This document shows, piece by piece, positions 1 through 64,000 of a DNA stretch of 64,000 bases. Location of the stretch: assembly GCA_963969365.1 (NCBI GenBank), contig OZ017755.1:248001-312000 (forward strand), in the 5' to 3' direction. This DNA comes from Asterochloris sp. CNOR1. Lineage: Eukaryota; Chlorophyta; Trebouxiophyceae; Trebouxiales; Trebouxiaceae. Both the position numbers and the translations under genes were made by a program. The stretch's first letter is position 1. Each line of letters starts with the position of its first letter. The notes beneath the pieces were generated by a model. The model searched no databases, was not told where the DNA came from, and was given only the letters and a program-made list of their open reading frames with translations.

Positions 1-830
1 AGCAATGACAGCTGCCGGCAGATTGTAACTGACATTTGCCCTTGCTGGCGCACGGTCAGCCTTCCATCCAGGTGGTAGGCGCTTTTTGAACAGCGCAATG
101 AAGCCCTCCTCATTGAAATGCTTCAGCATGGGAACTGTGAGCGCGCTGGGCCAGACTGCAATTTCCTGATTGGCTCAAGGAGCCTGTATCGGTAAAATCA
201 GGCGGGTGTCCCTCCACAATTTTGCGAGAAACCACCACTTCTCGTCTCAGGCAGCATCCGTCGGGCCCTTGCAGGTACTTCAAGGAGCGCTTCCGCTCCC
301 AAGTCTGCTGCTCCTTTGGGCGGTGGTTCGCATGGTCGTTGTTGTTCACGTACAGCGACCTGTAGTCGCCAAGCCCCTTCAGGCCGCGAGCTGGTCCAGC
401 ATCTGCTTTCAACTCGTTGAAAAAATTCACCTCCACAGAGCCAGTCTCGGTGCCATTTAGGGTGCCATGGAGGCAGCAATACGGGCTTTGACAGCGCTCT
501 TGGTCTTGGGTGCCTCAGACATCACAAGGAAGTGTGCATGTTTGTTGCCTGTCTTGTGGTGACAAGTGCCTGAGTACTTCTTTATGTTGTGTCCAAAAAC
601 ATCCTTCAGGGCCGCCACGCTGTCCTGCGAGACCCGCGGCAGCTGGTCCGACCGTCAGACGGTCTTCATTGTGGTGATATGATTGACAATGACTTCAAAG
701 TTGCGCTCTTGCAATTGCCTTTTGCTGCTGCCTTGCTTGGACTTCATCCTGGCCTGCTTTCCTATGGAGTAAGATTGAACAGCTCTAAGTAAGGCCTCAG
801 CCCATGACGACAATCTCAATGTTGTGATTG
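1..830 (-). pseudogene. Broken unrecognised coding remnant, possibly of a mobile element
   Basis: The reverse strand carries stretches that read like real protein: about 60 residues with TCHHKTGNKHAHF (around 520-600), a 90-residue stretch with YRSLYVNNNDHANHRP (about 200-440), and KHFNEEGFIALFKKRLPPGW (about 60-130). They follow one another in order but do not share one open frame, so the coding unit is broken in more than one place. I do not recognise the family. The Cys/His spacing suggests a small zinc-binding segment, but that is a guess. The neighbouring repeat arrays make a transposable-element origin plausible. It may continue left of the window. A diverged host gene with undetected introns is the alternative. 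Confidence 0.4.
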
Positions 831-865
831 ATCACCTCGTGGCTGCCTTGCGCTTAGACTTCATC

Positions 866-1345
866 GTTGCCTGCTCAAGAGAGCAGCCACCTCTGTCTGC
901 CTGAGCACAGACTAATGCTGAGCAGAAAGGTGATTAGCACGCGCATGCGAGCCCCTAGGGGAAGGCCTTCCCTCTTGAGTTTTGGTGAACTTGGTGGTGC
1001 TCACCTGCCCGGACCAGCTGCATTTGCCAGGCAGACAGGTAGCACAGATTAGACACAGACATGAGCCCCCCTCCCCTGACTTTTAGTGAGTGTGGTGGTG
1101 CTTGCACACTTCGCCCTGTCTGCTTCAGCACAGACTGATGTCAATAGAGAATGATTGGCATGCCCGCATGAGCCCTCCTCTTCTGATGCTTGGTGTTCAT
1201 GGTGATGATTATCTGCCCAGACCAGCTTTGTTTGCCTTAGCACAGATTAATGTTGAGCAGAAGGGATGGACATGAGCACAAGAGCCCCCCCTCCCTATAC
1301 TCTGGTGATTTTGGTGATGCTCAGACACTAATTCACATTCAGTCC
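866..1345 (+). repeat. Degenerate repeat array, left arm of an inverted pair
   Basis: About four imperfect units of roughly 110-125 bp. Recognisable parts are a segment like GCACAGACTAATGCTGAGCA, a GCATGCGAGCCCC-like segment followed by a C-rich run, TTTGGTGATTTTGGTGGTG, and CTGCCCAGACCAGCT. The units diverge from each other by point changes and small indels, so the array is old. A lone partial unit lies at about 2380-2425. The same unit appears in opposite orientation at 2840-3320. Confidence 0.7.
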
Positions 1346-1629
1346 ATGGCTTCTCAAACCACAAACGTGGAGGGGGGGTGGGGAAGTCTTGTTCTTGTAA
1401 TGCTACTATTGCAAGTGCATCTAGGAGTTCCAGATCTGCTTCTTGAGCGCACGCACTTGGTCTTGGCCGAGCTGCTGGAGATAGGCATCTCAGAATCAAA
1501 TCACTGATATCACTAAATGTTGAGGGAGGAGGTTGAAGGCTATGCAAGGATGTCACTTTAATGTGCGGGGTCTGCGGGTGCATATAGGAGTTCCACATCT
1601 GACTCTTGATCCCACATGTCTGGTCACCC

Positions 1630-2195
1630 CATCGAACAATTGCGATGACACTGTTTTTGGGTAAAAAGCAGCTCGTTACGCTCAAGCTGAGCTGCACGCT
1701 CTTTCACCAGCTTTTTGATTTTCTTGTGCTGGGCTGACAGGGGACCGGCCTCATCAAGCTCCTCAATCTCGCCCTCCACCCACCCACAGAAGGACTGCAG
1801 CACCCGGGTGCTCGCAATGTCCAGGTGTTCCGCAAGTTTGAACTTGCGAGTTCATGAGGTGGAATGAATTCATTCCACCTCATGAACTCTGGCACTCCTG
1901 CAGCCATCAAGACTGGCTGGGGCCAAGCTGACACAGGACACAGTGGTCCAGCTTGTGCAATACTGGCAAGCCTTCTGATCCTCACCTGGCTCAGTGAGCA
2001 CCAATGCGCCTGGTTTCTTCACTACTTTGCAATACACTGAGGCAAAGCGGGGCTGCTTGGGGTTGCACCACACAAGTCTGGCAAAAGCCTTGCCCAGCAC
2101 GAGAGGATTGTGCTGCGACAGCAGCGTCTGGGCATGTGTTTTCCAGTGAGTCAGAAGGAAGTCATACTCTTCATTGCTGCCGCAGATCTGCATGG
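1630..2195 (-). pseudogene. Charged, helical coding remnant inside the inverted arrays
   Basis: On the reverse strand, 2193 to about 1885 encodes a stretch with FARLVWCNPKQPRFASVYCK. From about 1845 down to 1640 another frame encodes a strongly charged, coiled-coil-like stretch including FCGWVEGEIEELDEAG and KKIKKLVKERAAQLERNELL. The two parts are separated by a perfect palindrome at 1848-1889. No known domain was recognised. Its place between inverted repeat arrays suggests cargo of a mobile element. Confidence 0.35.
1831..1889. repeat. 18-bp hairpin plus perfect 42-bp palindrome
   Basis: Positions 1848-1889 are a perfect 42-bp palindrome: two 21-base arms with no spacer, centred on GAATTC (1866-1871). 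Overlapping its left end, 1831-1848 is an 18-bp hairpin with 8-bp arms (CGCAAGTT / AACTTGCG) and a 2-base loop. The match is exact by base-by-base reading. Confidence 0.9.
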
Positions 2196-2483
2196 CAACG
2201 ACACACGGTCACATCAAGCAAATAGTCCAGAGGAGGCAAAGTGTTGTTTGGCCTTTCTGTTTGGGCGCTGAGCTCATGGCTCAAAAAGCACAGCTGGGCA
2301 TCCCCTCCTGAAAGTTTGGTTTCTGTGAGGGGCACGCCACTGGACGAGGCTAGAGCCGACCTGTCTGAGAAAGCAGCCAGCTCTGTCTGCCTGAGCACAG
2401 ACTAATGCTGAGCAGAATGAAACTTCAAGGCCTGCTCCGCGGCAGAGCTCAGTCATGGTGCTGATGCCCTGCCTGCCATCACT

Positions 2484-2811
2484 TCAGTGACCAGCGGGGA
2501 CACTTCGTGGCGCATATGAAGCCGCGCAAATACAATTGCAAGGGGTGGAACCTCCTGACAGACGCTGAGAAGGACCCAGACAGCAACTGCATCACCAAGC
2601 AAGAATACGAGGAGACACTGGCAGCAGCAAAGGCACAGAAGGTGTGTGAGTGGCACTCTCGCTCACCAAGCGCTCTAGGGCCTTGGCTTCTGCAGGCCCA
2701 CATCTGTCATTGCCCTGCAGAGGAAGCGGGAGGAGGAGCTCCAGGCCAAGCCAAGTGCTCAGGCGTCAGCAGCTGTGTCAGAGCCACGCCTTCGCTTGAA
2801 GGACATTGAGG
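2484..2811 (+). pseudogene. Two exon-like coding segments, unrecognised
   Basis: The forward strand at about 2484-2640 encodes a charged stretch with KYNCKGWNLLTDAEKDPDSN and QEYEETLAAAKAQK, ending before a GT (AAG|GTGTGT). At about 2720-2810, after CCCTGCAG, a compatible segment encodes RKREEELQAKPSAQ and LRLKDIE, again before GTGAGA. This looks like two neighbouring exons of a spliced gene, but no start, stop or family was found. It lies inside the inverted repeat arrays and may be a captured gene fragment. Confidence 0.3.
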
Positions 2812-2839
2812 TGAGAGAGGATGTGATATATGACCTGGG

Positions 2840-3320
2840 CAGGTGTGTTCTCCAAAATCACCAAAAGCCAGGGGAGGAGGGACTCATGGCCTCACGATAT
2901 TGTCCTGCTCAACATCAGTCTTTGCTGAAATAGATGGAGCTTCAGTGTCTAAGGATCCCTAACATCACCAATATACAGGGGAGGGGGGGTTTCCATGTGC
3001 TCATGTCCATCCGTTATGCTCCACATCAACCTGTGCCGAGGCGAACAAAGCTGGTCTGAGCAGGTGAATGTCACCATGCACACCAAGAGCAGCAGAGGAT
3101 GGCTCTTGCGCACACGCCAATCCTTTTAGATCCAGAGGCCTCATGTCAGGGGTGGGGGGGCTCGTATGCCCAGGTCATGTGCTCATGTCCATCCTTCTGC
3201 TTGACATGAATGGCAGTGCTATCTATCTGACTCGCAGATACAGCTGGTCTGGGCAGACCACCAAATGCACCAAACTTCAGGGGGCGAGGGGCTCGTATGC
3301 GCATGCCAAATCCTTGTCGC
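2840..3320 (-). repeat. Degenerate repeat array, right arm of an inverted pair
   Basis: The reverse complement of this stretch contains the same ~110-125 bp units as 866-1345. For example, 3230-3310 reads in reverse as CATGCGCATACGAGCCCC, then TTTGGTGCATTTGGTGGT, then CTGCCCAGACCAGCT. Three to four units are recognisable. With the left array it encloses about 1.5 kb of unusual sequence, which is the architecture of foldback-type elements. Confidence 0.65.
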
Positions 3321-3388
3321 AGGGTGTCACATGATATATCATAGGTTTAGCATGCCAAAGCATCCAGGCCACAAATCTCTCACATGAT

Positions 3389-6300
3389 ATGATCAGCAGA
3401 TTGCGAAGCCTCACCGCGATCTGCTGCACAGTAAGCTGTCAAGTTGCCACGCAAGAAATATTGACATGTCCAATCCCCTGGGCTGTAAGGCATCTAGCGG
3501 GCCGAGCTGCCAGCAGTAATGCAGCAGAAGCTGACAAGCCAGATGAGCAGCCCACTGCCAGGCGCATTGGTGGATCTGGCGGCCATGACATTGCAGCATT
3601 TGGACTGCATCAGATCAGGAACTTCAGGTCAGCAGGGCCCTGTCTGACCTGTTGAGACCAGACCAGACACAGCTCTGCTTGTAGCTCAGGCGGCAGATCT
3701 GACCACCAGGCTGAGCCCCCAGTACACAAGGCTCAGGCTAAGCTGAAGCTCTGGGCCTGCAGCATCATTGCCCATGTGGACCATGGCAAGAGCACGCTGG
3801 CAGACCGTCTCATGGAGCTCACGGGAGCCATCAGCAAGGGCGGCCAGGCGCAGTATCTGGACAAGCTGCAGGTGGAACGTGAGCGTGGCATTACAGTCAA
3901 GGTTTGTGCAAAGGCAGTGCACACATGCAGAACTTGAGCTGCAACTCTGTCCTGTCTGCGTTACCAGAGCCTTCCGCTGGATCTTGCCTGCTGAGGTTTA
4001 CCCTCTGTTTAGAAGGCCAGGTTACAATAGCCTTGCTGCACCTGCTCCGGCTGCTTGAAGGTGCAGAAGTACAGAAGCTGGACCTGAAGCTTGTGGTCAT
4101 CGTCATGGTTTTGCCAGTGCTGGCATTGCTGCACACAACTGTCAGTGTTGTGGAAGGGGCACACTGGCAACTGATGAGTTCAAGACAATGTGCCTCCTGC
4201 GAACATGACCCAGGCAACAAAAGTGCTGCCTGTGCCTGTGCCTGCACCAAGGGTGCTGTGTGCCTGATGAGCAGCAGGCACTCTACATAATTTTGTCCTG
4301 CTGTGCGCTGAGGAAAGCTTCACACCCCACTGTTCTCAGTCAACGGCCTTTCCAAGTGTCTCTGTTTGCATCAATATGAATGGCTAGGTTCTGTGCAGGC
4401 TCAGACAGCCTCCCTGGTGTACAACTACCAGGGCACAGAGTACCTGCTGAACCTGATCGACACCCCAGGTCATGTGGACTTCAGCTACGAGGTCAGCAGA
4501 AGCCTGGCCGCCTGCCAGGGCGCCCTGCTGCTGGTGGACGCCTCCCAAGGCATTCAGGTGGGCCTGAGTTGGGGCTGCATGCTCAGTGTCATGCCTGTGT
4601 CCAGTGGTGTTTCAGACAACTGAATTGCAATACAACAAGGCTGACTCCAAAAAGCAGTCTTGGTCACAGAGCAGTAGCGGCTGGCCCCATGTTCTCACCC
4701 CAAGGTGCATGAGCTTCTCTGTCAGGCGCAACTGAGGTTTCTCCATGGAGTTGCGTGCGGCCGGCTTGTGCTGCACTAGTCGCTTGACCGAGGCCTGCAG
4801 CTGTTGCTGCGCATGTCAGCCTGGTTTCCCACCACCCGATGTGGGCCTGCTTGTCAAAATGCCCTCCCTCCCCTGTAAGAGTATGACGTGGCAGTGCACC
4901 CACCTGCAGGCCCAGACGGTTGCCAACTTCTTCCTGGCCTTTGACCAGGTGACCCGCCATAGCATCCTGCCACAGACTTAGTGACTGCATACTGTCTGGC
5001 TGTTTCATCAAAGGCAGCCCCCAGCCTCAGGCACAACCCGCTGCTTCATTTGCAGCTTGGTTCATTGGGTTGTTGACGATCACATCATCAACTGTCACTC
5101 TGGTGCAGAATCTGGCTGTTGTGCCAGTCCTGAACAAGTTGGACATGGAGGCCGCTCAGCCTGACGCTGTGGCAGAGCAGATGCACCAGGTAAAGATATC
5201 AGCAGGTGCCATCAGCCCTGCGCCATTGGTCAGGGCAGCACCCTTTTTCAACTTGCATGCTACCAGCCTGTCAATGGGGAGGCAGAGCAGGCTCGTCGTG
5301 TGGGGCATGTGTGTGCTGCCTGCCAGGTGCATGCACCGGTCTGGACCAGCCAGCAGCGTGTGAGTCTGTGAAGTGACAGCTGTCACGGCAGATTGCGTGC
5401 ATGTTCACTTGCACACAGGGCAGCAGCAGAAATGCAGCCTCCGCTTGCTATCTGCTGCTGGTTATGGCTGTCTTGCAGCTCTACAAGGGGTTAACTTGCC
5501 CTGCAGGTGTTCGACCTGCAGCCCTCATCCTGCCTCCAAGTGTCCGCCAAGACAGGCTTTGGCTTGGAGACTGTGCTTCCTGCTGTCATTGAGCGCATCC
5601 CCCATCCAGCTGGAGACCCAGACAGGCCGCTCAGGATGCTGCTGTTCGATGCCTACCACGATGAGTACAGGTCAGCATGTCTGCTTCTTTCCTGCTGGAG
5701 CTTGATCTGGCTGCCCATGTGTGGCAGGCCAGCAAAAGCTCGGGGCCAGGCTGCGCTGCAAAAGCAAAATTTCAGCCCCCTTGCAGCAGCTCAGCCCCTG
5801 CCTGCACAGGCTACACAGTGTCAAGCTGCTGCTCTGAGCAGGGTGCAGCACATGCCGAGCCCTACAACCCGGCAACTGCTCAGCCATCACCCACATCCAG
5901 GCGGCACAGCGATTGAGCCTTTGCAGGATTGTACACAGCCCTGAACACTATCCCCTCTCTCTGTGCAGGGGAGTGATCTGCCTGGTGGAGGTGGTGGATG
6001 GCAGCCTGCAGACGGGGGATAAGGTGGCTTCCCTGGCCTCAGGCGAGACATACGACGTAACAGACGTGAGCTCAACATTGCCCTGCATGCTGGTTGTGAA
6101 CCACCCCTGAAGCATCGTCAGTAGCTTGACACAGCTCCTGGAGCAGGGCTGGCTGCTGCAGCACAACTTGTGCTTCTCCAGGCAGCAACTCAATGGGCTC
6201 AGGTGGCACTTGGGAGCTACTTGCCCCTTTACGCGTGCTGCGGCGCATGTGTTGCTGATCCATGCAGCATCCTGCTCACACAGCGCCATACATATACATA

Positions 6301-9300
6301 GATACTGTGTGCATGCTGAGGTCTGAAATTCTGCCAGAACTTTGATCACACCTAGGGATGTCTGCGCAGAGTGCTGACAGCACAGCAGCTCCCTGCAGAT
6401 TGGTGTCCTGGCGCCAGAGCCAGTGTCCACGGGGCGCTTGTGCACAGGCCAGGTGGGGTATGTCATCACTGGCATGAAGACAACGAAGGCGGCACGGGTG
6501 GGGGACACCTGGCACCTCAGCAGGCGGTCTGTGGAGCGCCTGCCAGGGTTCAAGCCTGCCAAGGCAATGGTTTTTGCAGGTGGGCTGCAGCATCATCACA
6601 CATCCATGCTGACCTGCTGCCCCAGCTGGCCCACAACTTTACTCAGCGCACAGATGAGGACCTGCGGGAGAATGGACACCTGTAGACTGGGTCCCGTCTT
6701 GGGGCAGCGCAGACAGGCACCGGACTGTGGTGCACCTGGTGCATCTCGCTTTGCACTGCATGCACCTCCCTCTAAACAGCCCAGCAGGCAGCCTGGCAAT
6801 GGTGGTTGCTTGTCAATTTGTGCCAGTGTCTGGGTTCATGCTGCCTGTGTTGTCATGGTCATTGGCGTTCACTCATATGTTGTGCGCCAGGGCTGCAGGC
6901 CTCCATGTTGACTGCTACTCTCATGTGCTGCTGCAAGCATGTCATGTTGTCTCTGGCATGCATCTTGGGGCTCTGCACACCATCGTGGCAGCCGTGTCTG
7001 TAAGTCCAGGTGGAGCTGCTGATGCTGGCATATCAGGCCAGGAGTTGGTGTAGAGCAGCTGTTTGGCATTAATTTTACGCAGGTGGCTGGGCACACCCAC
7101 TGCTGCAGGCATGTTCCCCATCTCAGGCGCAGACTTTGAGGCGCTGGACGATGCTGTGGAGCGCCTGACCCTGAATGATGCAAGTGTGGTGGTTCAGCGC
7201 GAGAACAGCGCAGCCCTGGGGGCTGGATTCCGTTGTGGGTGAGTCCTGGTATGCCCTTAGTGTTTGTCCATTATGTCCTTGACGATGAATTGGAATGGTT
7301 TGGAGGCAAACATGCGACAGGGCACAGTGCACGGCGCCTAGGTTTGTCACTGTGCCTGGGCATGGTCACTGCAAGTCAGCGAACAGCAGCACGCAGCAGA
7401 TCTACTGCACCCACCACTAAGCCACTGGACATTACCAGCAGGCAGTTCTGCAACCAACCAATGGATGCAGGCCAGTCTATCACCTGACCTGCCATGCTCG
7501 TAAGCCAGGTACAGCCCTGCCTGCCTGTCTGCTACATTTTGTTGGCACAGGTGATTGTGCGCTGTGCACGTTGCCATGGCCTGCCTGCAACCTAACGTCA
7601 CTACCTGATACCCTGTCTACCTGTGCTCTCTCCTTGTCCCCTGCCTATCGTCCTGCAGGTCATTGGGCTGAACTCCAGGGTCCTTTCACTGCCCCTGCAG
7701 ATGCCTGTATATAGACTTCTCAGGCTGTTGCTCAAGGCTGTGACCTCATGCCTTACGTTTTGCAAGGCTGCCTGCCTGCCTGCAGATGCCTAGGTTGCTG
7801 CATATGGGCCTGTGTGCCCTGCCAACACGTCAGCTGATGCCTTCAGATTTCTGGGCCTGCTGCACATGGAGGTCTTCCATCAGCGCCTGGAGCAGGAGTA
7901 TGGGGCTGCCGTCATCAGCACTGCCCCCACCGTGCCCTTCCGCATCGATTTCTCTGATGGGACCAGCCTGGACATCCAGAACCCGTGAGTGCGCCTCTGC
8001 AATACTGGCAGGGGACCTAGGTTGCTGCGGTTTCCCCACTGATAGTACCAGCCTGGACATGGAGAATCTGTGAGCACACCTCTGCGGTGCCCATACATCT
8101 GGGTTGCTGCTGTCCCACACTGTTCTGCTGCCTTTCCTTCTCTGACGGGCATCTAGATCCCGTGAGCACGCCTCTGCAATGCCAGGAATCTGGTTCGCTG
8201 TCTGGTGGCTGTGCAGTGTCATGCCTGGCACGAGGGAGGGGTGAGCGTGGCCCACAACTGTCTGCAGCTGTGCCTGCTTACCGTGTCCACCCCCTGCTTG
8301 TCCCACTACACCTGCAGGTCCAGCCTGCCTCGGGATCCTGCAGGTCACCTTCCTCCTTATGCAGATCTCAGCTGTGTTCCTGCGCGTCGGGCACCTTTCA
8401 CGCCTGCTGCAACATGCTCACCCATGTGTGGTGCCTGCAGGTCCCAGTTCCCCCTGGACCGTAAAGTCAAGGCAGTCTGGGAGCCCACAGTGCTGGCCAC
8501 AGTGGTGACTCCCAACGACTACGTGGGCAGCATCATGCAGCTGTGCACAGACCGGCGCGGGTCCCTGGAGGAGCACGCAGTGCTGGGGCCCACCAGAACC
8601 CTCCTGAAGTACGTCTTGCCCTTGGCCGAGCTGGGGGGCGACTTCTACGACTCCCTCAAGTCCCTGTCCCAGGGGTTCGCCAGCTTCGATTATGAGGAGG
8701 CAGACTACAGGTGAGACCCTTGTGGGGCCATGCAGATGAGGACTCGCACTTCTGGCACTGGCCAGCTCTGGGTCTTTGAGTGTCCTTGTTTCAGGAATCT
8801 GCCAGCTGTGACTGTGAGGGGGCAGACTCCAGTGGGACCTTGGTGCTTCCTGCCTGCATCCCTTGATGAAGATCACTAAATACTGGCAGTCTGCCGATCC
8901 CTTCTATCAGTCTGATGGCTTGCTGGGCCCTTGAAGAAAGCCTTTTAGGCAAATGGACACATGTTGCCTGTGGCTACAGGGGTGGCTCTGGCCACAGATG
9001 TTGCCCTTGGTGCAGCCACGTGCAAACGGCTGCTCTGGCTGCCACCCAACATGCGCCTTCTGTGCAGGTCAGCACAACTGCAGCGCCTGGACATCCTGCT
9101 CAACGGCCAGCCAGTGGACGCCCTGGCCCGAGTGGTTCACAGGCAAGCCTTGGCAGTGCCAGCCAACCCACTCTTGCCGCTGCGCATTGCATCAGGCAGT
9201 CAGGAATTCTGCGTGCATGAAGTTTGCTCTTGTGGTCTGCTGGGTGAGGTGCAACATGCTCCAATTCAAATGTTCCCCGGCAGCACTGTCTCAGGACTCC

Positions 9301-11452
9301 AGACAGCACCGGCTCAGGTCTTCAGGCAGCATCGTCGCCTGCCACCCTATGCATCCGCCATGCGTCCTGCCATGCGTCCTGCCATGTGTTAGGGCTGAGT
9401 CCCTGGCAGCTCCCCATCTTTGACAGCTACGCAGCAACAAGCGTCATTGCAGCACCATTTGACGTTGTTGGTGTTGGATGGTTATTGTAATGATGGTGTG
9501 CTACCCTGCTGTGTGGACCTGCATGCAGCGGCGTCCATGTGCATGGAAGCAGACACGATGTTTTGATGGGCTGGCCCATGCAGGGACGAGGTCCAGCCCC
9601 TGTGCTGCCCAGCCTGATGCTGTGGTCAGGTGCTACAGACAGCATTGCATCTGGACAGCACGCCATAACGTGAAAACCCAGCGATGTGCTGAGATCTGCA
9701 GGAGTGAACATCAGCAGCTGGCGTGTTGCCTGGTGGCAAAGCCAGTGTGATGCTTGATACCCTTTCTGCTGCCCTACACAGGGTTGGAGACCATTCAATG
9801 TATAGTATCGTGCACCACTGAAGCACCCCTGTGCGCTGATGTCAGATGTCCGTCCCATCAGACTTCCACTATTCATCACTGAGCCCTTCTGTTCCTGTCT
9901 GTGCAGAGACAAGGCCCAGCACCTGGGGCGTCGCCTGGTGGCCAAGTTGAAGGAGCAGCTGAGCCAGAACCTGTTCGAGGTGGCCATCCAGGCAGCAGCC
10001 AATGGCAAGGTTGTGGCACGGGAAACCCTCAAGGTGAGCCCTCTCCTCTACACTCGCCAACAGCTTCCATGACTGCCAGTGTCTCTGCTCCACTCTTCTA
10101 AAGACCACCCCCATATATCTGGGGCAGACCTCAGCCCCGCCCACTGGGTGGGCTGTCTGACATTTCTGTGGCATGCTGTGCCTGGCTTGAGTCAGCGACT
10201 GCTACCCGCCACACACACCACCTTGCAAGTCGCGCAGACCTGCTGGTATCTTTGTCAGCAGGCACCAATCCAGGATTGTGCCCACTCACACATAGCCGTT
10301 GGACAGCCATCTCGGCCACACTGCAGGCGCTGCACAAAACCTGTCGGCCCAGGGCAACTTGTGATGAGTTCTGCTGTTGCCCCATCTGAGAGCACTGTCC
10401 AGGACTGCGATGGCCCCCTCCCTCCTTCTGTGTGCTGGCATCTGCAGCGCTTGCTGGGCGTTGCACATGGCTCCCACTGGCAGCAGCGTGCACGCTTCCT
10501 GTTGCTGCTGCCAGTGGGCTCCCACAGCAACAGGAGGCATGCACGCTGCTGCCAGTGGGCTCCCAGTGCCCTGCGCAAGAACACACCATGTCTTCTGCTG
10601 ACTCTGCGGATGAGCCTGATGGCAGAAGGCAGGGGGGTCAGACATCTCATTCAATAAGTAGCAGACAGTTGCAGATGCGAGCCGAGACACAGCTGCCTGT
10701 TTCAGGCGCTGCCTGCTGCACGACTCTGTTTGCTGCTTGCCTTGCAGGCCCTGTGCAAGGAACTGCTGGCCAAGTGGTACTGGCGTTAGCCACAAAGTTT
10801 GACAGCCTGCCGCTGCGTGCACACCCAGACCTGGCAGCTTGCCTTGATGCTGCCTGCCACACTGACTTGCTTGCGCATCCCCTGCAGGCATTGAGCAGAA
10901 AGGCTGCCGGCCGCATGCTACAGGTGGTGCCTGCAATTTCTGGATAGCCTGCAGCCCCGTCTGGCTTGAGGCTGTCAGCCGCGTTCATCTGCTTGCCGCC
11001 TGCCCTGCAGGCCCTCACGAAAAGCTGCTGGCCAATCGGTACAGGAGGTCTTTGCATGCTACAGGAGGTGCCTGCATTGTCTGGATGCCCTGCAGCCCTG
11101 TCGGCTTGAGGCTGTCAGCTGCATTCATCTGCTTGCCGCCTGCCCTGCAGGCCCTGCACGAGAACCTGCTGGCCAATTGGTGCAAGAGGTCTTTGCAGAG
11201 CCTGGCTAGTCAAGAGGCAGAGGGGGCCCCTGCCTGCGGTGTCAGGCTGCCTCAAGCGATGCTCGAGTCGCTCCACTGCGCCCTCCCCTGTAGGCCCTGC
11301 GCAAGAACGTGCTGGCCAAGTGCTACGGCGGCGATGTCTCGCGCAAGCGCAAGCTGCTGGAGAAGCAGAAGGAAGGGAAGAAGCTCATGAAGCGCGTTGG
11401 GCAGGTCGATGTGCCCCAGGAGGTCTTCCACAGCCTGCTGCGCACGACCTGA
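3389..11452 (+). CDS. GUF1: Mitochondrial translation factor GUF1 (EF4/LepA family GTPase)
   Basis: Ribosome-binding GTPase that back-translocates or remodels mitochondrial ribosomes. Fourteen exons: 3389-3627, 3697-3901, 4399-4557, 4910-4948, 5109-5189, 5507-5670, 5969-6065, 6399-6579, 7109-7238, 7847-7984, 8441-8710, 9068-9142, 9907-10033, 11294-11452. They join in frame to about 687 aa, close to human GUF1. G motifs are visible: [44 protein letters not shown] and the C-terminal [10 protein letters not shown] follow the mitochondrial GUF1 pattern rather than plastid LepA. The start [12 protein letters not shown] resembles a mitochondrial presequence. The intron at 9143 has a GC donor (AG|GCAAGC). 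The intron-1 acceptor was chosen to keep phase. The introns after exons 10 and 13 contain duplicated exon edges. Confidence 0.93.
7950..8185 (+). repeat. Exon-10/intron junction of GUF1, three tandem diverged copies
   Basis: The functional exon end (AGCCTGGACATCCAGAACCC, then GTGAGTGCGCCTCTGCAAT, 7961-8003) recurs at about 8047-8090 (AGCCTGGACATGGAGAATCT, then GTGAGCACACCTCTGC). It recurs again at about 8143-8182 (GGGCATCTAGATCCCGTGAG, then CACGCCTCTGCAATGCC). The period is about 90-95 bp. Both later copies lie inside the intron, and each keeps a GTGAG donor-like motif. Confidence 0.85.
10568..11345 (+). repeat. Array of decayed copies of the 5' edge of GUF1's last exon
   Basis: The real exon starts at 11294 with GCCCTGCGCAAGAACGTGCT. 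Diverged copies lie upstream in the same intron at 10568 (GCCCTGCGCAAGAAC), 10747 (GCCCTGTGCAAGGAACTGCT), 11011 (GCCCTCACGAAAAGCTGCTG) and 11151 (GCCCTGCACGAGAACCTGCT). Most are preceded by a CTGCAG-like acceptor. The copies at 11011 and 11151 sit in a ~140-bp tandem duplication (about 10918-11200). Confidence 0.85.
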
Positions 11453-13312
11453 GCGGAAGCGCAGGTCACAGGGCCCCTGTCAGAGCTCCTGGTGGCAGAC
11501 CATGCGAGGTGAGCGCCTGATGTGTCCATCTTTGAAGGAGTGTATTTGTGCAAATCCCAGGTGGAGATGCATTCCACTGCTGGCTGCTGGCCATGTTGCT
11601 GGGCTCGTGGCAGACCAGATGGCAGGAGCAGTGCCCCCGAGTACGGGCTGTGCTGCTGCGCATTACCTGAGCTTTGGCGGCATTCCTGCAGGCTTGGGGG
11701 CCGTTTGTAGTGCCCACATGTTTTGCAGTGTCAGGCTTCTGTAGGGCTGCGTGTTCTCCAGGAGGACTTGGGCATTACAAATTCTTCAAGGACAGCTTGC
11801 ACAGCAATGCCACCTGGAGGAACGCAAGGGACCCTCAAGCTGCTTGCAGGGTTGCATTTTGCATTAGAGTATTGCGTTATCTGCACAGAAGCTAGGGAAG
11901 AGCTTGTGCACACATGTTTGTAGGCGCCCCTGCTTACGATGGGGATTCTGATCACAGAGCTCGCCTGAGACCGTACTGAAGGCTCACGCACTCAGGTGCA
12001 GAGCATTTGTGCCCAGCTGGCTGTACTTGTATGGTGCTGGCAGGCTAAATTCTGCCTGTGTACGCCTGTGGGCTTCTAGGAGCTGCAGTGCTGGGAGGAG
12101 CCTGCATATGGTCACCTCCGTTTTGCTTAGCCAGTGACTTGCTGCCCGCAGACCAGCAAGATGCAAGCAGCGGCAGAATATGACTGATCGCTGGACGGAC
12201 TGCTGCTTTCCGGCCCGGAGGTGCAGTTGAGGAGCACTGCACAGAGCAGAGCACCCTGATGCATGCTCAAGGATCCCAAAGTGAGTGTGATGCTGCTGTT
12301 CTGGGATATGGCCTTGCCGGTGATGGGCCCTGCTGCTGGCAACAGATCATGCCCAAGACACGATGCCTGTCACAATCAGCTTGGCACAGTGGTCCCAGAG
12401 ATGGCCTATTGCCTTGTGAAAGGCCAAGTTTGACAGTCACGTCTCCTGTGCTCACTGCAGACGCCTTCTGGCCAAGGGATGAGCAACTGCAGCCATCATG
12501 CTGGGTGAGGGGAGCCCGTTAGATGGTGCTGCTCCACACCTGGGGCGCTTCACAAGTATGAAATGGACATGGCTAGAATTGCAGCAAGCTACAGCTGAGT
12601 CTGTGTAAGAAAGGCAAGATGTGAAGAACAGTTCAGAGACAACAATCCAGTAACATTTGGGCATCATGTTGAACAGCAGCTGTAGTAAGCAAACACAAGC
12701 CTGGCTGGCACTGGAGTTGCCTGGTCGCACGGTGCAACACCAGGCCTGCTGGCTCACTAGAGCTACTGGCACCAGGGTCTGCCAATCAGCAGTCCAGGGT
12801 CTGTCGGCTCACTGGAGCTTGTAGCACATGGGTGTGATGCTTAGGGACAGTCCACCATATTTGTCAGCGTCTGTCAGATCACTATGGCTGGCGCCCTGTG
12901 CTGTGCTGAAAGCAGCAGCAGAGGCCATTCCTTTTGGCTGGGAGGGTCGTGCCTCAAGCAGTGCTTCTTGGCCAGCAACCACCCAACCCCATGTCTAAAA
13001 TCCCATGATCCTGTTTGCTTGTTACAAGTGATCTGGATGCGTCCTGTCAGCACTGCAGTGTATTGAATCCATTTCAAATCATGGTGCGCCGGGCAGGGCA
13101 GACAGCGTGGGACCTGACTCAGGAGATGGTGGTACAAGACGCACAGGAGCACAAAAGAATGTCTCGCGGAGGGCGAGAGGACAGGTGCCCACCCCGCGGC
13201 TGTTTGAGCAGCAGCCCCGGCTTTGCACAGGGCAGCTGTTTCTAGAGCTGCAGCACAGACCATGAGAATTTCTGCCAAGCCGCTGCCATGCTGGTGGGTT
13301 GTGTTTTGAAGT
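11453..13312. other. Convergent intergenic region, no gene recognised
   Basis: This 1.9-kb stretch separates the 3' ends of GUF1 (+) and clpC (-) and should hold both 3' UTRs. I see no open frame with a recognisable domain, no RNA gene and no strong repeat. A TTACA at about 13022, the reverse of the algal TGTAA polyadenylation motif, lies about 290 bp past the clpC stop and could be its polyadenylation signal. Confidence 0.5.
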
Positions 13313-16300
13313 TTATGAAATGCCGGCGGGGGTGCCGCTGGTGGAGGCTGTGGCGGTCAGCTTCTTGCCGCCGTTGAGCACCGAGACACTGCCGTCAGCG
13401 TCAACATCGATGATGACTGAGTCGCCCTCCTTGATCTCCCCGCTGAGCATCTGCTCAGCCATGCTGTCCTCCAGGAGGCGCATGATGGCTCGTCTGAGGG
13501 GCCGCGCGCCGTAGGCTGGGTTGTACCCCTCGTCCACCAGACGGTCCTGCAATGGCAGGGGAAACATGATCTGAGACGGGTGCGCACAGCGCAGACACAT
13601 GATGCATGTATGCTATGTGGGTCTGCAGACTGTCCCCCCCCACACTATCCAAAGGTTTTGCAGGGCATGGGTAGGGGGCAGAATAATGACCTGCCTGGGA
13701 AGGTACAGAGAGTGTTCAAGTCGACTACCACAGCCCATCCTGCAGTGGTCTGAACAGAGGCAGTCATGCGGTAGACAGGGGTGCTGTCTTGCAATGCTTG
13801 TTGCACGGTGCCCTTGGTCGCAAAGCCTAAGGGGCGCCATGCCAGCACAGCACCACGGCAGCAGGGCCTCGGCCCAGCTGCAAGCTACATAAATGATGCT
13901 GTCCTGGTGGCAGAGTGCATGCTTCCGCAGGCTGTGGCCTGCTGACTCAGGCAGCAGCGCTCACAGGCTGCTGCAGCAGGCCTCTTTGCCAACGCATGCA
14001 GATGTATGGAGCCCAGTGTGGCCAACTTATGGCAGCTCTGCTTTGCTGCTGTAGCAAGCGTGGGCCTCGTCATGTGAACTGCACTGCGGTCAGAGCAGCG
14101 CTGCCAGGGCCAAAGCCCACCTTGAAGCGCTCGGTGACGTCGATCTTGATCTCCTTCTCCTCCGCCCTCTTGAACACCTCCCTCAGCATGATGTCCGCGA
14201 TCTGCTTGACCTCACCCTTGGTGAGCTGCCTGAACACGATGATCTCATCCAGCCTGCAGGGCACAGGGCCAGCAGTGGGTCAGCAAGCTGGCCGCATGAG
14301 TCTGGAGCACCTGGCGAGGCCTTGAGCACTAGGCATGCAGCAAACCCAGGCTTTCTTGCCCATGCCCCACCCCTTCAGGCACCTGTGGGTGCAGCCATTG
14401 CTTGATCTCCTTGTTGGCAACCACCATTCCTTTGGCTCTCCAGTAGCTTAAGAGAGGCTGAAGGCGCAGCAGCCTCCTCCCTTCCAGTGGGGAAGCCCGA
14501 GCTAAAAGTGCTGCTCTAGCTCCTCAGAGGCCAGCAGGCAGTGCGCTTGCAGCTGCCTGGAGTAAGCTTAAGCTGCAACAGCACTTGTCAGGGCCCCTGG
14601 CAAGCACCTCTGCCCGCTGCCCTGCAGCGGCCTGGTCAAAGCATCGCAGCCACTGCTCGTGAGCTCTGCTCACCTGTTGAGGAACTCGGGGCGGAAATAC
14701 TGCTTGAGCTCCTCATTGACCAGCGTCTTGATGCGGTTGTAGCTGCTGTCCTCCTCGTTGGTGTCCAGCTGGAAGCCGAGGCCGCCGCCACCCTTCTCAA
14801 TCACGCTGGACCCGACATTGGAGGTCATGATGATCAGCGTGTTCTTGAAGTCAACTGTGCGGCCCTGCAGGAGGCAGATGGTATGGGTGGTGAGTACTAG
14901 GAGCGTGAAACGCGGTTGCTGGGGCAGTGGATGCAGAAGGAACAAGACAGCACACATACTGTATGATGCTAGAGTGCAACCCCGTTACATATTCAGGGCT
15001 GAACACGGAGGTGTTCTTGACACCTGCTAAGTGGAGGCCAAGATGTGCGCAGCACTTGCAACCCCTCCAGACCTGATCAGTCAGAGCACACGTGAAGTGC
15101 TGTCAGGCAAGCAGTCCTGCTGCAGAAGCCCTGCTGCAGGGTGCCATGCAACAGGAGCAGCACACATATGTTGTGCAGCCGGCTTCACAAGGAGTGCCCC
15201 TACAAGCCCCTGAGGTTTCAAGAACACAAGTGTTGACAAGAGCCACACTGCTGCTGCTCTCAGCAGCGCCCACCTTGGAGTCTGTGAGCCTCCCGTCTTC
15301 CAGAATCTGGAGCATCATGTTGAAGACATCAGGGTGGGCCTTCTCAATCTCATCGAAAAGGACGACGGTGTACGGCCGCCGGCGCACAGCCTCTGTCAGC
15401 TGGCCACCCTCGTTGTACCCAACGTACCCTGCAGGCAGTGTGAAGCAGAGTCTCAGAAGAGATTCTCGGGACCAGACACATTCTCCCAGCCCCTGGAAAT
15501 GTTTTTGCAAAGTAGGTGGTTGTGCCTGACTGCACGTCTGCTGCAAGCCTGTTAGAGGGCATGGCAGGCCCTGTTCAACAGCCATGCTGATGCAACACTA
15601 CCTGAGATAGGATTTATGGGGCAGGGGCCATGCGTGACTGCAGGGACTGGGCCTGGGCTTATGCAACAGGTTCTTGGCAGGCAGGGTTTGTGCAGCTCAC
15701 CGCCGCGACACCCGCCAGCAGTGCTTGCGCAGCAGGCCGACTGCAAGGCCTGCCGAGCAGGTTGCTGCAAGCGCTCATGCTCAACACCAAGCAGCCCAGC
15801 AGAAACCCTAAACCCTACTCCCCCCATGTCCCGCAGACTAATGAGAAGCGCAGACATCTGACCAGGTGTCTGGGGGGTGATGTCCACAATGTGACTGAGT
15901 GTTGATGTGGCGCCTCACCTGGTGGGGACCCGATCAGCTTGGAGACGGTGTGCCTCTCCATGAACTCAGACATGTCCAGGCGCACCATGGCTTCCTGGCT
16001 GCCGAAGTAATAGGTGGCCAGGGTCTTGGCCAGCTCGGACTTGCCCACACCAGTGGGGCCCGAGAAGATGAAGGACGCGATGGGGCGGTTGGGGTTCTTC
16101 AGCCCTGCAGGGGAACCGGTAAGGGGGTCACAAAGGGTTTGGCATGGAGCAGGGGGGGGGACTTGGTAGCTCAAGGGCTGCCTGCCAGCCAGGCATGGAC
16201 ACAGCACCATGCTTGCTGCTCAGTCTCTGCGTGCAGGGAGTGCAGCAGGCTGTGCCAATGCCGGCAAGGCTGCTCACCGACACGCGCCCGCCGGATGGCC

Positions 16301-19300
16301 CGCGAGATGGCCACGACTGCCTCCTCCTGCCCAATGACGCGGTTGTGCAGCGTCTCCTCCATCTTGATCAGGCGCTCGCTCTCGTCACTGCTCACCTTCT
16401 CGATGGGGATGCCTGCGCAGCAGCAAGTAGGGCTATGAGTACGAAGCAGATCTGAGGTGCAACAGGTCACCCAGCAAGCATGGTCACCCTGCCTGCCTCT
16501 GCTCAGCAATGTCTCTCAAATGTCCACAGGTCAACTTTGGGGGCGGTGTTGACCTCTATCATGAAGATCGTCTTGTCAACTTGCTTCCTTTCAGGTGCTG
16601 CCACAGCTTGTGAAGGCTCAGCGGCGGCGCTCACCTGTCCACTGAGCCACGATGTTGGCAATGTCAGCCTCGGTGACCATGGGGCCACCGCCCTCTCCAC
16701 TCTCCACCTCAGCAGTGGCGTCCTCCTTGGCCTTGCTGGTGATGGCCTGGATCTGGGACTTGAGCTCCAGCTCGCGGTCGCGCATGGTGGCTGCCTTCTC
16801 AAAGTCCTGAGCCCTGCAGCAGAGGTTGGCATGCAGGTTCACAGCTGCCTGACAGTAAGTAGGCAAAGGATCTACAGCCCGCTTGCAGAGCACTGCAGCA
16901 GATGTTGGCCTGTCGCTGTGGGGCAAGGCGAGAAAGGGACACAAGCATGGCATCATCTTCCACTGCAGAGCCGCAGTAGATACCACTTCTGAGCCCTGCC
17001 AGCAGGTAGCAGAGCAGCACAACCGAGAGCACAGCCAAGAACATCACATTGCCAGCTCCGATCTCATCACCTGCTTCCGCAATACAGTTGACCAGTTGTT
17101 CTCAGGCACCCCCAGCCTATTAGCCTCCAGACATCTTCCCCAGCCCACAGAGGAAAGTCCTCTTGGGCAAGCTGTTGTGGTGTGCTAAGTGACGAATTGG
17201 CACTGATCTTGACCCAATGTTGACATGTCTGTCAACCCCGATTGCATTGAAATAGCACATGCAGCTCTGCGGCGCAGCCGTGCATGTTGATGACCAAAAG
17301 GACCCCACCTGATGGCAGCCTCCGACAGGCTGCCACAGCAGGTAACAGCAACCCCTGACCAGCACAGAATGAGGTCACCCCACCTGATGGCAGCCTCCTT
17401 GTCCTTGAGCAGTGCCTTGAGCTCCTTGTCGGGCTCACGCGCCTCCTCAGGCAGCTGCGCGTGTTGCAGACGCACTCTGCTGCCAGCCTCGTCAATCAGA
17501 TCAATTGCCTGCAGGAAAGAAGGGGACGCAGGTGACGCTACGTCCTCTTGTGTGCTGGCAATCAGAAGCCGATACTGCTCAATGCGGGAGGCTGAAGTGC
17601 TACATGTGGAGGTCAGGGAGTGCGCGCAGAATTGCTCGATCAACATCAAGCTAGATGGACATCTCCAGGCATAGGAGGTAATGCACCGCCTTGCCTGCCT
17701 CACAGGCAAGGTCACTGTTTTCAAAGCACCAAAGCTTCAGCACCCCCATGTCCTTGCGGGAGCTGTGAACATGCTGCTGTTGTCTTTCACAGATATTGTG
17801 TCCCAACGCAACAGGTTGCAGTGCGGTCAGGCGCAAACAACTCAGCTTGGGGCCAGCTCTTTCCTGCCTGAGATGCAGTGGCTGCCACATGGCATTCTCA
17901 GGCCACCTTGATTGTCTACGCGACAGCACACGGGCGCACCTTGTCTGGCAGGAACCTGTCAGAGATGTACTGACTGCTGAACTTGGAGGCGGCCATCAAA
18001 GAGTCGTCAGTGTAGCGCAGCTTGTGGTGGGCCTCGTACCGCTCACGCAGGCCAAGCAGGATCTGATAGGTCTCATCCACGGTGGGCTCAGGCACCAGCA
18101 CAGGCTGAAAACGCCTGCACAGTAAAATACGACCATGGTTCAGGTGGGCAAATAAATGCTTGCTGAACATTCCCTTTCTTGGGCTGAGCAGCTGTGGGCA
18201 GCTGCGCTGGCTGCCACTCCCAGCAGGCGGCACGGCAGCATGTCACTCAGCACATGACAAGCTGCGAGGCACCTGCAGTGGCAATCACCACCTGCAGTTA
18301 CTACAAGCACTTGATGTCTTGCAATGGCAAGTCATTGTGTGTTGCTGATGCAGGCATGCACACCAGGACTGCTGAGGTCGACAGGTCCCCGCCAGCAACG
18401 CTGTAGTAGCACAGCAACACATATAGCAGCACAGAAACCCCTCGTACCAAGTGTCGCATCACACATGGTCACCGTACCAGCCACAAACCCCACAGCGATG
18501 CAGATGCATCTGTGCCCACCTCTCCAGCGCAGGGTCCTTCTCAATGTGCTTCCTGTATTCGTCCAGGGTGGTTGCACCAATGCACTGCAGCTCGCCACGG
18601 GCCAGGGCGGGCTTCAGGATGTTGGCGGCGTCGATGGCACCTTCGGCCGCTCCGGCCCCGATCAAGGTGTGGACCTCATCAATCATCTGCAGACAGATGA
18701 GCACTCAAGACCGCAAGTTCTCAGAACCTTGACTGCAGTACACAGCACGAGTACCCCACTCTTGCCAAGCCAGCACCACAATCTCAGTTCTCTGCCAGGC
18801 ACACTTTGAAACAGGGCAGGACTGTCAGCTCCAATTGTCAAAGGAACAGCCCAAGCAGCAGCACAGCTACATGCGCCCAGCACAGATAAACACCTCCAAA
18901 TGGCTGCCTGCAGCAAACTCCAGACTGCAGCACACCTCTGTCAGAAGGCAGTGACTCACCAGAATGATGTTGTCATTCTGCTTGATCTCCTCCATCAGCT
19001 TCTTCAGGCGCTCCTCAAACTCGCCACGGTACTTGGTGCCCGCCACCAGCAGGCCCATGTCCAGAGTCACGACCTGCAGAGGGCACAGCAGTCACCTAAG
19101 GATATCCTAGAGTGTGACAGCACCCATTGTCAGCAACAACAGGCACCGCAGCCATGTCCAGCTGCAAAAGGCACAACAGCCACCTCTGGGTAGTCGCAGA
19201 GGCCATGCCAGTACCCTGCCGCATCCAAGTGGCAGGCAATACAGGAGGGCTGACATGAAGGATGGCTCTCAGGTCTGAGGCGGTGCAATGGAACGCCCCC

Positions 19301-21623
19301 AAGAACACGGTGCAGAGCATTGCAGTCCGCAGACCACAGTGCACAGGATGGGCAGCCCCTGACAAGATCAGCTGCAAGATTCCACCAGGTGCTGCCTGCC
19401 ATGCACAGCAGGGACGCCAGCTGCTGTGCAGAGAGCAGCCAGCCTGGCAGCCATGTTGCCCACCAATCTCCGTCGGGTGTAAGCCAAATCAGCCCAAGCT
19501 GTCTAGATCAGAAGCCGCCCTGCCTCAGGTGCCGCACCCCTTCTGTCTGACAAACCTGATTTGTCCAACAGACAGCGGCTCAAGCTGTCGGCTACTCAAC
19601 ACTGGAGCGGGGTGCTCAAGTCTAACCTGCTTGCCCTCAATGGTCTCAGGCACGTCGCCGCCGGCAATCTTCTGGGCCAGGCCTTCAGCCACGGCGGTTT
19701 TGCCCACTCCAGGCTCCCCAATCAGGCACGGGTTGTTCTTGGTGCGGCGGCCCAGGATCTGGGTGACACGCTCGATCTCCTTCTTCCGGCCGACCACAGG
19801 GTCCAGCTTGCCCTGCACACACAGCAAGTGCGGTCAGTGGGGCGACAGGCACAATGACCGTGGTCCAGCTAGCCCTGCAGGCGCACAAAGTGTCGACCAG
19901 CTTGCTGTGCAGGCGCAGGAACTATATGGCCCAGTAAGCGAACGGCATGTGCATATGGCGGGGCAGGAGGAGGGTCTGACTAAATCTTCTTTGCACAAAG
20001 GGCTCTCGATCCCAACACCAGTGTGTTTGACATATTTGCCTGATTGCTCGGGTCAGACTATCACCAGCCACTCGACCCAGCAAAGCAGGCCACACAGGTC
20101 CTGCAGCTGGCATGAAGAGGCTTGCCTCATTGGCCCAAGTGGCCCGCCTAGTCCCATGCTGGAGACCGCTCAGATTAGCAGGCTAGCTTATATGAGTCCT
20201 GCAGCTAGTTCCCAGGGGGCTACCTCGTTGGCCTGAGTGGTCAGGTTGGTCCCATACTCCTCCAGGGTGGGGGTCTTGTTGCTGCCAGGGCCTGTGCCGG
20301 CCCCTGCGCCAACCAGCGTCTCCTGGCTCTCACCCACCATGCGCACCACCTGCAGGCAGGAGGCAGGAACAACTCGGCACGCACAAACACTGGGAAGGCT
20401 AGATGCACAGCAAAGTGAGCTGCTGCAGCGCAGGAGGCACCAAGCAATCTCAAGGAAGTGCTGCCCGGGCAGAGGCTCTGTTGCCTGCCCCAGCCCTCTC
20501 AGTCTACCCGGCACCCACAGGCATGAGCCAAAAGGCACCAGGCTGCCATGCGCACACAGCAGGCCCGCGTAAAGTGACCGTGCCGGCATAGCTGGCAGCG
20601 CCCCATGGCAGACATGCATGTAGAGCAGCAGCACTGCAGGCAGAGCAGTCACCTGGGTCCTGATCTTCTGCAGGTCAGCCCCTAGGGTCTCCAGCACGCG
20701 GGAGGCCACACCCTCATTCTCGCGCAGCAGGCCCAGGAGGATGTGCTCGGTGCCGATGTAGTTGTGCCCTGCAATGCAATGAAGGGGTGTAGAGGGTGAC
20801 AGCAGGGACGCATGCGCTGGTCCACCTGCTGTGGCGGCAGCTGAACATGGCACCAGCAAGTTTGTATCAAGTCAGCTCCCTTCACCCAGTGTTGTGTCCT
20901 TTGCACAGGTCCACACAGCGCAGCTCAGCAGGCCTGTGATATACTGAGCAAGTGGCCAAAGTGGTCGATAGGCACAGGCCTCAGGCGGGACAGGACAGCA
21001 AGGCGCAACCAGCACACCACATGGCTACCCAGCCTTTATCCCTGCTTGACAGTTCACAGCTGTGTGCAAGCAGGCCACCCACCTAGCTGACGAGCCTCCT
21101 CCAGGGACAGCTCCAGCACACGCTTGGCCCGAGGGGTGAACGGGATCTCGACAGCAACGAAGCCGCTGCCGCGGCCAATGATCTTCTCCACCTCCACACG
21201 AGCCTCCTTCAGGTTGACCCCCATGCTCTTGAGCACCTTGGCTGCAATGCCTGTGGACTCGCCAATCAGGCCCAGCAGGATCTGCTCGGTGCCCACAAAG
21301 TTGTGGCCCAGCCTGCGTGCCTCCTCTTGCGCAAGCATGACCACCTTGATGGCCTTCTCTGTGAAGCGCTCAAACATGGCGCGTGTGACAGCACGCGTGC
21401 TGTTCCTGCTGGGGGTGGCAGCCGCCCTGCCCCCTGAGATCTGGTGCTGGACCCTTGCATGGAAGGATGGCGCAGCTGCTGTCAAGCTGTGCCTGTGGAA
21501 GCCCACATAAGACCTCAACGCTGCGACCGGCCTAGCGGCTGCTGCCGCCCGTGCACTGCACCTCCTGCAGTTCTGGGATTGGGCCAGAGCCCTCATGCCA
21601 GTTTGGTGGCCGTGCAAAAGCAT
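13313..21623 (-). CDS. clpC: Plastid Hsp100 chaperone ClpC (AAA+ unfoldase of the Clp protease)
   Basis: Stromal AAA+ unfoldase that feeds substrates to the ClpPR protease and acts at the plastid import site. Fifteen exons (descending): 21623-21083, 20768-20653, 20349-20224, 19812-19627, 19073-18960, 18686-18520, 18114-17940, 17508-17384, 16813-16635, 16412-16278, 16104-15919, 15428-15274, 14864-14674, 14253-14121, 13546-13313. They join to about 920 aa, the usual ClpC length. A plastid transit peptide of about 85 aa precedes [15 protein letters not shown]. Double Clp-N repeats follow, then Walker A1 GEPGVGKT, Walker B1 MIDEVHTL, the UVR segment ([19 protein letters not shown]), Walker A2 GPTGVGKS and [12 protein letters not shown]. 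The first in-frame ATG is at 21623; another Met nine codons on could also serve. Junctions at exons 3, 4 and 8 have copies in the introns. Confidence 0.96.
17300..17400 (-). repeat. Duplicated exon-8/intron junction of clpC
   Basis: The donor edge of exon 8 (forward-strand CCCCACCTGATGGCAGCCTC at about 17378) recurs without a mismatch over at least 20 bases at about 17303, inside the following intron. The period is about 75 bp. The identity suggests a recent event or strong constraint. Confidence 0.85.
19801..19922 (-). repeat. Duplicated acceptor edge of clpC exon 4 (two extra copies)
   Basis: The exon start with its acceptor (forward GTCCAGCTTGCCCTGCACAC, 19801) is echoed upstream of it in the gene at 19863 (GTCCAGCTAGCCCTGCAGGC) and about 19894 (GACCAGCTTGCTGTGCAGGC). 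The copies lie in intron 3, each with a CTGCAG-like acceptor. Confidence 0.7.
20099..20262 (-). repeat. Duplicated donor edge of clpC exon 3
   Basis: The functional edge at about 20197-20260 has an imperfect copy at about 20099-20160 in intron 3. Shared blocks are TCCTGCAGCT, CCTCRTTGGCC and GTCCCAT. The period is 98 bp. Confidence 0.65.
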
Positions 21624-22471
21624 TTTACTGTGAGATAACCGTGGCTGAAGTCCAAACCCTAGGACTTGCTTTCTGGGCAACTAGGGACACTCGTCTGAAG
21701 CTTCCAGGTGCCCCTTCTCGTAAGTGGTTTCCAGCACATTCTGCCACCCAGTCCTTGCTGCCCCAGACAGGTGCAAATCTGGTCTATGTGAGTCATGGTG
21801 GTGCCTCTTGTACCCTTCACACAGGCATGTCCAATTAGTCACATTCGGCAGACTGCCTTTACACAACCTAGATGGAGAGCACAGTGGCCTGCAATATCAA
21901 CTTCAAGAGCACAGCAGCGCTCCAGGTGCTCTGTCACTAGACCGCTGAGCTTGGAAGTATCCAATGGTCAGCTAGACATTGACTGGGTCTCAGGAGCCTC
22001 ATGTCTCTACTGCATTGGCCCCCACAGCGGCCTGGCATCTCCTTGATGCTTAGCCCATGGACTCCTCCAAATGAGCCTAGCATGCAGCAGGTCTAAGGCC
22101 GAAGTGGGACGTCTCTGGCCACATGCAATGGCAGTGCTGTATCTCTGCGATGAGAACCCTTGTTAGGTCGGCTATCTGCAGCTGTTGGCTCAGCTCCAGC
22201 TGCAGCCTAAGCTGTCCATCAGTTGAACCACAGCTTGTATTCATATTTGCCCACTGTGGATATAAGTGGACGCAGAGCAAGGCTACGGCTACAAAAAGAT
22301 GTCAGCTCATCAGTTCAGGAACAGGATGAATCAAATGTTGGGCCAAGAGGGAGGCAGCTTGCTTTGCTGCGGCAGCAAAGGAGTCTAGTGGTCAGCTGAA
22401 TGATCGTGAAACATGGGTGCACCTGCAGGCAGGATCAAAACGTGATGCCAGCTACCTGCTGAGGCTTGGTG
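21624..22471. other. Intergenic region: clpC promoter side and lipase 3' side
   Basis: The 848 bp between the clpC start (-) and the lipase stop (-) hold no recognisable gene. The part next to 21623 must contain the clpC 5' UTR and promoter. No TATA-like or CpG-like element was clear enough to call. Short frames here have no known domain. Confidence 0.4.
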
Positions 22472-25400
22472 TCAGTGCCATACAACAGAGCATGCAAGCG
22501 GTGCCAGCTCACCCATGTACTGCATGTGGTCAACTATGGAGGTGCACAGGCCAAGGTAGCACATGCTGTTGTGGCATATGGGGGACTCTCCAGGCTCATA
22601 GTCCTCGTTACCCTCACACACCAGGTAGGGCATGGAGGGAGGTATCCAGGGAAGAATGGGGTCCTCCACCTGCAGGAGAGTGGTGGGTGTAGACTTCAGT
22701 ACAGCAGCAATGCCCTGGCGGTCCGCCGGTGCGTTCAGCACATGCGCACCTTGGGCACGTGCTTTGCACACTGCAAGCTGCAGCATCCCTGGTCTGGCAG
22801 GCATTGCAACCAGCCAGAAGCAGGCCAGGCCTTGCAGCGTTGTGACTTGGCACATGCTTTGCATGTGCTAAGTGGGCTGTCGAGGTTCAACGTGGTCATG
22901 ACCATTCCAAAAGCCTGCAGCCTGTGCACAGGCCACGTTGGTGCTCTGACCGCAACAGCTGCCACAAAAGGCAGTCCCCAGTGCAGCAGGTGTCTGCCTG
23001 GTGGTCCACTCTCGCTTTGCTTATAATGGCTCAAAGGCTTGTCCCACGTTGGACCCAGCTGACATGCCACTCACTGGAAGCCACAAGCAGCGAATACTTA
23101 TGCAAGCTTGCCTGCCAGATCTCATTGGGCACGTGGTGAAAGCCCATGATCTGCAACGGGACTGAGGGCACGATGTCCCGGTTGTGGGTGACCCGCACTG
23201 ACACCTGCAGCGCACAGACCCAGCTCAGGCAGGCAGGTCCCTCAGACTCTCACAGCACTGTGAACAATACCCTGGCTAGCCAACACCCTTGCCCAGGCGT
23301 GCCTGGGGTGCCACCGGCAGTTTGTATCTAGCAGCAGTTGCTTGTCTAGCAGCCCAGGTGCCAGCTGTGGTTTAATTTCAGCAGCCCTGGGGCATCAGCT
23401 CAGTGGCAATAACATGGCGGGCCGCGGCTGAGACAGCGCTGAGCCGACGGTGCCGCATCAGCACTCATAGAGCCACAGGGAGCACGTCATGCGCAGGCGG
23501 CCTGCCTGCAGCTACCAGGGCAGTCAGAAGGTGAGGGCCAGGCACAGGACAAATTACGCCTGGCTGCACCTGTTCCACTCAGATCGGACCCTGGTCGGGC
23601 TGCGCCCCTTTTGGGCGCCCAGATGAGTGGTTACACTCACCCTAGATCGTGGCATCCTTACCTCTACACTGGCATTGAAAAAGTCATAAAACTGGGTGTT
23701 GCCAACTCGGGGGGAGCCATAGGTGTACACATGAACTTGGCTCATGTTGGCGTTGTAGCGCAGGTCCAGGGCACACATGTGGGCCATCGCCGCGCCCATG
23801 CTGTGCCCGCCAATGTACAGAGGCAGGTCGGGGAACAGCGCAGCCAAGCGCTTGACCTCGGCTGTGATGTTGGGGGCCAGCGCGCTGTTGTTGTACGAGC
23901 TGAAGAAACCTGCAGTGGGGGCAGCCAGTGGGTGGCCTGACTGCTGACTTGCAGAGCCAGCACGTTGGTTTGAGAGAAGCGGAGTGCCTGGAGTCTGCTG
24001 TGGGGCAGGGTGGGGCACTGCAGGTCAGGAAACATGATGCAGTCCCTGCAGCTAGTGATGTTCAGGCCTGCTGCTCCGCTGCCTCCCCTCCCCGCTGCGC
24101 TGCATACAGGGAGATGCTGCGGCTTGACAGGGCCTGTGACTGCAGTGCAGCCGGAATTTAGAGACTGCATGCACAAGTTCACAGGCCAAATGCCCCCTCC
24201 CTATTTCAGCAATGGCAGGTCACTGCCAGGCACCTGCAGAGCTGAGTCAAAGGCATGGGCCTGGCAGCAGATGCCACACGCACAGCCTTTGCAATGCTCA
24301 TCTACAGGCCTGACAGCAGATGCTGTGCACACAGCCTCTACAACGCTCTTTCTTTTGGGCCTGACAGCAGCTGCCGTGCACACCGCTGTTGCAGCGCTCT
24401 TCCTACAGGCCGGACAGCAGCTCCCATAAGATCAGCCTCCGCAGCGCTCTTCTGCACTGACGACAGCTGCCACACGCGCAGCCTTCCATGCCCTTGTGTA
24501 AAAAGAAAAGAAAAAAGTCCTCACCTGAGTGCACCAGAGAACCCTCGGACCCTGGGTACGGCATCTGATACTTGGCTCGCCAGTACTTCATGTTTTCAGC
24601 CCAGTTGTACCAGCTGTGGCTATCTGTGCCCCGGAAGGCCACCTGGCCAGCCAAGTGCATGGGCCAGTTAGCTTTGGCATGGCACATGAACCTGACACCC
24701 AGCACTAACACCCAATATGCATCCATGAGGACAAGTGGTTTTCATGAAGCACGAGACAAGGTATGACGCCTGTATTGCTCTGTTTGTGCAGGAATATACA
24801 GGGTGAGCAAGCATGCAGAAAGCCTGTGTGGAGGGCTAACAGGACTGCCAAGATGAGGGAAGGCAGCTCACCACAATGGCATCCAGCCCCACAGTGCGTG
24901 TGGTCCCCCCTTCCTTGATGCGCAGCTGCTGGGAGAGGCCGACGTAGGCAAACAGGTCCCACCCAGCATCGTACACCAGCTTGGTCTGCCCCAGGCGCCC
25001 CAGTTTCAAGGCCTCGATGCGCCTGCACAGGGGTGGCATCCTGTGCCATTGAGGGGTTCCATGGCATAGAACCCATGCCATGGAATGGCCTCGTGGCGCT
25101 CTCAGCAGAGAGATAACAAGGAGGCAGCCTGATCAAAGCATGTATGACAGGCAGATGTGACTGAAGGCCACCCACCCCCTTCCCTCTCCCGGTGGACAAC
25201 TATGCAGCGCAACATGGAAGCTGACTATGGCACCATGCAGGCTCCCGACGGCTCTTCCAGCCAGTGCGCACCGAGTGTGCATGCAGCGCCCACCTGCTGC
25301 AGTTCCAGGCAGTGACAGCGTCAAAGCCGCAGTACGTCAGGCTGGTGAGCTGAGCCATGAGCTGCGCCTTCGTCCAGAGATCGCTGCCCTTCCCCACCAG

Positions 25401-26706
25401 CGCCTCCGCCTTGGACATCTGGTCCGCCCAGGAGACTGGTATGAGGGGGATCAGCATGGAGTCGTTGAAGCTGCTGGCTGGGGTCGCAGATGCTGGCACG
25501 CCGAACTGAAACTGCACGTGCTGCTCGTCCAGCAGCCTCCCGACCTGCAGGTGTGTGTTGCTGAGACGCAGCTGCAGGTGGGCTTACAGCACACAGGGTC
25601 ATTGGCGCAGGGGAATATGTGAGCGGGCTTCTGGGCAGGGTGACCTAACAGGCAGCAGATTTTGCATGCAGCGGGCTTGAGTGCAGCACCCTCCCAGGAC
25701 CTGCAGGAGGGGTACGGGTGCTGACACGCAGCTGCAGAGTGGCATAGCAGGCAGTAGATGGGTGCATAGGGGCACTGCAGCGGCCCTCTGGGCAGGGCAA
25801 CAGACCATACAGCCGGTGTGACATGCAGCGGGTGTGAAAGCAGCTCTCCTCAAGGTACCTGACGTGAGAAGCCTTGACGGTCGTGCCTGTCCGCATATGA
25901 GAATGGCTCCACCAGATGCGTGGAGTGCACTGCATCCCACTGCTCTGGCGTGAGTGAGAGGCGCGCCTCCTCATACTGCTCCTGGAAGTGTTGCTGCCAC
26001 CGCCAGCCAGGCCTCAGATGCGCATGGGCATGCCGAGCCTGCGTTCAGACAGTACCGTGAGCAGTGCATACTGCAGTCAGCAGTGCCGCGACTGATGTTG
26101 CTCAGAGATCGGCTCAGCTTGCATGCAGGCTTCATGACTGGCCCATGCGCATGAACAAGCTCTTACCAAGCATCCTGCATGAGTTGCACTTGCCGTGCAG
26201 ACACAAGTAGACTGAGGTGGCATTTGTCAACGGGAGCCACACAGACAGAGCCAGCATAAGACAGCCCTGTGCATACTGGTATGGAGGCTTCCAGGAAGCC
26301 ATGCTCAAGTCTGCCAGGCATCACATCAGCAGCTCCAAGATTCTGTTGTGCAGAATGGTGTGCTGCAGCGTGCGGGCTACCTGGGCGGCTAGTCGTGGTC
26401 CCTCTGGGTCCCCATAGTGTCTGGGCATGGGGCCCAGGGCTGCATGCACCACCTCTGGGTCCAGCTCTGGCCAATGGGGCCTGGCCCGGGGAAACAGCCA
26501 GTCCATGATGTCCCACCAGAAGCCCCCCGGAGGTTTGAGACCTGCTGAGGGCACACCAGCAGTATGATGTGAACACACAGCTTGAGTGTCAGTTTGACTG
26601 CAGGTGAGCAGGGTGGATCTGCCACACCTTGTGCCACAGTTGCCATCAGCAGAATGGCTGAACAAGCCAGCAGAGGTGCCTGCCTCCATGTATGCTGTTT
26701 GCCCAT
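22472..26706 (-). CDS. Secreted class 3 lipase (triacylglycerol lipase family)
   Basis: Alpha/beta-hydrolase lipase (Lipase_3 family) likely to hydrolyse acyl esters outside the cell or in the endomembrane system. Nine exons (descending): 26706-26628, 26541-26325, 26012-25859, 25544-25294, 25022-24872, 24642-24525, 23909-23662, 23204-23112, 22669-22472; about 502 aa, all in phase. A signal peptide (LLACSAILLMATVAQG) starts the protein. The oxyanion segment AFRGTDSHSWYNWAENMKYW, nucleophile elbow GGHSMGAAMAH, NRDIVPSVP (acidic residue) and GFHHVPNEIW (probable catalytic His) are in family order. The intron at 23111 has a GC donor (CAG|GCAAGC). The 3' end is less certain: a GTGAGC after the codons for QYMG could instead splice to about 22426. 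Confidence 0.88.
24255..24485. repeat. ~50-bp minisatellite in a lipase intron
   Basis: About four to five imperfect copies starting near 24259, 24308, 24359, 24409 and 24459. The core is GCCTGACAGCAGMTGCYGTG followed by CACASMCTBTGCARCGCTCT. The array lies wholly within the intron between the FRGTD exon and the GHSMG exon. Copies differ at many sites, so it is not a young expansion. Confidence 0.75.
25640..25870 (-). repeat. Diverged duplication across the exon-3 donor of the lipase gene
   Basis: The exon 3 donor region (about 25790-25863, with TCTGGGCAGGGCAACAGACC and ACATGCAGCGGGTGTGA) has an imperfect copy at about 25630-25706 (TTCTGGGCAGGGTGACC and GCATGCAGCGGGCTTGA). The period is about 157 bp and the copy lies in the following intron. 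Confidence 0.55.
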
Positions 26707-27510
26707 GTTGCTGGTTTAGTCAGGTCAGCATGGCATGCAAGAATCTCCCTGTTCAGGTCTGATGCTGGGGCCACTTGTGCTGTGATCCCCCACAGCTCAA
26801 AGGGCTGTACTTGAGCGAAAGCCCCTGACATTGGTGATCATGACTCCAGCAGCTGCCTGAACAGCGTCCGAAAGATGCTATGTAAAAAGAAAGAGAGCCG
26901 GAGCTGAGAGGGAAGAAGAAAAGAGTGGTGGCTTGAGATGGAGCCTGCAGGCTCACACTGTAAGATTCTGCTGCTCTCTTGGGAAAAGAGATGTGCTGAG
27001 CAAGTCAGCACGTGGCACCCTTACCACCATGTGAGATGGGCCACTCCTGGTCACCTCTCCTGTGCACCCCACTGCTCAAAAGCACATGCCAAGGATGCAG
27101 CCAGTGTTCACTCACTCACGTCAACAAGCATGGTGTACTTGCTGGTTGTAGAGCTGCTCCATGAGACCTCAAAAAGTAATGTGAGCAAAGATCGCCAAAG
27201 AGCAGGTTGGTGGGCATGTCGTATGCTGGCATGGTCGTAACAGGGCAGTATAAACTCTTGGTGCATTCAGAAGGGAAGTGCTGCAGTGTAAAGGAACGAG
27301 GAGGCATGCAGAGGGAGGGGGCCGACAAAACTCCAGCCATTGCCAGCTTGTAGTGTACACAGACAGCTTCACGCATGCGTGTGGTAGCGCAGCATAACAA
27401 CACATGCTACCAGCCAGGTCAAGCCCCAGCAGCCTGGGGGTTGCTGGGGTCACAAACAAAAATCGTCGGGAATCCTAGTGCTGTGCTCTGTACTGTTTCA
27501 CCCAATATTT
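26707..27510. other. Intergenic region, lipase promoter side
   Basis: The 804 bp between the lipase start and the U-box stop, both on the minus strand, should include the lipase promoter and the U-box 3' UTR. No frame with a recognisable domain and no RNA gene was found. Confidence 0.4.
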
Positions 27511-29404
27511 TCAGACGTGTGCCCAGAAGGTGACCAGCCCATCCTGGGACAGCAGGAGCCCCTCAGCCAGGCAGGGCCTGTGGGGCATGTAGGCCGGCAT
27601 GCTGTAGTGGGCAAGGCTCATGCTCTGCTGCCACGATATTGCGTTGGGGTGGGTCGGGGCTGCGGGCAGCAGGGTCGCCAGCACGTCCAACACTGACCGG
27701 CAGCGCTTCTGCAGCTTCTGCCAGGGGGTGCATGGGCCACTCTTGTCTTTGCCGCCACCTGCGCCCAGAACAAACAGGGCTTGCAAACGAAAGCTATCCA
27801 TGCACTGTGGACGTTGCTGCGCCTGGCAGGTAGCCCTGGAGCAGACCCTGAGGGACTCGCAAATTGCAGCACTGACACCTGCTCCCTGTCAAAGCTATGT
27901 ACCTCTGCCCTCTGGTCATGCTTCTGCACCTGGAAGCTAGCCAAAGAAGCAGGCTAGGAGGGTACTTGTGGATTGCAGCAATGCATATGCTGAGGTCTTG
28001 AGCACACTTACAGACGCTTGACGTGACAAAGCTGGCTGTTGCTGAGCATGCCCATGCCTAGGCAGGAGGGAGGAGCAGCCCGCTGTCTGTGGGTCCATGT
28101 GGCAGCAACTGCACAGGCTTGGCAGCGCGCAGCGCGCCAGGCTTGAAACTGGCGGCTTTGGCGCCTAAATCTCAGAAAGATTGGAGGCTTGGTGAGATGA
28201 TCGCTGTCAGGGAAATCCCTCACCAGTGCAGGCGCGCTCTTCAAGTGCCTCATGGTGGCAGGGGGCCAGCAGCCTCAGCTCCTCAGGCGTTATTTTGTGG
28301 GCCTGGCACCAGCGCTGCACCTGAGCCTCCATTGCAGCATCCTGCTCCAGACGGCGGCTGGTCAACGACAGCCCCGTCAGGGGACAAGTCTGCAGGGCAG
28401 GCAGCACTCCGCAGTCAGCAGCTAGCATTTGACAGTGTCCAGGCCAGGAGACTCTGCAGGTGGCAGTCAGCCAAAGGCAGTGCTCAATCACGGTGACAAG
28501 TGTCACATGACTGCAGCTGTGGCAGGCACCATAAGCCCCTGTCACCCACTCCAAGGGCCAGGTGTTCGTATGGGGCAGGGCAGCAGCCAGGTCAGCAGGC
28601 ACCATCCAGTTTCAATTGGACCTGATGCGAGGCAGGCAATGCAGCCACAGTATGCGGCACCCGCAGTCGGCACATGCGCCCCAGTTGCCGCATTGCAGCC
28701 TGCCGTCTTTGGGTCACCGCACAGGTGTGCAGGCGCATGCAGAGCAAGCCAGCAAGCTTCAAGCGGCAGACAGAGCCAGAGACAGAAACCCCCAAGAAGG
28801 CAGGCGGAGATGAAGAACTCCAGGAAGCCAAAGAAGTACTCACTCTGCCGCCAGCAGCGAACCAGCTGCAAATGCTGGTGCTCTGGTAGACCTGGCCGGT
28901 CTCCATCAGGCGGACGGGGGCGACCATCAGCTCCAAAGAGACTGGGCAGGCCAGGTGCCTGCAGGTGGGGAGTTGAGCCATCACTTCATGGCCCCGCCAG
29001 GGTGGCACCAGGAATCTGGACAACGCTGTATGAAGGAGCAAGCACGCGCAGCTGTCCCTGACACAGCATACTGTCATGCTCTGGGCCCTGGGAGTACAAA
29101 TAACAATGCACTGTTAGCTGGTGCCCTCCATCGCCAGATCTGTCCGCGTACCGCTGTCACTGCATATTTCTTGCCGAGTCCCAGGGGCACACCTTGGCAC
29201 ATCTGGAAGGAGCTCCAGTGCCCTGGTCTTGGCAGCAGAGCTGGTGCTGGCACAGGCAGCCTTGTCCACGCAGACCTCCCCCTCAAAGTGGTCACTGAAG
29301 CTTGTGAAGTTGCAGTCTAGAGACTCGCAGGCCCTGTGGGGTTCCCACCCCCAGGCTGGCATGCTGAGGCGCTTCTGCGGCATCCTTCTGTCTGCATGGC
29401 GCAT
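27511..29404 (-). CDS. Small U-box protein, putative E3 ubiquitin ligase
   Basis: Probable E2-recruiting ubiquitin ligase. Four exons (descending): 29404-29193, 28958-28844, 28389-28224, 27758-27511, joining in phase to about 246 aa. The U-box is built across exons 2 and 3: HLACPVSLELMVAPVRLMET, GQVYQSTSICSWF, GGRTCPLTG and VQRWCQAHKI follow the canonical CP(I/V)xLELMxDPV...G.TY...I..W...TCPxT order. There are no ARM repeats, unlike plant PUB proteins. The remainder has no recognised domain. The start ATG at 29404 has a second in-frame Met seven codons on. Confidence 0.75.
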
Positions 29405-29848
29405 CGGGGGTGATTCTGGCAGCTTGATGGGCAGGAGTCTTGAAGTTGGGGCTCAGCTTACAAACGCTGTGCTAGCTTTCACAGGCAACACGGGCGATTG
29501 CGCAGGCACCGAAGCTCACCAGATGGCTACCAGCAAGTCATTGTGGAGACCGTCCCCAAGCACTGCGTCATGCCTAGTCGTGGAAGGGAAGCCCGAGTCA
29601 CTTGTGCAATGAAGCCCAGCTCTGGCAGAGGGGAAACAGCGCACTCCGAGACCCTCCTGTTGAGTTGCTTCTATGATGTGCGCACGTTTCGCTTCCTGAT
29701 GTATCACAGGACCTCACCAAGGCTCCTTCAGACGGTCGCCAAAGATTTTTTCGCTGGGCAGGATCTTGTCATTTTCTGTATCTCCTGTTCCTTCTTGGCA
29801 TGAGCTCGACATGGTGGACAACACAGGCTTCATACGGGCACAATGAAG
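29405..29848. other. Intergenic region, U-box promoter side
   Basis: The 444 bp between the U-box start (-) and the eL33 stop (-) hold no recognisable gene. A TTACA at about 29457 is the reverse of TGTAA, but it lies nearly 400 bp past the eL33 stop. Confidence 0.35.
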
Positions 29849-31604
29849 TCAGACTGTGCTGGGGTACAACATAACTCGTACGCGACCGCCCTGCAGGCAA
29901 AGAGGGTGCAGCGTTGGCCACCTTGCTGCAGAGATGCACTGGCAGGTGGCACCAAGGACGCAAGCACTCAAGTTGCGGCATGCCAGATGCGTTCAACACC
30001 AAGCAAAGTTGCCAAGCAGCTCACCAGGGACATGGGGGGGAGGTTCCGCCGGAACTGAGCCCTGACAACGCCAGTGCTGCCATGTGCCCGTGTGACCTGC
30101 AGAGCAAAAGAAACATAGTGAGTGAGATGGCCATGAAAGGGAACTCATTAGATGGAACCCTGAGCTGGGATGCCAGCTCTGACTACTCAGCAGATGACCC
30201 TACATGTTGCTTGCAGGCCATGTGAGAGTGGGACCCCGACCTGAAGCAGGGCGCTAGGCTGCTGCTGAGCAGACTGTGTTTGAAACACAGGCAGCAGCCT
30301 CCCTTGTGCAGTGCAGTGCTCTACAGCGAAGGACAGGTTGACTCATCAGCTATTGCCTGCTGAGTGCCAGTGGCACCATATCTCCCGAAGGTTTGCAGCA
30401 GGCTATGCAGGCCTGTAAGCTGAGCAGCAACAACAGCCAGGAAAAGCTACAGGCCAGGCAAGCCCTCAAGCTGTGCAACGCAGCGCCGGCCAGCACCCAA
30501 GATCAGCTAGAGGCCAGGCAGGCCCTGAAGTGGGAGGCCCTCAAGCTGTGCAGCACAGTACTGGCCAGCACCCAGAAGAAGCTACAGACCGGGCAGGCCC
30601 ATAAGCTGTGCAGCGCAGTACTGGCCAGCTCCCATGAAAAGGTAGCCCGTCACCTGTTCAACGCAGCAGTGGCCAGCACCCAGAAGAAGGTATGCGCCGG
30701 GCACACCCAACAGCTGTGCAGCGCAGTGCCGGTCTGCAGCACCTCAGGTGGAGTAGCAGGCCAGGCAGGTCCTAGCTGTGCAGTGCAGTGCAGGTCGCCC
30801 CCAATGTGGCATGCGAAGCCCAGGCAGCGTGCAGCCCTTCGCTGGCTCCTGCGCTCACCCAGCAGGCCCCGGCCACTGCAGCCCTGAACGCCGAGTGGCT
30901 CCCACTCAGCTGTGGCACTTACCTTGCCCCAGATCACCCTGTACAGCGAATTCCTCTTTAAGGTCTTAGCCTTGTAGATGTAAGCTATCCGCTTGCCCAG
31001 GTAGAACTCTGTCTCGGGCTTGCTGCGCACGCCGTCGATCTTGACGAGCGATGTGCTGTTGTGCTGGTTCCTGAGGCCTCTGCAGGCAGTGAACTGGCCG
31101 CCTTCAGCATCCGGCCTGTGGAGCTCCCATGAAACGTGTCTGGCAGGCAGGGTGCCCCTCACATGTTGCTGGCCGAGGGTTCCAGTTGCATGCAGCCTGC
31201 CCTGCTCCCCAGCACCTGGGCTGCCCACATGGTGCCACCGAGCCACAGTGTGAGGGTGCAGAACCCGTCCTGCCTGCCCTTTGCCCATGCAGGCTACCAC
31301 AGGCACCAGCCAAGGCACAGCCACTGCTTTGCAGCTACGTGCACTGCTTTAAAGCCTCTGGGCTGCCCAGGTCTTGCTTCTGAGCAGCGTTTGGATCAGC
31401 TCTCCTGTTGCGCTTGTAGCATGGCGCCCCGCACAGTGTACAGGAGACTCAGCCCCTGCTCACCTCTTGAAGCCCATCACGGTGGCGGGCACATAGAGCC
31501 TGCAGCAATCAAAGGCACCAGGGTGTCACAACCTGCAAGCTGAAGGTTTCAGGCAACTTCGAGCCACCATGGTCAGCCGCCCACCTGATCTTCTCTGAAG
31601 GCAT
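29849..31604 (-). CDS. RPL35A: 60S ribosomal protein eL33 (RPL35a family)
   Basis: Structural protein of the cytosolic large ribosomal subunit. Five exons (descending): 31604-31585 (only 20 bp), 31499-31464 (36 bp), 31079-30923, 30096-30025, 29890-29849. They join exactly to 108 aa, normal for eL33. Hallmarks are [45 protein letters not shown] and [17 protein letters not shown], and the C-terminus is [12 protein letters not shown]. The tiny first exons are consistent with highly expressed ribosomal-protein genes. It is divergent from SAP18. The 826-bp intron 3 contains a 60-bp minisatellite. Confidence 0.95.
30410..30765. repeat. 60-bp minisatellite in an eL33 intron
   Basis: About five imperfect units with the core CTGTGCAGCGCAGTACTGGC, then CAGCACCCAGAAGAAGCTAC, then AGGCCGGGCAGGCCCACAAG. 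They lie near 30411, 30471, 30546, 30606, 30656 and 30714. Because the period is a multiple of three, the forward strand stays open over 30393-30887 as a 20-residue periodic frame. That frame is antisense to and inside an intron, so it is best read as a repeat artefact. Confidence 0.8.
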
Positions 31605-32239
31605 CCTGCACGCCCTCCTGTCCCCACGGGCTCTTGCAGTCAAGATAGGTTGGCCGACGGCTTGCAGAACGAAAGTTGGTCAACGAAGTCTGGGGAGATC
31701 AGTTGGGGCCATGTCAGGTTACAACAGGGCACCGAGATCAGGGGCAGCTTACGGAAGGGACAGGGACCATGATCGAGACAGGCAGTACGGCAGATCAGAC
31801 AGGAATGGCCCCTCCAGAGATGACTTCAGAAATGAAAGGTCTGCCTGCTGACGCCCTGAGCTGCCCTCCTGGCCTGCTCACTGACCAGCCCTTCTTGCTG
31901 AGCTTACTGTGAAGGCCATGTGAGCACCCTTACCTCCCTAACTGTAGGCGAGAGGATCGGGAAGAGGCCAGGCCCAAGGACCATGCTGCAGCCAGGTCTG
32001 TCACCCTGATGTTGGCATCTGCTGGGCCGTCGGCAGGCTTGATGCGCTGCAGCAGGAAATGTTTGGTCAGCTCATACCTCAGCGCTGTGACAGCAGAGCT
32101 GTTTGGCCAGTGCGCTGGACCCCAAGAGTCCAGCCAGACCTGCCTGGCATAGACACAGTCGTGACCTGCTCACCCCTGCTCAAGGGGGCAGGACAGAGCC
32201 CCGATGAGAGCACTTGTCCCCTGCAGGGGCCCAGTGCCC
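31605..32239. promoter_or_regulatory. Divergent promoter region, eL33 / SAP18
   Basis: The start codons of eL33 (-) and SAP18 (+) face away from each other across 635 bp, so both 5' UTRs and promoters should be here. No specific motif was strong enough to call. An earlier in-frame ATG-type start for SAP18 at 32204 would shorten the region slightly. Confidence 0.5.
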
Positions 32240-33622
32240 ATGGAAACAGACGCGGCCCCCACAGGCGGCGCAGCAGAGGCTGCTCTTCCAGCCCCGCCGC
32301 CAAAGCCCGGCGCAGGCCCTTCCTCGGTAGTGCTGGCCCCTGCGCCGGAGCCAGAGGTGCCCAAGCTGCCACCCATAGACCGGGAAAAGGTGCGCCACGC
32401 AGCTTTGATGGTGCTGCTCCCCTTCTAGCTGAAGAGCAGATGCCACCAGGCAGCCTCTGTTTTGCTCTCCCTGAGACACGTTTCGGGAGGTGACAACACA
32501 ACTCACCATCCTGCTGTCCGGCCGCAGGTGTGCCCTCTCCTGCTCAGGGTGTTTCCCAAGGTGAGCAGTAAGCAGTGACGTAGCTACCAAATAATCGATG
32601 TGCCGTCCCAGCCAGCCCCGCTGCCCCTTGCATGTCGCAGCATCTCATCAGTATGTATTCGGTTTGACCTGACCAACTTTCTGGCTGGCTGCAGATTGGG
32701 GCACACCATGGGGTTTTTGATTATGCACGGCGCAACAACTACCCCAAGGGCGAGGTTGCTGTATACACATGGCAGGACGCATCACTGCGGGAGCTCACAG
32801 AACTCGTGAAGGAGGTGGGTGCCTTTGTGGTAATGCTTCATGGGTCACCCAGCCGAGCACCGCCCCCCTGCGTTCCACTGGCAGAGCTGATATAGCCACG
32901 GCTGGAGGTCAGGAGCTTCTGAAGAAGTGCATTCTGTTGTGGGTTGTGCGCACTTCACTGCTTGCCTGCTTTGCATTATCAGGCATGAAAGGTTGCCTCG
33001 TTTTTGGAGCTTGCAGGACTTGTGCAAGAGATGGCCAATTCTGTGGGTTACACGTTGACATGCTGCTTGCCTGCTCTCGTTGGCTGGCAGGTCAACAAAG
33101 GCCTGCTGCAGGCACAAAGGTGCCGCTGCGGCCCTTTTTCGAGTGTGGTGCCTGTTGCATGTCAGCTCTGCTCTTGATGCTCTGCTCTTGGGGCTGCCAG
33201 CACTTTTTTGCAATCTAGCTTGGCAAGTGCTAGGCCTGCTCAGCAGCAGGAGGTGGGCACAGGCTGTTGATTGCGTCAATTAAGTGCCAAGGGGGCCTTG
33301 CCTGTGCAGGTGACGCCGCCAGCCAAGCGGCCCCATGCCCGCCTGGAGTTTGCTTTTGTGTACCCGGATCGCAAGGGGCGCAATGTGATGCGAACGGTGC
33401 GCCGCTGGTTTCATGTTTGCTTTTTAGAAAAACCTGCTGGCCTGCCTGTTGCTGAGTGAGAGGTCTTGCTGCCAAAAAGTGTGCTGCACCCTCATGAAGT
33501 GCTGTCTGCTGCAGGTGGGCAGCACGGTGTCAGGCAGGCCTGGGTTTGAGGATGATGCCAAGACACTTCGAGATCTGAAGTTTGAGATTGGCGATTTGCT
33601 TGACGTCGCAGTCTTTGTTTAG
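32240..33622 (+). CDS. SAP18: SAP18, Sin3-associated polypeptide p18 / ASAP complex subunit
   Basis: Ubiquitin-like-fold subunit of histone deacetylase and ASAP splicing complexes, acting in the nucleus. Five exons: 32240-32389, 32528-32560, 32695-32814, 33310-33396, 33515-33622, joining to 165 aa (human 153). An Ala/Pro-rich N-terminus precedes PPIDREK. Then come CPLLLRVFPK, NNYPKGEVAVYTWQDASLRE, RPHARLEFAFVYPDRKGRNV, VGSTVSGRPG and LKFEIGDLLDVAVF, all characteristic of the family. The 3' end faces the WD40 gene with only 135 bp between the stop codons. Confidence 0.94.
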
Positions 33623-33757
33623 ACCATCATGAAATTGGAGTCTTAAGCACAAAACTTCTTCAGTCGTGCAGCTGTGTGCACTGCGCATCAGTGCATAATG
33701 TCATACTGCATGTGTGTCCAGGGATCAGGTTCTGTGGTGGGCAGACTAAGGGGGACC

Positions 33758-36700
33758 TCAGCTGTCAAAGACACCAATGTCTGACGCCTTGTGCCGGTGA
33801 AACTGCAGCAGGCTGGAGTACGTCATGTCGGCCACTGACAGGAACAACTCCTCAGCATCTGGGCTGAAGCTGGTGCCTGAGATCTCGCCAAACAGGTCTA
33901 TGTCCTGCCTCCTGCATCATGACAGCACCAGCACCTGTCAGGACTGGCAGCCAGGCAGAGGCATTTGTGTCCTGGGCCAACCTTGAGAGAAAAGCTGCAA
34001 GTCATCACGGCCTACATCTGGACACAGCCTGCATTGATGGCCACAGCAGCAAAGCTGACTGCGACAGGGCCCACCTGACGAAGTCTGACTGGACATCATG
34101 CAGGTGGACGAAGTCGGCCGGCTCCGCCACTGCCAGGGTGCTCCCGTCGGGGCTAAACCTGAGGGATCGGATGGCACCCATGGTGCCCTGGAGGGCGGCC
34201 AGACTCTTGTCCAGCCGCCGCAGGTCCCACACCCTCGTGGTGGTGTCCTGCAGGGGGCAAGGCTGGTCCTGAGAGTGCACAGACATGCACAGCTCCCACA
34301 GGTGGCATGCCCTGTAGGGCAGACATGCCAGCTGTACATCTATGCTTGCCCATGGCAGACACTGTTTGAGACAGGCAGTGCGCAGCCCCTCTGTCGCTTT
34401 GCGTGAAGAGACGCCAAGGAGGAGCATTGGCCCGCCTGCATCGCAAGGCTGAGCTGAACCTGGGGCCAGCCTCCACACAGGCTGGAGGTCAACACTGTTT
34501 GGCACACCAGGTGCCAAAGGGAAGGTGGCGCTGCACAGCGCATCCTGCTTGCCTTTTGACTTATGGAGTCCCAACAAGGAGCGCGCTCACAGCTTCACCA
34601 CACAAGTAAACTTGCAGCCAGTGGACCGTACCGCTGCAGGTGCTGAGGTGATGCAGGTGCCGTCTTTCTGTAGGCAGCGCACACTGCCCAGCAGGCTGGT
34701 GCTGTGCTTTGCCTTGCCTGGTTGCCTGTGGCCAGCAGGATCCCTGAGGGGTGCCAGGCCGCTGCAAAGCTGTAGTCCAGATGCCCCTCCAGCGTGTGCA
34801 CCCGGTTGCCGGTCTTGGCGTCCAGCAGCAGCGTGGCGGGGTCATCCCCCACCACGGCCAGCAGGCCGCTGCCACCTGGGCGCTGGGTCGCAAAGTTGAC
34901 TGCCCAGTCCATGCAGTACTTGCTGCAGCAGGGGGTGAGCAGTCAGCCAGCTGCCAGTGCATCTGAGGATTGGGGTGAGTGCCCTGTCCAGGCAGTATCT
35001 GCTGCAGCAAGGGGTGAGCTGTCAGCCAGCTGACTATGTATCCGGGAACTGGGGGCCAGAGTAGACGGCTGCGTCCAAGACGTGATTACGCAGAAGGGGA
35101 ACACATGCGAGCTGGGCGGCATCTGTATGCAGCCAGAGGCAAGGGCAGCTGCTGCAGGCTAGGGCTGTGACGTGCTGGGCTTATGTCAACTCGCTTGACC
35201 TGAGGAGGAGCTTGCATGTGCCTAGCTGCTGCACTGCACGGCAGCAAGAACATCATTGCCTCAAAGGAGATAGCGCAGCGATGCAGGACACCAGCACCAG
35301 CACAGCTGATCTGATTAATGTGGCAGGCCCAAGAGTCAGAAATGCTTCATGGAGTGTGTCTGCAGCGCAGAGTGCAACGCACAAGTTCCAACCCACAATT
35401 TCAAACAAAGCCAACTTGATACCAGAGCACACCTTGGCTGCCATCACATGCTCCAAGTGGGCTGGCAACAGCGCCACCATGCAGGGCCACAGCTCCAGCA
35501 CAGCTCACCTGGTGATCTGGAAGCTTTGGCTGTCAAACACCCTGACGAGCTTGTCATTGTTGGATGTGATCAAGCGAGGTGTGTCTGCGCCCTGCTGGCT
35601 GATTTCAATGGCGTTGGTGATGCCATTCTCATCCAGAGTGATCCGTGAACTGCATGGCAGCACACGACATTTGGTGCCCAGGGCAAGGGTTGCGAGACTA
35701 CACTGAAGCACTGTCCACGACGCATGAGAACTCTGGGCGCAGGAGGCTACAAGCTCTCCAGCTGGACAATCCTCCAACCCGGGATGAGAGGCATGGGCGT
35801 AACGGGCCATGAACTGTCCTGCTGAATAACAATTGACTCTGACTGAGCAGCATGGGCTCAAATGGCTGCAAACTTGTTGCACTGCTTGCCAAAGCTCGCA
35901 GCCTTGAGCTGCAGCCCAGCACAGGTCAGCGTGTGCATTCACTGACCATGATGGGTGCTGCTTGGTTGCATAAGACCTTGATTGTTGAGCCCACCTGAAT
36001 GCAAGGGCTTCCTGGCGATAATTTCTCACAACCAGCTCCCCCTGAAAGCCGCCAGCTGCCACCAGGCTGCCCCCCACGCAAATGGTGCTGACCTGCATGC
36101 ATGAGCAGCGAGCAGCTCAGTGCAAGCCGGATGGAGCTGAGGCAGCACGACATCACTACACCCACATGAGCAACCCAGCACGAGTAGCCAACGCACCAGG
36201 ATTGACACCAATCAGAGTGACGCTACTACTAAGCAGGACAGTGGCTGCAAGCCAATGGGGAACGAGATTGCGCCGGTTCAAATGGACACAGGCCACATGC
36301 AAAGCTGCTGCAGGCAGGCAAGGCTTGCTGTGATGTCTCAAGCGCAGCTGCAGACCATGCCAAAAGATTTGTGCACCGAGCAGGCAGGGGCTTGCCTGCA
36401 CATGCCCGAGGGACGAGCGCGGCTGCCCCTCCAGGGCCCGCCCTGAGAGGTTCAGCACCTGCAGCGTACCAGGAAGGGGTGTCGGCTGAGTCTGCCCTGC
36501 AAATGCATCATGTGTGCAACACAAGGCGCCCCGCTGGCAGCCCTCCCTCATTCCACAGCATCCCTGGCTACGTTGCCAGGACCGGGCTGGTGGGAGCACG
36601 AGTGAGCCTCTGTGGCAAGCATGTGCGTCTTGCAGACTGGTGAGAGCACATGAAGCCGCTCTTGGCAAGCATGCACGTCCTGCTGCTTGGTTGAGCGCCT

Positions 36701-38388
36701 TGAGCCAACTCGGCAACCATGCCCGCTGGCTGGAGCACGATGAAGCCGATCTGGCCAGTAGTATGCCTGTCCTTCAGCATGCAGACTTCGCAGACCGCAA
36801 CATCGCTGGCAAATGCCCAGGCCAGGCGTGAGCCTGGTGCACACGGGCCCACCTCAGTCTGCTGGCGGGTGATGCCGCTCCAGTGCTTGACGCAGTTGTC
36901 ATGCATAGTGTACACATCATGCTTGGAGGTCGCCCACACCAGGTTGCGCAGCTGCAGGGCAGCGATTTCATGCAGCGAGCAAGGGCTGAGGCTACCCACT
37001 GTTGCTGAGACCACACCCAGCAAGGCAGCAATGGCTGCTGCTGAGCGAGGACCCCGGCCGCGCACACAGCAAGCAGCTGAGAAGGGTCCATCAAGTTGTT
37101 CTCGGCATTGGATGCAGGTCGAGCTGCTCCTGAAGGTGCCGGGGGAGGCATGGGAGGCTCAAGAGGCACCAGACATGGGCAACCACACAGTCAGAGGTGC
37201 CATGCAGGCTGCAAGGCCCGGTTGTGGCCAGGCTCGACTCGATCTGACCACTTCTGAGGCAGGGTAAAAAAGGCGGGGTGCACCTGAAAGTGGACGATGG
37301 TGGACCGCACGCTTCGGTGATTCCGGTGGAAGTCATAGAAACGTCCATTCTGCAGCCACAGCATCATTTTGAATGCACAGACTGCCTGCTGATGTGCCTG
37401 GCACCTTTGATGCAGTGAGCCACAGCATTGCATGCAACAACATAGGTGCAGGGCACCACCGCTTTGTACCAAGCAGGCTTATTGCCTGCCCGGCTGCAAC
37501 ATCAGGACAGCACAGCCCATAGCGGTATTGCCAGCAGCATTGTCCAGGCAATTAAGCTGGATTGCATCGCATTAGGCGTGCCTGTGACTGCAAGCTGGAT
37601 GAAACAAGGGCACTCATGCTACCCCACAAACCAAGCATGCACAGTGGGAGCATGTGCTTGGCATACAGGCAGAACTCACTGGTACTGTGTGCAAACATTC
37701 GGCCTGCAGCGATTCCCGATGGGCATCGTAGATGTCCTCCAAGTTGAGGTAATTGTGGTACTGGCTCAGCCTGGTTTCCTGCAGGGGATGGTTTGGGGTT
37801 TGCAGCAAAAAAGGCAGTGTGGTCAGTACAGCCAGCTCCCTTGCACTGCAGCTCCCTACTGAGCTCAGAAATGTATTCAACAAAGCAGCAACTCTCTTCT
37901 GGGCCGCTGTCCTTGGGCCAGAGGCGACATCAGGATGCACAGCACATGCATGCAGGTTGCAGGGAGCTCACCCGGTAATGCTGCCGTGTAAACTGCAGAC
38001 GCTGCCATGGAATGCCCTGCATCGCCACAAGCAGGCTCACTGTCGGCGGGGTGCCCGCTGCAGGTTGGGCACGATGCTGCACCATGCTGAAGCCTTCATG
38101 CAAGCTGCCAAGCTTCACAGCACCTGTCCTCAGCAAAGATGCAGTCTGTGCAGGACCTCCACTCGATGGCTTCAAGGTCTTGTGCGGCGCAGCATGCCGC
38201 AGTGGATACCTGCACACCTGGATGTCTTTGCCTTCCAGCAGGTGCTGTTCTGCAGTCGTGTCATCCTTGTCAACCTCATCCTCTTTGAAGGCCACACAGA
38301 TCTCTACAGCTGAGTCCTGGTCACTGGCCTCTGAGGTGCTATCCTCCTCCCCAAGCCTCCAGGACACTACATCTTTCTGGATGTCCAT
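33758..38388 (-). CDS. WD40-repeat protein of the SPAC2A9.03/plant transducin type
   Basis: Beta-propeller scaffold conserved in plants and fungi, molecular role unknown. Eleven exons (descending): 38388-38218, 38016-37972, 37778-37680, 37349-37284, 36951-36853, 36458-36396, 36092-35995, 35649-35509, 34922-34718, 34247-34075, 33911-33758; about 437 aa in phase. Family marks are KDIQGIPWQRL, RLSQYHNYLN, SVRSTIVHFQ, LRNLVWATSKHDVY, VAAGGFQGELVV, NGITNAIEI, LEGHLDYSFAAAWHPSG, TTRVWDLRRLDKSLA, AVAEPADFVHLHDV and FGEISGTSFSPDAEELF. The N-terminus is acidic, as in plant homologues. Two introns have GC donors (at 36395, CAG|GCAAGC; at 34717, CAG|GCAAGG). Exon 9's acceptor edge is duplicated in intron 8. 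Confidence 0.9.
34908..35032 (-). repeat. Duplicated acceptor edge of WD40-gene exon 9
   Basis: The functional edge (forward TCCATGCAGTACTTGCTGCA, 34908 onward through TGAGCAGTCAGCCAGCTG) recurs at 34987-35032 as TCCAGGCAGTATCTGCTGCA and TGAGCTGTCAGCCAGCTG. The period is 79 bp. The copy lies in intron 8 and keeps a CTGCAG. Confidence 0.8.
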
Positions 38389-39175
38389 GTTGCTGCTGTC
38401 ATTGCATGCGGCTGGGCCTTACAACCTTTGTCGGAATGGTGGACAACTGAGGGTTCGGTGAGTGGATACACCTGTTGGCAGATTCAAGGGCTAGGCAACC
38501 GGAGGCAATCTAATGGAAAACCGCTCATGCTGCATAGGCCACAAGAAGCAGAAATTCTCATGTGAAAGTCGGGACAGCTAGCAGCTTCAAGAATGGATGA
38601 GACTGCTGAGCAGAAGTGCATGCTTCACGTATGTGACTGAGCCCACAAACAGCAGCTCAGCTCAGGTTTGATCAATGACACGACATGCACAGCCAAGACT
38701 ACACTCTGTTGTGCTGGCTGCAGATGGGGACATCTCAAGGGGAGCAGAGCTTGACACACTGCCAAACTGGAGCCCCAACAGGCCAGAGGCACCCACCACC
38801 TCCAGAAGAGCCTGACTTGGCGGGAGGTATTTGTGCTCAATGGGATCCATAAGCTTGGGGGTCCGCCCAAGTGCTTGACTCTGCGTTCAACAAGTGATAC
38901 TAGTGCACGAGACGTTCATGACCTGAGGGTGACCACCTGTCCATCTTCTGAGCTTTCTGAGCGGTCATGCTGGCAGATGTCACATCTGGGGCAGAATCAC
39001 ATGTCTCATCTTCTGAGCTTTACGAGCAGTCATACTGGCAAATGTGACTGCTCAGAAAGCTAAGAAAATGTGACAAGTGGTACTGCCCAAAATGTGCATG
39101 ACTATATGCACTGCAATGTGGGCAAGCTCACGAGTAGACAAGCTTTAAGAAAGGAGGAAAGATGGGGAGGGAATT
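38389..39175. other. Intergenic region with a possible upstream exon and a repeat cluster
   Basis: The 787 bp between the WD40-gene start (-) and the fusion-gene stop (-). A reverse-strand ATG frame at 38850-38662 (starting MDPIEHKYLPPSQALLEVVG) is open for 62 codons. It could be an upstream exon of the WD40 gene or a chance frame. A direct-plus-inverted repeat cluster lies at 38942-39064. Otherwise no gene was seen. Confidence 0.4.
38942..39064. repeat. 66-bp direct repeat followed by an inverted partial copy
   Basis: CATCTTCTGAGCTTTCTGAG with GGTCATGCTGGCAGATGTCA (38942-38982) recurs at 39008-39046 as CATCTTCTGAGCTTTACGAG with GTCATACTGGCAAATGTGA. It is followed at 39047-39064 by TGCTCAGAAAGCTAAGAA, nearly the reverse complement of the unit's TTCTGAGCTTTCTGAGC. 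The RNA or single strand could fold into a stem of about 16 bp. Confidence 0.75.
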
Positions 39176-42100
39176 TTAAGCGTTTGCAACCTGCAGCTGG
39201 TTCTTGCTTCCTTGCCTCGCAGGGAGCACTTTACCCTCCATGAATTGCAGCAGCTCGGCGTTCACAAGCTCCGGCACCTCATCAAAAGGGCAGTGACCTG
39301 CTGCCAGCAGCACAGCTGTTGCATTGCTGCAGGTCCCACAGATGGCCTGTGTCTGCTTGATTTTGTCAGACAAGGGGTCGTCCCTGCCAGACAGCACCAG
39401 TGTGGGCTTCCTGAACAGGTCATTCACTAAATAGTTGAGGGGTCTGGGCTTGGGCAAGTAAAAGACGCTCCTGAAGACCCCAATTGCCCCAGGGTCTCCC
39501 GCTGCCCGCAAGATTTCTGTGCTCAGCCACTCATCTGCCTGCAGCGGCGCGGCTGGGTACAGCTTGGCCTGCAGGGGACAGGAGAGGACTCAGAGGCAGC
39601 ACGTCAGCAGCTCTGAGGCCTTGGGGGAATGGCACAACCCTTAGCCAGTGGGTGGGCAAGCGACCTACACTCCCTGCAGCCCTATGTTGGCATGGTCTGC
39701 CCGGGCAGGCTGCCCTGGGGTGTCATCTCATGCACTGCCATGGTCTACACTGCTGGACACTCATGCTAGCTCACCCTGCCCAGACCCTAGCTATCTGTGT
39801 GTTGGCCAGAGTACTGCTGCAATGCGATGCCTGCTGCCTGCCTGCTTCACCCGCAGTGCTCAGGAACCCACCAGGGTTTGGGGGACCGAGCGCTCCAGGT
39901 AGAAGAACAGGCCCCGGCTGACAGCCTCCACCAGCAGCCGTGGCGGGCCAGTGGACTTGACTGACAGCGTGCCTGATGCCTTGTCAGGGGGCTGGAATCC
40001 TGGCTCCACCTTTCCGGCGCTGTTCATCAACACAAGACCTGCAGCACAGCAGCGTCATTGATTGAGCTGCAAGGTGCTGCCGCCAGGTGGTGGGGGGCGT
40101 GTATGACCTTTCTGGCAGCAATGGAACACCCGCAGGCCGCGTCACAGAGGTTGTCCTTCCTTGGCGCCATCCTCACATACAGCGCAGCAGGCCCTGCAGC
40201 AGCGCAAACGCTTGCAGGTGGCCAAGGCCCTGTTGCTTGCTCACACACACTATAACATGCCTTACAGCAGCACATGCCCTTGCAAAAAGAATAAGCTCCT
40301 GCCTTTGCTCACAGATACAGTGGCAGGCCCTGCAGCCGATGAAGGGCAATAAGAGTACGCTGCGCCTCTCACCTGCCCCAGCATGGCAGGGTTCAGAACT
40401 AGTGGGGGCCCACATCCATGCACGGACTCTCGCGGCTGGCCTGAGCTGAAACCATAAATGTGCTTGGATCTATGGTCCCAGCTCGGGAGGAGGCTGCGCT
40501 GCTGGCGGCAGTGACCCATACCTGGAACAGGCGCAAGGTGGCAGAGGCCCATGTGCTGTATTCTCAGCCCCCTCAGCTCACCTTCAGCAAGAGCTGGGTA
40601 GTCTCCTGCCAGGGAGGCAGCCATGAAGCCGCCGATGCTGTTGCCCACAATGAGGACAGGGCGGCGCACCACTTCAATGATGAAGTCGCGCAGGAAATCC
40701 CTCCACATATCCTGTGAGTAGGCCATGGCTGGCTTCTCCGAGCGCCCAAAGCCTGGGAAGGTAGGGGCAAACACCTGCAGGGACCAGAGTGCCACTCATG
40801 GTGTTATGCACAAAGATATGCAAAGGGGGGAACTTGCAGGCCAAAGCATCAACCTGCAGGAAGCGGGGCTGCAGGTAGATGGAACTGTGACCCCCCTGCA
40901 GGCCTTTCCAAGCGCACAGTGCATGCCGAGGTGAGGAATAACCACAAAAAGCAGGGGCCAGAGTGCCACTGCGAAGCGGCCAGTGGCACAAGAAGCTGAG
41001 CAGGAAATGAGGGCAGAACATGCGAAGGGCGGCATGACAGGCTGGGGCAGCAGCCTGCAAGAGGCAGTGCAGCACCAACATTTGCTGAAGGCATGGCAGC
41101 ATCAACATCTGCACAGAGCAGGACAGCAGGCGGATGCAGCACTTCTCCAGCTGCAGTCTTGCTCGGCAAAGCTGACACCATGGAAACTAAGAATGTCATG
41201 TCCGCAACGGCTGTAGGCAGCCAGTGCGTTGCACACAAGCTGCATTGGGAGCAGCGTGGCAGACCTGCTGCGCGGGCTCTTGGATGAAAAGTGGGCATGT
41301 CGCACCTGGTCAAGTGCTGCATGCAAGATGCCATGCAGAAGGGGTCGCACACCTGGTAGCCAGCCTGCGTCAGCGCCTTGATCTGCCCCCGCCACTGCTC
41401 CCCGAAGGCACCAAAGCCGTGCACCAGCAGGAAGGCTGGACGATCCTGCCCAGGGGTGGTGGCCTCTGCAGCACTGCTACTGGGAGCGGTCCCAGCCTCT
41501 TCTGCAGCGGGAAGGAGCAGAATGAGAGGAGCTGCTGTGGGCAAGCGGTGCGCCTTTGCAATGGCAAGCGCAAGCTACTGCTGGAGCAGGTGACGCGCCA
41601 GTGGACCGGAACCATGGGTTGATCTCAGTGCGCCTGTGATTGCGCAGCGTACTGTGAACAGGCAGCGCCTCTATGGACAGGTAGCGCGTCTGTCAGAAGT
41701 TGCAAAGCGAAGTGCAGATCAGAGTGCAGACTGATGGTGGCAGGGACTTGTAGCCCAGGGTCAAAGCTTGCTGTTGCTGTTGCAGCCGCGCGAGCTGCAT
41801 GCTCAGGGGTTGCTCACAGCAACGAACAACAACTCACAGCATGAGAGACCGACATCCAGCACCAACATCCAGCACCAAAGAGCAACACCTCAGCCAGGGC
41901 TGCCCAGAGACATGCTGGCAGCAAGAGCAGGCACAGCAAGCTCAGCGCTTGCTTCTTGCGGACATGCTGTTGTGCATGACCAGGCTGGGAAGGCATGCTG
42001 GGTAGCCAGCAGCCCACCTGCCGTGTAGTAATCTGTCAGGAAGCCTCTCCAGCGCCAGTGCCTGGCTGCATCACCCGTTTTGGTGTCCCTGCAGCACGGC

Positions 42101-45100
42101 ACCAGTGGCCCTGAAAGACACGGGCTTGCGCTGGAGGGACAGAAAGCCAGCCCATTGGTCAAACGCCAGTACAGAGCAGTGGTTCTGATCCAGCCTCTGA
42201 CTTGGTGCTGGACTGACAGAAGCCAGACCGCAGCTTACGAACCAGCCCGGGGTATTATTGCTACTGATGTCCTGACGACTGTCAGAAGGTCAGCCTGCTG
42301 CTTTACCCAGGAAACAGCGCGTTGGACCTGAGCAAGTCTTTGACTGGACGCCAGACTGACCACAAGCTCACTGCCCATCTCCAGTACTGATGCAAGCAGC
42401 AGATGCTAGGCGAGCAAGATACTTCCCCTGCATCTGCACATGCAGCAGTGGCATGAGGCAGCCTACCCACCAGGCTCCTGCAGAGCTGTCCCACCTGACA
42501 CGGTCAGAGGCTGCCAGGTGCCAGTGGAAGTCCGAGGCCTCCGCTGCAGCCAGCGCCGACTGCGCCGGCACGCTGGGCCGCAGCCTGCTCCCTGCCGCCC
42601 AGCTCAGGCCCAGGCCGGGCCTCTGGAGGCTGGCCAGGTGCTGCTGCGCCAGCTGGTGCACCCGGCGCCGTGACAGCAGGCCCAGGGCCATGCTCTGGGC
42701 AAAGATGGCTGGGAAGGAGCCCAGGGGGGAGGCCGGGTGCTCCCCCTGCTGGACTGCCTCCAGCAGAGCATTGGTGGCAGAGCTGCGGCTGCAGGCAGGC
42801 AGTCAAGAGCTAAGTGGTTGACGAAACGTCGTTTGCCAAGCACGGCCAGGCGCCTCAAAGTATGGCTTGGTAGCGCACTTGACTTTGCAGATATGCCAAG
42901 CACGTCAGCCCATGTAGTTGCCACGCTGTGTCTGGCTGCATCAGAAAGCCTCTGCCAGCCTGCAGCTCTTGCCAGTGCTGGAGCGCCTTGAAGTATGGGA
43001 TCTATGGCCATTGCAGCTGACAACATCAAAACCGGTGGCAAGCAGCCTGCAGGCAGGCAGCATCCACCCAGCATGTGAGCAGCACATTCATGCAGCATGT
43101 CCATGAAAGCATGTCAATGCTGCGGGGGGCCTTTGAACAGAGGTGAAGCTCTATGACAACTTGTGCTACGCGCTTGCGCGACACAATGATTCCGCTACTG
43201 ATGCTCGCCTGGAGGTGGCTGTGCAGCGAAGGAAGTCCTGGAAGACAGCCTGGGCCTCGGGCTCACCCCCTGTGAGCTGCTGCAAAATGGGGCTGAGCGG
43301 CGCTGCCGGAGCGGCAGCCAGGGACTGCGCCACCTGATGCACCTGCAGGCCGGAGCAGACTGTCAGAGGCCGCACCAATCTTTGACCTGCACCAGTGCAT
43401 CAGTTGCTGCTGTTTCACTTGCAGGATTGTTTCTGGAAGCTGCACAGATACGGTGCCTCCAGCAAACTGCTGCACAGCAAATGGAGGGCACCAAGAAGGG
43501 CAGCTGAGACGTGTGGGCGCACCTCAGGCGACCGCGCGGCTCCAGCCTCAGCGGCTGCCAGGCTGGCAGAGGCCTCTCAGGCAAGCTGCCTCACAGCACA
43601 TGCAAGACGACAACATGCCAGCTCAGACGTGTGGGCGCACCTCGGGAGATCGGGTGGCTTCAGCCTCGGCGGCTGCCAGGCTGGCAAAAGCCTCTGGGAG
43701 CAGGATGTCCCCAGGCAGGTCCTCCTGGGCCTGCTTGTCAGACCTCTGCTGCTGCACAGCGGGTTGGGGCATGCCACCCAGGGCCTCTGGAGCTGGCAGT
43801 GGGGCCAGGACGCCGCCCCGCTTCTGTCTGAACTGCTTGTAGTCGCTGGGGTAGGGCGTGTGGGTGTAGATCTGCAGGCGCCACTGTGTGAAGGTGACAT
43901 CTGCAGGGAGTGCAGCCGCCACCTGGTCCACTGATCGGTGCCACCTGCAGCCAGGGTGGGGAGCATCCTTTGCTTTGTTCATCACAGCTGTTGCAGGTGC
44001 AGTGCAGCCTGTTGTCATGCCCGGGGAGGGCTCAGGCATGCTGCAGCCTGGCATGCTGCAGGCTGAGTGCCAGCTGAGCGCGTTGCACTGCAAGGCATAT
44101 AACGATTGGGCGCAGGCCCACTTTGCAGAAGACTGCTCCAACAGCCTGCTGCAGGCTGTGGTATGCCTGCTGCAAGCAGCCCCTTGCCGAGATCAAGCCA
44201 AGGCTGCTGGGTGTGTGATGGACCTAAACAGTAACGCAGTGCCGAGGTGATCAAGAAATCTGCCGCTGAAGTCAGCCCGCTGCAGAGGTGAGAGGTGTGT
44301 GATGATCCTACACAGAAAAGCACTGCTGAGGTGACCTAGAACCTGCCGCAGGAGGGCCAGATGGGCAGCAGCACCCACGTGGTATTTGTTCTGTTTTGCT
44401 GTGGTCCACACCCCAGCTTTAAGCAGGTGCACCACTGCAGGCAGCGTCTGCTGCAGGCCCCCTGTGCAGCATGCTGGTGCTGCGCGCTGGGACTGGCGCT
44501 CGCGGCTGGAAAAGGCAGCAGCCCTCACCTGTATTCGGTCTCCTCCTCAGTCACCACCTCCCCAGCATTGAACTGCTGCACGACTGCGGGGAGCACCTGC
44601 TGCAGGCTCCCGCAGCGCACCACCAGCGTGCTGCCCAGGCGCTGCAAGGACTCCCTCAGCGCCGCGACAGCCCCCACTAAGCCTGCAGGGATTGGTGTTG
44701 TGTCTCCTGCTGGCACCTGGTGGGCTCTGCGCCGAGTCATCATCGCAGCCTGCTCTGATGCAGCAGAGCAGCAGCGGCCCCCACCCAGGAATGTGCAGGG
44801 GACGTTGACTGGATGACAACACACTGATCACTACAGTGTCTGTTCAAGTATGGCAGTCTGTGGGGTGCAGGCAGGCTCTGGCAGCTGCTGCTGCCAAGCC
44901 TAGCATCTGTTGGGGGCGTGACGGAGTGTGTGCTTGCATTGGTCGAGATTGGTGGGTACATACAGGCAACACACACCACTGCCTGGGCTTTGAATGCTGC
45001 ATTGCTGTTGCTGTGACCTGCTGCCTTCCAGTCCTGCTTGCTGTCCTCAAGCAGCTCTGACCACACCATTTTGAAGGGCATCATCGGCCACTGCTTGCTC

Positions 45101-45643
45101 ACCTTCAATGCCATGAGGTGTGCGCAGCAGGTTCTGGTGCCCAGGGTCGAAACAGAACAGGGGCACAATGCCCCCAGGACGGGACAGGGCATGATGGAGG
45201 CCAGGGTGGTCGTCAATCCGTAGATCATGCTTGAACCACAGCTGCAGGAACAGATCATGCTAGAAGTAGGGCTGTAGCATGGCAGGTCATCCTTGATGCA
45301 CAGCTGAAGCAGGGCAGGTCATCTGCACCTTCACAACCGACTTGAAGGGTGTCACGGAGGCAATTCAGTTCATGCAAGGCTGGCACACACCAGCACTCAC
45401 AATCACGGGACGGGCATCTTCCCTGCCAGCCTGTGGTGCAGTGTGCTGTGCACTGCAGCACTGGCATCGCCGCCTCCAGACATGATCAGGTCTGCGGGTG
45501 CTGCTCTGCAGTGTGCTGTGGACCCTGAATTTGAGCAGTGTGGGTGTTCTGCCACATGGTGGTGCATGCTGCTGAGGGCCTCCCAGCAGAGCACAGTGCA
45601 CCCCATGGTGGGTCCCATGCTTTGCATGAAGGTTGGTCTTCAT
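39176..45643 (-). CDS. Photolyase-antenna domain fused to an alpha/beta hydrolase (At4g25290 type)
   Basis: An N-terminal Rossmann (antenna) domain of the DNA photolyase/cryptochrome family is fused to an alpha/beta hydrolase; the FAD-binding photolyase domain is absent. Eleven exons (descending): 45643-45401, 45241-45103, 44682-44529, 43944-43641, 43342-43209, 42788-42495, 42088-42018, 41501-41353, 40774-40582, 40038-39872, 39568-39176; about 746 aa in phase. Antenna motifs are LWFKHDLRIDDHPGL, PLFCFDPGHQNLLRTPHGIE and STLVVRCGSLQQVLPAVV. Hydrolase motifs are LLVHGFGAFGEQW, FPGFGRSEKPAM, VGNSIGGFMAA (nucleophile Ser), VLSGRDDPL and AGHCPFDEVPELV (catalytic Asp and His). The first exon is basic and unlike the rest, consistent with a plastid transit peptide. 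The intron at 43208 uses GC (CAG|GCGAGC). Ligand and substrate are unknown. Confidence 0.88.
43501..43698 (-). repeat. Duplicated donor edge of fusion-gene exon 4
   Basis: The exon 4 end and donor (forward CAGCTCAGACGTGTGGGCGC, 43619 on, through GGCTGCCAGGCTGGC) recurs at 43501-43580 (CAGCTGAGACGTGTGGGCGC ... GGCTGCCAGGCTGGC). The period is 118 bp over about 80 bp. The copy lies in intron 4 and keeps the donor-like context. Confidence 0.88.
44210..44348. repeat. ~83-bp tandem duplication in a fusion-gene intron
   Basis: GTGTGTGATGGACCTAAACA ... GTGCCGAGGTGATC ... TCTGCCG (44210-44265) recurs as GTGTGTGATGATCCTACACA ... CTGCTGAGGTGACC ... CCTGCCG (44294-44348). It is wholly intronic. Confidence 0.7.
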
Positions 45644-45953
45644 TTTCAGGATCACTCGAGTGCCAGCTGTAGCAGCAAGCCGGAAACAACATGAATCTAT
45701 TTAGTGCTGCGACCATGCATGCATATAGAAAGACAAATAGCGAGGGAATCTTTGCATCACAATGTTGGCTTAAAGCAATCAACCGTTCCGGTATCGTGCA
45801 CTGCTGAGGTGAGCCAGTCCTAGAGCGACTATCTGACTGTCCAAAAGCATGGCTATATGCTCCCTGCCCAAAGGATTGATCCCCTCATCAAACTTTAGTG
45901 CTCTCCAGGGTCTTGTTTCCATGTTGCTCCTGACTGCCCCCTGAATATACAGG
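45644..45953. promoter_or_regulatory. Short divergent region: fusion gene / small hydrophilic protein
   Basis: 310 bp separate the start of the photolyase-hydrolase gene (-) from the start of the small hydrophilic gene (+). Both promoters would have to fit here. No motif was called. Confidence 0.4.
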
Positions 45954-46438
45954 ATGTCAAAACCACAGACTGGCATGGCTAACAATACCTCCTCCAGTGG
46001 CACGGGGAATGCCCCCGAATCCGGTGCATTTGGACACGGAGGTTTTGCCATGGGCGAGCACTCCCAGAACACGACACCCTCAGGCGTCCCATCAGGTCAG
46101 CATGATGAAGCCTCTCTCCTGGACCTCTGGTGGTCACCAGTGCTGAGCAGCTCTTGTGTTACAGGCACTGGAGCCAGAGAAGGTGTTGCTGAGGGCCGCC
46201 CTGCCGGCCTGACAGGTGCGCAGTCTTGACTGAGTATGACTGATGCACTCATGGGCAGCATCCAGCAGACATTACTGCCCTACCTGACGCAGGCAAAATG
46301 GAGGGAGGAATTGACTACGACAGAGCAGAAAATGTTGAGGGCAAGAGTCAGCTTGATGCAGAGGCAATGGGGCATACAGGAGGAGGCGACCTGCTCAGCA
46401 GGACCGTTGGGCATGAAGCGGTCAGCAAGAACACCTGA
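45954..46438 (+). CDS. Small hydrophilic Gly/Asp-rich protein, LEA-like, family not recognised
   Basis: A three-exon model, 45954-46095, 46165-46215, 46269-46438, is in phase throughout and gives 120 aa. It has almost no large hydrophobic residues, many Gly, Ser, Asn, Asp, Glu and Thr, and no transmembrane segment. Examples are MANNTSSSGTGNAPESGAFG, GGIDYDRAENVEG and GHTGGGDLLSRTVGHEAV. This composition is typical of hydrophilins and LEA-like stress proteins, but I recognise no specific family. Introns of 69 and 53 bp are short, yet the phases and CAG acceptors fit. Another frame over 46236-46475 (YLTQAKWREELTTTEQKM) is the competing interpretation. Confidence 0.45.
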
Positions 46439-47261
46439 GCCTGCAAGTCGTTCATGTGCCAGTACTGATGATTGACAGCAATGAATGCCTTCAATCAAGT
46501 TGCTTATGCACTTTGACAGAACACCTCAGTACAAGCAAAGGGTGTCAGTGCTTCTCCTGGGGGTCATTGCTCAGCAGCAGACAAGAGCTCTAGCATCAGG
46601 GGTGCATGGCTGAATACTCCACTTTTATCAAAGACTCTTCAAAAGGTACACAACACATGTGTGCCTCTGCAAGCCCAGGGCTGACTGTGCCAATGAACAT
46701 TTTGCTGGCTGGGGTTGTGCCCAGCTGCACCACTGTGCTTACTTGGCTAGCTGCATCACTGTGCTTGCTTGGCTCGCCTTAGGCCCGGGAGTCCTTTGCT
46801 GGCTTCCTCTGAAGTTGGTGTCCCCCAGGCAGCCACTGCTTCGGCGATAAGACCTGCAGAGGGCAGCCTTTGCAGCCACCTCCATGAGGCACCTGCCTCT
46901 GACAGCATCTGGGCACCGTTGCACAGTACCGTCCTCCATGAGGCAGTCTGGGCCCATTCACTGAGGTGGTGCAGAGAGGGCAGAGGAATGCAAATCATGC
47001 AAGGTGTCAAGGCAATGGCGTCTTGCAGGTGTGGCCTGCTGCACTGCTGGCCAGCAGCAGGAAGGGCACCAGAGTCATGCAGGCAGCAGCATGGCACAGC
47101 ATACCCAGCAGGCTCATTGATGTCTGCACACTCAGAGCAGACAAGGAAATTCACAGCCTGCACAACTGCAAAGGAGTTTTTCTCACGCCTCTGAAGGGTC
47201 ATCATTGTAAATATTATGAATGTTGTCGTTGTGGTGCAAAGAAATGCATCGTGAGACTGTG
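46439..47261. other. Intergenic region upstream of the MTOPVIB-like gene
   Basis: 823 bp that must contain the promoter of the downstream gene. A short tandem duplication of about 26 bp (GCTGCACCACTGTGCTTACT / GCTGCATCACTGTGCTTGCT) lies at about 46724-46775. No recognisable gene was found on either strand. Confidence 0.4.
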
Positions 47262-50060
47262 ATGTTTGACTCTGACCTGCCAGAACAAGAAAGCATGCCA
47301 GGCAGCAGTGATCACCTGCTGCAGCTTTGCAGCGGCCTGCTGGCCCGAGCCATTGCGGCATGCCGGCTGGATCATGACTGGGAGCAGCCTGAACAGATCG
47401 CAGTCACACTAAGGAGCCTGGATCTGCCTCAGAGGAGACAGCTTACACTGACAGGTGGCTATTTCGATTAGCGCTCGGGAGTTATCTGTGAACGCATCCT
47501 GCTGACAGTGTGCTGTGCAGTCTCTGACACGGGAGCACCCATTCCTGATGACCTGAGAGTGAGTCTGCTTGCCCTGACGCCTTGTCTCAATTGCAGTAGC
47601 TGGTGAGCCCACTCTTGCCTGTGCAGGCGGTCAAGCTGACAGTGTCTAGCATTTTGCCTGCTGAGGCTGCCACACTGATAGAAGGGCCTCTGAGCATCCG
47701 CACAACAGGTGCTGCAGGCCTGCTGCTGTATACATCCAAGAGCGCTGGCTGCCCCTGACTGCTGCAGCTGGTGTGCAGGGCTGGCAGACTCCGTGATCCG
47801 TGTCTACCATCTGCAGCCTGCTCTCTCCTCTGCAGCAGGAGCCCAGCCTGCAGCTTCAGCGCAGCCAGTGACGCCCAAGCAGAGCCGCTTGGCCTTCAGC
47901 GGCAGCGAGCTCTCTGTCACACTGCGGCCGCAAGGCAAGAGCCACCTGCATGCACAGCTCATGACTCTGAACAATGATGACGCTTCTGCGTTCAGCCGGG
48001 CTCAGGCTGCCAGCGCTTTGTGGCGCAAACACGTTTGGAGGGTCTATGCAGCTTGACACGCAGCAGCAGGTCACTACCTCAGCATCGCACACCTGCTGCA
48101 GCGGATCCAGGCGAGGTGGCAGCCTGTGTCCAGGCGGTGCTGGAGCTGACCAGCATGGCAGCCCCCAAGGTTCTCATCAAGCTGCGTCTGAAAGGCTTTG
48201 CTCTGCAGCAGCACCCTGATGCGAGCCAGGTGGGCGTGTCACATTGGATTGCATTCAGCCACTTCAAGCAGGTTCAGACACACCCTCACTGTGCTGGTGA
48301 TGCAGGTATCTGAGCCTGAAGCATTGCCTCAGACAGCCTGCACAGTGCTGCGGTATGACAACGAACCTCTGCCCAATATGCCAGAGGAGCGCTTTGTTGC
48401 AGGTCAGAGTACGACTAGAGCATGGCTATTGTGCTCGCTGGCCTGACCTAGTAACACCAGGGGTGCAGTCTTGATGATGCAGACCTGGGCACTCAGGGAC
48501 TCCTGGCATGCACCTGCAGGCCTGCAGACGTGGTTTGATGAGGAGGCTGTGCCCACCAACGGCCCCCAATGTCAGCCCGGGCAGGCTAGCACTCGTGAGG
48601 CAGACACCTCTCAGGGTCCTCCCACCATGATGGCAGTTGGTGAGTGGGCAGCAGTTGCCACCGCTGAGCTCTTGCTGTGTGGCATGCCAGCTACAGTGTG
48701 CAGTTGCAGAAGGAACTCTGCATACTGGACAGGCAGGCTGACATGGTGCTCACTCATGGTGCCCTCCAATACCTGCAGCAGCTGTGTGCCTGCGGGGCTG
48801 TGCGAGGTTTATTTCTTGATTCTGTGCAGGCCAGGCTGGCGCCGCAGGGCATCCAGACCTGCTCAGAGAGCACAGCAGCCTTCAACGCTGCGCCTGGACT
48901 GCCCAGATTGGCGTGGTGCTGCACTCCAAGGTCATCTCTCCAGTGTTGGGCTATGCACTGCCTCCAGGTCAGCCTGCACACACCAGCGGTCTACCCCAAC
49001 AGCTCAGCCTGCTGGTGGCCCCTAAACCAGCAACATCTGTTTTGGAGCAAGCCGCTGAACCAGGTGAGTCTGACCTGCAGGCAAGGCCCAGCTGCATCTG
49101 TTCCAGAACCATGCCCTGCTTCAGCGTCCAGCAGACAACATCACCAAAGCCCTTCAGAGATTCCCGTGGCAGGAGTTCGGCATGTCTGCCCAGGTGAGGC
49201 AGCCACAAGATCACTTCGTCAGTGTTTGCTGCAGAGCAATCATTGACAGCTCTTGCCCTGACCTGCCTGTGTGCAGGTTGTGTATGGGGCCCCTGCCAAG
49301 GGCATCATTGAATTTGCAGAGGCCTCTGACGCCCTCAGTCAAAGCATCACAGCCATTGTGGTACACCTACTTTCAGCAGATGCCAAGCAGGAGAGACTGA
49401 CTGGCAAGCGGCCTGCACTGGCAGCTTCTTCGGAGGTGACCCTGTGCCTCCCAGGCTGCTGTCTGCAGACTTGGCTTGCTGCAGCACCTGCGCCCTGAGC
49501 AGCCACAGCGCAGCCACTGCAGCCGCAGCAGCGTTGGCAGTGTGCATAAGGCTGTGACACTGTGCTGCTCACGCAGACAAAGCTCATCAGACTGGCACTG
49601 AGCGAGGCTCTGTACGACATCAAGGCCCACTTTCCTGGTAAGACAGCCTATGTTGACTGCTGCCACCCCTGCGCAGAAGCGCCTTGCGGATGAAGGTGCA
49701 GCATAGTGAGGCTAGGCGGCACAAACCCCTGTTTCTTCTGACCATGCCTTGCCATGCAGGCTCCCTGCCAAGCAAGGCAGAGCTGCGCCTGCAGACCAGC
49801 ACACGCTACCTGGCTCAGTGCATTGCCCAGATTGTGCAACGGGGCTCCACATCACTGCAGCAGGATGCCTGCCTACTGCTGGACACTGACATTGACAGCA
49901 TCCAGCCTGCCTTAGAGGAGAAGCTTCAGGTAACACTGCACATGTGCATGTAAATAGACCAGCTGTGCCTGAGGTGCTTGTTGTGGCTCCTCTTGACAAG
50001 TGCCCTTATCAGCCCTGTGTCCTGCAGGTGGCCACCGAGCTAATGCTCAGCGAGGAGTGA
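47262..50060 (+). CDS. MTOPVIB: MTOPVIB/TOPOVIBL homologue, meiotic topoisomerase VI B-like subunit
   Basis: Partner of SPO11 in forming meiotic DNA double-strand breaks. Thirteen exons: 47262-47454, 47521-47558, 47627-47708, 47779-47934, 48102-48229, 48306-48402, 48520-48639, 48830-48967, 49081-49193, 49277-49435, 49577-49637, 49760-49929, 50028-50060. All phases fit and the product is about 495 aa, essentially the plant length. Landmarks in plant order are HLLQLCSGLLARAIAACRL at the N-terminus, VSDTGAPIPDDLR (a degenerate GHKL N2 motif), GPLSIRTTGLADSVIRVYHL, FSGSELSVTLRP, VLIKLRLKGF, GVVLHSKVISPV, LFQNHALLQRPA, LQRFPWQEFGM and LIRLALSEALYDIKAHFPG. The intron at 47935 has a GC donor (AAG|GCAAGA). 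The assignment rests on my recollection of plant MTOPVIB. The start could lie further upstream. Confidence 0.72.
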
Positions 50061-50340
50061 CAGGTCGAGGGGCAAGGTAATCAGCCTGATGCCATGGTTC
50101 AAACTTGGCCATGTCCCTAATGTCCTCCTTCAAGCTTCTAAATTTAAATGTATTTGCAGCCATGTTTGCATGCACCTGTTAAGTGCAAGGTCTGACTGCA
50201 AATCTGAGGGTCATATAATGGTCACAAGTTCAACATAACTAAGCACTCCTGCTAGCAATGAGTACTTTTCCCATGCTGTCTGGATGTTTGCACCGGTGTC
50301 CTCAAATCTAAAGCAATCCTAGTACTGGAACTAGATGAAG

Positions 50341-51913
50341 CTAGGTTGTCTTCTTCTCGGCTGCCTTGCGTTGTGACTTCTTCAGACCCTTCCATAGCTT
50401 GTAACTCCAGATCTGGCTGCCTGCTGTGGTCAGGATAGCTAAGAATGCCCAGATGGACCTGCAACATTCATGTGTTGAGTGCCTTGCCCTGGGCAAGGGG
50501 ATTGCTGCCAGGATGCATGCTCACCGGTGCCAGAGTGGTATCTTTGTGGCAGACACAACCAGGTGATAGGCCTCCCAAGGAATCAGGAAGGGTGCAACCA
50601 CTGACCTGCAGACACCAATCAGGGTGTCCAAAGAAGTCTGCCTGCTGCAGGGGTCTCCATCGGAGAGCTCTCGTACCTCACAAACACAAATACATAGGTG
50701 TATATTGGGCTGAGCCACACAAAGGCATCATCAGCCACCTGCATGCCAGCGTCAGCCCTGAGTTGCCAGGCAGCTGCGCATGCAGGCAGGTGCAGCAGAG
50801 GCACATGTGGCGCCAGCGCATGCCTTGTAGTCCTGCCGCAAGAATCGTGCCATGTACCACCCATTCTGCAGCAGCGAGGTGCTCTCTCCCAGGCCCATCA
50901 GCAGCAGGCAGGAGAGGGCCCCCCTGCCGAGATACATTGCAGTCAGCATGTACCTGCAGGCAAGCAGCGCACTTCTCCACCCTAAATACTGAGTAGCATC
51001 AATGCACACTGCTGATGGCCAGGCTGTGCTGCAGACTGATCAAGCCCCAGGGCTTGCCACAGGAGCCGTGCCCATTCAAGGTGCAGCTGCCCACCAGGTT
51101 GTCATGATATGATGCCCGATGAACAGGACATCGGTTGGACTGTAGGGGATCAGGAACATGAAGAAGTCCACAATCATGTAGGCGGCTGAGAATTGAAGTA
51201 GCAGCTCTTGGTCCTGCAGATGATGGCAGGCCCACTTGCCAGCTGTAATCCACTTGGCACAGCTTTGTGCCCAGCCCCTACTGAGGCTGGCAGGGCAAGC
51301 AGGATCAGAGAAACGAGCAGTGCTGCACCTGTGTGTTTCTGTCATCCATCTTGAATGGGTATGCCGTCACCAACTGCAGGCATGTCCAAGCCCTGTCAGT
51401 CTTGCGGTTGTGCTGAGTGACAGTCTGCTGGCAGCAAGCAGGCACCAGGGACCATGGCTGCAGTTGAGCCGTGCAATGCAGTGGCGACCCTTGCATCTTG
51501 AGCCTCACCGCCCTAGCGGCCAGGTTGGCAGCAAAGAGGCCATGAAAGAAAGAGATTAGGGCAGATGAAAGAGTGCCTCTGCAGCACTGTCCAGGGTGAC
51601 AAGAATGCTCAGCAAGAGAGACGACAGGAGCATCCTGCAGCCGCACCTTGGCAGGCCTCGCAGGCCCAGCGCACTCCAGATGTAAAAAGCTAGCACAAAC
51701 AGAGTCGCAAACAGCAGCGTGAACACTGGAATGTAGCTGATAGGCTTGAATGATGGGCCTGCAGGCAAGGCTGGCTCCTGATGGCAAGCCCAACGCTGTG
51801 ACTGACATTGAGATGCAGCTGTGCAGACCTCCCAGCTGCTCAGTGATCTGGGCGGCCCTCAGCAGATGAGGATTGGTCCTGATGGCATACAAAAACCCAG
51901 TAGTTTCCTGCAT
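50341..51913 (-). CDS. TLC-domain (TRAM/LAG1/CLN8) multi-pass membrane protein
   Basis: Membrane protein of the TLC family, probably in the ER or another endomembrane, with a possible role in lipid sensing or synthesis. Nine exons (descending): 51913-51829, 51758-51647, 51578-51509, 51373-51329, 51213-51095, 50953-50824, 50738-50677, 50605-50525, 50458-50341; about 273 aa in phase. Membrane segments include ISYIPVFTLLFATLFVLAFY, SALISFFHGLFAANLA, FSAAYMIVDFFMFLI, LSCLLLMGLGESTSLLQNGW and SPIYTYVFVFV. FHGL followed by DVLFIGHHIMTTW is the usual TLC arrangement. The C-terminus KGLKKSQRKAAEKKTT is lysine-rich, like an ER-retrieval tail. The intron at 50823 has a GC donor (AAG|GCATGC). The start was chosen as the last Met before the first membrane segment; upstream codons are also open. 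Confidence 0.78.
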
Positions 51914-52913
51914 GACGCTGATCAAGCACAGGGACAGGCCTGTGCTTTCAGTTTCGGTTTTCAGTTTCCACAGTGCCCTCCTATGCATGGTCGGCCTCTT
52001 CCGAAGGTCTGGCATCGATGATTGTGTTGTTTTGAATGGCCACACATCTATTGTATCTGCATTGTATCTCTATTCTATCTTCAGCTACTACCAGATGTGT
52101 CAACCGGACAGCTGCAACCTATGTCAAGCGGTTCGCGGTGGCGGGAATGCAAGCAGGCAAACAATAGGCAGGCAGATGAAAGATGGTGTAGGCCAACTCC
52201 AGCAAGCCAGGCAATGGCTCTGATCTCCCTGCGTCAAGGGCGCCTTTAAGGCAGGAGCAGAAGCAACTGATGCGGCGGGGCCTGAGGACAGAGTTGCTCA
52301 CAATGGTGGGGATTAGCGGCGGTAAAAGCCATCAGACAACTAAGGTATTGTGTGGCATGCTGCACTGTAGGGAGCCTAAATCAGAGCACAAGCCATCTGA
52401 CAGAGGCCAGCGCCAAGGCTCTGCATGTCACATCAGGGACAGCCAAGAACGTTGCCAGGACCCTGAGAGACTGGTGCGCAGCTGGCGTGCTCAGAGGCCC
52501 AGGCCTGTCCAGCTGGATGGGCAACCTTGCTTGATTCATGCTGTCAGCCTGCTTGAGGCTGCCAATTTGAGGGGCTGCCACCTATAGGGCTTTGTGCAGA
52601 CAAGCCCAACACCCTGGAACAAGACCAAGTGGCAGTTCAGGGCCTGAGTGTCAACCCAGCGCTGAGAGGGCGGACAGATTGTTGATGTGGCCCTGGAGGT
52701 GCAGCCCTGTGCTGCCTCAGTTCACAAGGCATGTCCAGAAGCCTGGTTACAACAGATGCAAAACCATTCTGATTAATGGAGGGGCCATAATGAATTTGGC
52801 ATCAGAGGCCGAACTTAGTTGTCACAGACAGACAGCACTTTGGCAGTACACGGAAAGTGGTTGGGGGGTTCAGAGGGTGGCATCAGGTGGATGGAATTCA
52901 TCCTGGAAGATAG
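51914..52913. other. Intergenic region with possible mobile-element remnant
   Basis: 1 kb between the TLC-gene start (-) and the D27-like stop (-). At about 52340-52530 the forward strand encodes a helical stretch with LTEASAKALHVTSGTAKNVA and TLRDWCAAGVLRG. At about 52740-52900 another stretch includes YNRCKTILINGGAIMN. Neither belongs to a family I recognise. They may be remnants of a transposable element or chance frames. The TLC promoter should be near 51914-52200. Confidence 0.3.
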
Positions 52914-54601
52914 TCAGGTGGAGGATGGCACACCCTTGTTGCAAGCAGCGCTGATCTTTGGGCAGGGTGCAAAAGGGTCGCGGTGGCTGATGGCGCACTG
53001 GTGAATGAAGCAGGGCTCATTGTAAACGTCATCCTTGATGATAGGCTTTGGCGTCTCGCCAAATGTCATCTCACAACTCTGCAGGACTAACGATAACAGC
53101 TGTGAGCATCGTCTGCTCTGGTGCAGCATAAACCCATGGCAAATGAAGAGCCCACCAGGTCTTCAAAGTTGGGACGCATTGTCAGAGGCAAGCCAAACTT
53201 TTCTGTGAAGAACTCCTGCGTTGCTAGTTTACACATGTTGGTGCACCTGCAGAGCGGTGACAAGCTCAGTGGAATCAGCGGCTGAGAAGAAGGCAGGTGC
53301 TGAACTGGAGGGGCTGGCTGAAATCTGGCAGCAAGATTGTTCATGTCTTGCCAGCTTTAGGCCAACAAATGCTCTTTACGCTGACAGGTCGCCAGAGTGT
53401 GGCAGATCACATGAGGAGGGCAGCAAACTTACATGCCCTTGCAGCCAGCTGCTTCCAAGTATCTGCATTTCTCAATGTGGACGCCGCTGTGCCAGGTCTC
53501 TTTGCGGCCTCTGAACTCGACCTCAACATCCATAGTGTCCAGAGGACCGACCAGCCATGCAAAGACGTTTTTGGTGATCTTGGCATTCAGCTCTGCGCTC
53601 CACTGCAGGCGCCCAGGAGCAGCTCAGCCTGCTTCAGCGCGCAGTGCACCAGTGCAGGGTGTGTGTCACCAGCTTGGCTGGAGCACGGGATGTTGCCATG
53701 CTCCTTGTGTGCCGTGCAACAGCAGCAGCAGGGCATGGCCACTGCTGCCCATTGGTCCTCCTCAATCTCTGCAAGGCTCTGGCCCCCTGTGTGGAGCCAG
53801 CCTGGTGCAGCTGCAGCATGTTGTTCAGCACCAGGGATGCACCTGACAAGAATTCTGACAAGGGTGGCTTGGGTGACTGCCAGGCACTGACCTGACTAAG
53901 AGGGAACAGCCTACGAAAGATGGCGGGGGCCCCTGGGGGCAGCAGCCCTTCCAGGACTCTCAACACAGTGACCGTCTGTTCAGTGGAGGACCTGTATGAG
54001 AGTCACGTTGCTGTACCATGTTCCCGCAAGATCGTGTGCTTTGTAAGTGCATCGCAGAGCAACACAGGCAATAGGTGAGAAACGTGATGACATGCCAGAA
54101 TGTCGGACCTGCCCTTGGTGATCTCCATACTGAGGTCCACAAGCCCCTCATAGCCTGGCTTGCATGGCATGCCTGCAAACCCCAGCATGCAGCATGTCAG
54201 CCACAGGCCATGGGAAGGCAGCTGCACGCCAGGTGTGCAAAGTCGACACAGGAGAGGTGCAGCTACATGCCTCCAAGCTGTTTGGAAATGGACGAGGCAA
54301 AGAACGAGATGAATCTTTGATCAAGCCAGCTATCCTCGTAGGTTCGCTTGTCTGCAAATGGATCAGGAGCAGCTGCTTGACGCCCTGCTGCCTGCCGCGT
54401 GAGCTCCCAGCGCCCAGGGTGAGCTGCTTTGGAAGCTGGTGAGGCTGCTTTGGTGGCAGGCCTTGCAGATGAGGGGTCTGTTGTGGTGTCTGCTGAGCTA
54501 CTGCACCTGGACCAAGAGTGTCTCCAGGGCTTTGCAGGCACCTTTGGAGGTCCTGGCCCATGCGTGAGCCAATTTGCCGCCTTCTGGTGGGCCTGCTGCA
54601 T
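52914..54601 (-). CDS. D27-like beta-carotene isomerase (DUF4033)
   Basis: Iron-containing plastid isomerase family that converts all-trans to 9-cis beta-carotene in plant strigolactone synthesis; algal members probably act in carotenoid or apocarotenoid metabolism. Six exons (descending): 54601-54271, 54172-54109, 53991-53892, 53602-53433, 53246-53156, 53078-52914; about 306 aa in phase. Family motifs are YEDSWLDQRFISFFASSISK, GYEGLVDLSMEITKGR, LLPPGAPAIFRRLFP, FAWLVGPLDTMDVEV, GVHIEKCRYLEAAGCKGMCT, NMCKLATQEFFTEKFGLPLT, PNFEDLSCEMTFGE and EPCFIHQCAI. The N-terminal ~85 residues are low-complexity and basic, as in a transit peptide. The first intron uses a GC donor (GAG|GCATGT, at 54270). 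Confidence 0.88.
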
Positions 54602-55268
54602 CTCGGTCGCAAATCAGCCAAGAAAGCAAGATAGGAAGTAAATACCGAAATATTTCAAATGCATTCCTCTGGGCCATGTCATGTCTCTCTCCCGCTGTTC
54701 AGCTTTGCTGAGAGGGGAGAATAGGTGGCATCCTGCGAGGAGCTGCAATAGGGGCTGCTTTCCTTCCTGGCCCATGTCTCCAGTCAACCCCGAGTTGAGG
54801 ATTATCCAACTTGCAGCTGCTGACTGCCCAGCTGCCATCTTCATGATTGGCTAGTATAGGACTGGCAGATCTTTCTTCTTCGGGTCTCGGGGAATCTCCC
54901 ATGGCAGGTCTACCTGACGCCCTTTCACCTCACACTGACCAGGTCCCCAATCAAAATCCTTCAACCATATATACATCCACCATACAGCTCTCAGCAATAC
55001 AGCCAGTACAGCACAGCTGTTCAGACAGCGCTCCTGACAACGCACTACCACAAGCCCAACTACCTCAGACAACGTCAGACGCTACAGCTTGCACATGGCA
55101 GTCCTAAGCCCTGCGGCATAGCACTGCGACCATTTGATTCTCCGGCACCCACAAAGCCTGCAACGCACCAGATCTGAGGGCAGGTTCCTCACAGGCCTAG
55201 GCCTTGAATGTCTCGCTGGCCGTCAGTTGCAAGAGTAAGATGCCGTCTGGTTTGTATGCAGGCTCACC
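54602..55268. promoter_or_regulatory. Divergent region: D27-like / phosphate transporter
   Basis: 667 bp separate two start codons facing apart, so both promoters are expected here. The stretch 54960-55110 is AT- and CA-rich (ACCATATATACATCCACCAT), unlike the surrounding GC-rich sequence. TATATA at 54968-54973 is a possible TATA element about 300 bp upstream of the transporter ATG. No other motif was called. Confidence 0.45.
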
Positions 55269-58200
55269 ATGGCGTCTGGAGCCTCCACCGCCAGCGGGAC
55301 GACCAGCCAGTCAGCTGGCTTGGACAGCCTAATCTCCCCAACAGAGGTGGGGCGATGCCGTTGATACCTTGAGGCCAATTCACCTCCCTAGAGGCCTGTC
55401 TGTGCTACCCAATTGTGTGCTGTCACCGGGGTGCACTGTACTTTCCAGGAACACAGCTTCAGTTGCTGGGGAGCATGAAGCACTGTCCCCAAGTCACTCA
55501 GCATCTATTTCAGGGAATATTGGTGCCCCTGATGGCATGGTGGGTGTCATTCAGGTGTCAACATAAGCCCCGAGCCCCTCCTTCCTGCAGGAGCACTATG
55601 CCCGTCAGCAGAAGTACATGGTCGCCTCTCAGCTGACCGAGGCAGTGGATGAGGATGTCCCCCTCTTCTACTTCAACAACCCCTTGAAGTCTTTAAGTGG
55701 GTGTCTAGCTGGGCAATTTCAGGGTGAGTTGCCTGGTATGCTGCATGTCGCCGTCTGCTGCACTCAGCGGACCTGTTCAAACTACCAAATACCCAAGTCC
55801 CCCATCCGCATGCAACATCCAGCTGTGCCTCTTGCTTTGCCGCCAGGGTGCAGCACCACCCATGCTGCCTGCTGCAGAGCAACAACAGCACCCTCCTGCA
55901 GGGTGCAGCCGCCCTTGCCGCGGACTTTGTGGCGGTCTCCAACTTGTTGTTCTTGTTGTTGGCCGAACTGTCAGAACTGACATGTTAGCCTTGCCCTGCA
56001 GACTGGGTATGTTCTCTGAGGCATACTTCGTTTTTTCTATTGGCAACATTGCTCCCATTCTGTCAGCAGAGTATCCAGAGTGCTGGAAGAGTTACAAGAA
56101 GGTGAGTTCCAGGTATTCGTCAGCTGCATGCACATCCTCTGTTGCTGCCAGCTGAGCAGCACTGCCAGTTGCCTGCTGGGCTACCCAGGAGTGACTTGGA
56201 AGTGAGGCATGCAAGTCTATGCTGGTTCACAGCTGAGCAGGCTGATTAGGAGTTTCTGCCGCCTGGGGCTGCTGACCAAACCTTGGCTGGCCTGTAGCAG
56301 CTTGCCTCACCCTCTTGTCCCCACCTGCACTGCAGGGATGCACCAAGACCCTGACTCAGGTGCCCAATTACATCCAAATTGTTGGCATCATCTTGGGTAT
56401 GGTCACACTCGGCTTCATTGGCGACCGCATCGGCCGTAAGTGGGGCTCTGTGACCACAGCTTCACTCATGCTGCTGGGGGCCATCCTGCTGGTCTCCACC
56501 AGCTCTCCCTCAGAGAAAGGCTTTGTCATATTCTTCATTGTCAGGTGACACCGTTGGCCTTTGCAGGTTGTTCTTTTGCAGTGTGGTGTGCTGCTGTGGT
56601 CTTGAGCTCTGGAAACCCATTGATTGTGCGGTGCAGTGGACTGCACGCTGCAGGTAATAGCCCCACAGTGCTCAAGCTGCTGTGTGGTTTTGACGATCTG
56701 TTGCCTGCCTGCGGATGCAGCACAGTGCAAAGACTGACCCCTCCTTGCTGCCTACAGTCAGTTTGTGTTTGGCTATGGTGTGGGTGGTGAATACCCCATG
56801 GCTGCTGGCTCAGCTGCTGAGCGTGCTGAGGCTCGTGGCAGCGCTTCTGCCAAGAAGCGTGGACGTGAGGTTGTGCTGACCTTCTCGATGCAGGCGAGAT
56901 GAGCTTTCAGAAGCTGCAACCTTGCCAGCACAAGGCTCCCCTGCACACCTGCAGCACTGTTGCTTGCAGCTCTGCCCTCCCGCCGCCCTCCATATGTGAC
57001 AATGCTGCTTTGAGCGCTTGGCTCCTGCCTTGCAAGCACGAGCAGCACTGTTGCTGGCTGCTCATTGATGGCCCTGCAACCGTCTCAAATGCATCCCATC
57101 TTCTGCAGGGTGTGGGAAACTTTGTCAATGTGTCTGTGCTGTGCATCTTGATGCCCATCTTTGGCATTGCCACACCCAACCACCCCAAGAACAAATATAA
57201 GAACACCTATGGCGCACCGAGGTGAGCTGAGTTGTGGTGCTGACATCCTGCCTGGCAGCAGCGCACGTCTGCGAGTTCAGCACCATATGCCCTGCTGCCG
57301 ACAGCCGCAACCACAGGCAACGTCTTGCAGCCGCCAAAACCCCCCGCTTACACTAAGGCTTGCCCCTGCCTCCGACCTGCTGCAGGCTGTCTGGCGTGTG
57401 GCGCGCTTCCTTTGCTATTGGCTTCATTCCACTCCTGTACATGCTGTACTACCGCATCTTTCGCCTGCGGGAGTCTGCGGTGTGGAAAAAGCGCATGTCC
57501 CAGGTGTCCACACAGAAGCAGGGTGGCAACTATGCGCTGCTGGTCAAGCACTACTGGCCCAGGCTGATTGCCACTGCTGGCTGCTGGTTCCTCTGGGACT
57601 ACAGGTGAGGTTGCTGCTTGTGGGTTGGCAGTGGCACAGCTGGTTTTGTCTGAAGCCTGCAGGCTGATCAAGCGAAAGGCCTTGACCCACGGTCTGTCAC
57701 GGGGTTACTTGCAGCCCTGCATGCGCATTTGTCAAAGCCCCAGGGCCTGCACCAGCCCATTGCCCACTGTTGGGATGCAGCCATGTCAAGGCAGAGCTGC
57801 CCCTTGTACTTTCTCTCCGCCCCTGCAGTCTATGGCAACAAAGTGTTCCAGTCCTCCTTCATTGCCATCCTGTCCCCCGATGCCACCATCCTTGTCAACC
57901 TGCTGTGGACCCTGCTCAACTCTGGCATTGCCCTCATTGGGTACTGGCTGGCGGCCTGCGTGATCGACAATGCGCGCGTCGGTCGTCTCAGGCTGCAGCT
58001 GCTCGGTTTCTTCATGGTGAGTCCAGGCCCCAGGCTGCAGCACATGTCTGTCGTCTCACCGCTGGCTGGCACTTGCACAACTCCGTCTCCCTGCGGTGAC
58101 CCGGCCTGATGGCGTTTCAGCCTTCTGTCTGCTACTGCAGCCTGCTGCCTGCCCTCTGCTTCCTGCCTGTTGCTGCATTGGCCACACTTGTAGCAGCCTG

Positions 58201-59824
58201 CTTGCTGCCACCAGGGAAAGTGCCTCCAGGACAGTGCTCAACCCCTTCATGCCAGCAAAGCTGATTAGGCGCTACACCCCTGCAGGTCATGACACTTTTC
58301 TATGTCTCGGCTGCTGCATTCAAACCTCTGACCTCCAAGGGTGGCATCCAAACCTTCCAGTTCATCTACTTCTTCAGTTCTTTCTGGGGCCAGTTTGGTG
58401 TGTTTCTGCGTGTACTGCACCGATCTGATCTGGCACTCGCCTGATGCCCGGCCTCAAGCACTTACAGCCCAGCCCATTTGGCGTCTTGCTCCACAGCCAG
58501 TCCCTTTCTGCCTGCTGCTCAACGCCCCGCTCTTTCAGATTCTGCTCACTTCCTGTGGTGCAGGGCCTAACTGTACCACTTTCCTGCTGGCTGGTGAGCT
58601 GTACCCCACTGAGATGCGCACAACCGCACACGGCTATTCTGCTGGTTTTGCCAAGCTTGGGGGTCTGTGGCCATCCACTTCAACTACTTAGGCAGCAGGT
58701 AGGCACCTTGTTTTTCTGGTTCGCTTCAGCCCTTTAAACAATGCTGGCCTGTGCGAGCTACCAGTGCTGAGTTTGAACCTCCCTTCTGTGAGTACTGCTT
58801 CCTGACACTGAACTGCTTGGCTATCTGATGGAGTTTTCCTGCCAGGCCAGCTGGTGTTTTGCGCAGTGGAGGCCCAAGCCTACAGTCTGCTCATCCTGGC
58901 TCTCTGCCTCCACCTGCAGGCCCAAGTTCTGGTGGACCTCTACCTTGAATGCTCTGGGCCTGATTGCCACCTTCAACTTCCTGCCCAACCCTGCCCGCAC
59001 CTCCCTGGCTGAGACTGACCGTCGCTGGAGGTAGCTCTGCACTGGCAGGACCTACCATGGCGAGGCCATCAACTCCAAGTCCCTGTCTTGGTGAGGCATC
59101 CGGCTGGTTTCTGATGGATGTACAAAGTGGGCTGCTCTTGCCAGCTGCTGTGCTTGGCTGCCCCTGTTGCCCCTATGCACAGACTGGGATCCAGGCAGCG
59201 TCTGGCGAGCCTGGGCACTCAAGTTGCAAGCATAGGCTGAGATTTGTCTATGTAGACAGCAATTGGGCTGATGTGCACTGCCTTTCAAGGCTGCACCCTG
59301 TCTGATGGCTGCTCCCCCACTCTCTCCCGCTTCCTTACTTATGCAGGTTTGAAAAGTACATCCTGCGCCAGCACAAGTACTACAACAGGCAGCTGGACCA
59401 CGAGGAGTTATTGACTGATTTGAAGGCCGCCGGCTACATTGCCCCCGACGCCAACATGAAGGCTGGTGCTTACGGCAGGTCAGTCACTATCTAGTCCTGT
59501 CTCTGTGTTGCAATGTCCTGCTGGCTTATGCTGCTCTGTGAGCACAGCTTGTGTCAGTTGCCCGGCCTGATGTCAGCTGCTCTGCTGTCCCTGAATCTCA
59601 ACTGTGCCAGCCTTTCTCTTGCTGTGAGTCCTGCTCAGCGCGGAAGTCTCATGATCTGCTGCTTTGCCCCACCTTGTCTCATTGCTGCAAGACACTAATC
59701 TCCCATCTTCTGTCTTACTGACATTAGGAGCAGCCCTGACGATCTCCAGAAACCAAAGGATGTGGAGATGACTGGTGCCAATGGCATAAATGGCACCAAT
59801 GGTCATAACACTTCTGTTGTCTAG
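55269..59824 (+). CDS. MFS phosphate:H+ symporter-type transporter
   Basis: Twelve-helix major-facilitator transporter of the PHS (phosphate:H+ symporter) type, likely in the plasma membrane. Exons: 55269-55346, 55591-55688, 56002-56101, 56336-56544, 56758-56893, 57109-57221, 57386-57604, 57829-58016, 58286-58397, 58564-58698, 58920-59030, 59347-59478, 59728-59824. Motifs are GFIGDRIGRKWGSV, GYGVGGEYPMAAGSAAERAE, SFIAILSPDATI, FWGQFGPNCTTFLLAGELYP and TEMRTTAHGYSAGFAKLGG. The intron at 56894 has a GC donor (CAG|GCGAGA). Two places do not fit one frame: exon 7 leaves two bases where exon 8 needs one. In exon 10 the frame after AKLGGL must shift to read AIHFNYLGSR. These may be assembly errors, an unrecognised micro-exon or early decay. 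Confidence 0.8.
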
Positions 59825-60556
59825 CTTTCCCAAGATCTTAGGCTCAGCTTTCCTCTGGTAGGGGAGGGTTCAGCAGACCACTGTGTGTGCTTCCTTCCAG
59901 TGTAGCACCTCAGTCGTCTTGTCTGCGGGCTCTTGTGCTATCACTTGGGTCCCAGCAAATTTGCTTGTGCAACACGCACTGCATCAATACTGTGAAGGTT
60001 TTTGCTCCATGCAGATTTTGAATGTTGCCCCTCAGCAGCAGAAGTGGTGGGTTGTGCTCTTCATTAGCAGCCCAAGCTGTATACACTTGCCATACATCAG
60101 ACAGCCGTTATGTATGCAGGATGTATGCCCTGCTTTTATGGGGAGGTGTATGCAGACTGTACGTGAAATGTGTGCAATCAAGTTCGCAAAGTGTATGGAA
60201 TCAGGTATGCAGAATGTACGTGAAATGTATGTGCATGCTGCATGCTGCTTTTAAAAGATGACAAGTCGGGGATGCTGCAAGCTGAGGTCGGCAGCTGCTT
60301 AGAGCCTGTCTGATCGGTCCTGGTCGGTAGCCTCAGGTAAGGAGCCATCACATGGCCTGCAATGGTCCGGCTTCCTCCAAAAGCTTGAGTGTCCGCGTTA
60401 GGTCACAGCACATTGGGACGAGTGTCTGAATTCCGTCTTGCGGGCAGCCCCGCTCCAAACAGAGGAATCTGTGGACTTGGTAGTGCCCTCCACTGCTCTT
60501 TGACCGTTGCGTTGCATCAGATCTGCAGTTCTGTCCATCTTTGGCCCCTGCCTCAG
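59825..60556. other. Intergenic region with imperfect repeats
   Basis: 732 bp between the transporter stop and the RecA start, both +. It contains a 58-bp-spaced imperfect repeat: TATGCAGACTGTACGTGAAA at about 60150 and TATGCAGAATGTACGTGAAA at about 60208, within a TATG-rich stretch of 60110-60245. The open frame from 60389 runs into RecA but has no ATG before 60557. Confidence 0.45.
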
Positions 60557-63500
60557 ATGAGACTGGCTAGAGGTCATCAGCAGCTTCGTTTCTGTCAGAG
60601 CTCAGTCCTTCCGCAGCACAGCACCATGTTGGGCATGTGCCTGAAGCAGGCAGCTCCCCTGCGACGCCGCCTAGCTGCAGACCTCTACAACAGGAACGCC
60701 TGCAGATGCGCATCCACCTTGAAGGCAGATGCCCGGAAAACCTCCCGCGATGCAGGGGCACAAGATCACACAGCAACTCAGAAGGTTTGCCGTGCTCCTG
60801 GAGATGCCTTGCCAGAAGCCAGCAAAGCTCTTACAGCAGACACTGTCACTCCTTGGGTTCATCGACCAGTCTCCACCACTGCCTCATCCTGGATTCACTG
60901 CAGGCTAAAGCACTAGAGGCAGTGATGAAAGACATGAATGCCCGCTTCGGCAAGGGCAGCATCATGCAGCTGGGGAGCAGTGCCGCCAGCAAAGTGTGAG
61001 TGGCCTGACTGTTTGCCGTGCAAGCATGCCTCGTACCTTTGCCCATGCAGTTGTCTTGTTTTGTGGACAGCACTAAAAGAGACGTGCTCTGGAGCTGAGT
61101 GCCCCGCAAGCCTGAGATGGCCACTTGACTGCTCGGAGCATTGAGGCTGCCCTCGTCATCTGCAGGGAGTGCATTCCCTCTGGAGCGCTGACTCTTGACA
61201 TTGCCCTGGGCGGTGGCTTTCCCAAAGGGCGCATCATTGAGGTGGGACCTTTGGATGGCCGGTAAATGAGCCGAGGTGTACCACATCTGTAGGCATGCAT
61301 TGCTGGGGGCCGCTGCCACGCAACAGCCTCTTACTGCGGCCAGCCGACCAGTGTTCCATCAACTGCTGCAGCTGGTGCACAGGCCGGGGGCTGCCCACGT
61401 AGCCTGTGAGATGTCAATACATCTCATCAACGACTGGCTGGCAGCTCATTTTTGCGGCAGTCTCACCTGTGCTGCCCCGCACGCTCTGCCTCGCTTGGCT
61501 GGCGTTCTCAGAGCCGTTTGCAGGACACTTGAGCAGGGGCCCTTGCACGTCACTCGAGCAGATCCACTTTCCCTTGCAGGTTTTTGGGCCTGAGAGCAGC
61601 GGCAAGACCACCCTGGCGCTCCACGCGATGGCTGCCGTGCAGAAGCAGGGCGGCACAGCCCTGCTGGTTGATGCTGAGCACGCCTTCGACCCCGTCTATT
61701 CCAAGGTGTGCTCATGCAGTGTGGCCCCGCGCTAGCAACCTGCAGGCGCACAGGCGCATGCCTGTGTCAAGCTTCATGCCAGCGATTGTCCTGAGCGACT
61801 GTGTGAAGATCTCTCTGCTGGGCAGCAGGGCTATGCGCTGCCCTGCTTCAGCATTCTGCAGCAGTTGTACAAGGCACTGGCGATTAGGTACACTGAAGCC
61901 ATGCACTGCCCTGCGCTGACAGAAAAACCCAGGCGCACAGCTGCGCCGAAACTGTGTATACAGCACAGGGGCCACAGGCGCAGGCTGGTCAGCAGGTTTC
62001 ACTGGGTCCCCATCTATGACATCGGCATGGCAGGGGTGGCTCATGCTGCCAGGCAGCCTTCCAGCAGCAATACTCGCTCACTATAGTGCTGGCACCTCTG
62101 CACCCCTGCACCCTGCACCGCACAGGAGCCTTTGTCGTCACTTTGTGCATTCATGGCGTGGGCCTGCCGCAGTGCGTTGGCCCTGGACATGTTCAGTTGC
62201 TGCACAGATAGCAGCAACAGACTGACACCGCAACCCCTTTTCAAGTCAAACTCCCCCCTCCCCCCCCCCCCTTCCTGCACAGATGGTGTGTCCATGGCGT
62301 TGCCTGAAGTTGTGTTCTGCCCTGGTGCAGCGCGCAGGGCTGGACATCGAGAAGCTGCTCATGTGCCAACCCGACAGCGGCGAGATGGCGCTCGAGATTG
62401 TAGATCAGATGGTGCGCAGCCAAGCTGTGGACATCATCTGCGTGGACTCTGTTGCTGCGCTGATCCCCCGCGCAGAGATTGAGGGCGAGATTGGCAACGT
62501 ACAGGGTGAGTGCAATGAGGGGAACCCCATCTGACAGCCCACAGCACTGTGAGACATGGCAACCCTGCAGATCTGGGGAAGAATCGCTCTAGATGCTAGG
62601 TTGCTACGCCAGATGCCTCATTTACTATTACCACACACTTGTGCATGGCGGCTGTCACGTCAGCCAGTCAAAATTGAACAGCGCTCTCATGCCACCAGGC
62701 ACCCTTCGTCCAGAGTGAGCAATTGCCGCACAGACTATCGGCGTTGCAAGCCTGTCCCCTGTTTTGCAATGAGCAGCTTGAATGCTGGCAACGTCCACGC
62801 AGGATACTGAGTCTGCTGCGATCGAGCTGGCCTTGTCTCTTGGAGCCTGCTGTCTTTGCTTTGGCCGGAGGCTGTCTCGTCAGGCAAGGCTCCCATGGCT
62901 GATCCAGCATGCAGCATGCTTGACACTTTGAGACTTGAATGGAGACGACTGGGCGCCTGCCGCCATCTGGAAGAGGATTGAGTGGCCCTCATGGCCACTG
63001 GCAGCAGCATTGCAGCACCTCACGCCTCACCTTCCTGCCCTGCAGTGGGATCCCAGGCACGTCTGATGAGCTCAGCACTGCGCAAGCTGACCGCCAATGC
63101 CAGCAAGTGCAACTGCACCATCATCTTCCTCAATCAGCTGCGCATGAAGATTGGCGTCATCTATGGAAACCCAGAGATCACCTCTGGGGGCAATGCGCTC
63201 AAGTTCTACTCCTCTGTGCGTGTGGACGTGCGCAGAAAGCAGCAGATTGAGGGGCCCAAAGGGGATGGCATCGGAGTCAAGGTCAAAGCCAAGGTGCGGC
63301 GGTGTCATGCAGGCGCTGTGCAGTTGCGTGCGGCAGGCTGGTGCACAGGTGCACCCTCAGATAAGCTGCATCAGGCTCTGCACCATGCATCCCAGCTGGC
63401 GAGCCTGCTGAGCAACAACGCAGCTTTGCGTGCATGCATCCTGGTAGGTCTGCTGGGCAAACGTGCAGATCTGCTGGCAGGTCTGCTGAGCAAGCGTGCA

Positions 63501-64000
63501 GATCTGCTGTGCCTGAGTGAAGAGGTGAGGCCTCTGCTCTGCAACAGGCGCCAAGCCCGCTCTGTAAGCCATCATTGGGGCAAATTGAGTGGAAGTTGTC
63601 TTGCTCAGCGTGAGCAGATTGCCCGACTGCAAGCTGCCACCCTGCAGCTCTGCAGGAGCCTCAGGGCAGATGGAAGGCTGTCTGCAATCTGACCAGATCC
63701 AAGACTCGTTGAGACGTTTCTTCAAGGCTGCATCACCAATGTGCCCCCGTCGCACTGCTTGTGCTTGCAAGAGCCTGACACGTGTGCGGCCCCATTGCTA
63801 TGCCTGTCATCTGTGTGGATCAAGCTGGCCTGTGCTCCCCACAGGTGGTCAAAAACAAGTGCGCAGCCCCCTACAAGGTGGCCGAGTTTGACATCATGTT
63901 TGGCAGTGGCATCTCCACTCTGGGGTGCTTGCTGGACGCGGCTGAGAGCACCAGCGTGGTGCAGCGCAAGGGCAGCTGGTACTCGTACGGCGAGCGCAAG
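60557..64000 (+). CDS. RECA: Organellar RecA recombinase, plastid type (3' end cut by window)
   Basis: Bacterial-type DNA strand-exchange protein for organelle genome repair. Exons: 60557-60784, 60904-60995, 61166-61241, 61580-61705, 62331-62505, 63046-63293, 63845->64000; 367 aa to the edge, all in phase. Motifs are [38 protein letters not shown], Walker [41 protein letters not shown] (Walker B and L1), [37 protein letters not shown] and [20 protein letters not shown] followed by [11 protein letters not shown]. The C-terminal part resembles plant plastid RECA1 rather than mitochondrial RECA3. The basic leader ([14 protein letters not shown]) could suit either organelle. The first in-frame ATG is 60557; 60626 is the alternative. 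Intron 6 holds a 33-bp tandem repeat. Confidence 0.94.
63430..63515. repeat. 33-bp tandem repeat in a RecA intron
   Basis: The unit GGTCTGCTGRGCAARCGTGC followed by AGATCTGCTG is present about 2.5 times at 63444-63509 (GTGCAGATCTGCTGGCAGGT, then GTGCAGATCTGCTGTGCCTG). It lies wholly within the intron 63294-63844. Confidence 0.75.

Follow-up and report, generated by a model that had tools for sequence, protein, structure and literature searches.

On the forward strand of the analysed stretch of Asterochloris DNA (64,000 nucleotides, referred to below as the window), positions 47262-50060 carry a gene whose product is probably an orthologue of MTOPVIB/TOPOVIBL, a non-catalytic partner of SPO11 in the initiation of meiotic recombination, which would dimerise, hold SPO11 and aid its loading for the formation of meiotic breaks. 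Judging from sequence comparison and gene prediction, we assign this reading a probability of roughly 0.87. The identity had been put forward in the original prediction, and it is supported by collinear full-length similarity to Arabidopsis MTOPVIB, by a degenerate GHKL-like part, by transducer motifs, by the uniqueness of this resemblance within the window and by the absence of a canonical topo VI-B signature. The gene at this position is real, and its structure is strong for exons 6-13 and weaker for exons 1-5.

A 13-exon chain runs in phase from start to stop

Splice-site testing of positions 46500-51000 reproduced the proposed in-phase model of 13 exons, leading from the ATG at 47262 to the TGA at 50060 with the phase kept at every junction; the same stop was reached by an independent gene finder. 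The model comprises 1479 nt and encodes 492 amino acids, close to the predicted length of about 495. Its introns are 66 to 190 nt long, and all are of the GT-AG type apart from one GC-AG intron (11 and 1 of 12, respectively). TGCAG serves as the acceptor of 10 of the 12, and this preference is strong throughout the window, as it was found at 22 of the 28 acceptors of other window exons in the gene finder's training list. Four introns (5, 7, 8 and 9) are frame-shifting and contain no in-frame stop, three (1, 6 and 10) have a stop inside without altering the frame, and the other five combine a frame shift with a stop. Splice-site scores are good at most of the introns.

The gene had been described as complete. 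This is likely, but its 5' part is less secure, owing to the exon 1/2 border and the joining of exons 4 and 5. Codon usage of exon 1 (47262-47454) is non-coding-like, with a score of -15; the two remaining frames, at -15.7 and -14.5, are interrupted by stops. Two more in-frame ATGs are located upstream of the chosen one, at 47220 and 47244. The border between exon 1 and exon 2 (47521-47558) is uncertain, as spliced alignment favoured an intron at 47403-47471 instead in all three settings. Both introns flanking exon 3 (47627-47708) were recovered by spliced alignment to Arabidopsis residues 1-135 in two of three settings. The weakest intron is intron 4 (47935-48110), which is the GC-AG one and has weak sites; its alternatives are 47935-48101, 48033-48133 and 48042-48133, and with the other exons fixed, four in-phase joins of exons 4 and 5 fall within 2 units of one another (19.9, 19.3, 18.6 and 18.1). 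It needs to be mentioned that the choice of exons 1-5 was made partly with MTOPVIB in view.

We decided against an additional exon near 48704-48829 (frame SYSVQLQKELCILDRQADMVL). Its in-phase entry needs the weak donor at 48636, manual inspection yielded exits only from donors that miss the cut-off, and the gene finder keeps the region in intron 7. An open, coding-looking frame is nevertheless present within this intron at 48692-48829 on the forward strand, and it could represent an alternative exon, joined by weak donors only.

The 3' two thirds of the gene are predicted without homology

We used a gene finder that had no knowledge of MTOPVIB. Training started from a list of 28 exons. The 13 of these that have a single open frame, together with eight Pfam-supported stretches, supplied the 1021 codons of its codon table, and its splice matrices combined a generic prior with 24 donors and 28 acceptors of the listed exons. 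All training data lay outside 46-51 kb, but the list had been drawn up in a cruder run across the entire window, made with a self-trained gene finder that was then discarded because it collapsed into a single gene spanning the window, in which 41% of the donors were GC.

At all three intron costs, the prediction coincided exactly with the model in exons 6-13, in 8 of its 12 introns and at the stop. The score at the locus was 35.5, compared with a best score of 2.9 in random sequence (first-order Markov, 6 x 64 kb searched on a single strand, which yielded three genes). Over both strands of the window, the gene finder reported 15 genes scoring above 12. Exons 1-4 and the 5' part of exon 5 were left out, and the predicted gene starts at 48046 or 48155. 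The failure to join exons 1-4 is explained by the poor codon usage of exon 1 and by the score of the full 13-exon model, which is 18.1 compared with 35.5 for the truncated version. Since exons 6-13 were predicted independently and exons 1-4 were not, the 3' two thirds of the gene stand without homology, whereas the 5' third leans more on it.

These data bear on the idea that the locus is a relic, i.e. an MTOPVIB pseudogene that is no longer expressed. Codon bias of the predicted 3' gene is indeed weak (0.062 per codon, compared with 0.399 in a ClpC-like gene of the window), and the weak GC-AG intron 4 and the non-coding-like exon 1 would agree with decay. On the other hand, 13 exons follow each other without a stop or a frameshift, and good splice-site scores are kept at most introns, intron 4 being the weakest. 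We thus regard a pseudogene as unlikely.

The product resembles Arabidopsis MTOPVIB over its full length

The Arabidopsis MTOPVIB sequence (AT1G60460, Q5Q0E6) was used as printed in the table of PMC9957857. The two proteins are collinear (473 amino acids in Arabidopsis, 492 in the alga) and align end to end with 23% identity. When the fixed gene model was compared with shuffled sequences under six scorings, the score was reached by 0, 0, 0, 3, 0 and 0 shuffles per 1000, with z values from 4.3 to 10.3. The reversed algal protein was also in mild excess (6 local and 40 semiglobal per 1000), so low z values carry little meaning. Phmmer with this single pair gave an E value of 9.7e-5, the best stretch being residues 90-154 of the algal protein. 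The resemblance is present in both parts of the protein: the 3' part, predicted without MTOPVIB, was equalled by 1 of 1000 shuffles in local and none of 1000 in semiglobal scoring, and the 5' part by none of 1000 in either. The gene finder's own product of 336 amino acids gave 0 of 200 shuffles and a z of 4.9. Among the 15 predicted window proteins the resemblance is unique to the product of the present gene, the other 14 (score above 12) having z values between -1.4 and 1.9.

A different picture emerged when the splice sites were left free. We set aside, and do not rely on, a genewise-like spliced alignment of the locus with Arabidopsis MTOPVIB, because its paths were frame-hopping and the full gene did no better than many shuffles. 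For the whole gene it was not significant (equalled by 4 and 23 of 60 shuffles) and for the 3' region not clearly so (21, 13 and 24 per 300). Only the 5' region gave informative results, and this under part of the settings (2, 0 and 11 per 300 against Arabidopsis residues 1-135). With single sequences, hhalign placed algal residues 314-452 on Arabidopsis 265-391 at the very low probability of 1.4 per cent. The case is good when a fixed, largely independently predicted protein is compared with MTOPVIB, and poor when the gene is freely spliced or compared with topo VI-B.

One might argue that the locus, perhaps only at 48046-50060, is an unrelated lineage-specific gene resembling MTOPVIB by chance, its 5' exons being parts of another gene or of nothing at all. 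The similarity is remote, the 5' exons are not linked to the others by the gene finder, and the free spliced alignment lacks significance over the full gene. However, each half alone resembles Arabidopsis MTOPVIB, the two halves follow each other as in that protein and share a strand, and GHKL and transducer landmarks occur at the expected places, which makes a chance likeness very unlikely.

The GHKL-like part is degenerate and is followed by transducer-like motifs

To describe the landmarks of the putative orthologue, we used a three-way alignment of the algal and Arabidopsis proteins that included topo VI-B of S. shibatae, checked against 2zbk_B. The N-box, D-box and ATP lid are the boxes of the GHKL fold with known catalytic roles. 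The GHKL-like start is encoded by exon 1 (residues 1-64, model and alignment), where archaeal ELIENSLDA faces algal GLLARAIAA, so that the archaeal E, N and D are opposite G, R and A. As residues 14-45 contain no Asn at all, the N-box Asn cannot be retained there. The D-box equivalent, VSDTGAPIPDDLR, lies in exon 2 (residues 65-77, alignment), which starts with the predicted motif VSDTGAPIPDD (residues 65-75); archaeal VVDNGIGIP faces VSDTGAPIP. In exon 3 (residues 78-104), IEGPLSIRTT faces Arabidopsis WDGLLSVKTT, leaving little space for an ATP lid, and the lid stretch is mostly a gap in the algal protein. FSGSELSV of exon 4 (47779-47934, residues 105-156) faces FSGTEVSLSV in Arabidopsis and FHGTSVAIS in the archaeon. 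The GHKL-like part ends in exon 5 (48111-48229, residues 157-196, model) with AVLELTSMAAPKVLIKLRLKG; the 3' part of this exon also belongs to the gene finder's prediction, from 48134 or 48155.

Ab initio prediction supplied all subsequent exons. A linker is encoded by exons 6 (48306-48402, residues 197-228) and 7 (48520-48639, residues 229-268), the latter containing GLQTWFDEEA, which by eye is like Arabidopsis GLEDYVLRHA. The transducer-like part begins in exon 8 (48830-48967, residues 269-314). Exons 9 to 12 are backed by alignment as well: exon 9 (49081-49193, residues 315-352) has the transducer-like FPWQEFGM (IDWKKYGL in Arabidopsis, LDWKRYGI in the archaeon), exon 10 (49277-49435, residues 353-405) the transducer-like strand AIVVHLLSA, by eye similar to archaeal MVVMVHLCS, and exon 11 (49577-49637, residues 406-425) the helix LALSEALYDIKAHF, where the second predicted motif, LALSEALYDIK, was also found. 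Exon 12 (49760-49929, residues 426-482) encodes the C-terminal part, and exon 13 (50028-50060) ends with the TGA stop.

The order of these landmarks matches that of Arabidopsis MTOPVIB, as had been claimed for the plant protein, while their spacing agrees only roughly, the linker being longer in the alga. Arabidopsis MTOPVIB likewise has no canonical N-box, retains the D and G of the D-box, and shares a W-x-x-(Y/F)-G motif and a C-terminal A-L-x-x-(L/I)-K helix. The alga differs from it by the longer linker, by the lack of an acidic C-terminal tail and by the D-box (GAPIP instead of GIGCN). In all, the candidate GHKL-like part appears degenerate, without N-box catalytic residues or an ATP lid, in a register that rests on weak similarity, and the predicted GHKL/D-box pattern fits Arabidopsis MTOPVIB, which is described as dimeric and DNA-binding, without ATP binding (PMC11077084).

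With archaeal topo VI-B, the alga shares the order of GHKL-like and then transducer-like landmarks; it differs by its replaced N-box residues, the mostly missing lid stretch, the lack of a Topo-VIb_trans match and weak pairwise similarity. Out of 1000 shuffles each, 249 equalled the full model in local and 7 in semiglobal scoring; the 3' part was equalled by 190 and 15 and the 5' part by 345 and 92 per 1000; for Arabidopsis MTOPVIB itself these values were 0 and 2 per 1000. The N-terminal register was the same in hhalign with single sequences (algal residues 5-75 on topo VI-B 18-84), at the very low probability of 0.7 per cent, and a profile of the algal and Arabidopsis pair gave no match to topo VI-B.

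The sole Pfam match of the algal protein was HATPase_c at residues 16-78, below the cut-off (E 0.038), and Arabidopsis MTOPVIB likewise had nothing above the cut-off. The archaeal control was matched by Topo-VIb_trans at 4.2e-67 and HATPase_c at 1.6e-11. The canonical signature in Pfam, i.e. Topo-VIb_trans together with an intact GHKL part, is absent from the algal protein; the motifs of its transducer-like part align, yet no Pfam or PDB profile matches them. PDB searches with the algal protein and with the two-sequence profile returned chance-level matches and no topo VI-B. NCBIfam gave nothing for either the algal protein or Arabidopsis MTOPVIB, and the lack of NCBIfam and above-cut-off Pfam matches for both proteins is explained by the fast evolution of MTOPVIB. 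Pattern scans can reveal close relatives only; of 13 pattern matches in genome contigs and 2 in viral contigs, none was confirmed as such a relative. Rfam gave no match at the gathering score. As no transducer match was found where the archaeal control gave 4.2e-67, the product appears B-like and degenerate rather than a canonical topo VI-B. A somatic, ATP-dependent canonical subunit (TOP6B/BIN3) is accordingly the least probable reading: it would share the landmark order, and the algal D-box DTGAPIP is closer to archaeal DNGIGIP than is Arabidopsis DTGIGCN, but the N-box residues are replaced, the lid stretch is mostly missing and both profile matches of the control are lost or reduced to a marginal HATPase_c hit.

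Other genes of the window

The convergent neighbour of the MTOPVIB gene (50341-51913, reverse strand) is predicted to encode a polytopic membrane protein, TLC-like by eye only; its product had no Pfam match at E 0.01. Three further genes lie on the reverse strand. One, at 39176-45084, is predicted to combine DNA_photolyase (E 9.9e-8) with a following alpha/beta hydrolase (E 8.2e-19); a plant gene of the same composition is known. Another, at 52914-53699, has a beta-carotene isomerase D27-like C-terminal domain (E 5.9e-36). The third, at 13313-21377, is the ClpC-like chaperone (Clp_N, AAA_2), predicted as one chain of 24 exons and 924 amino acids. A RecA-type gene is located on the forward strand at 60925-63712 (Pfam RecA, E 2.7e-33 for one ORF), split in two by the gene finder. 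SAP18 and eL33 genes are also present, and the best PDB matches of this eL33 are entries which we take to be plant ribosomes.

MTOPVIB and meiosis in green algae

MTOPVIB/TOPOVIBL proteins are described as having a GHKL-like and transducer-like fold without H2TH (PMC11302465). The same role, that of a B-like SPO11 partner, has been proposed for animal TOPOVIBL and yeast Rec102/Rec104 (PMC11302465, PMC11511760), which we liken to the algal protein by role alone. For the algal product we infer the fold, dimerisation, SPO11 binding, break formation and meiotic expression. As the product of a nuclear gene, it would be the B-like subunit of a meiotic topo VI-like complex. To judge by homology, the protein would form dimers that need no ATP, and its transducer-like arm would hold SPO11 (in chlorophytes probably just SPO11-2). 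It may then help to load the SPO11 pair on DNA, where SPO11 would make the meiotic breaks.

The gene had been expected to extend the family in chlorophytes, and this view is not supported in the light of a 2023 survey (PMC9957857). Of the eight break-formation proteins studied there, Chlorophyta, which keep SPO11-2, gave no sign of DFO, PHS1, PRD2, PRD3 and SPO11-1, and each Viridiplantae lineage had the remaining ones. MTOPVIB belongs to the survey's protein set, as given in its introduction and table, and is not among the undetected ones, which implies its earlier detection in Chlorophyta, although section 9 names neither MTOPVIB nor algal species. With the family already reported from green algae, the locus is a useful added member and no surprise; it is a new, well-resolved member of the MTOPVIB family. 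As the family escapes Pfam and NCBIfam, each well-supported distant member aids the building of profiles to find others.

Meiosis genes and suspected cryptic sex have been reported previously for Trebouxiophyceae and other Chlorophyta (PMC11286282). It is conceivable, though rather doubtful, that this alga makes meiotic breaks by a minimal complex of MTOPVIB and a SPO11-2 homodimer, without SPO11-1 or recognisable RMM partners, in a meiosis that has perhaps never been observed. In the same doubtful reading, the better-kept D-box (DTGAPIP) might even leave the algal protein some nucleotide contact lost in Arabidopsis MTOPVIB. An intact B-like subunit in chlorophytes offers a handle on a complex without the SPO11-1/SPO11-2 heterodimer, and on whether algae never seen mating retain meiosis.
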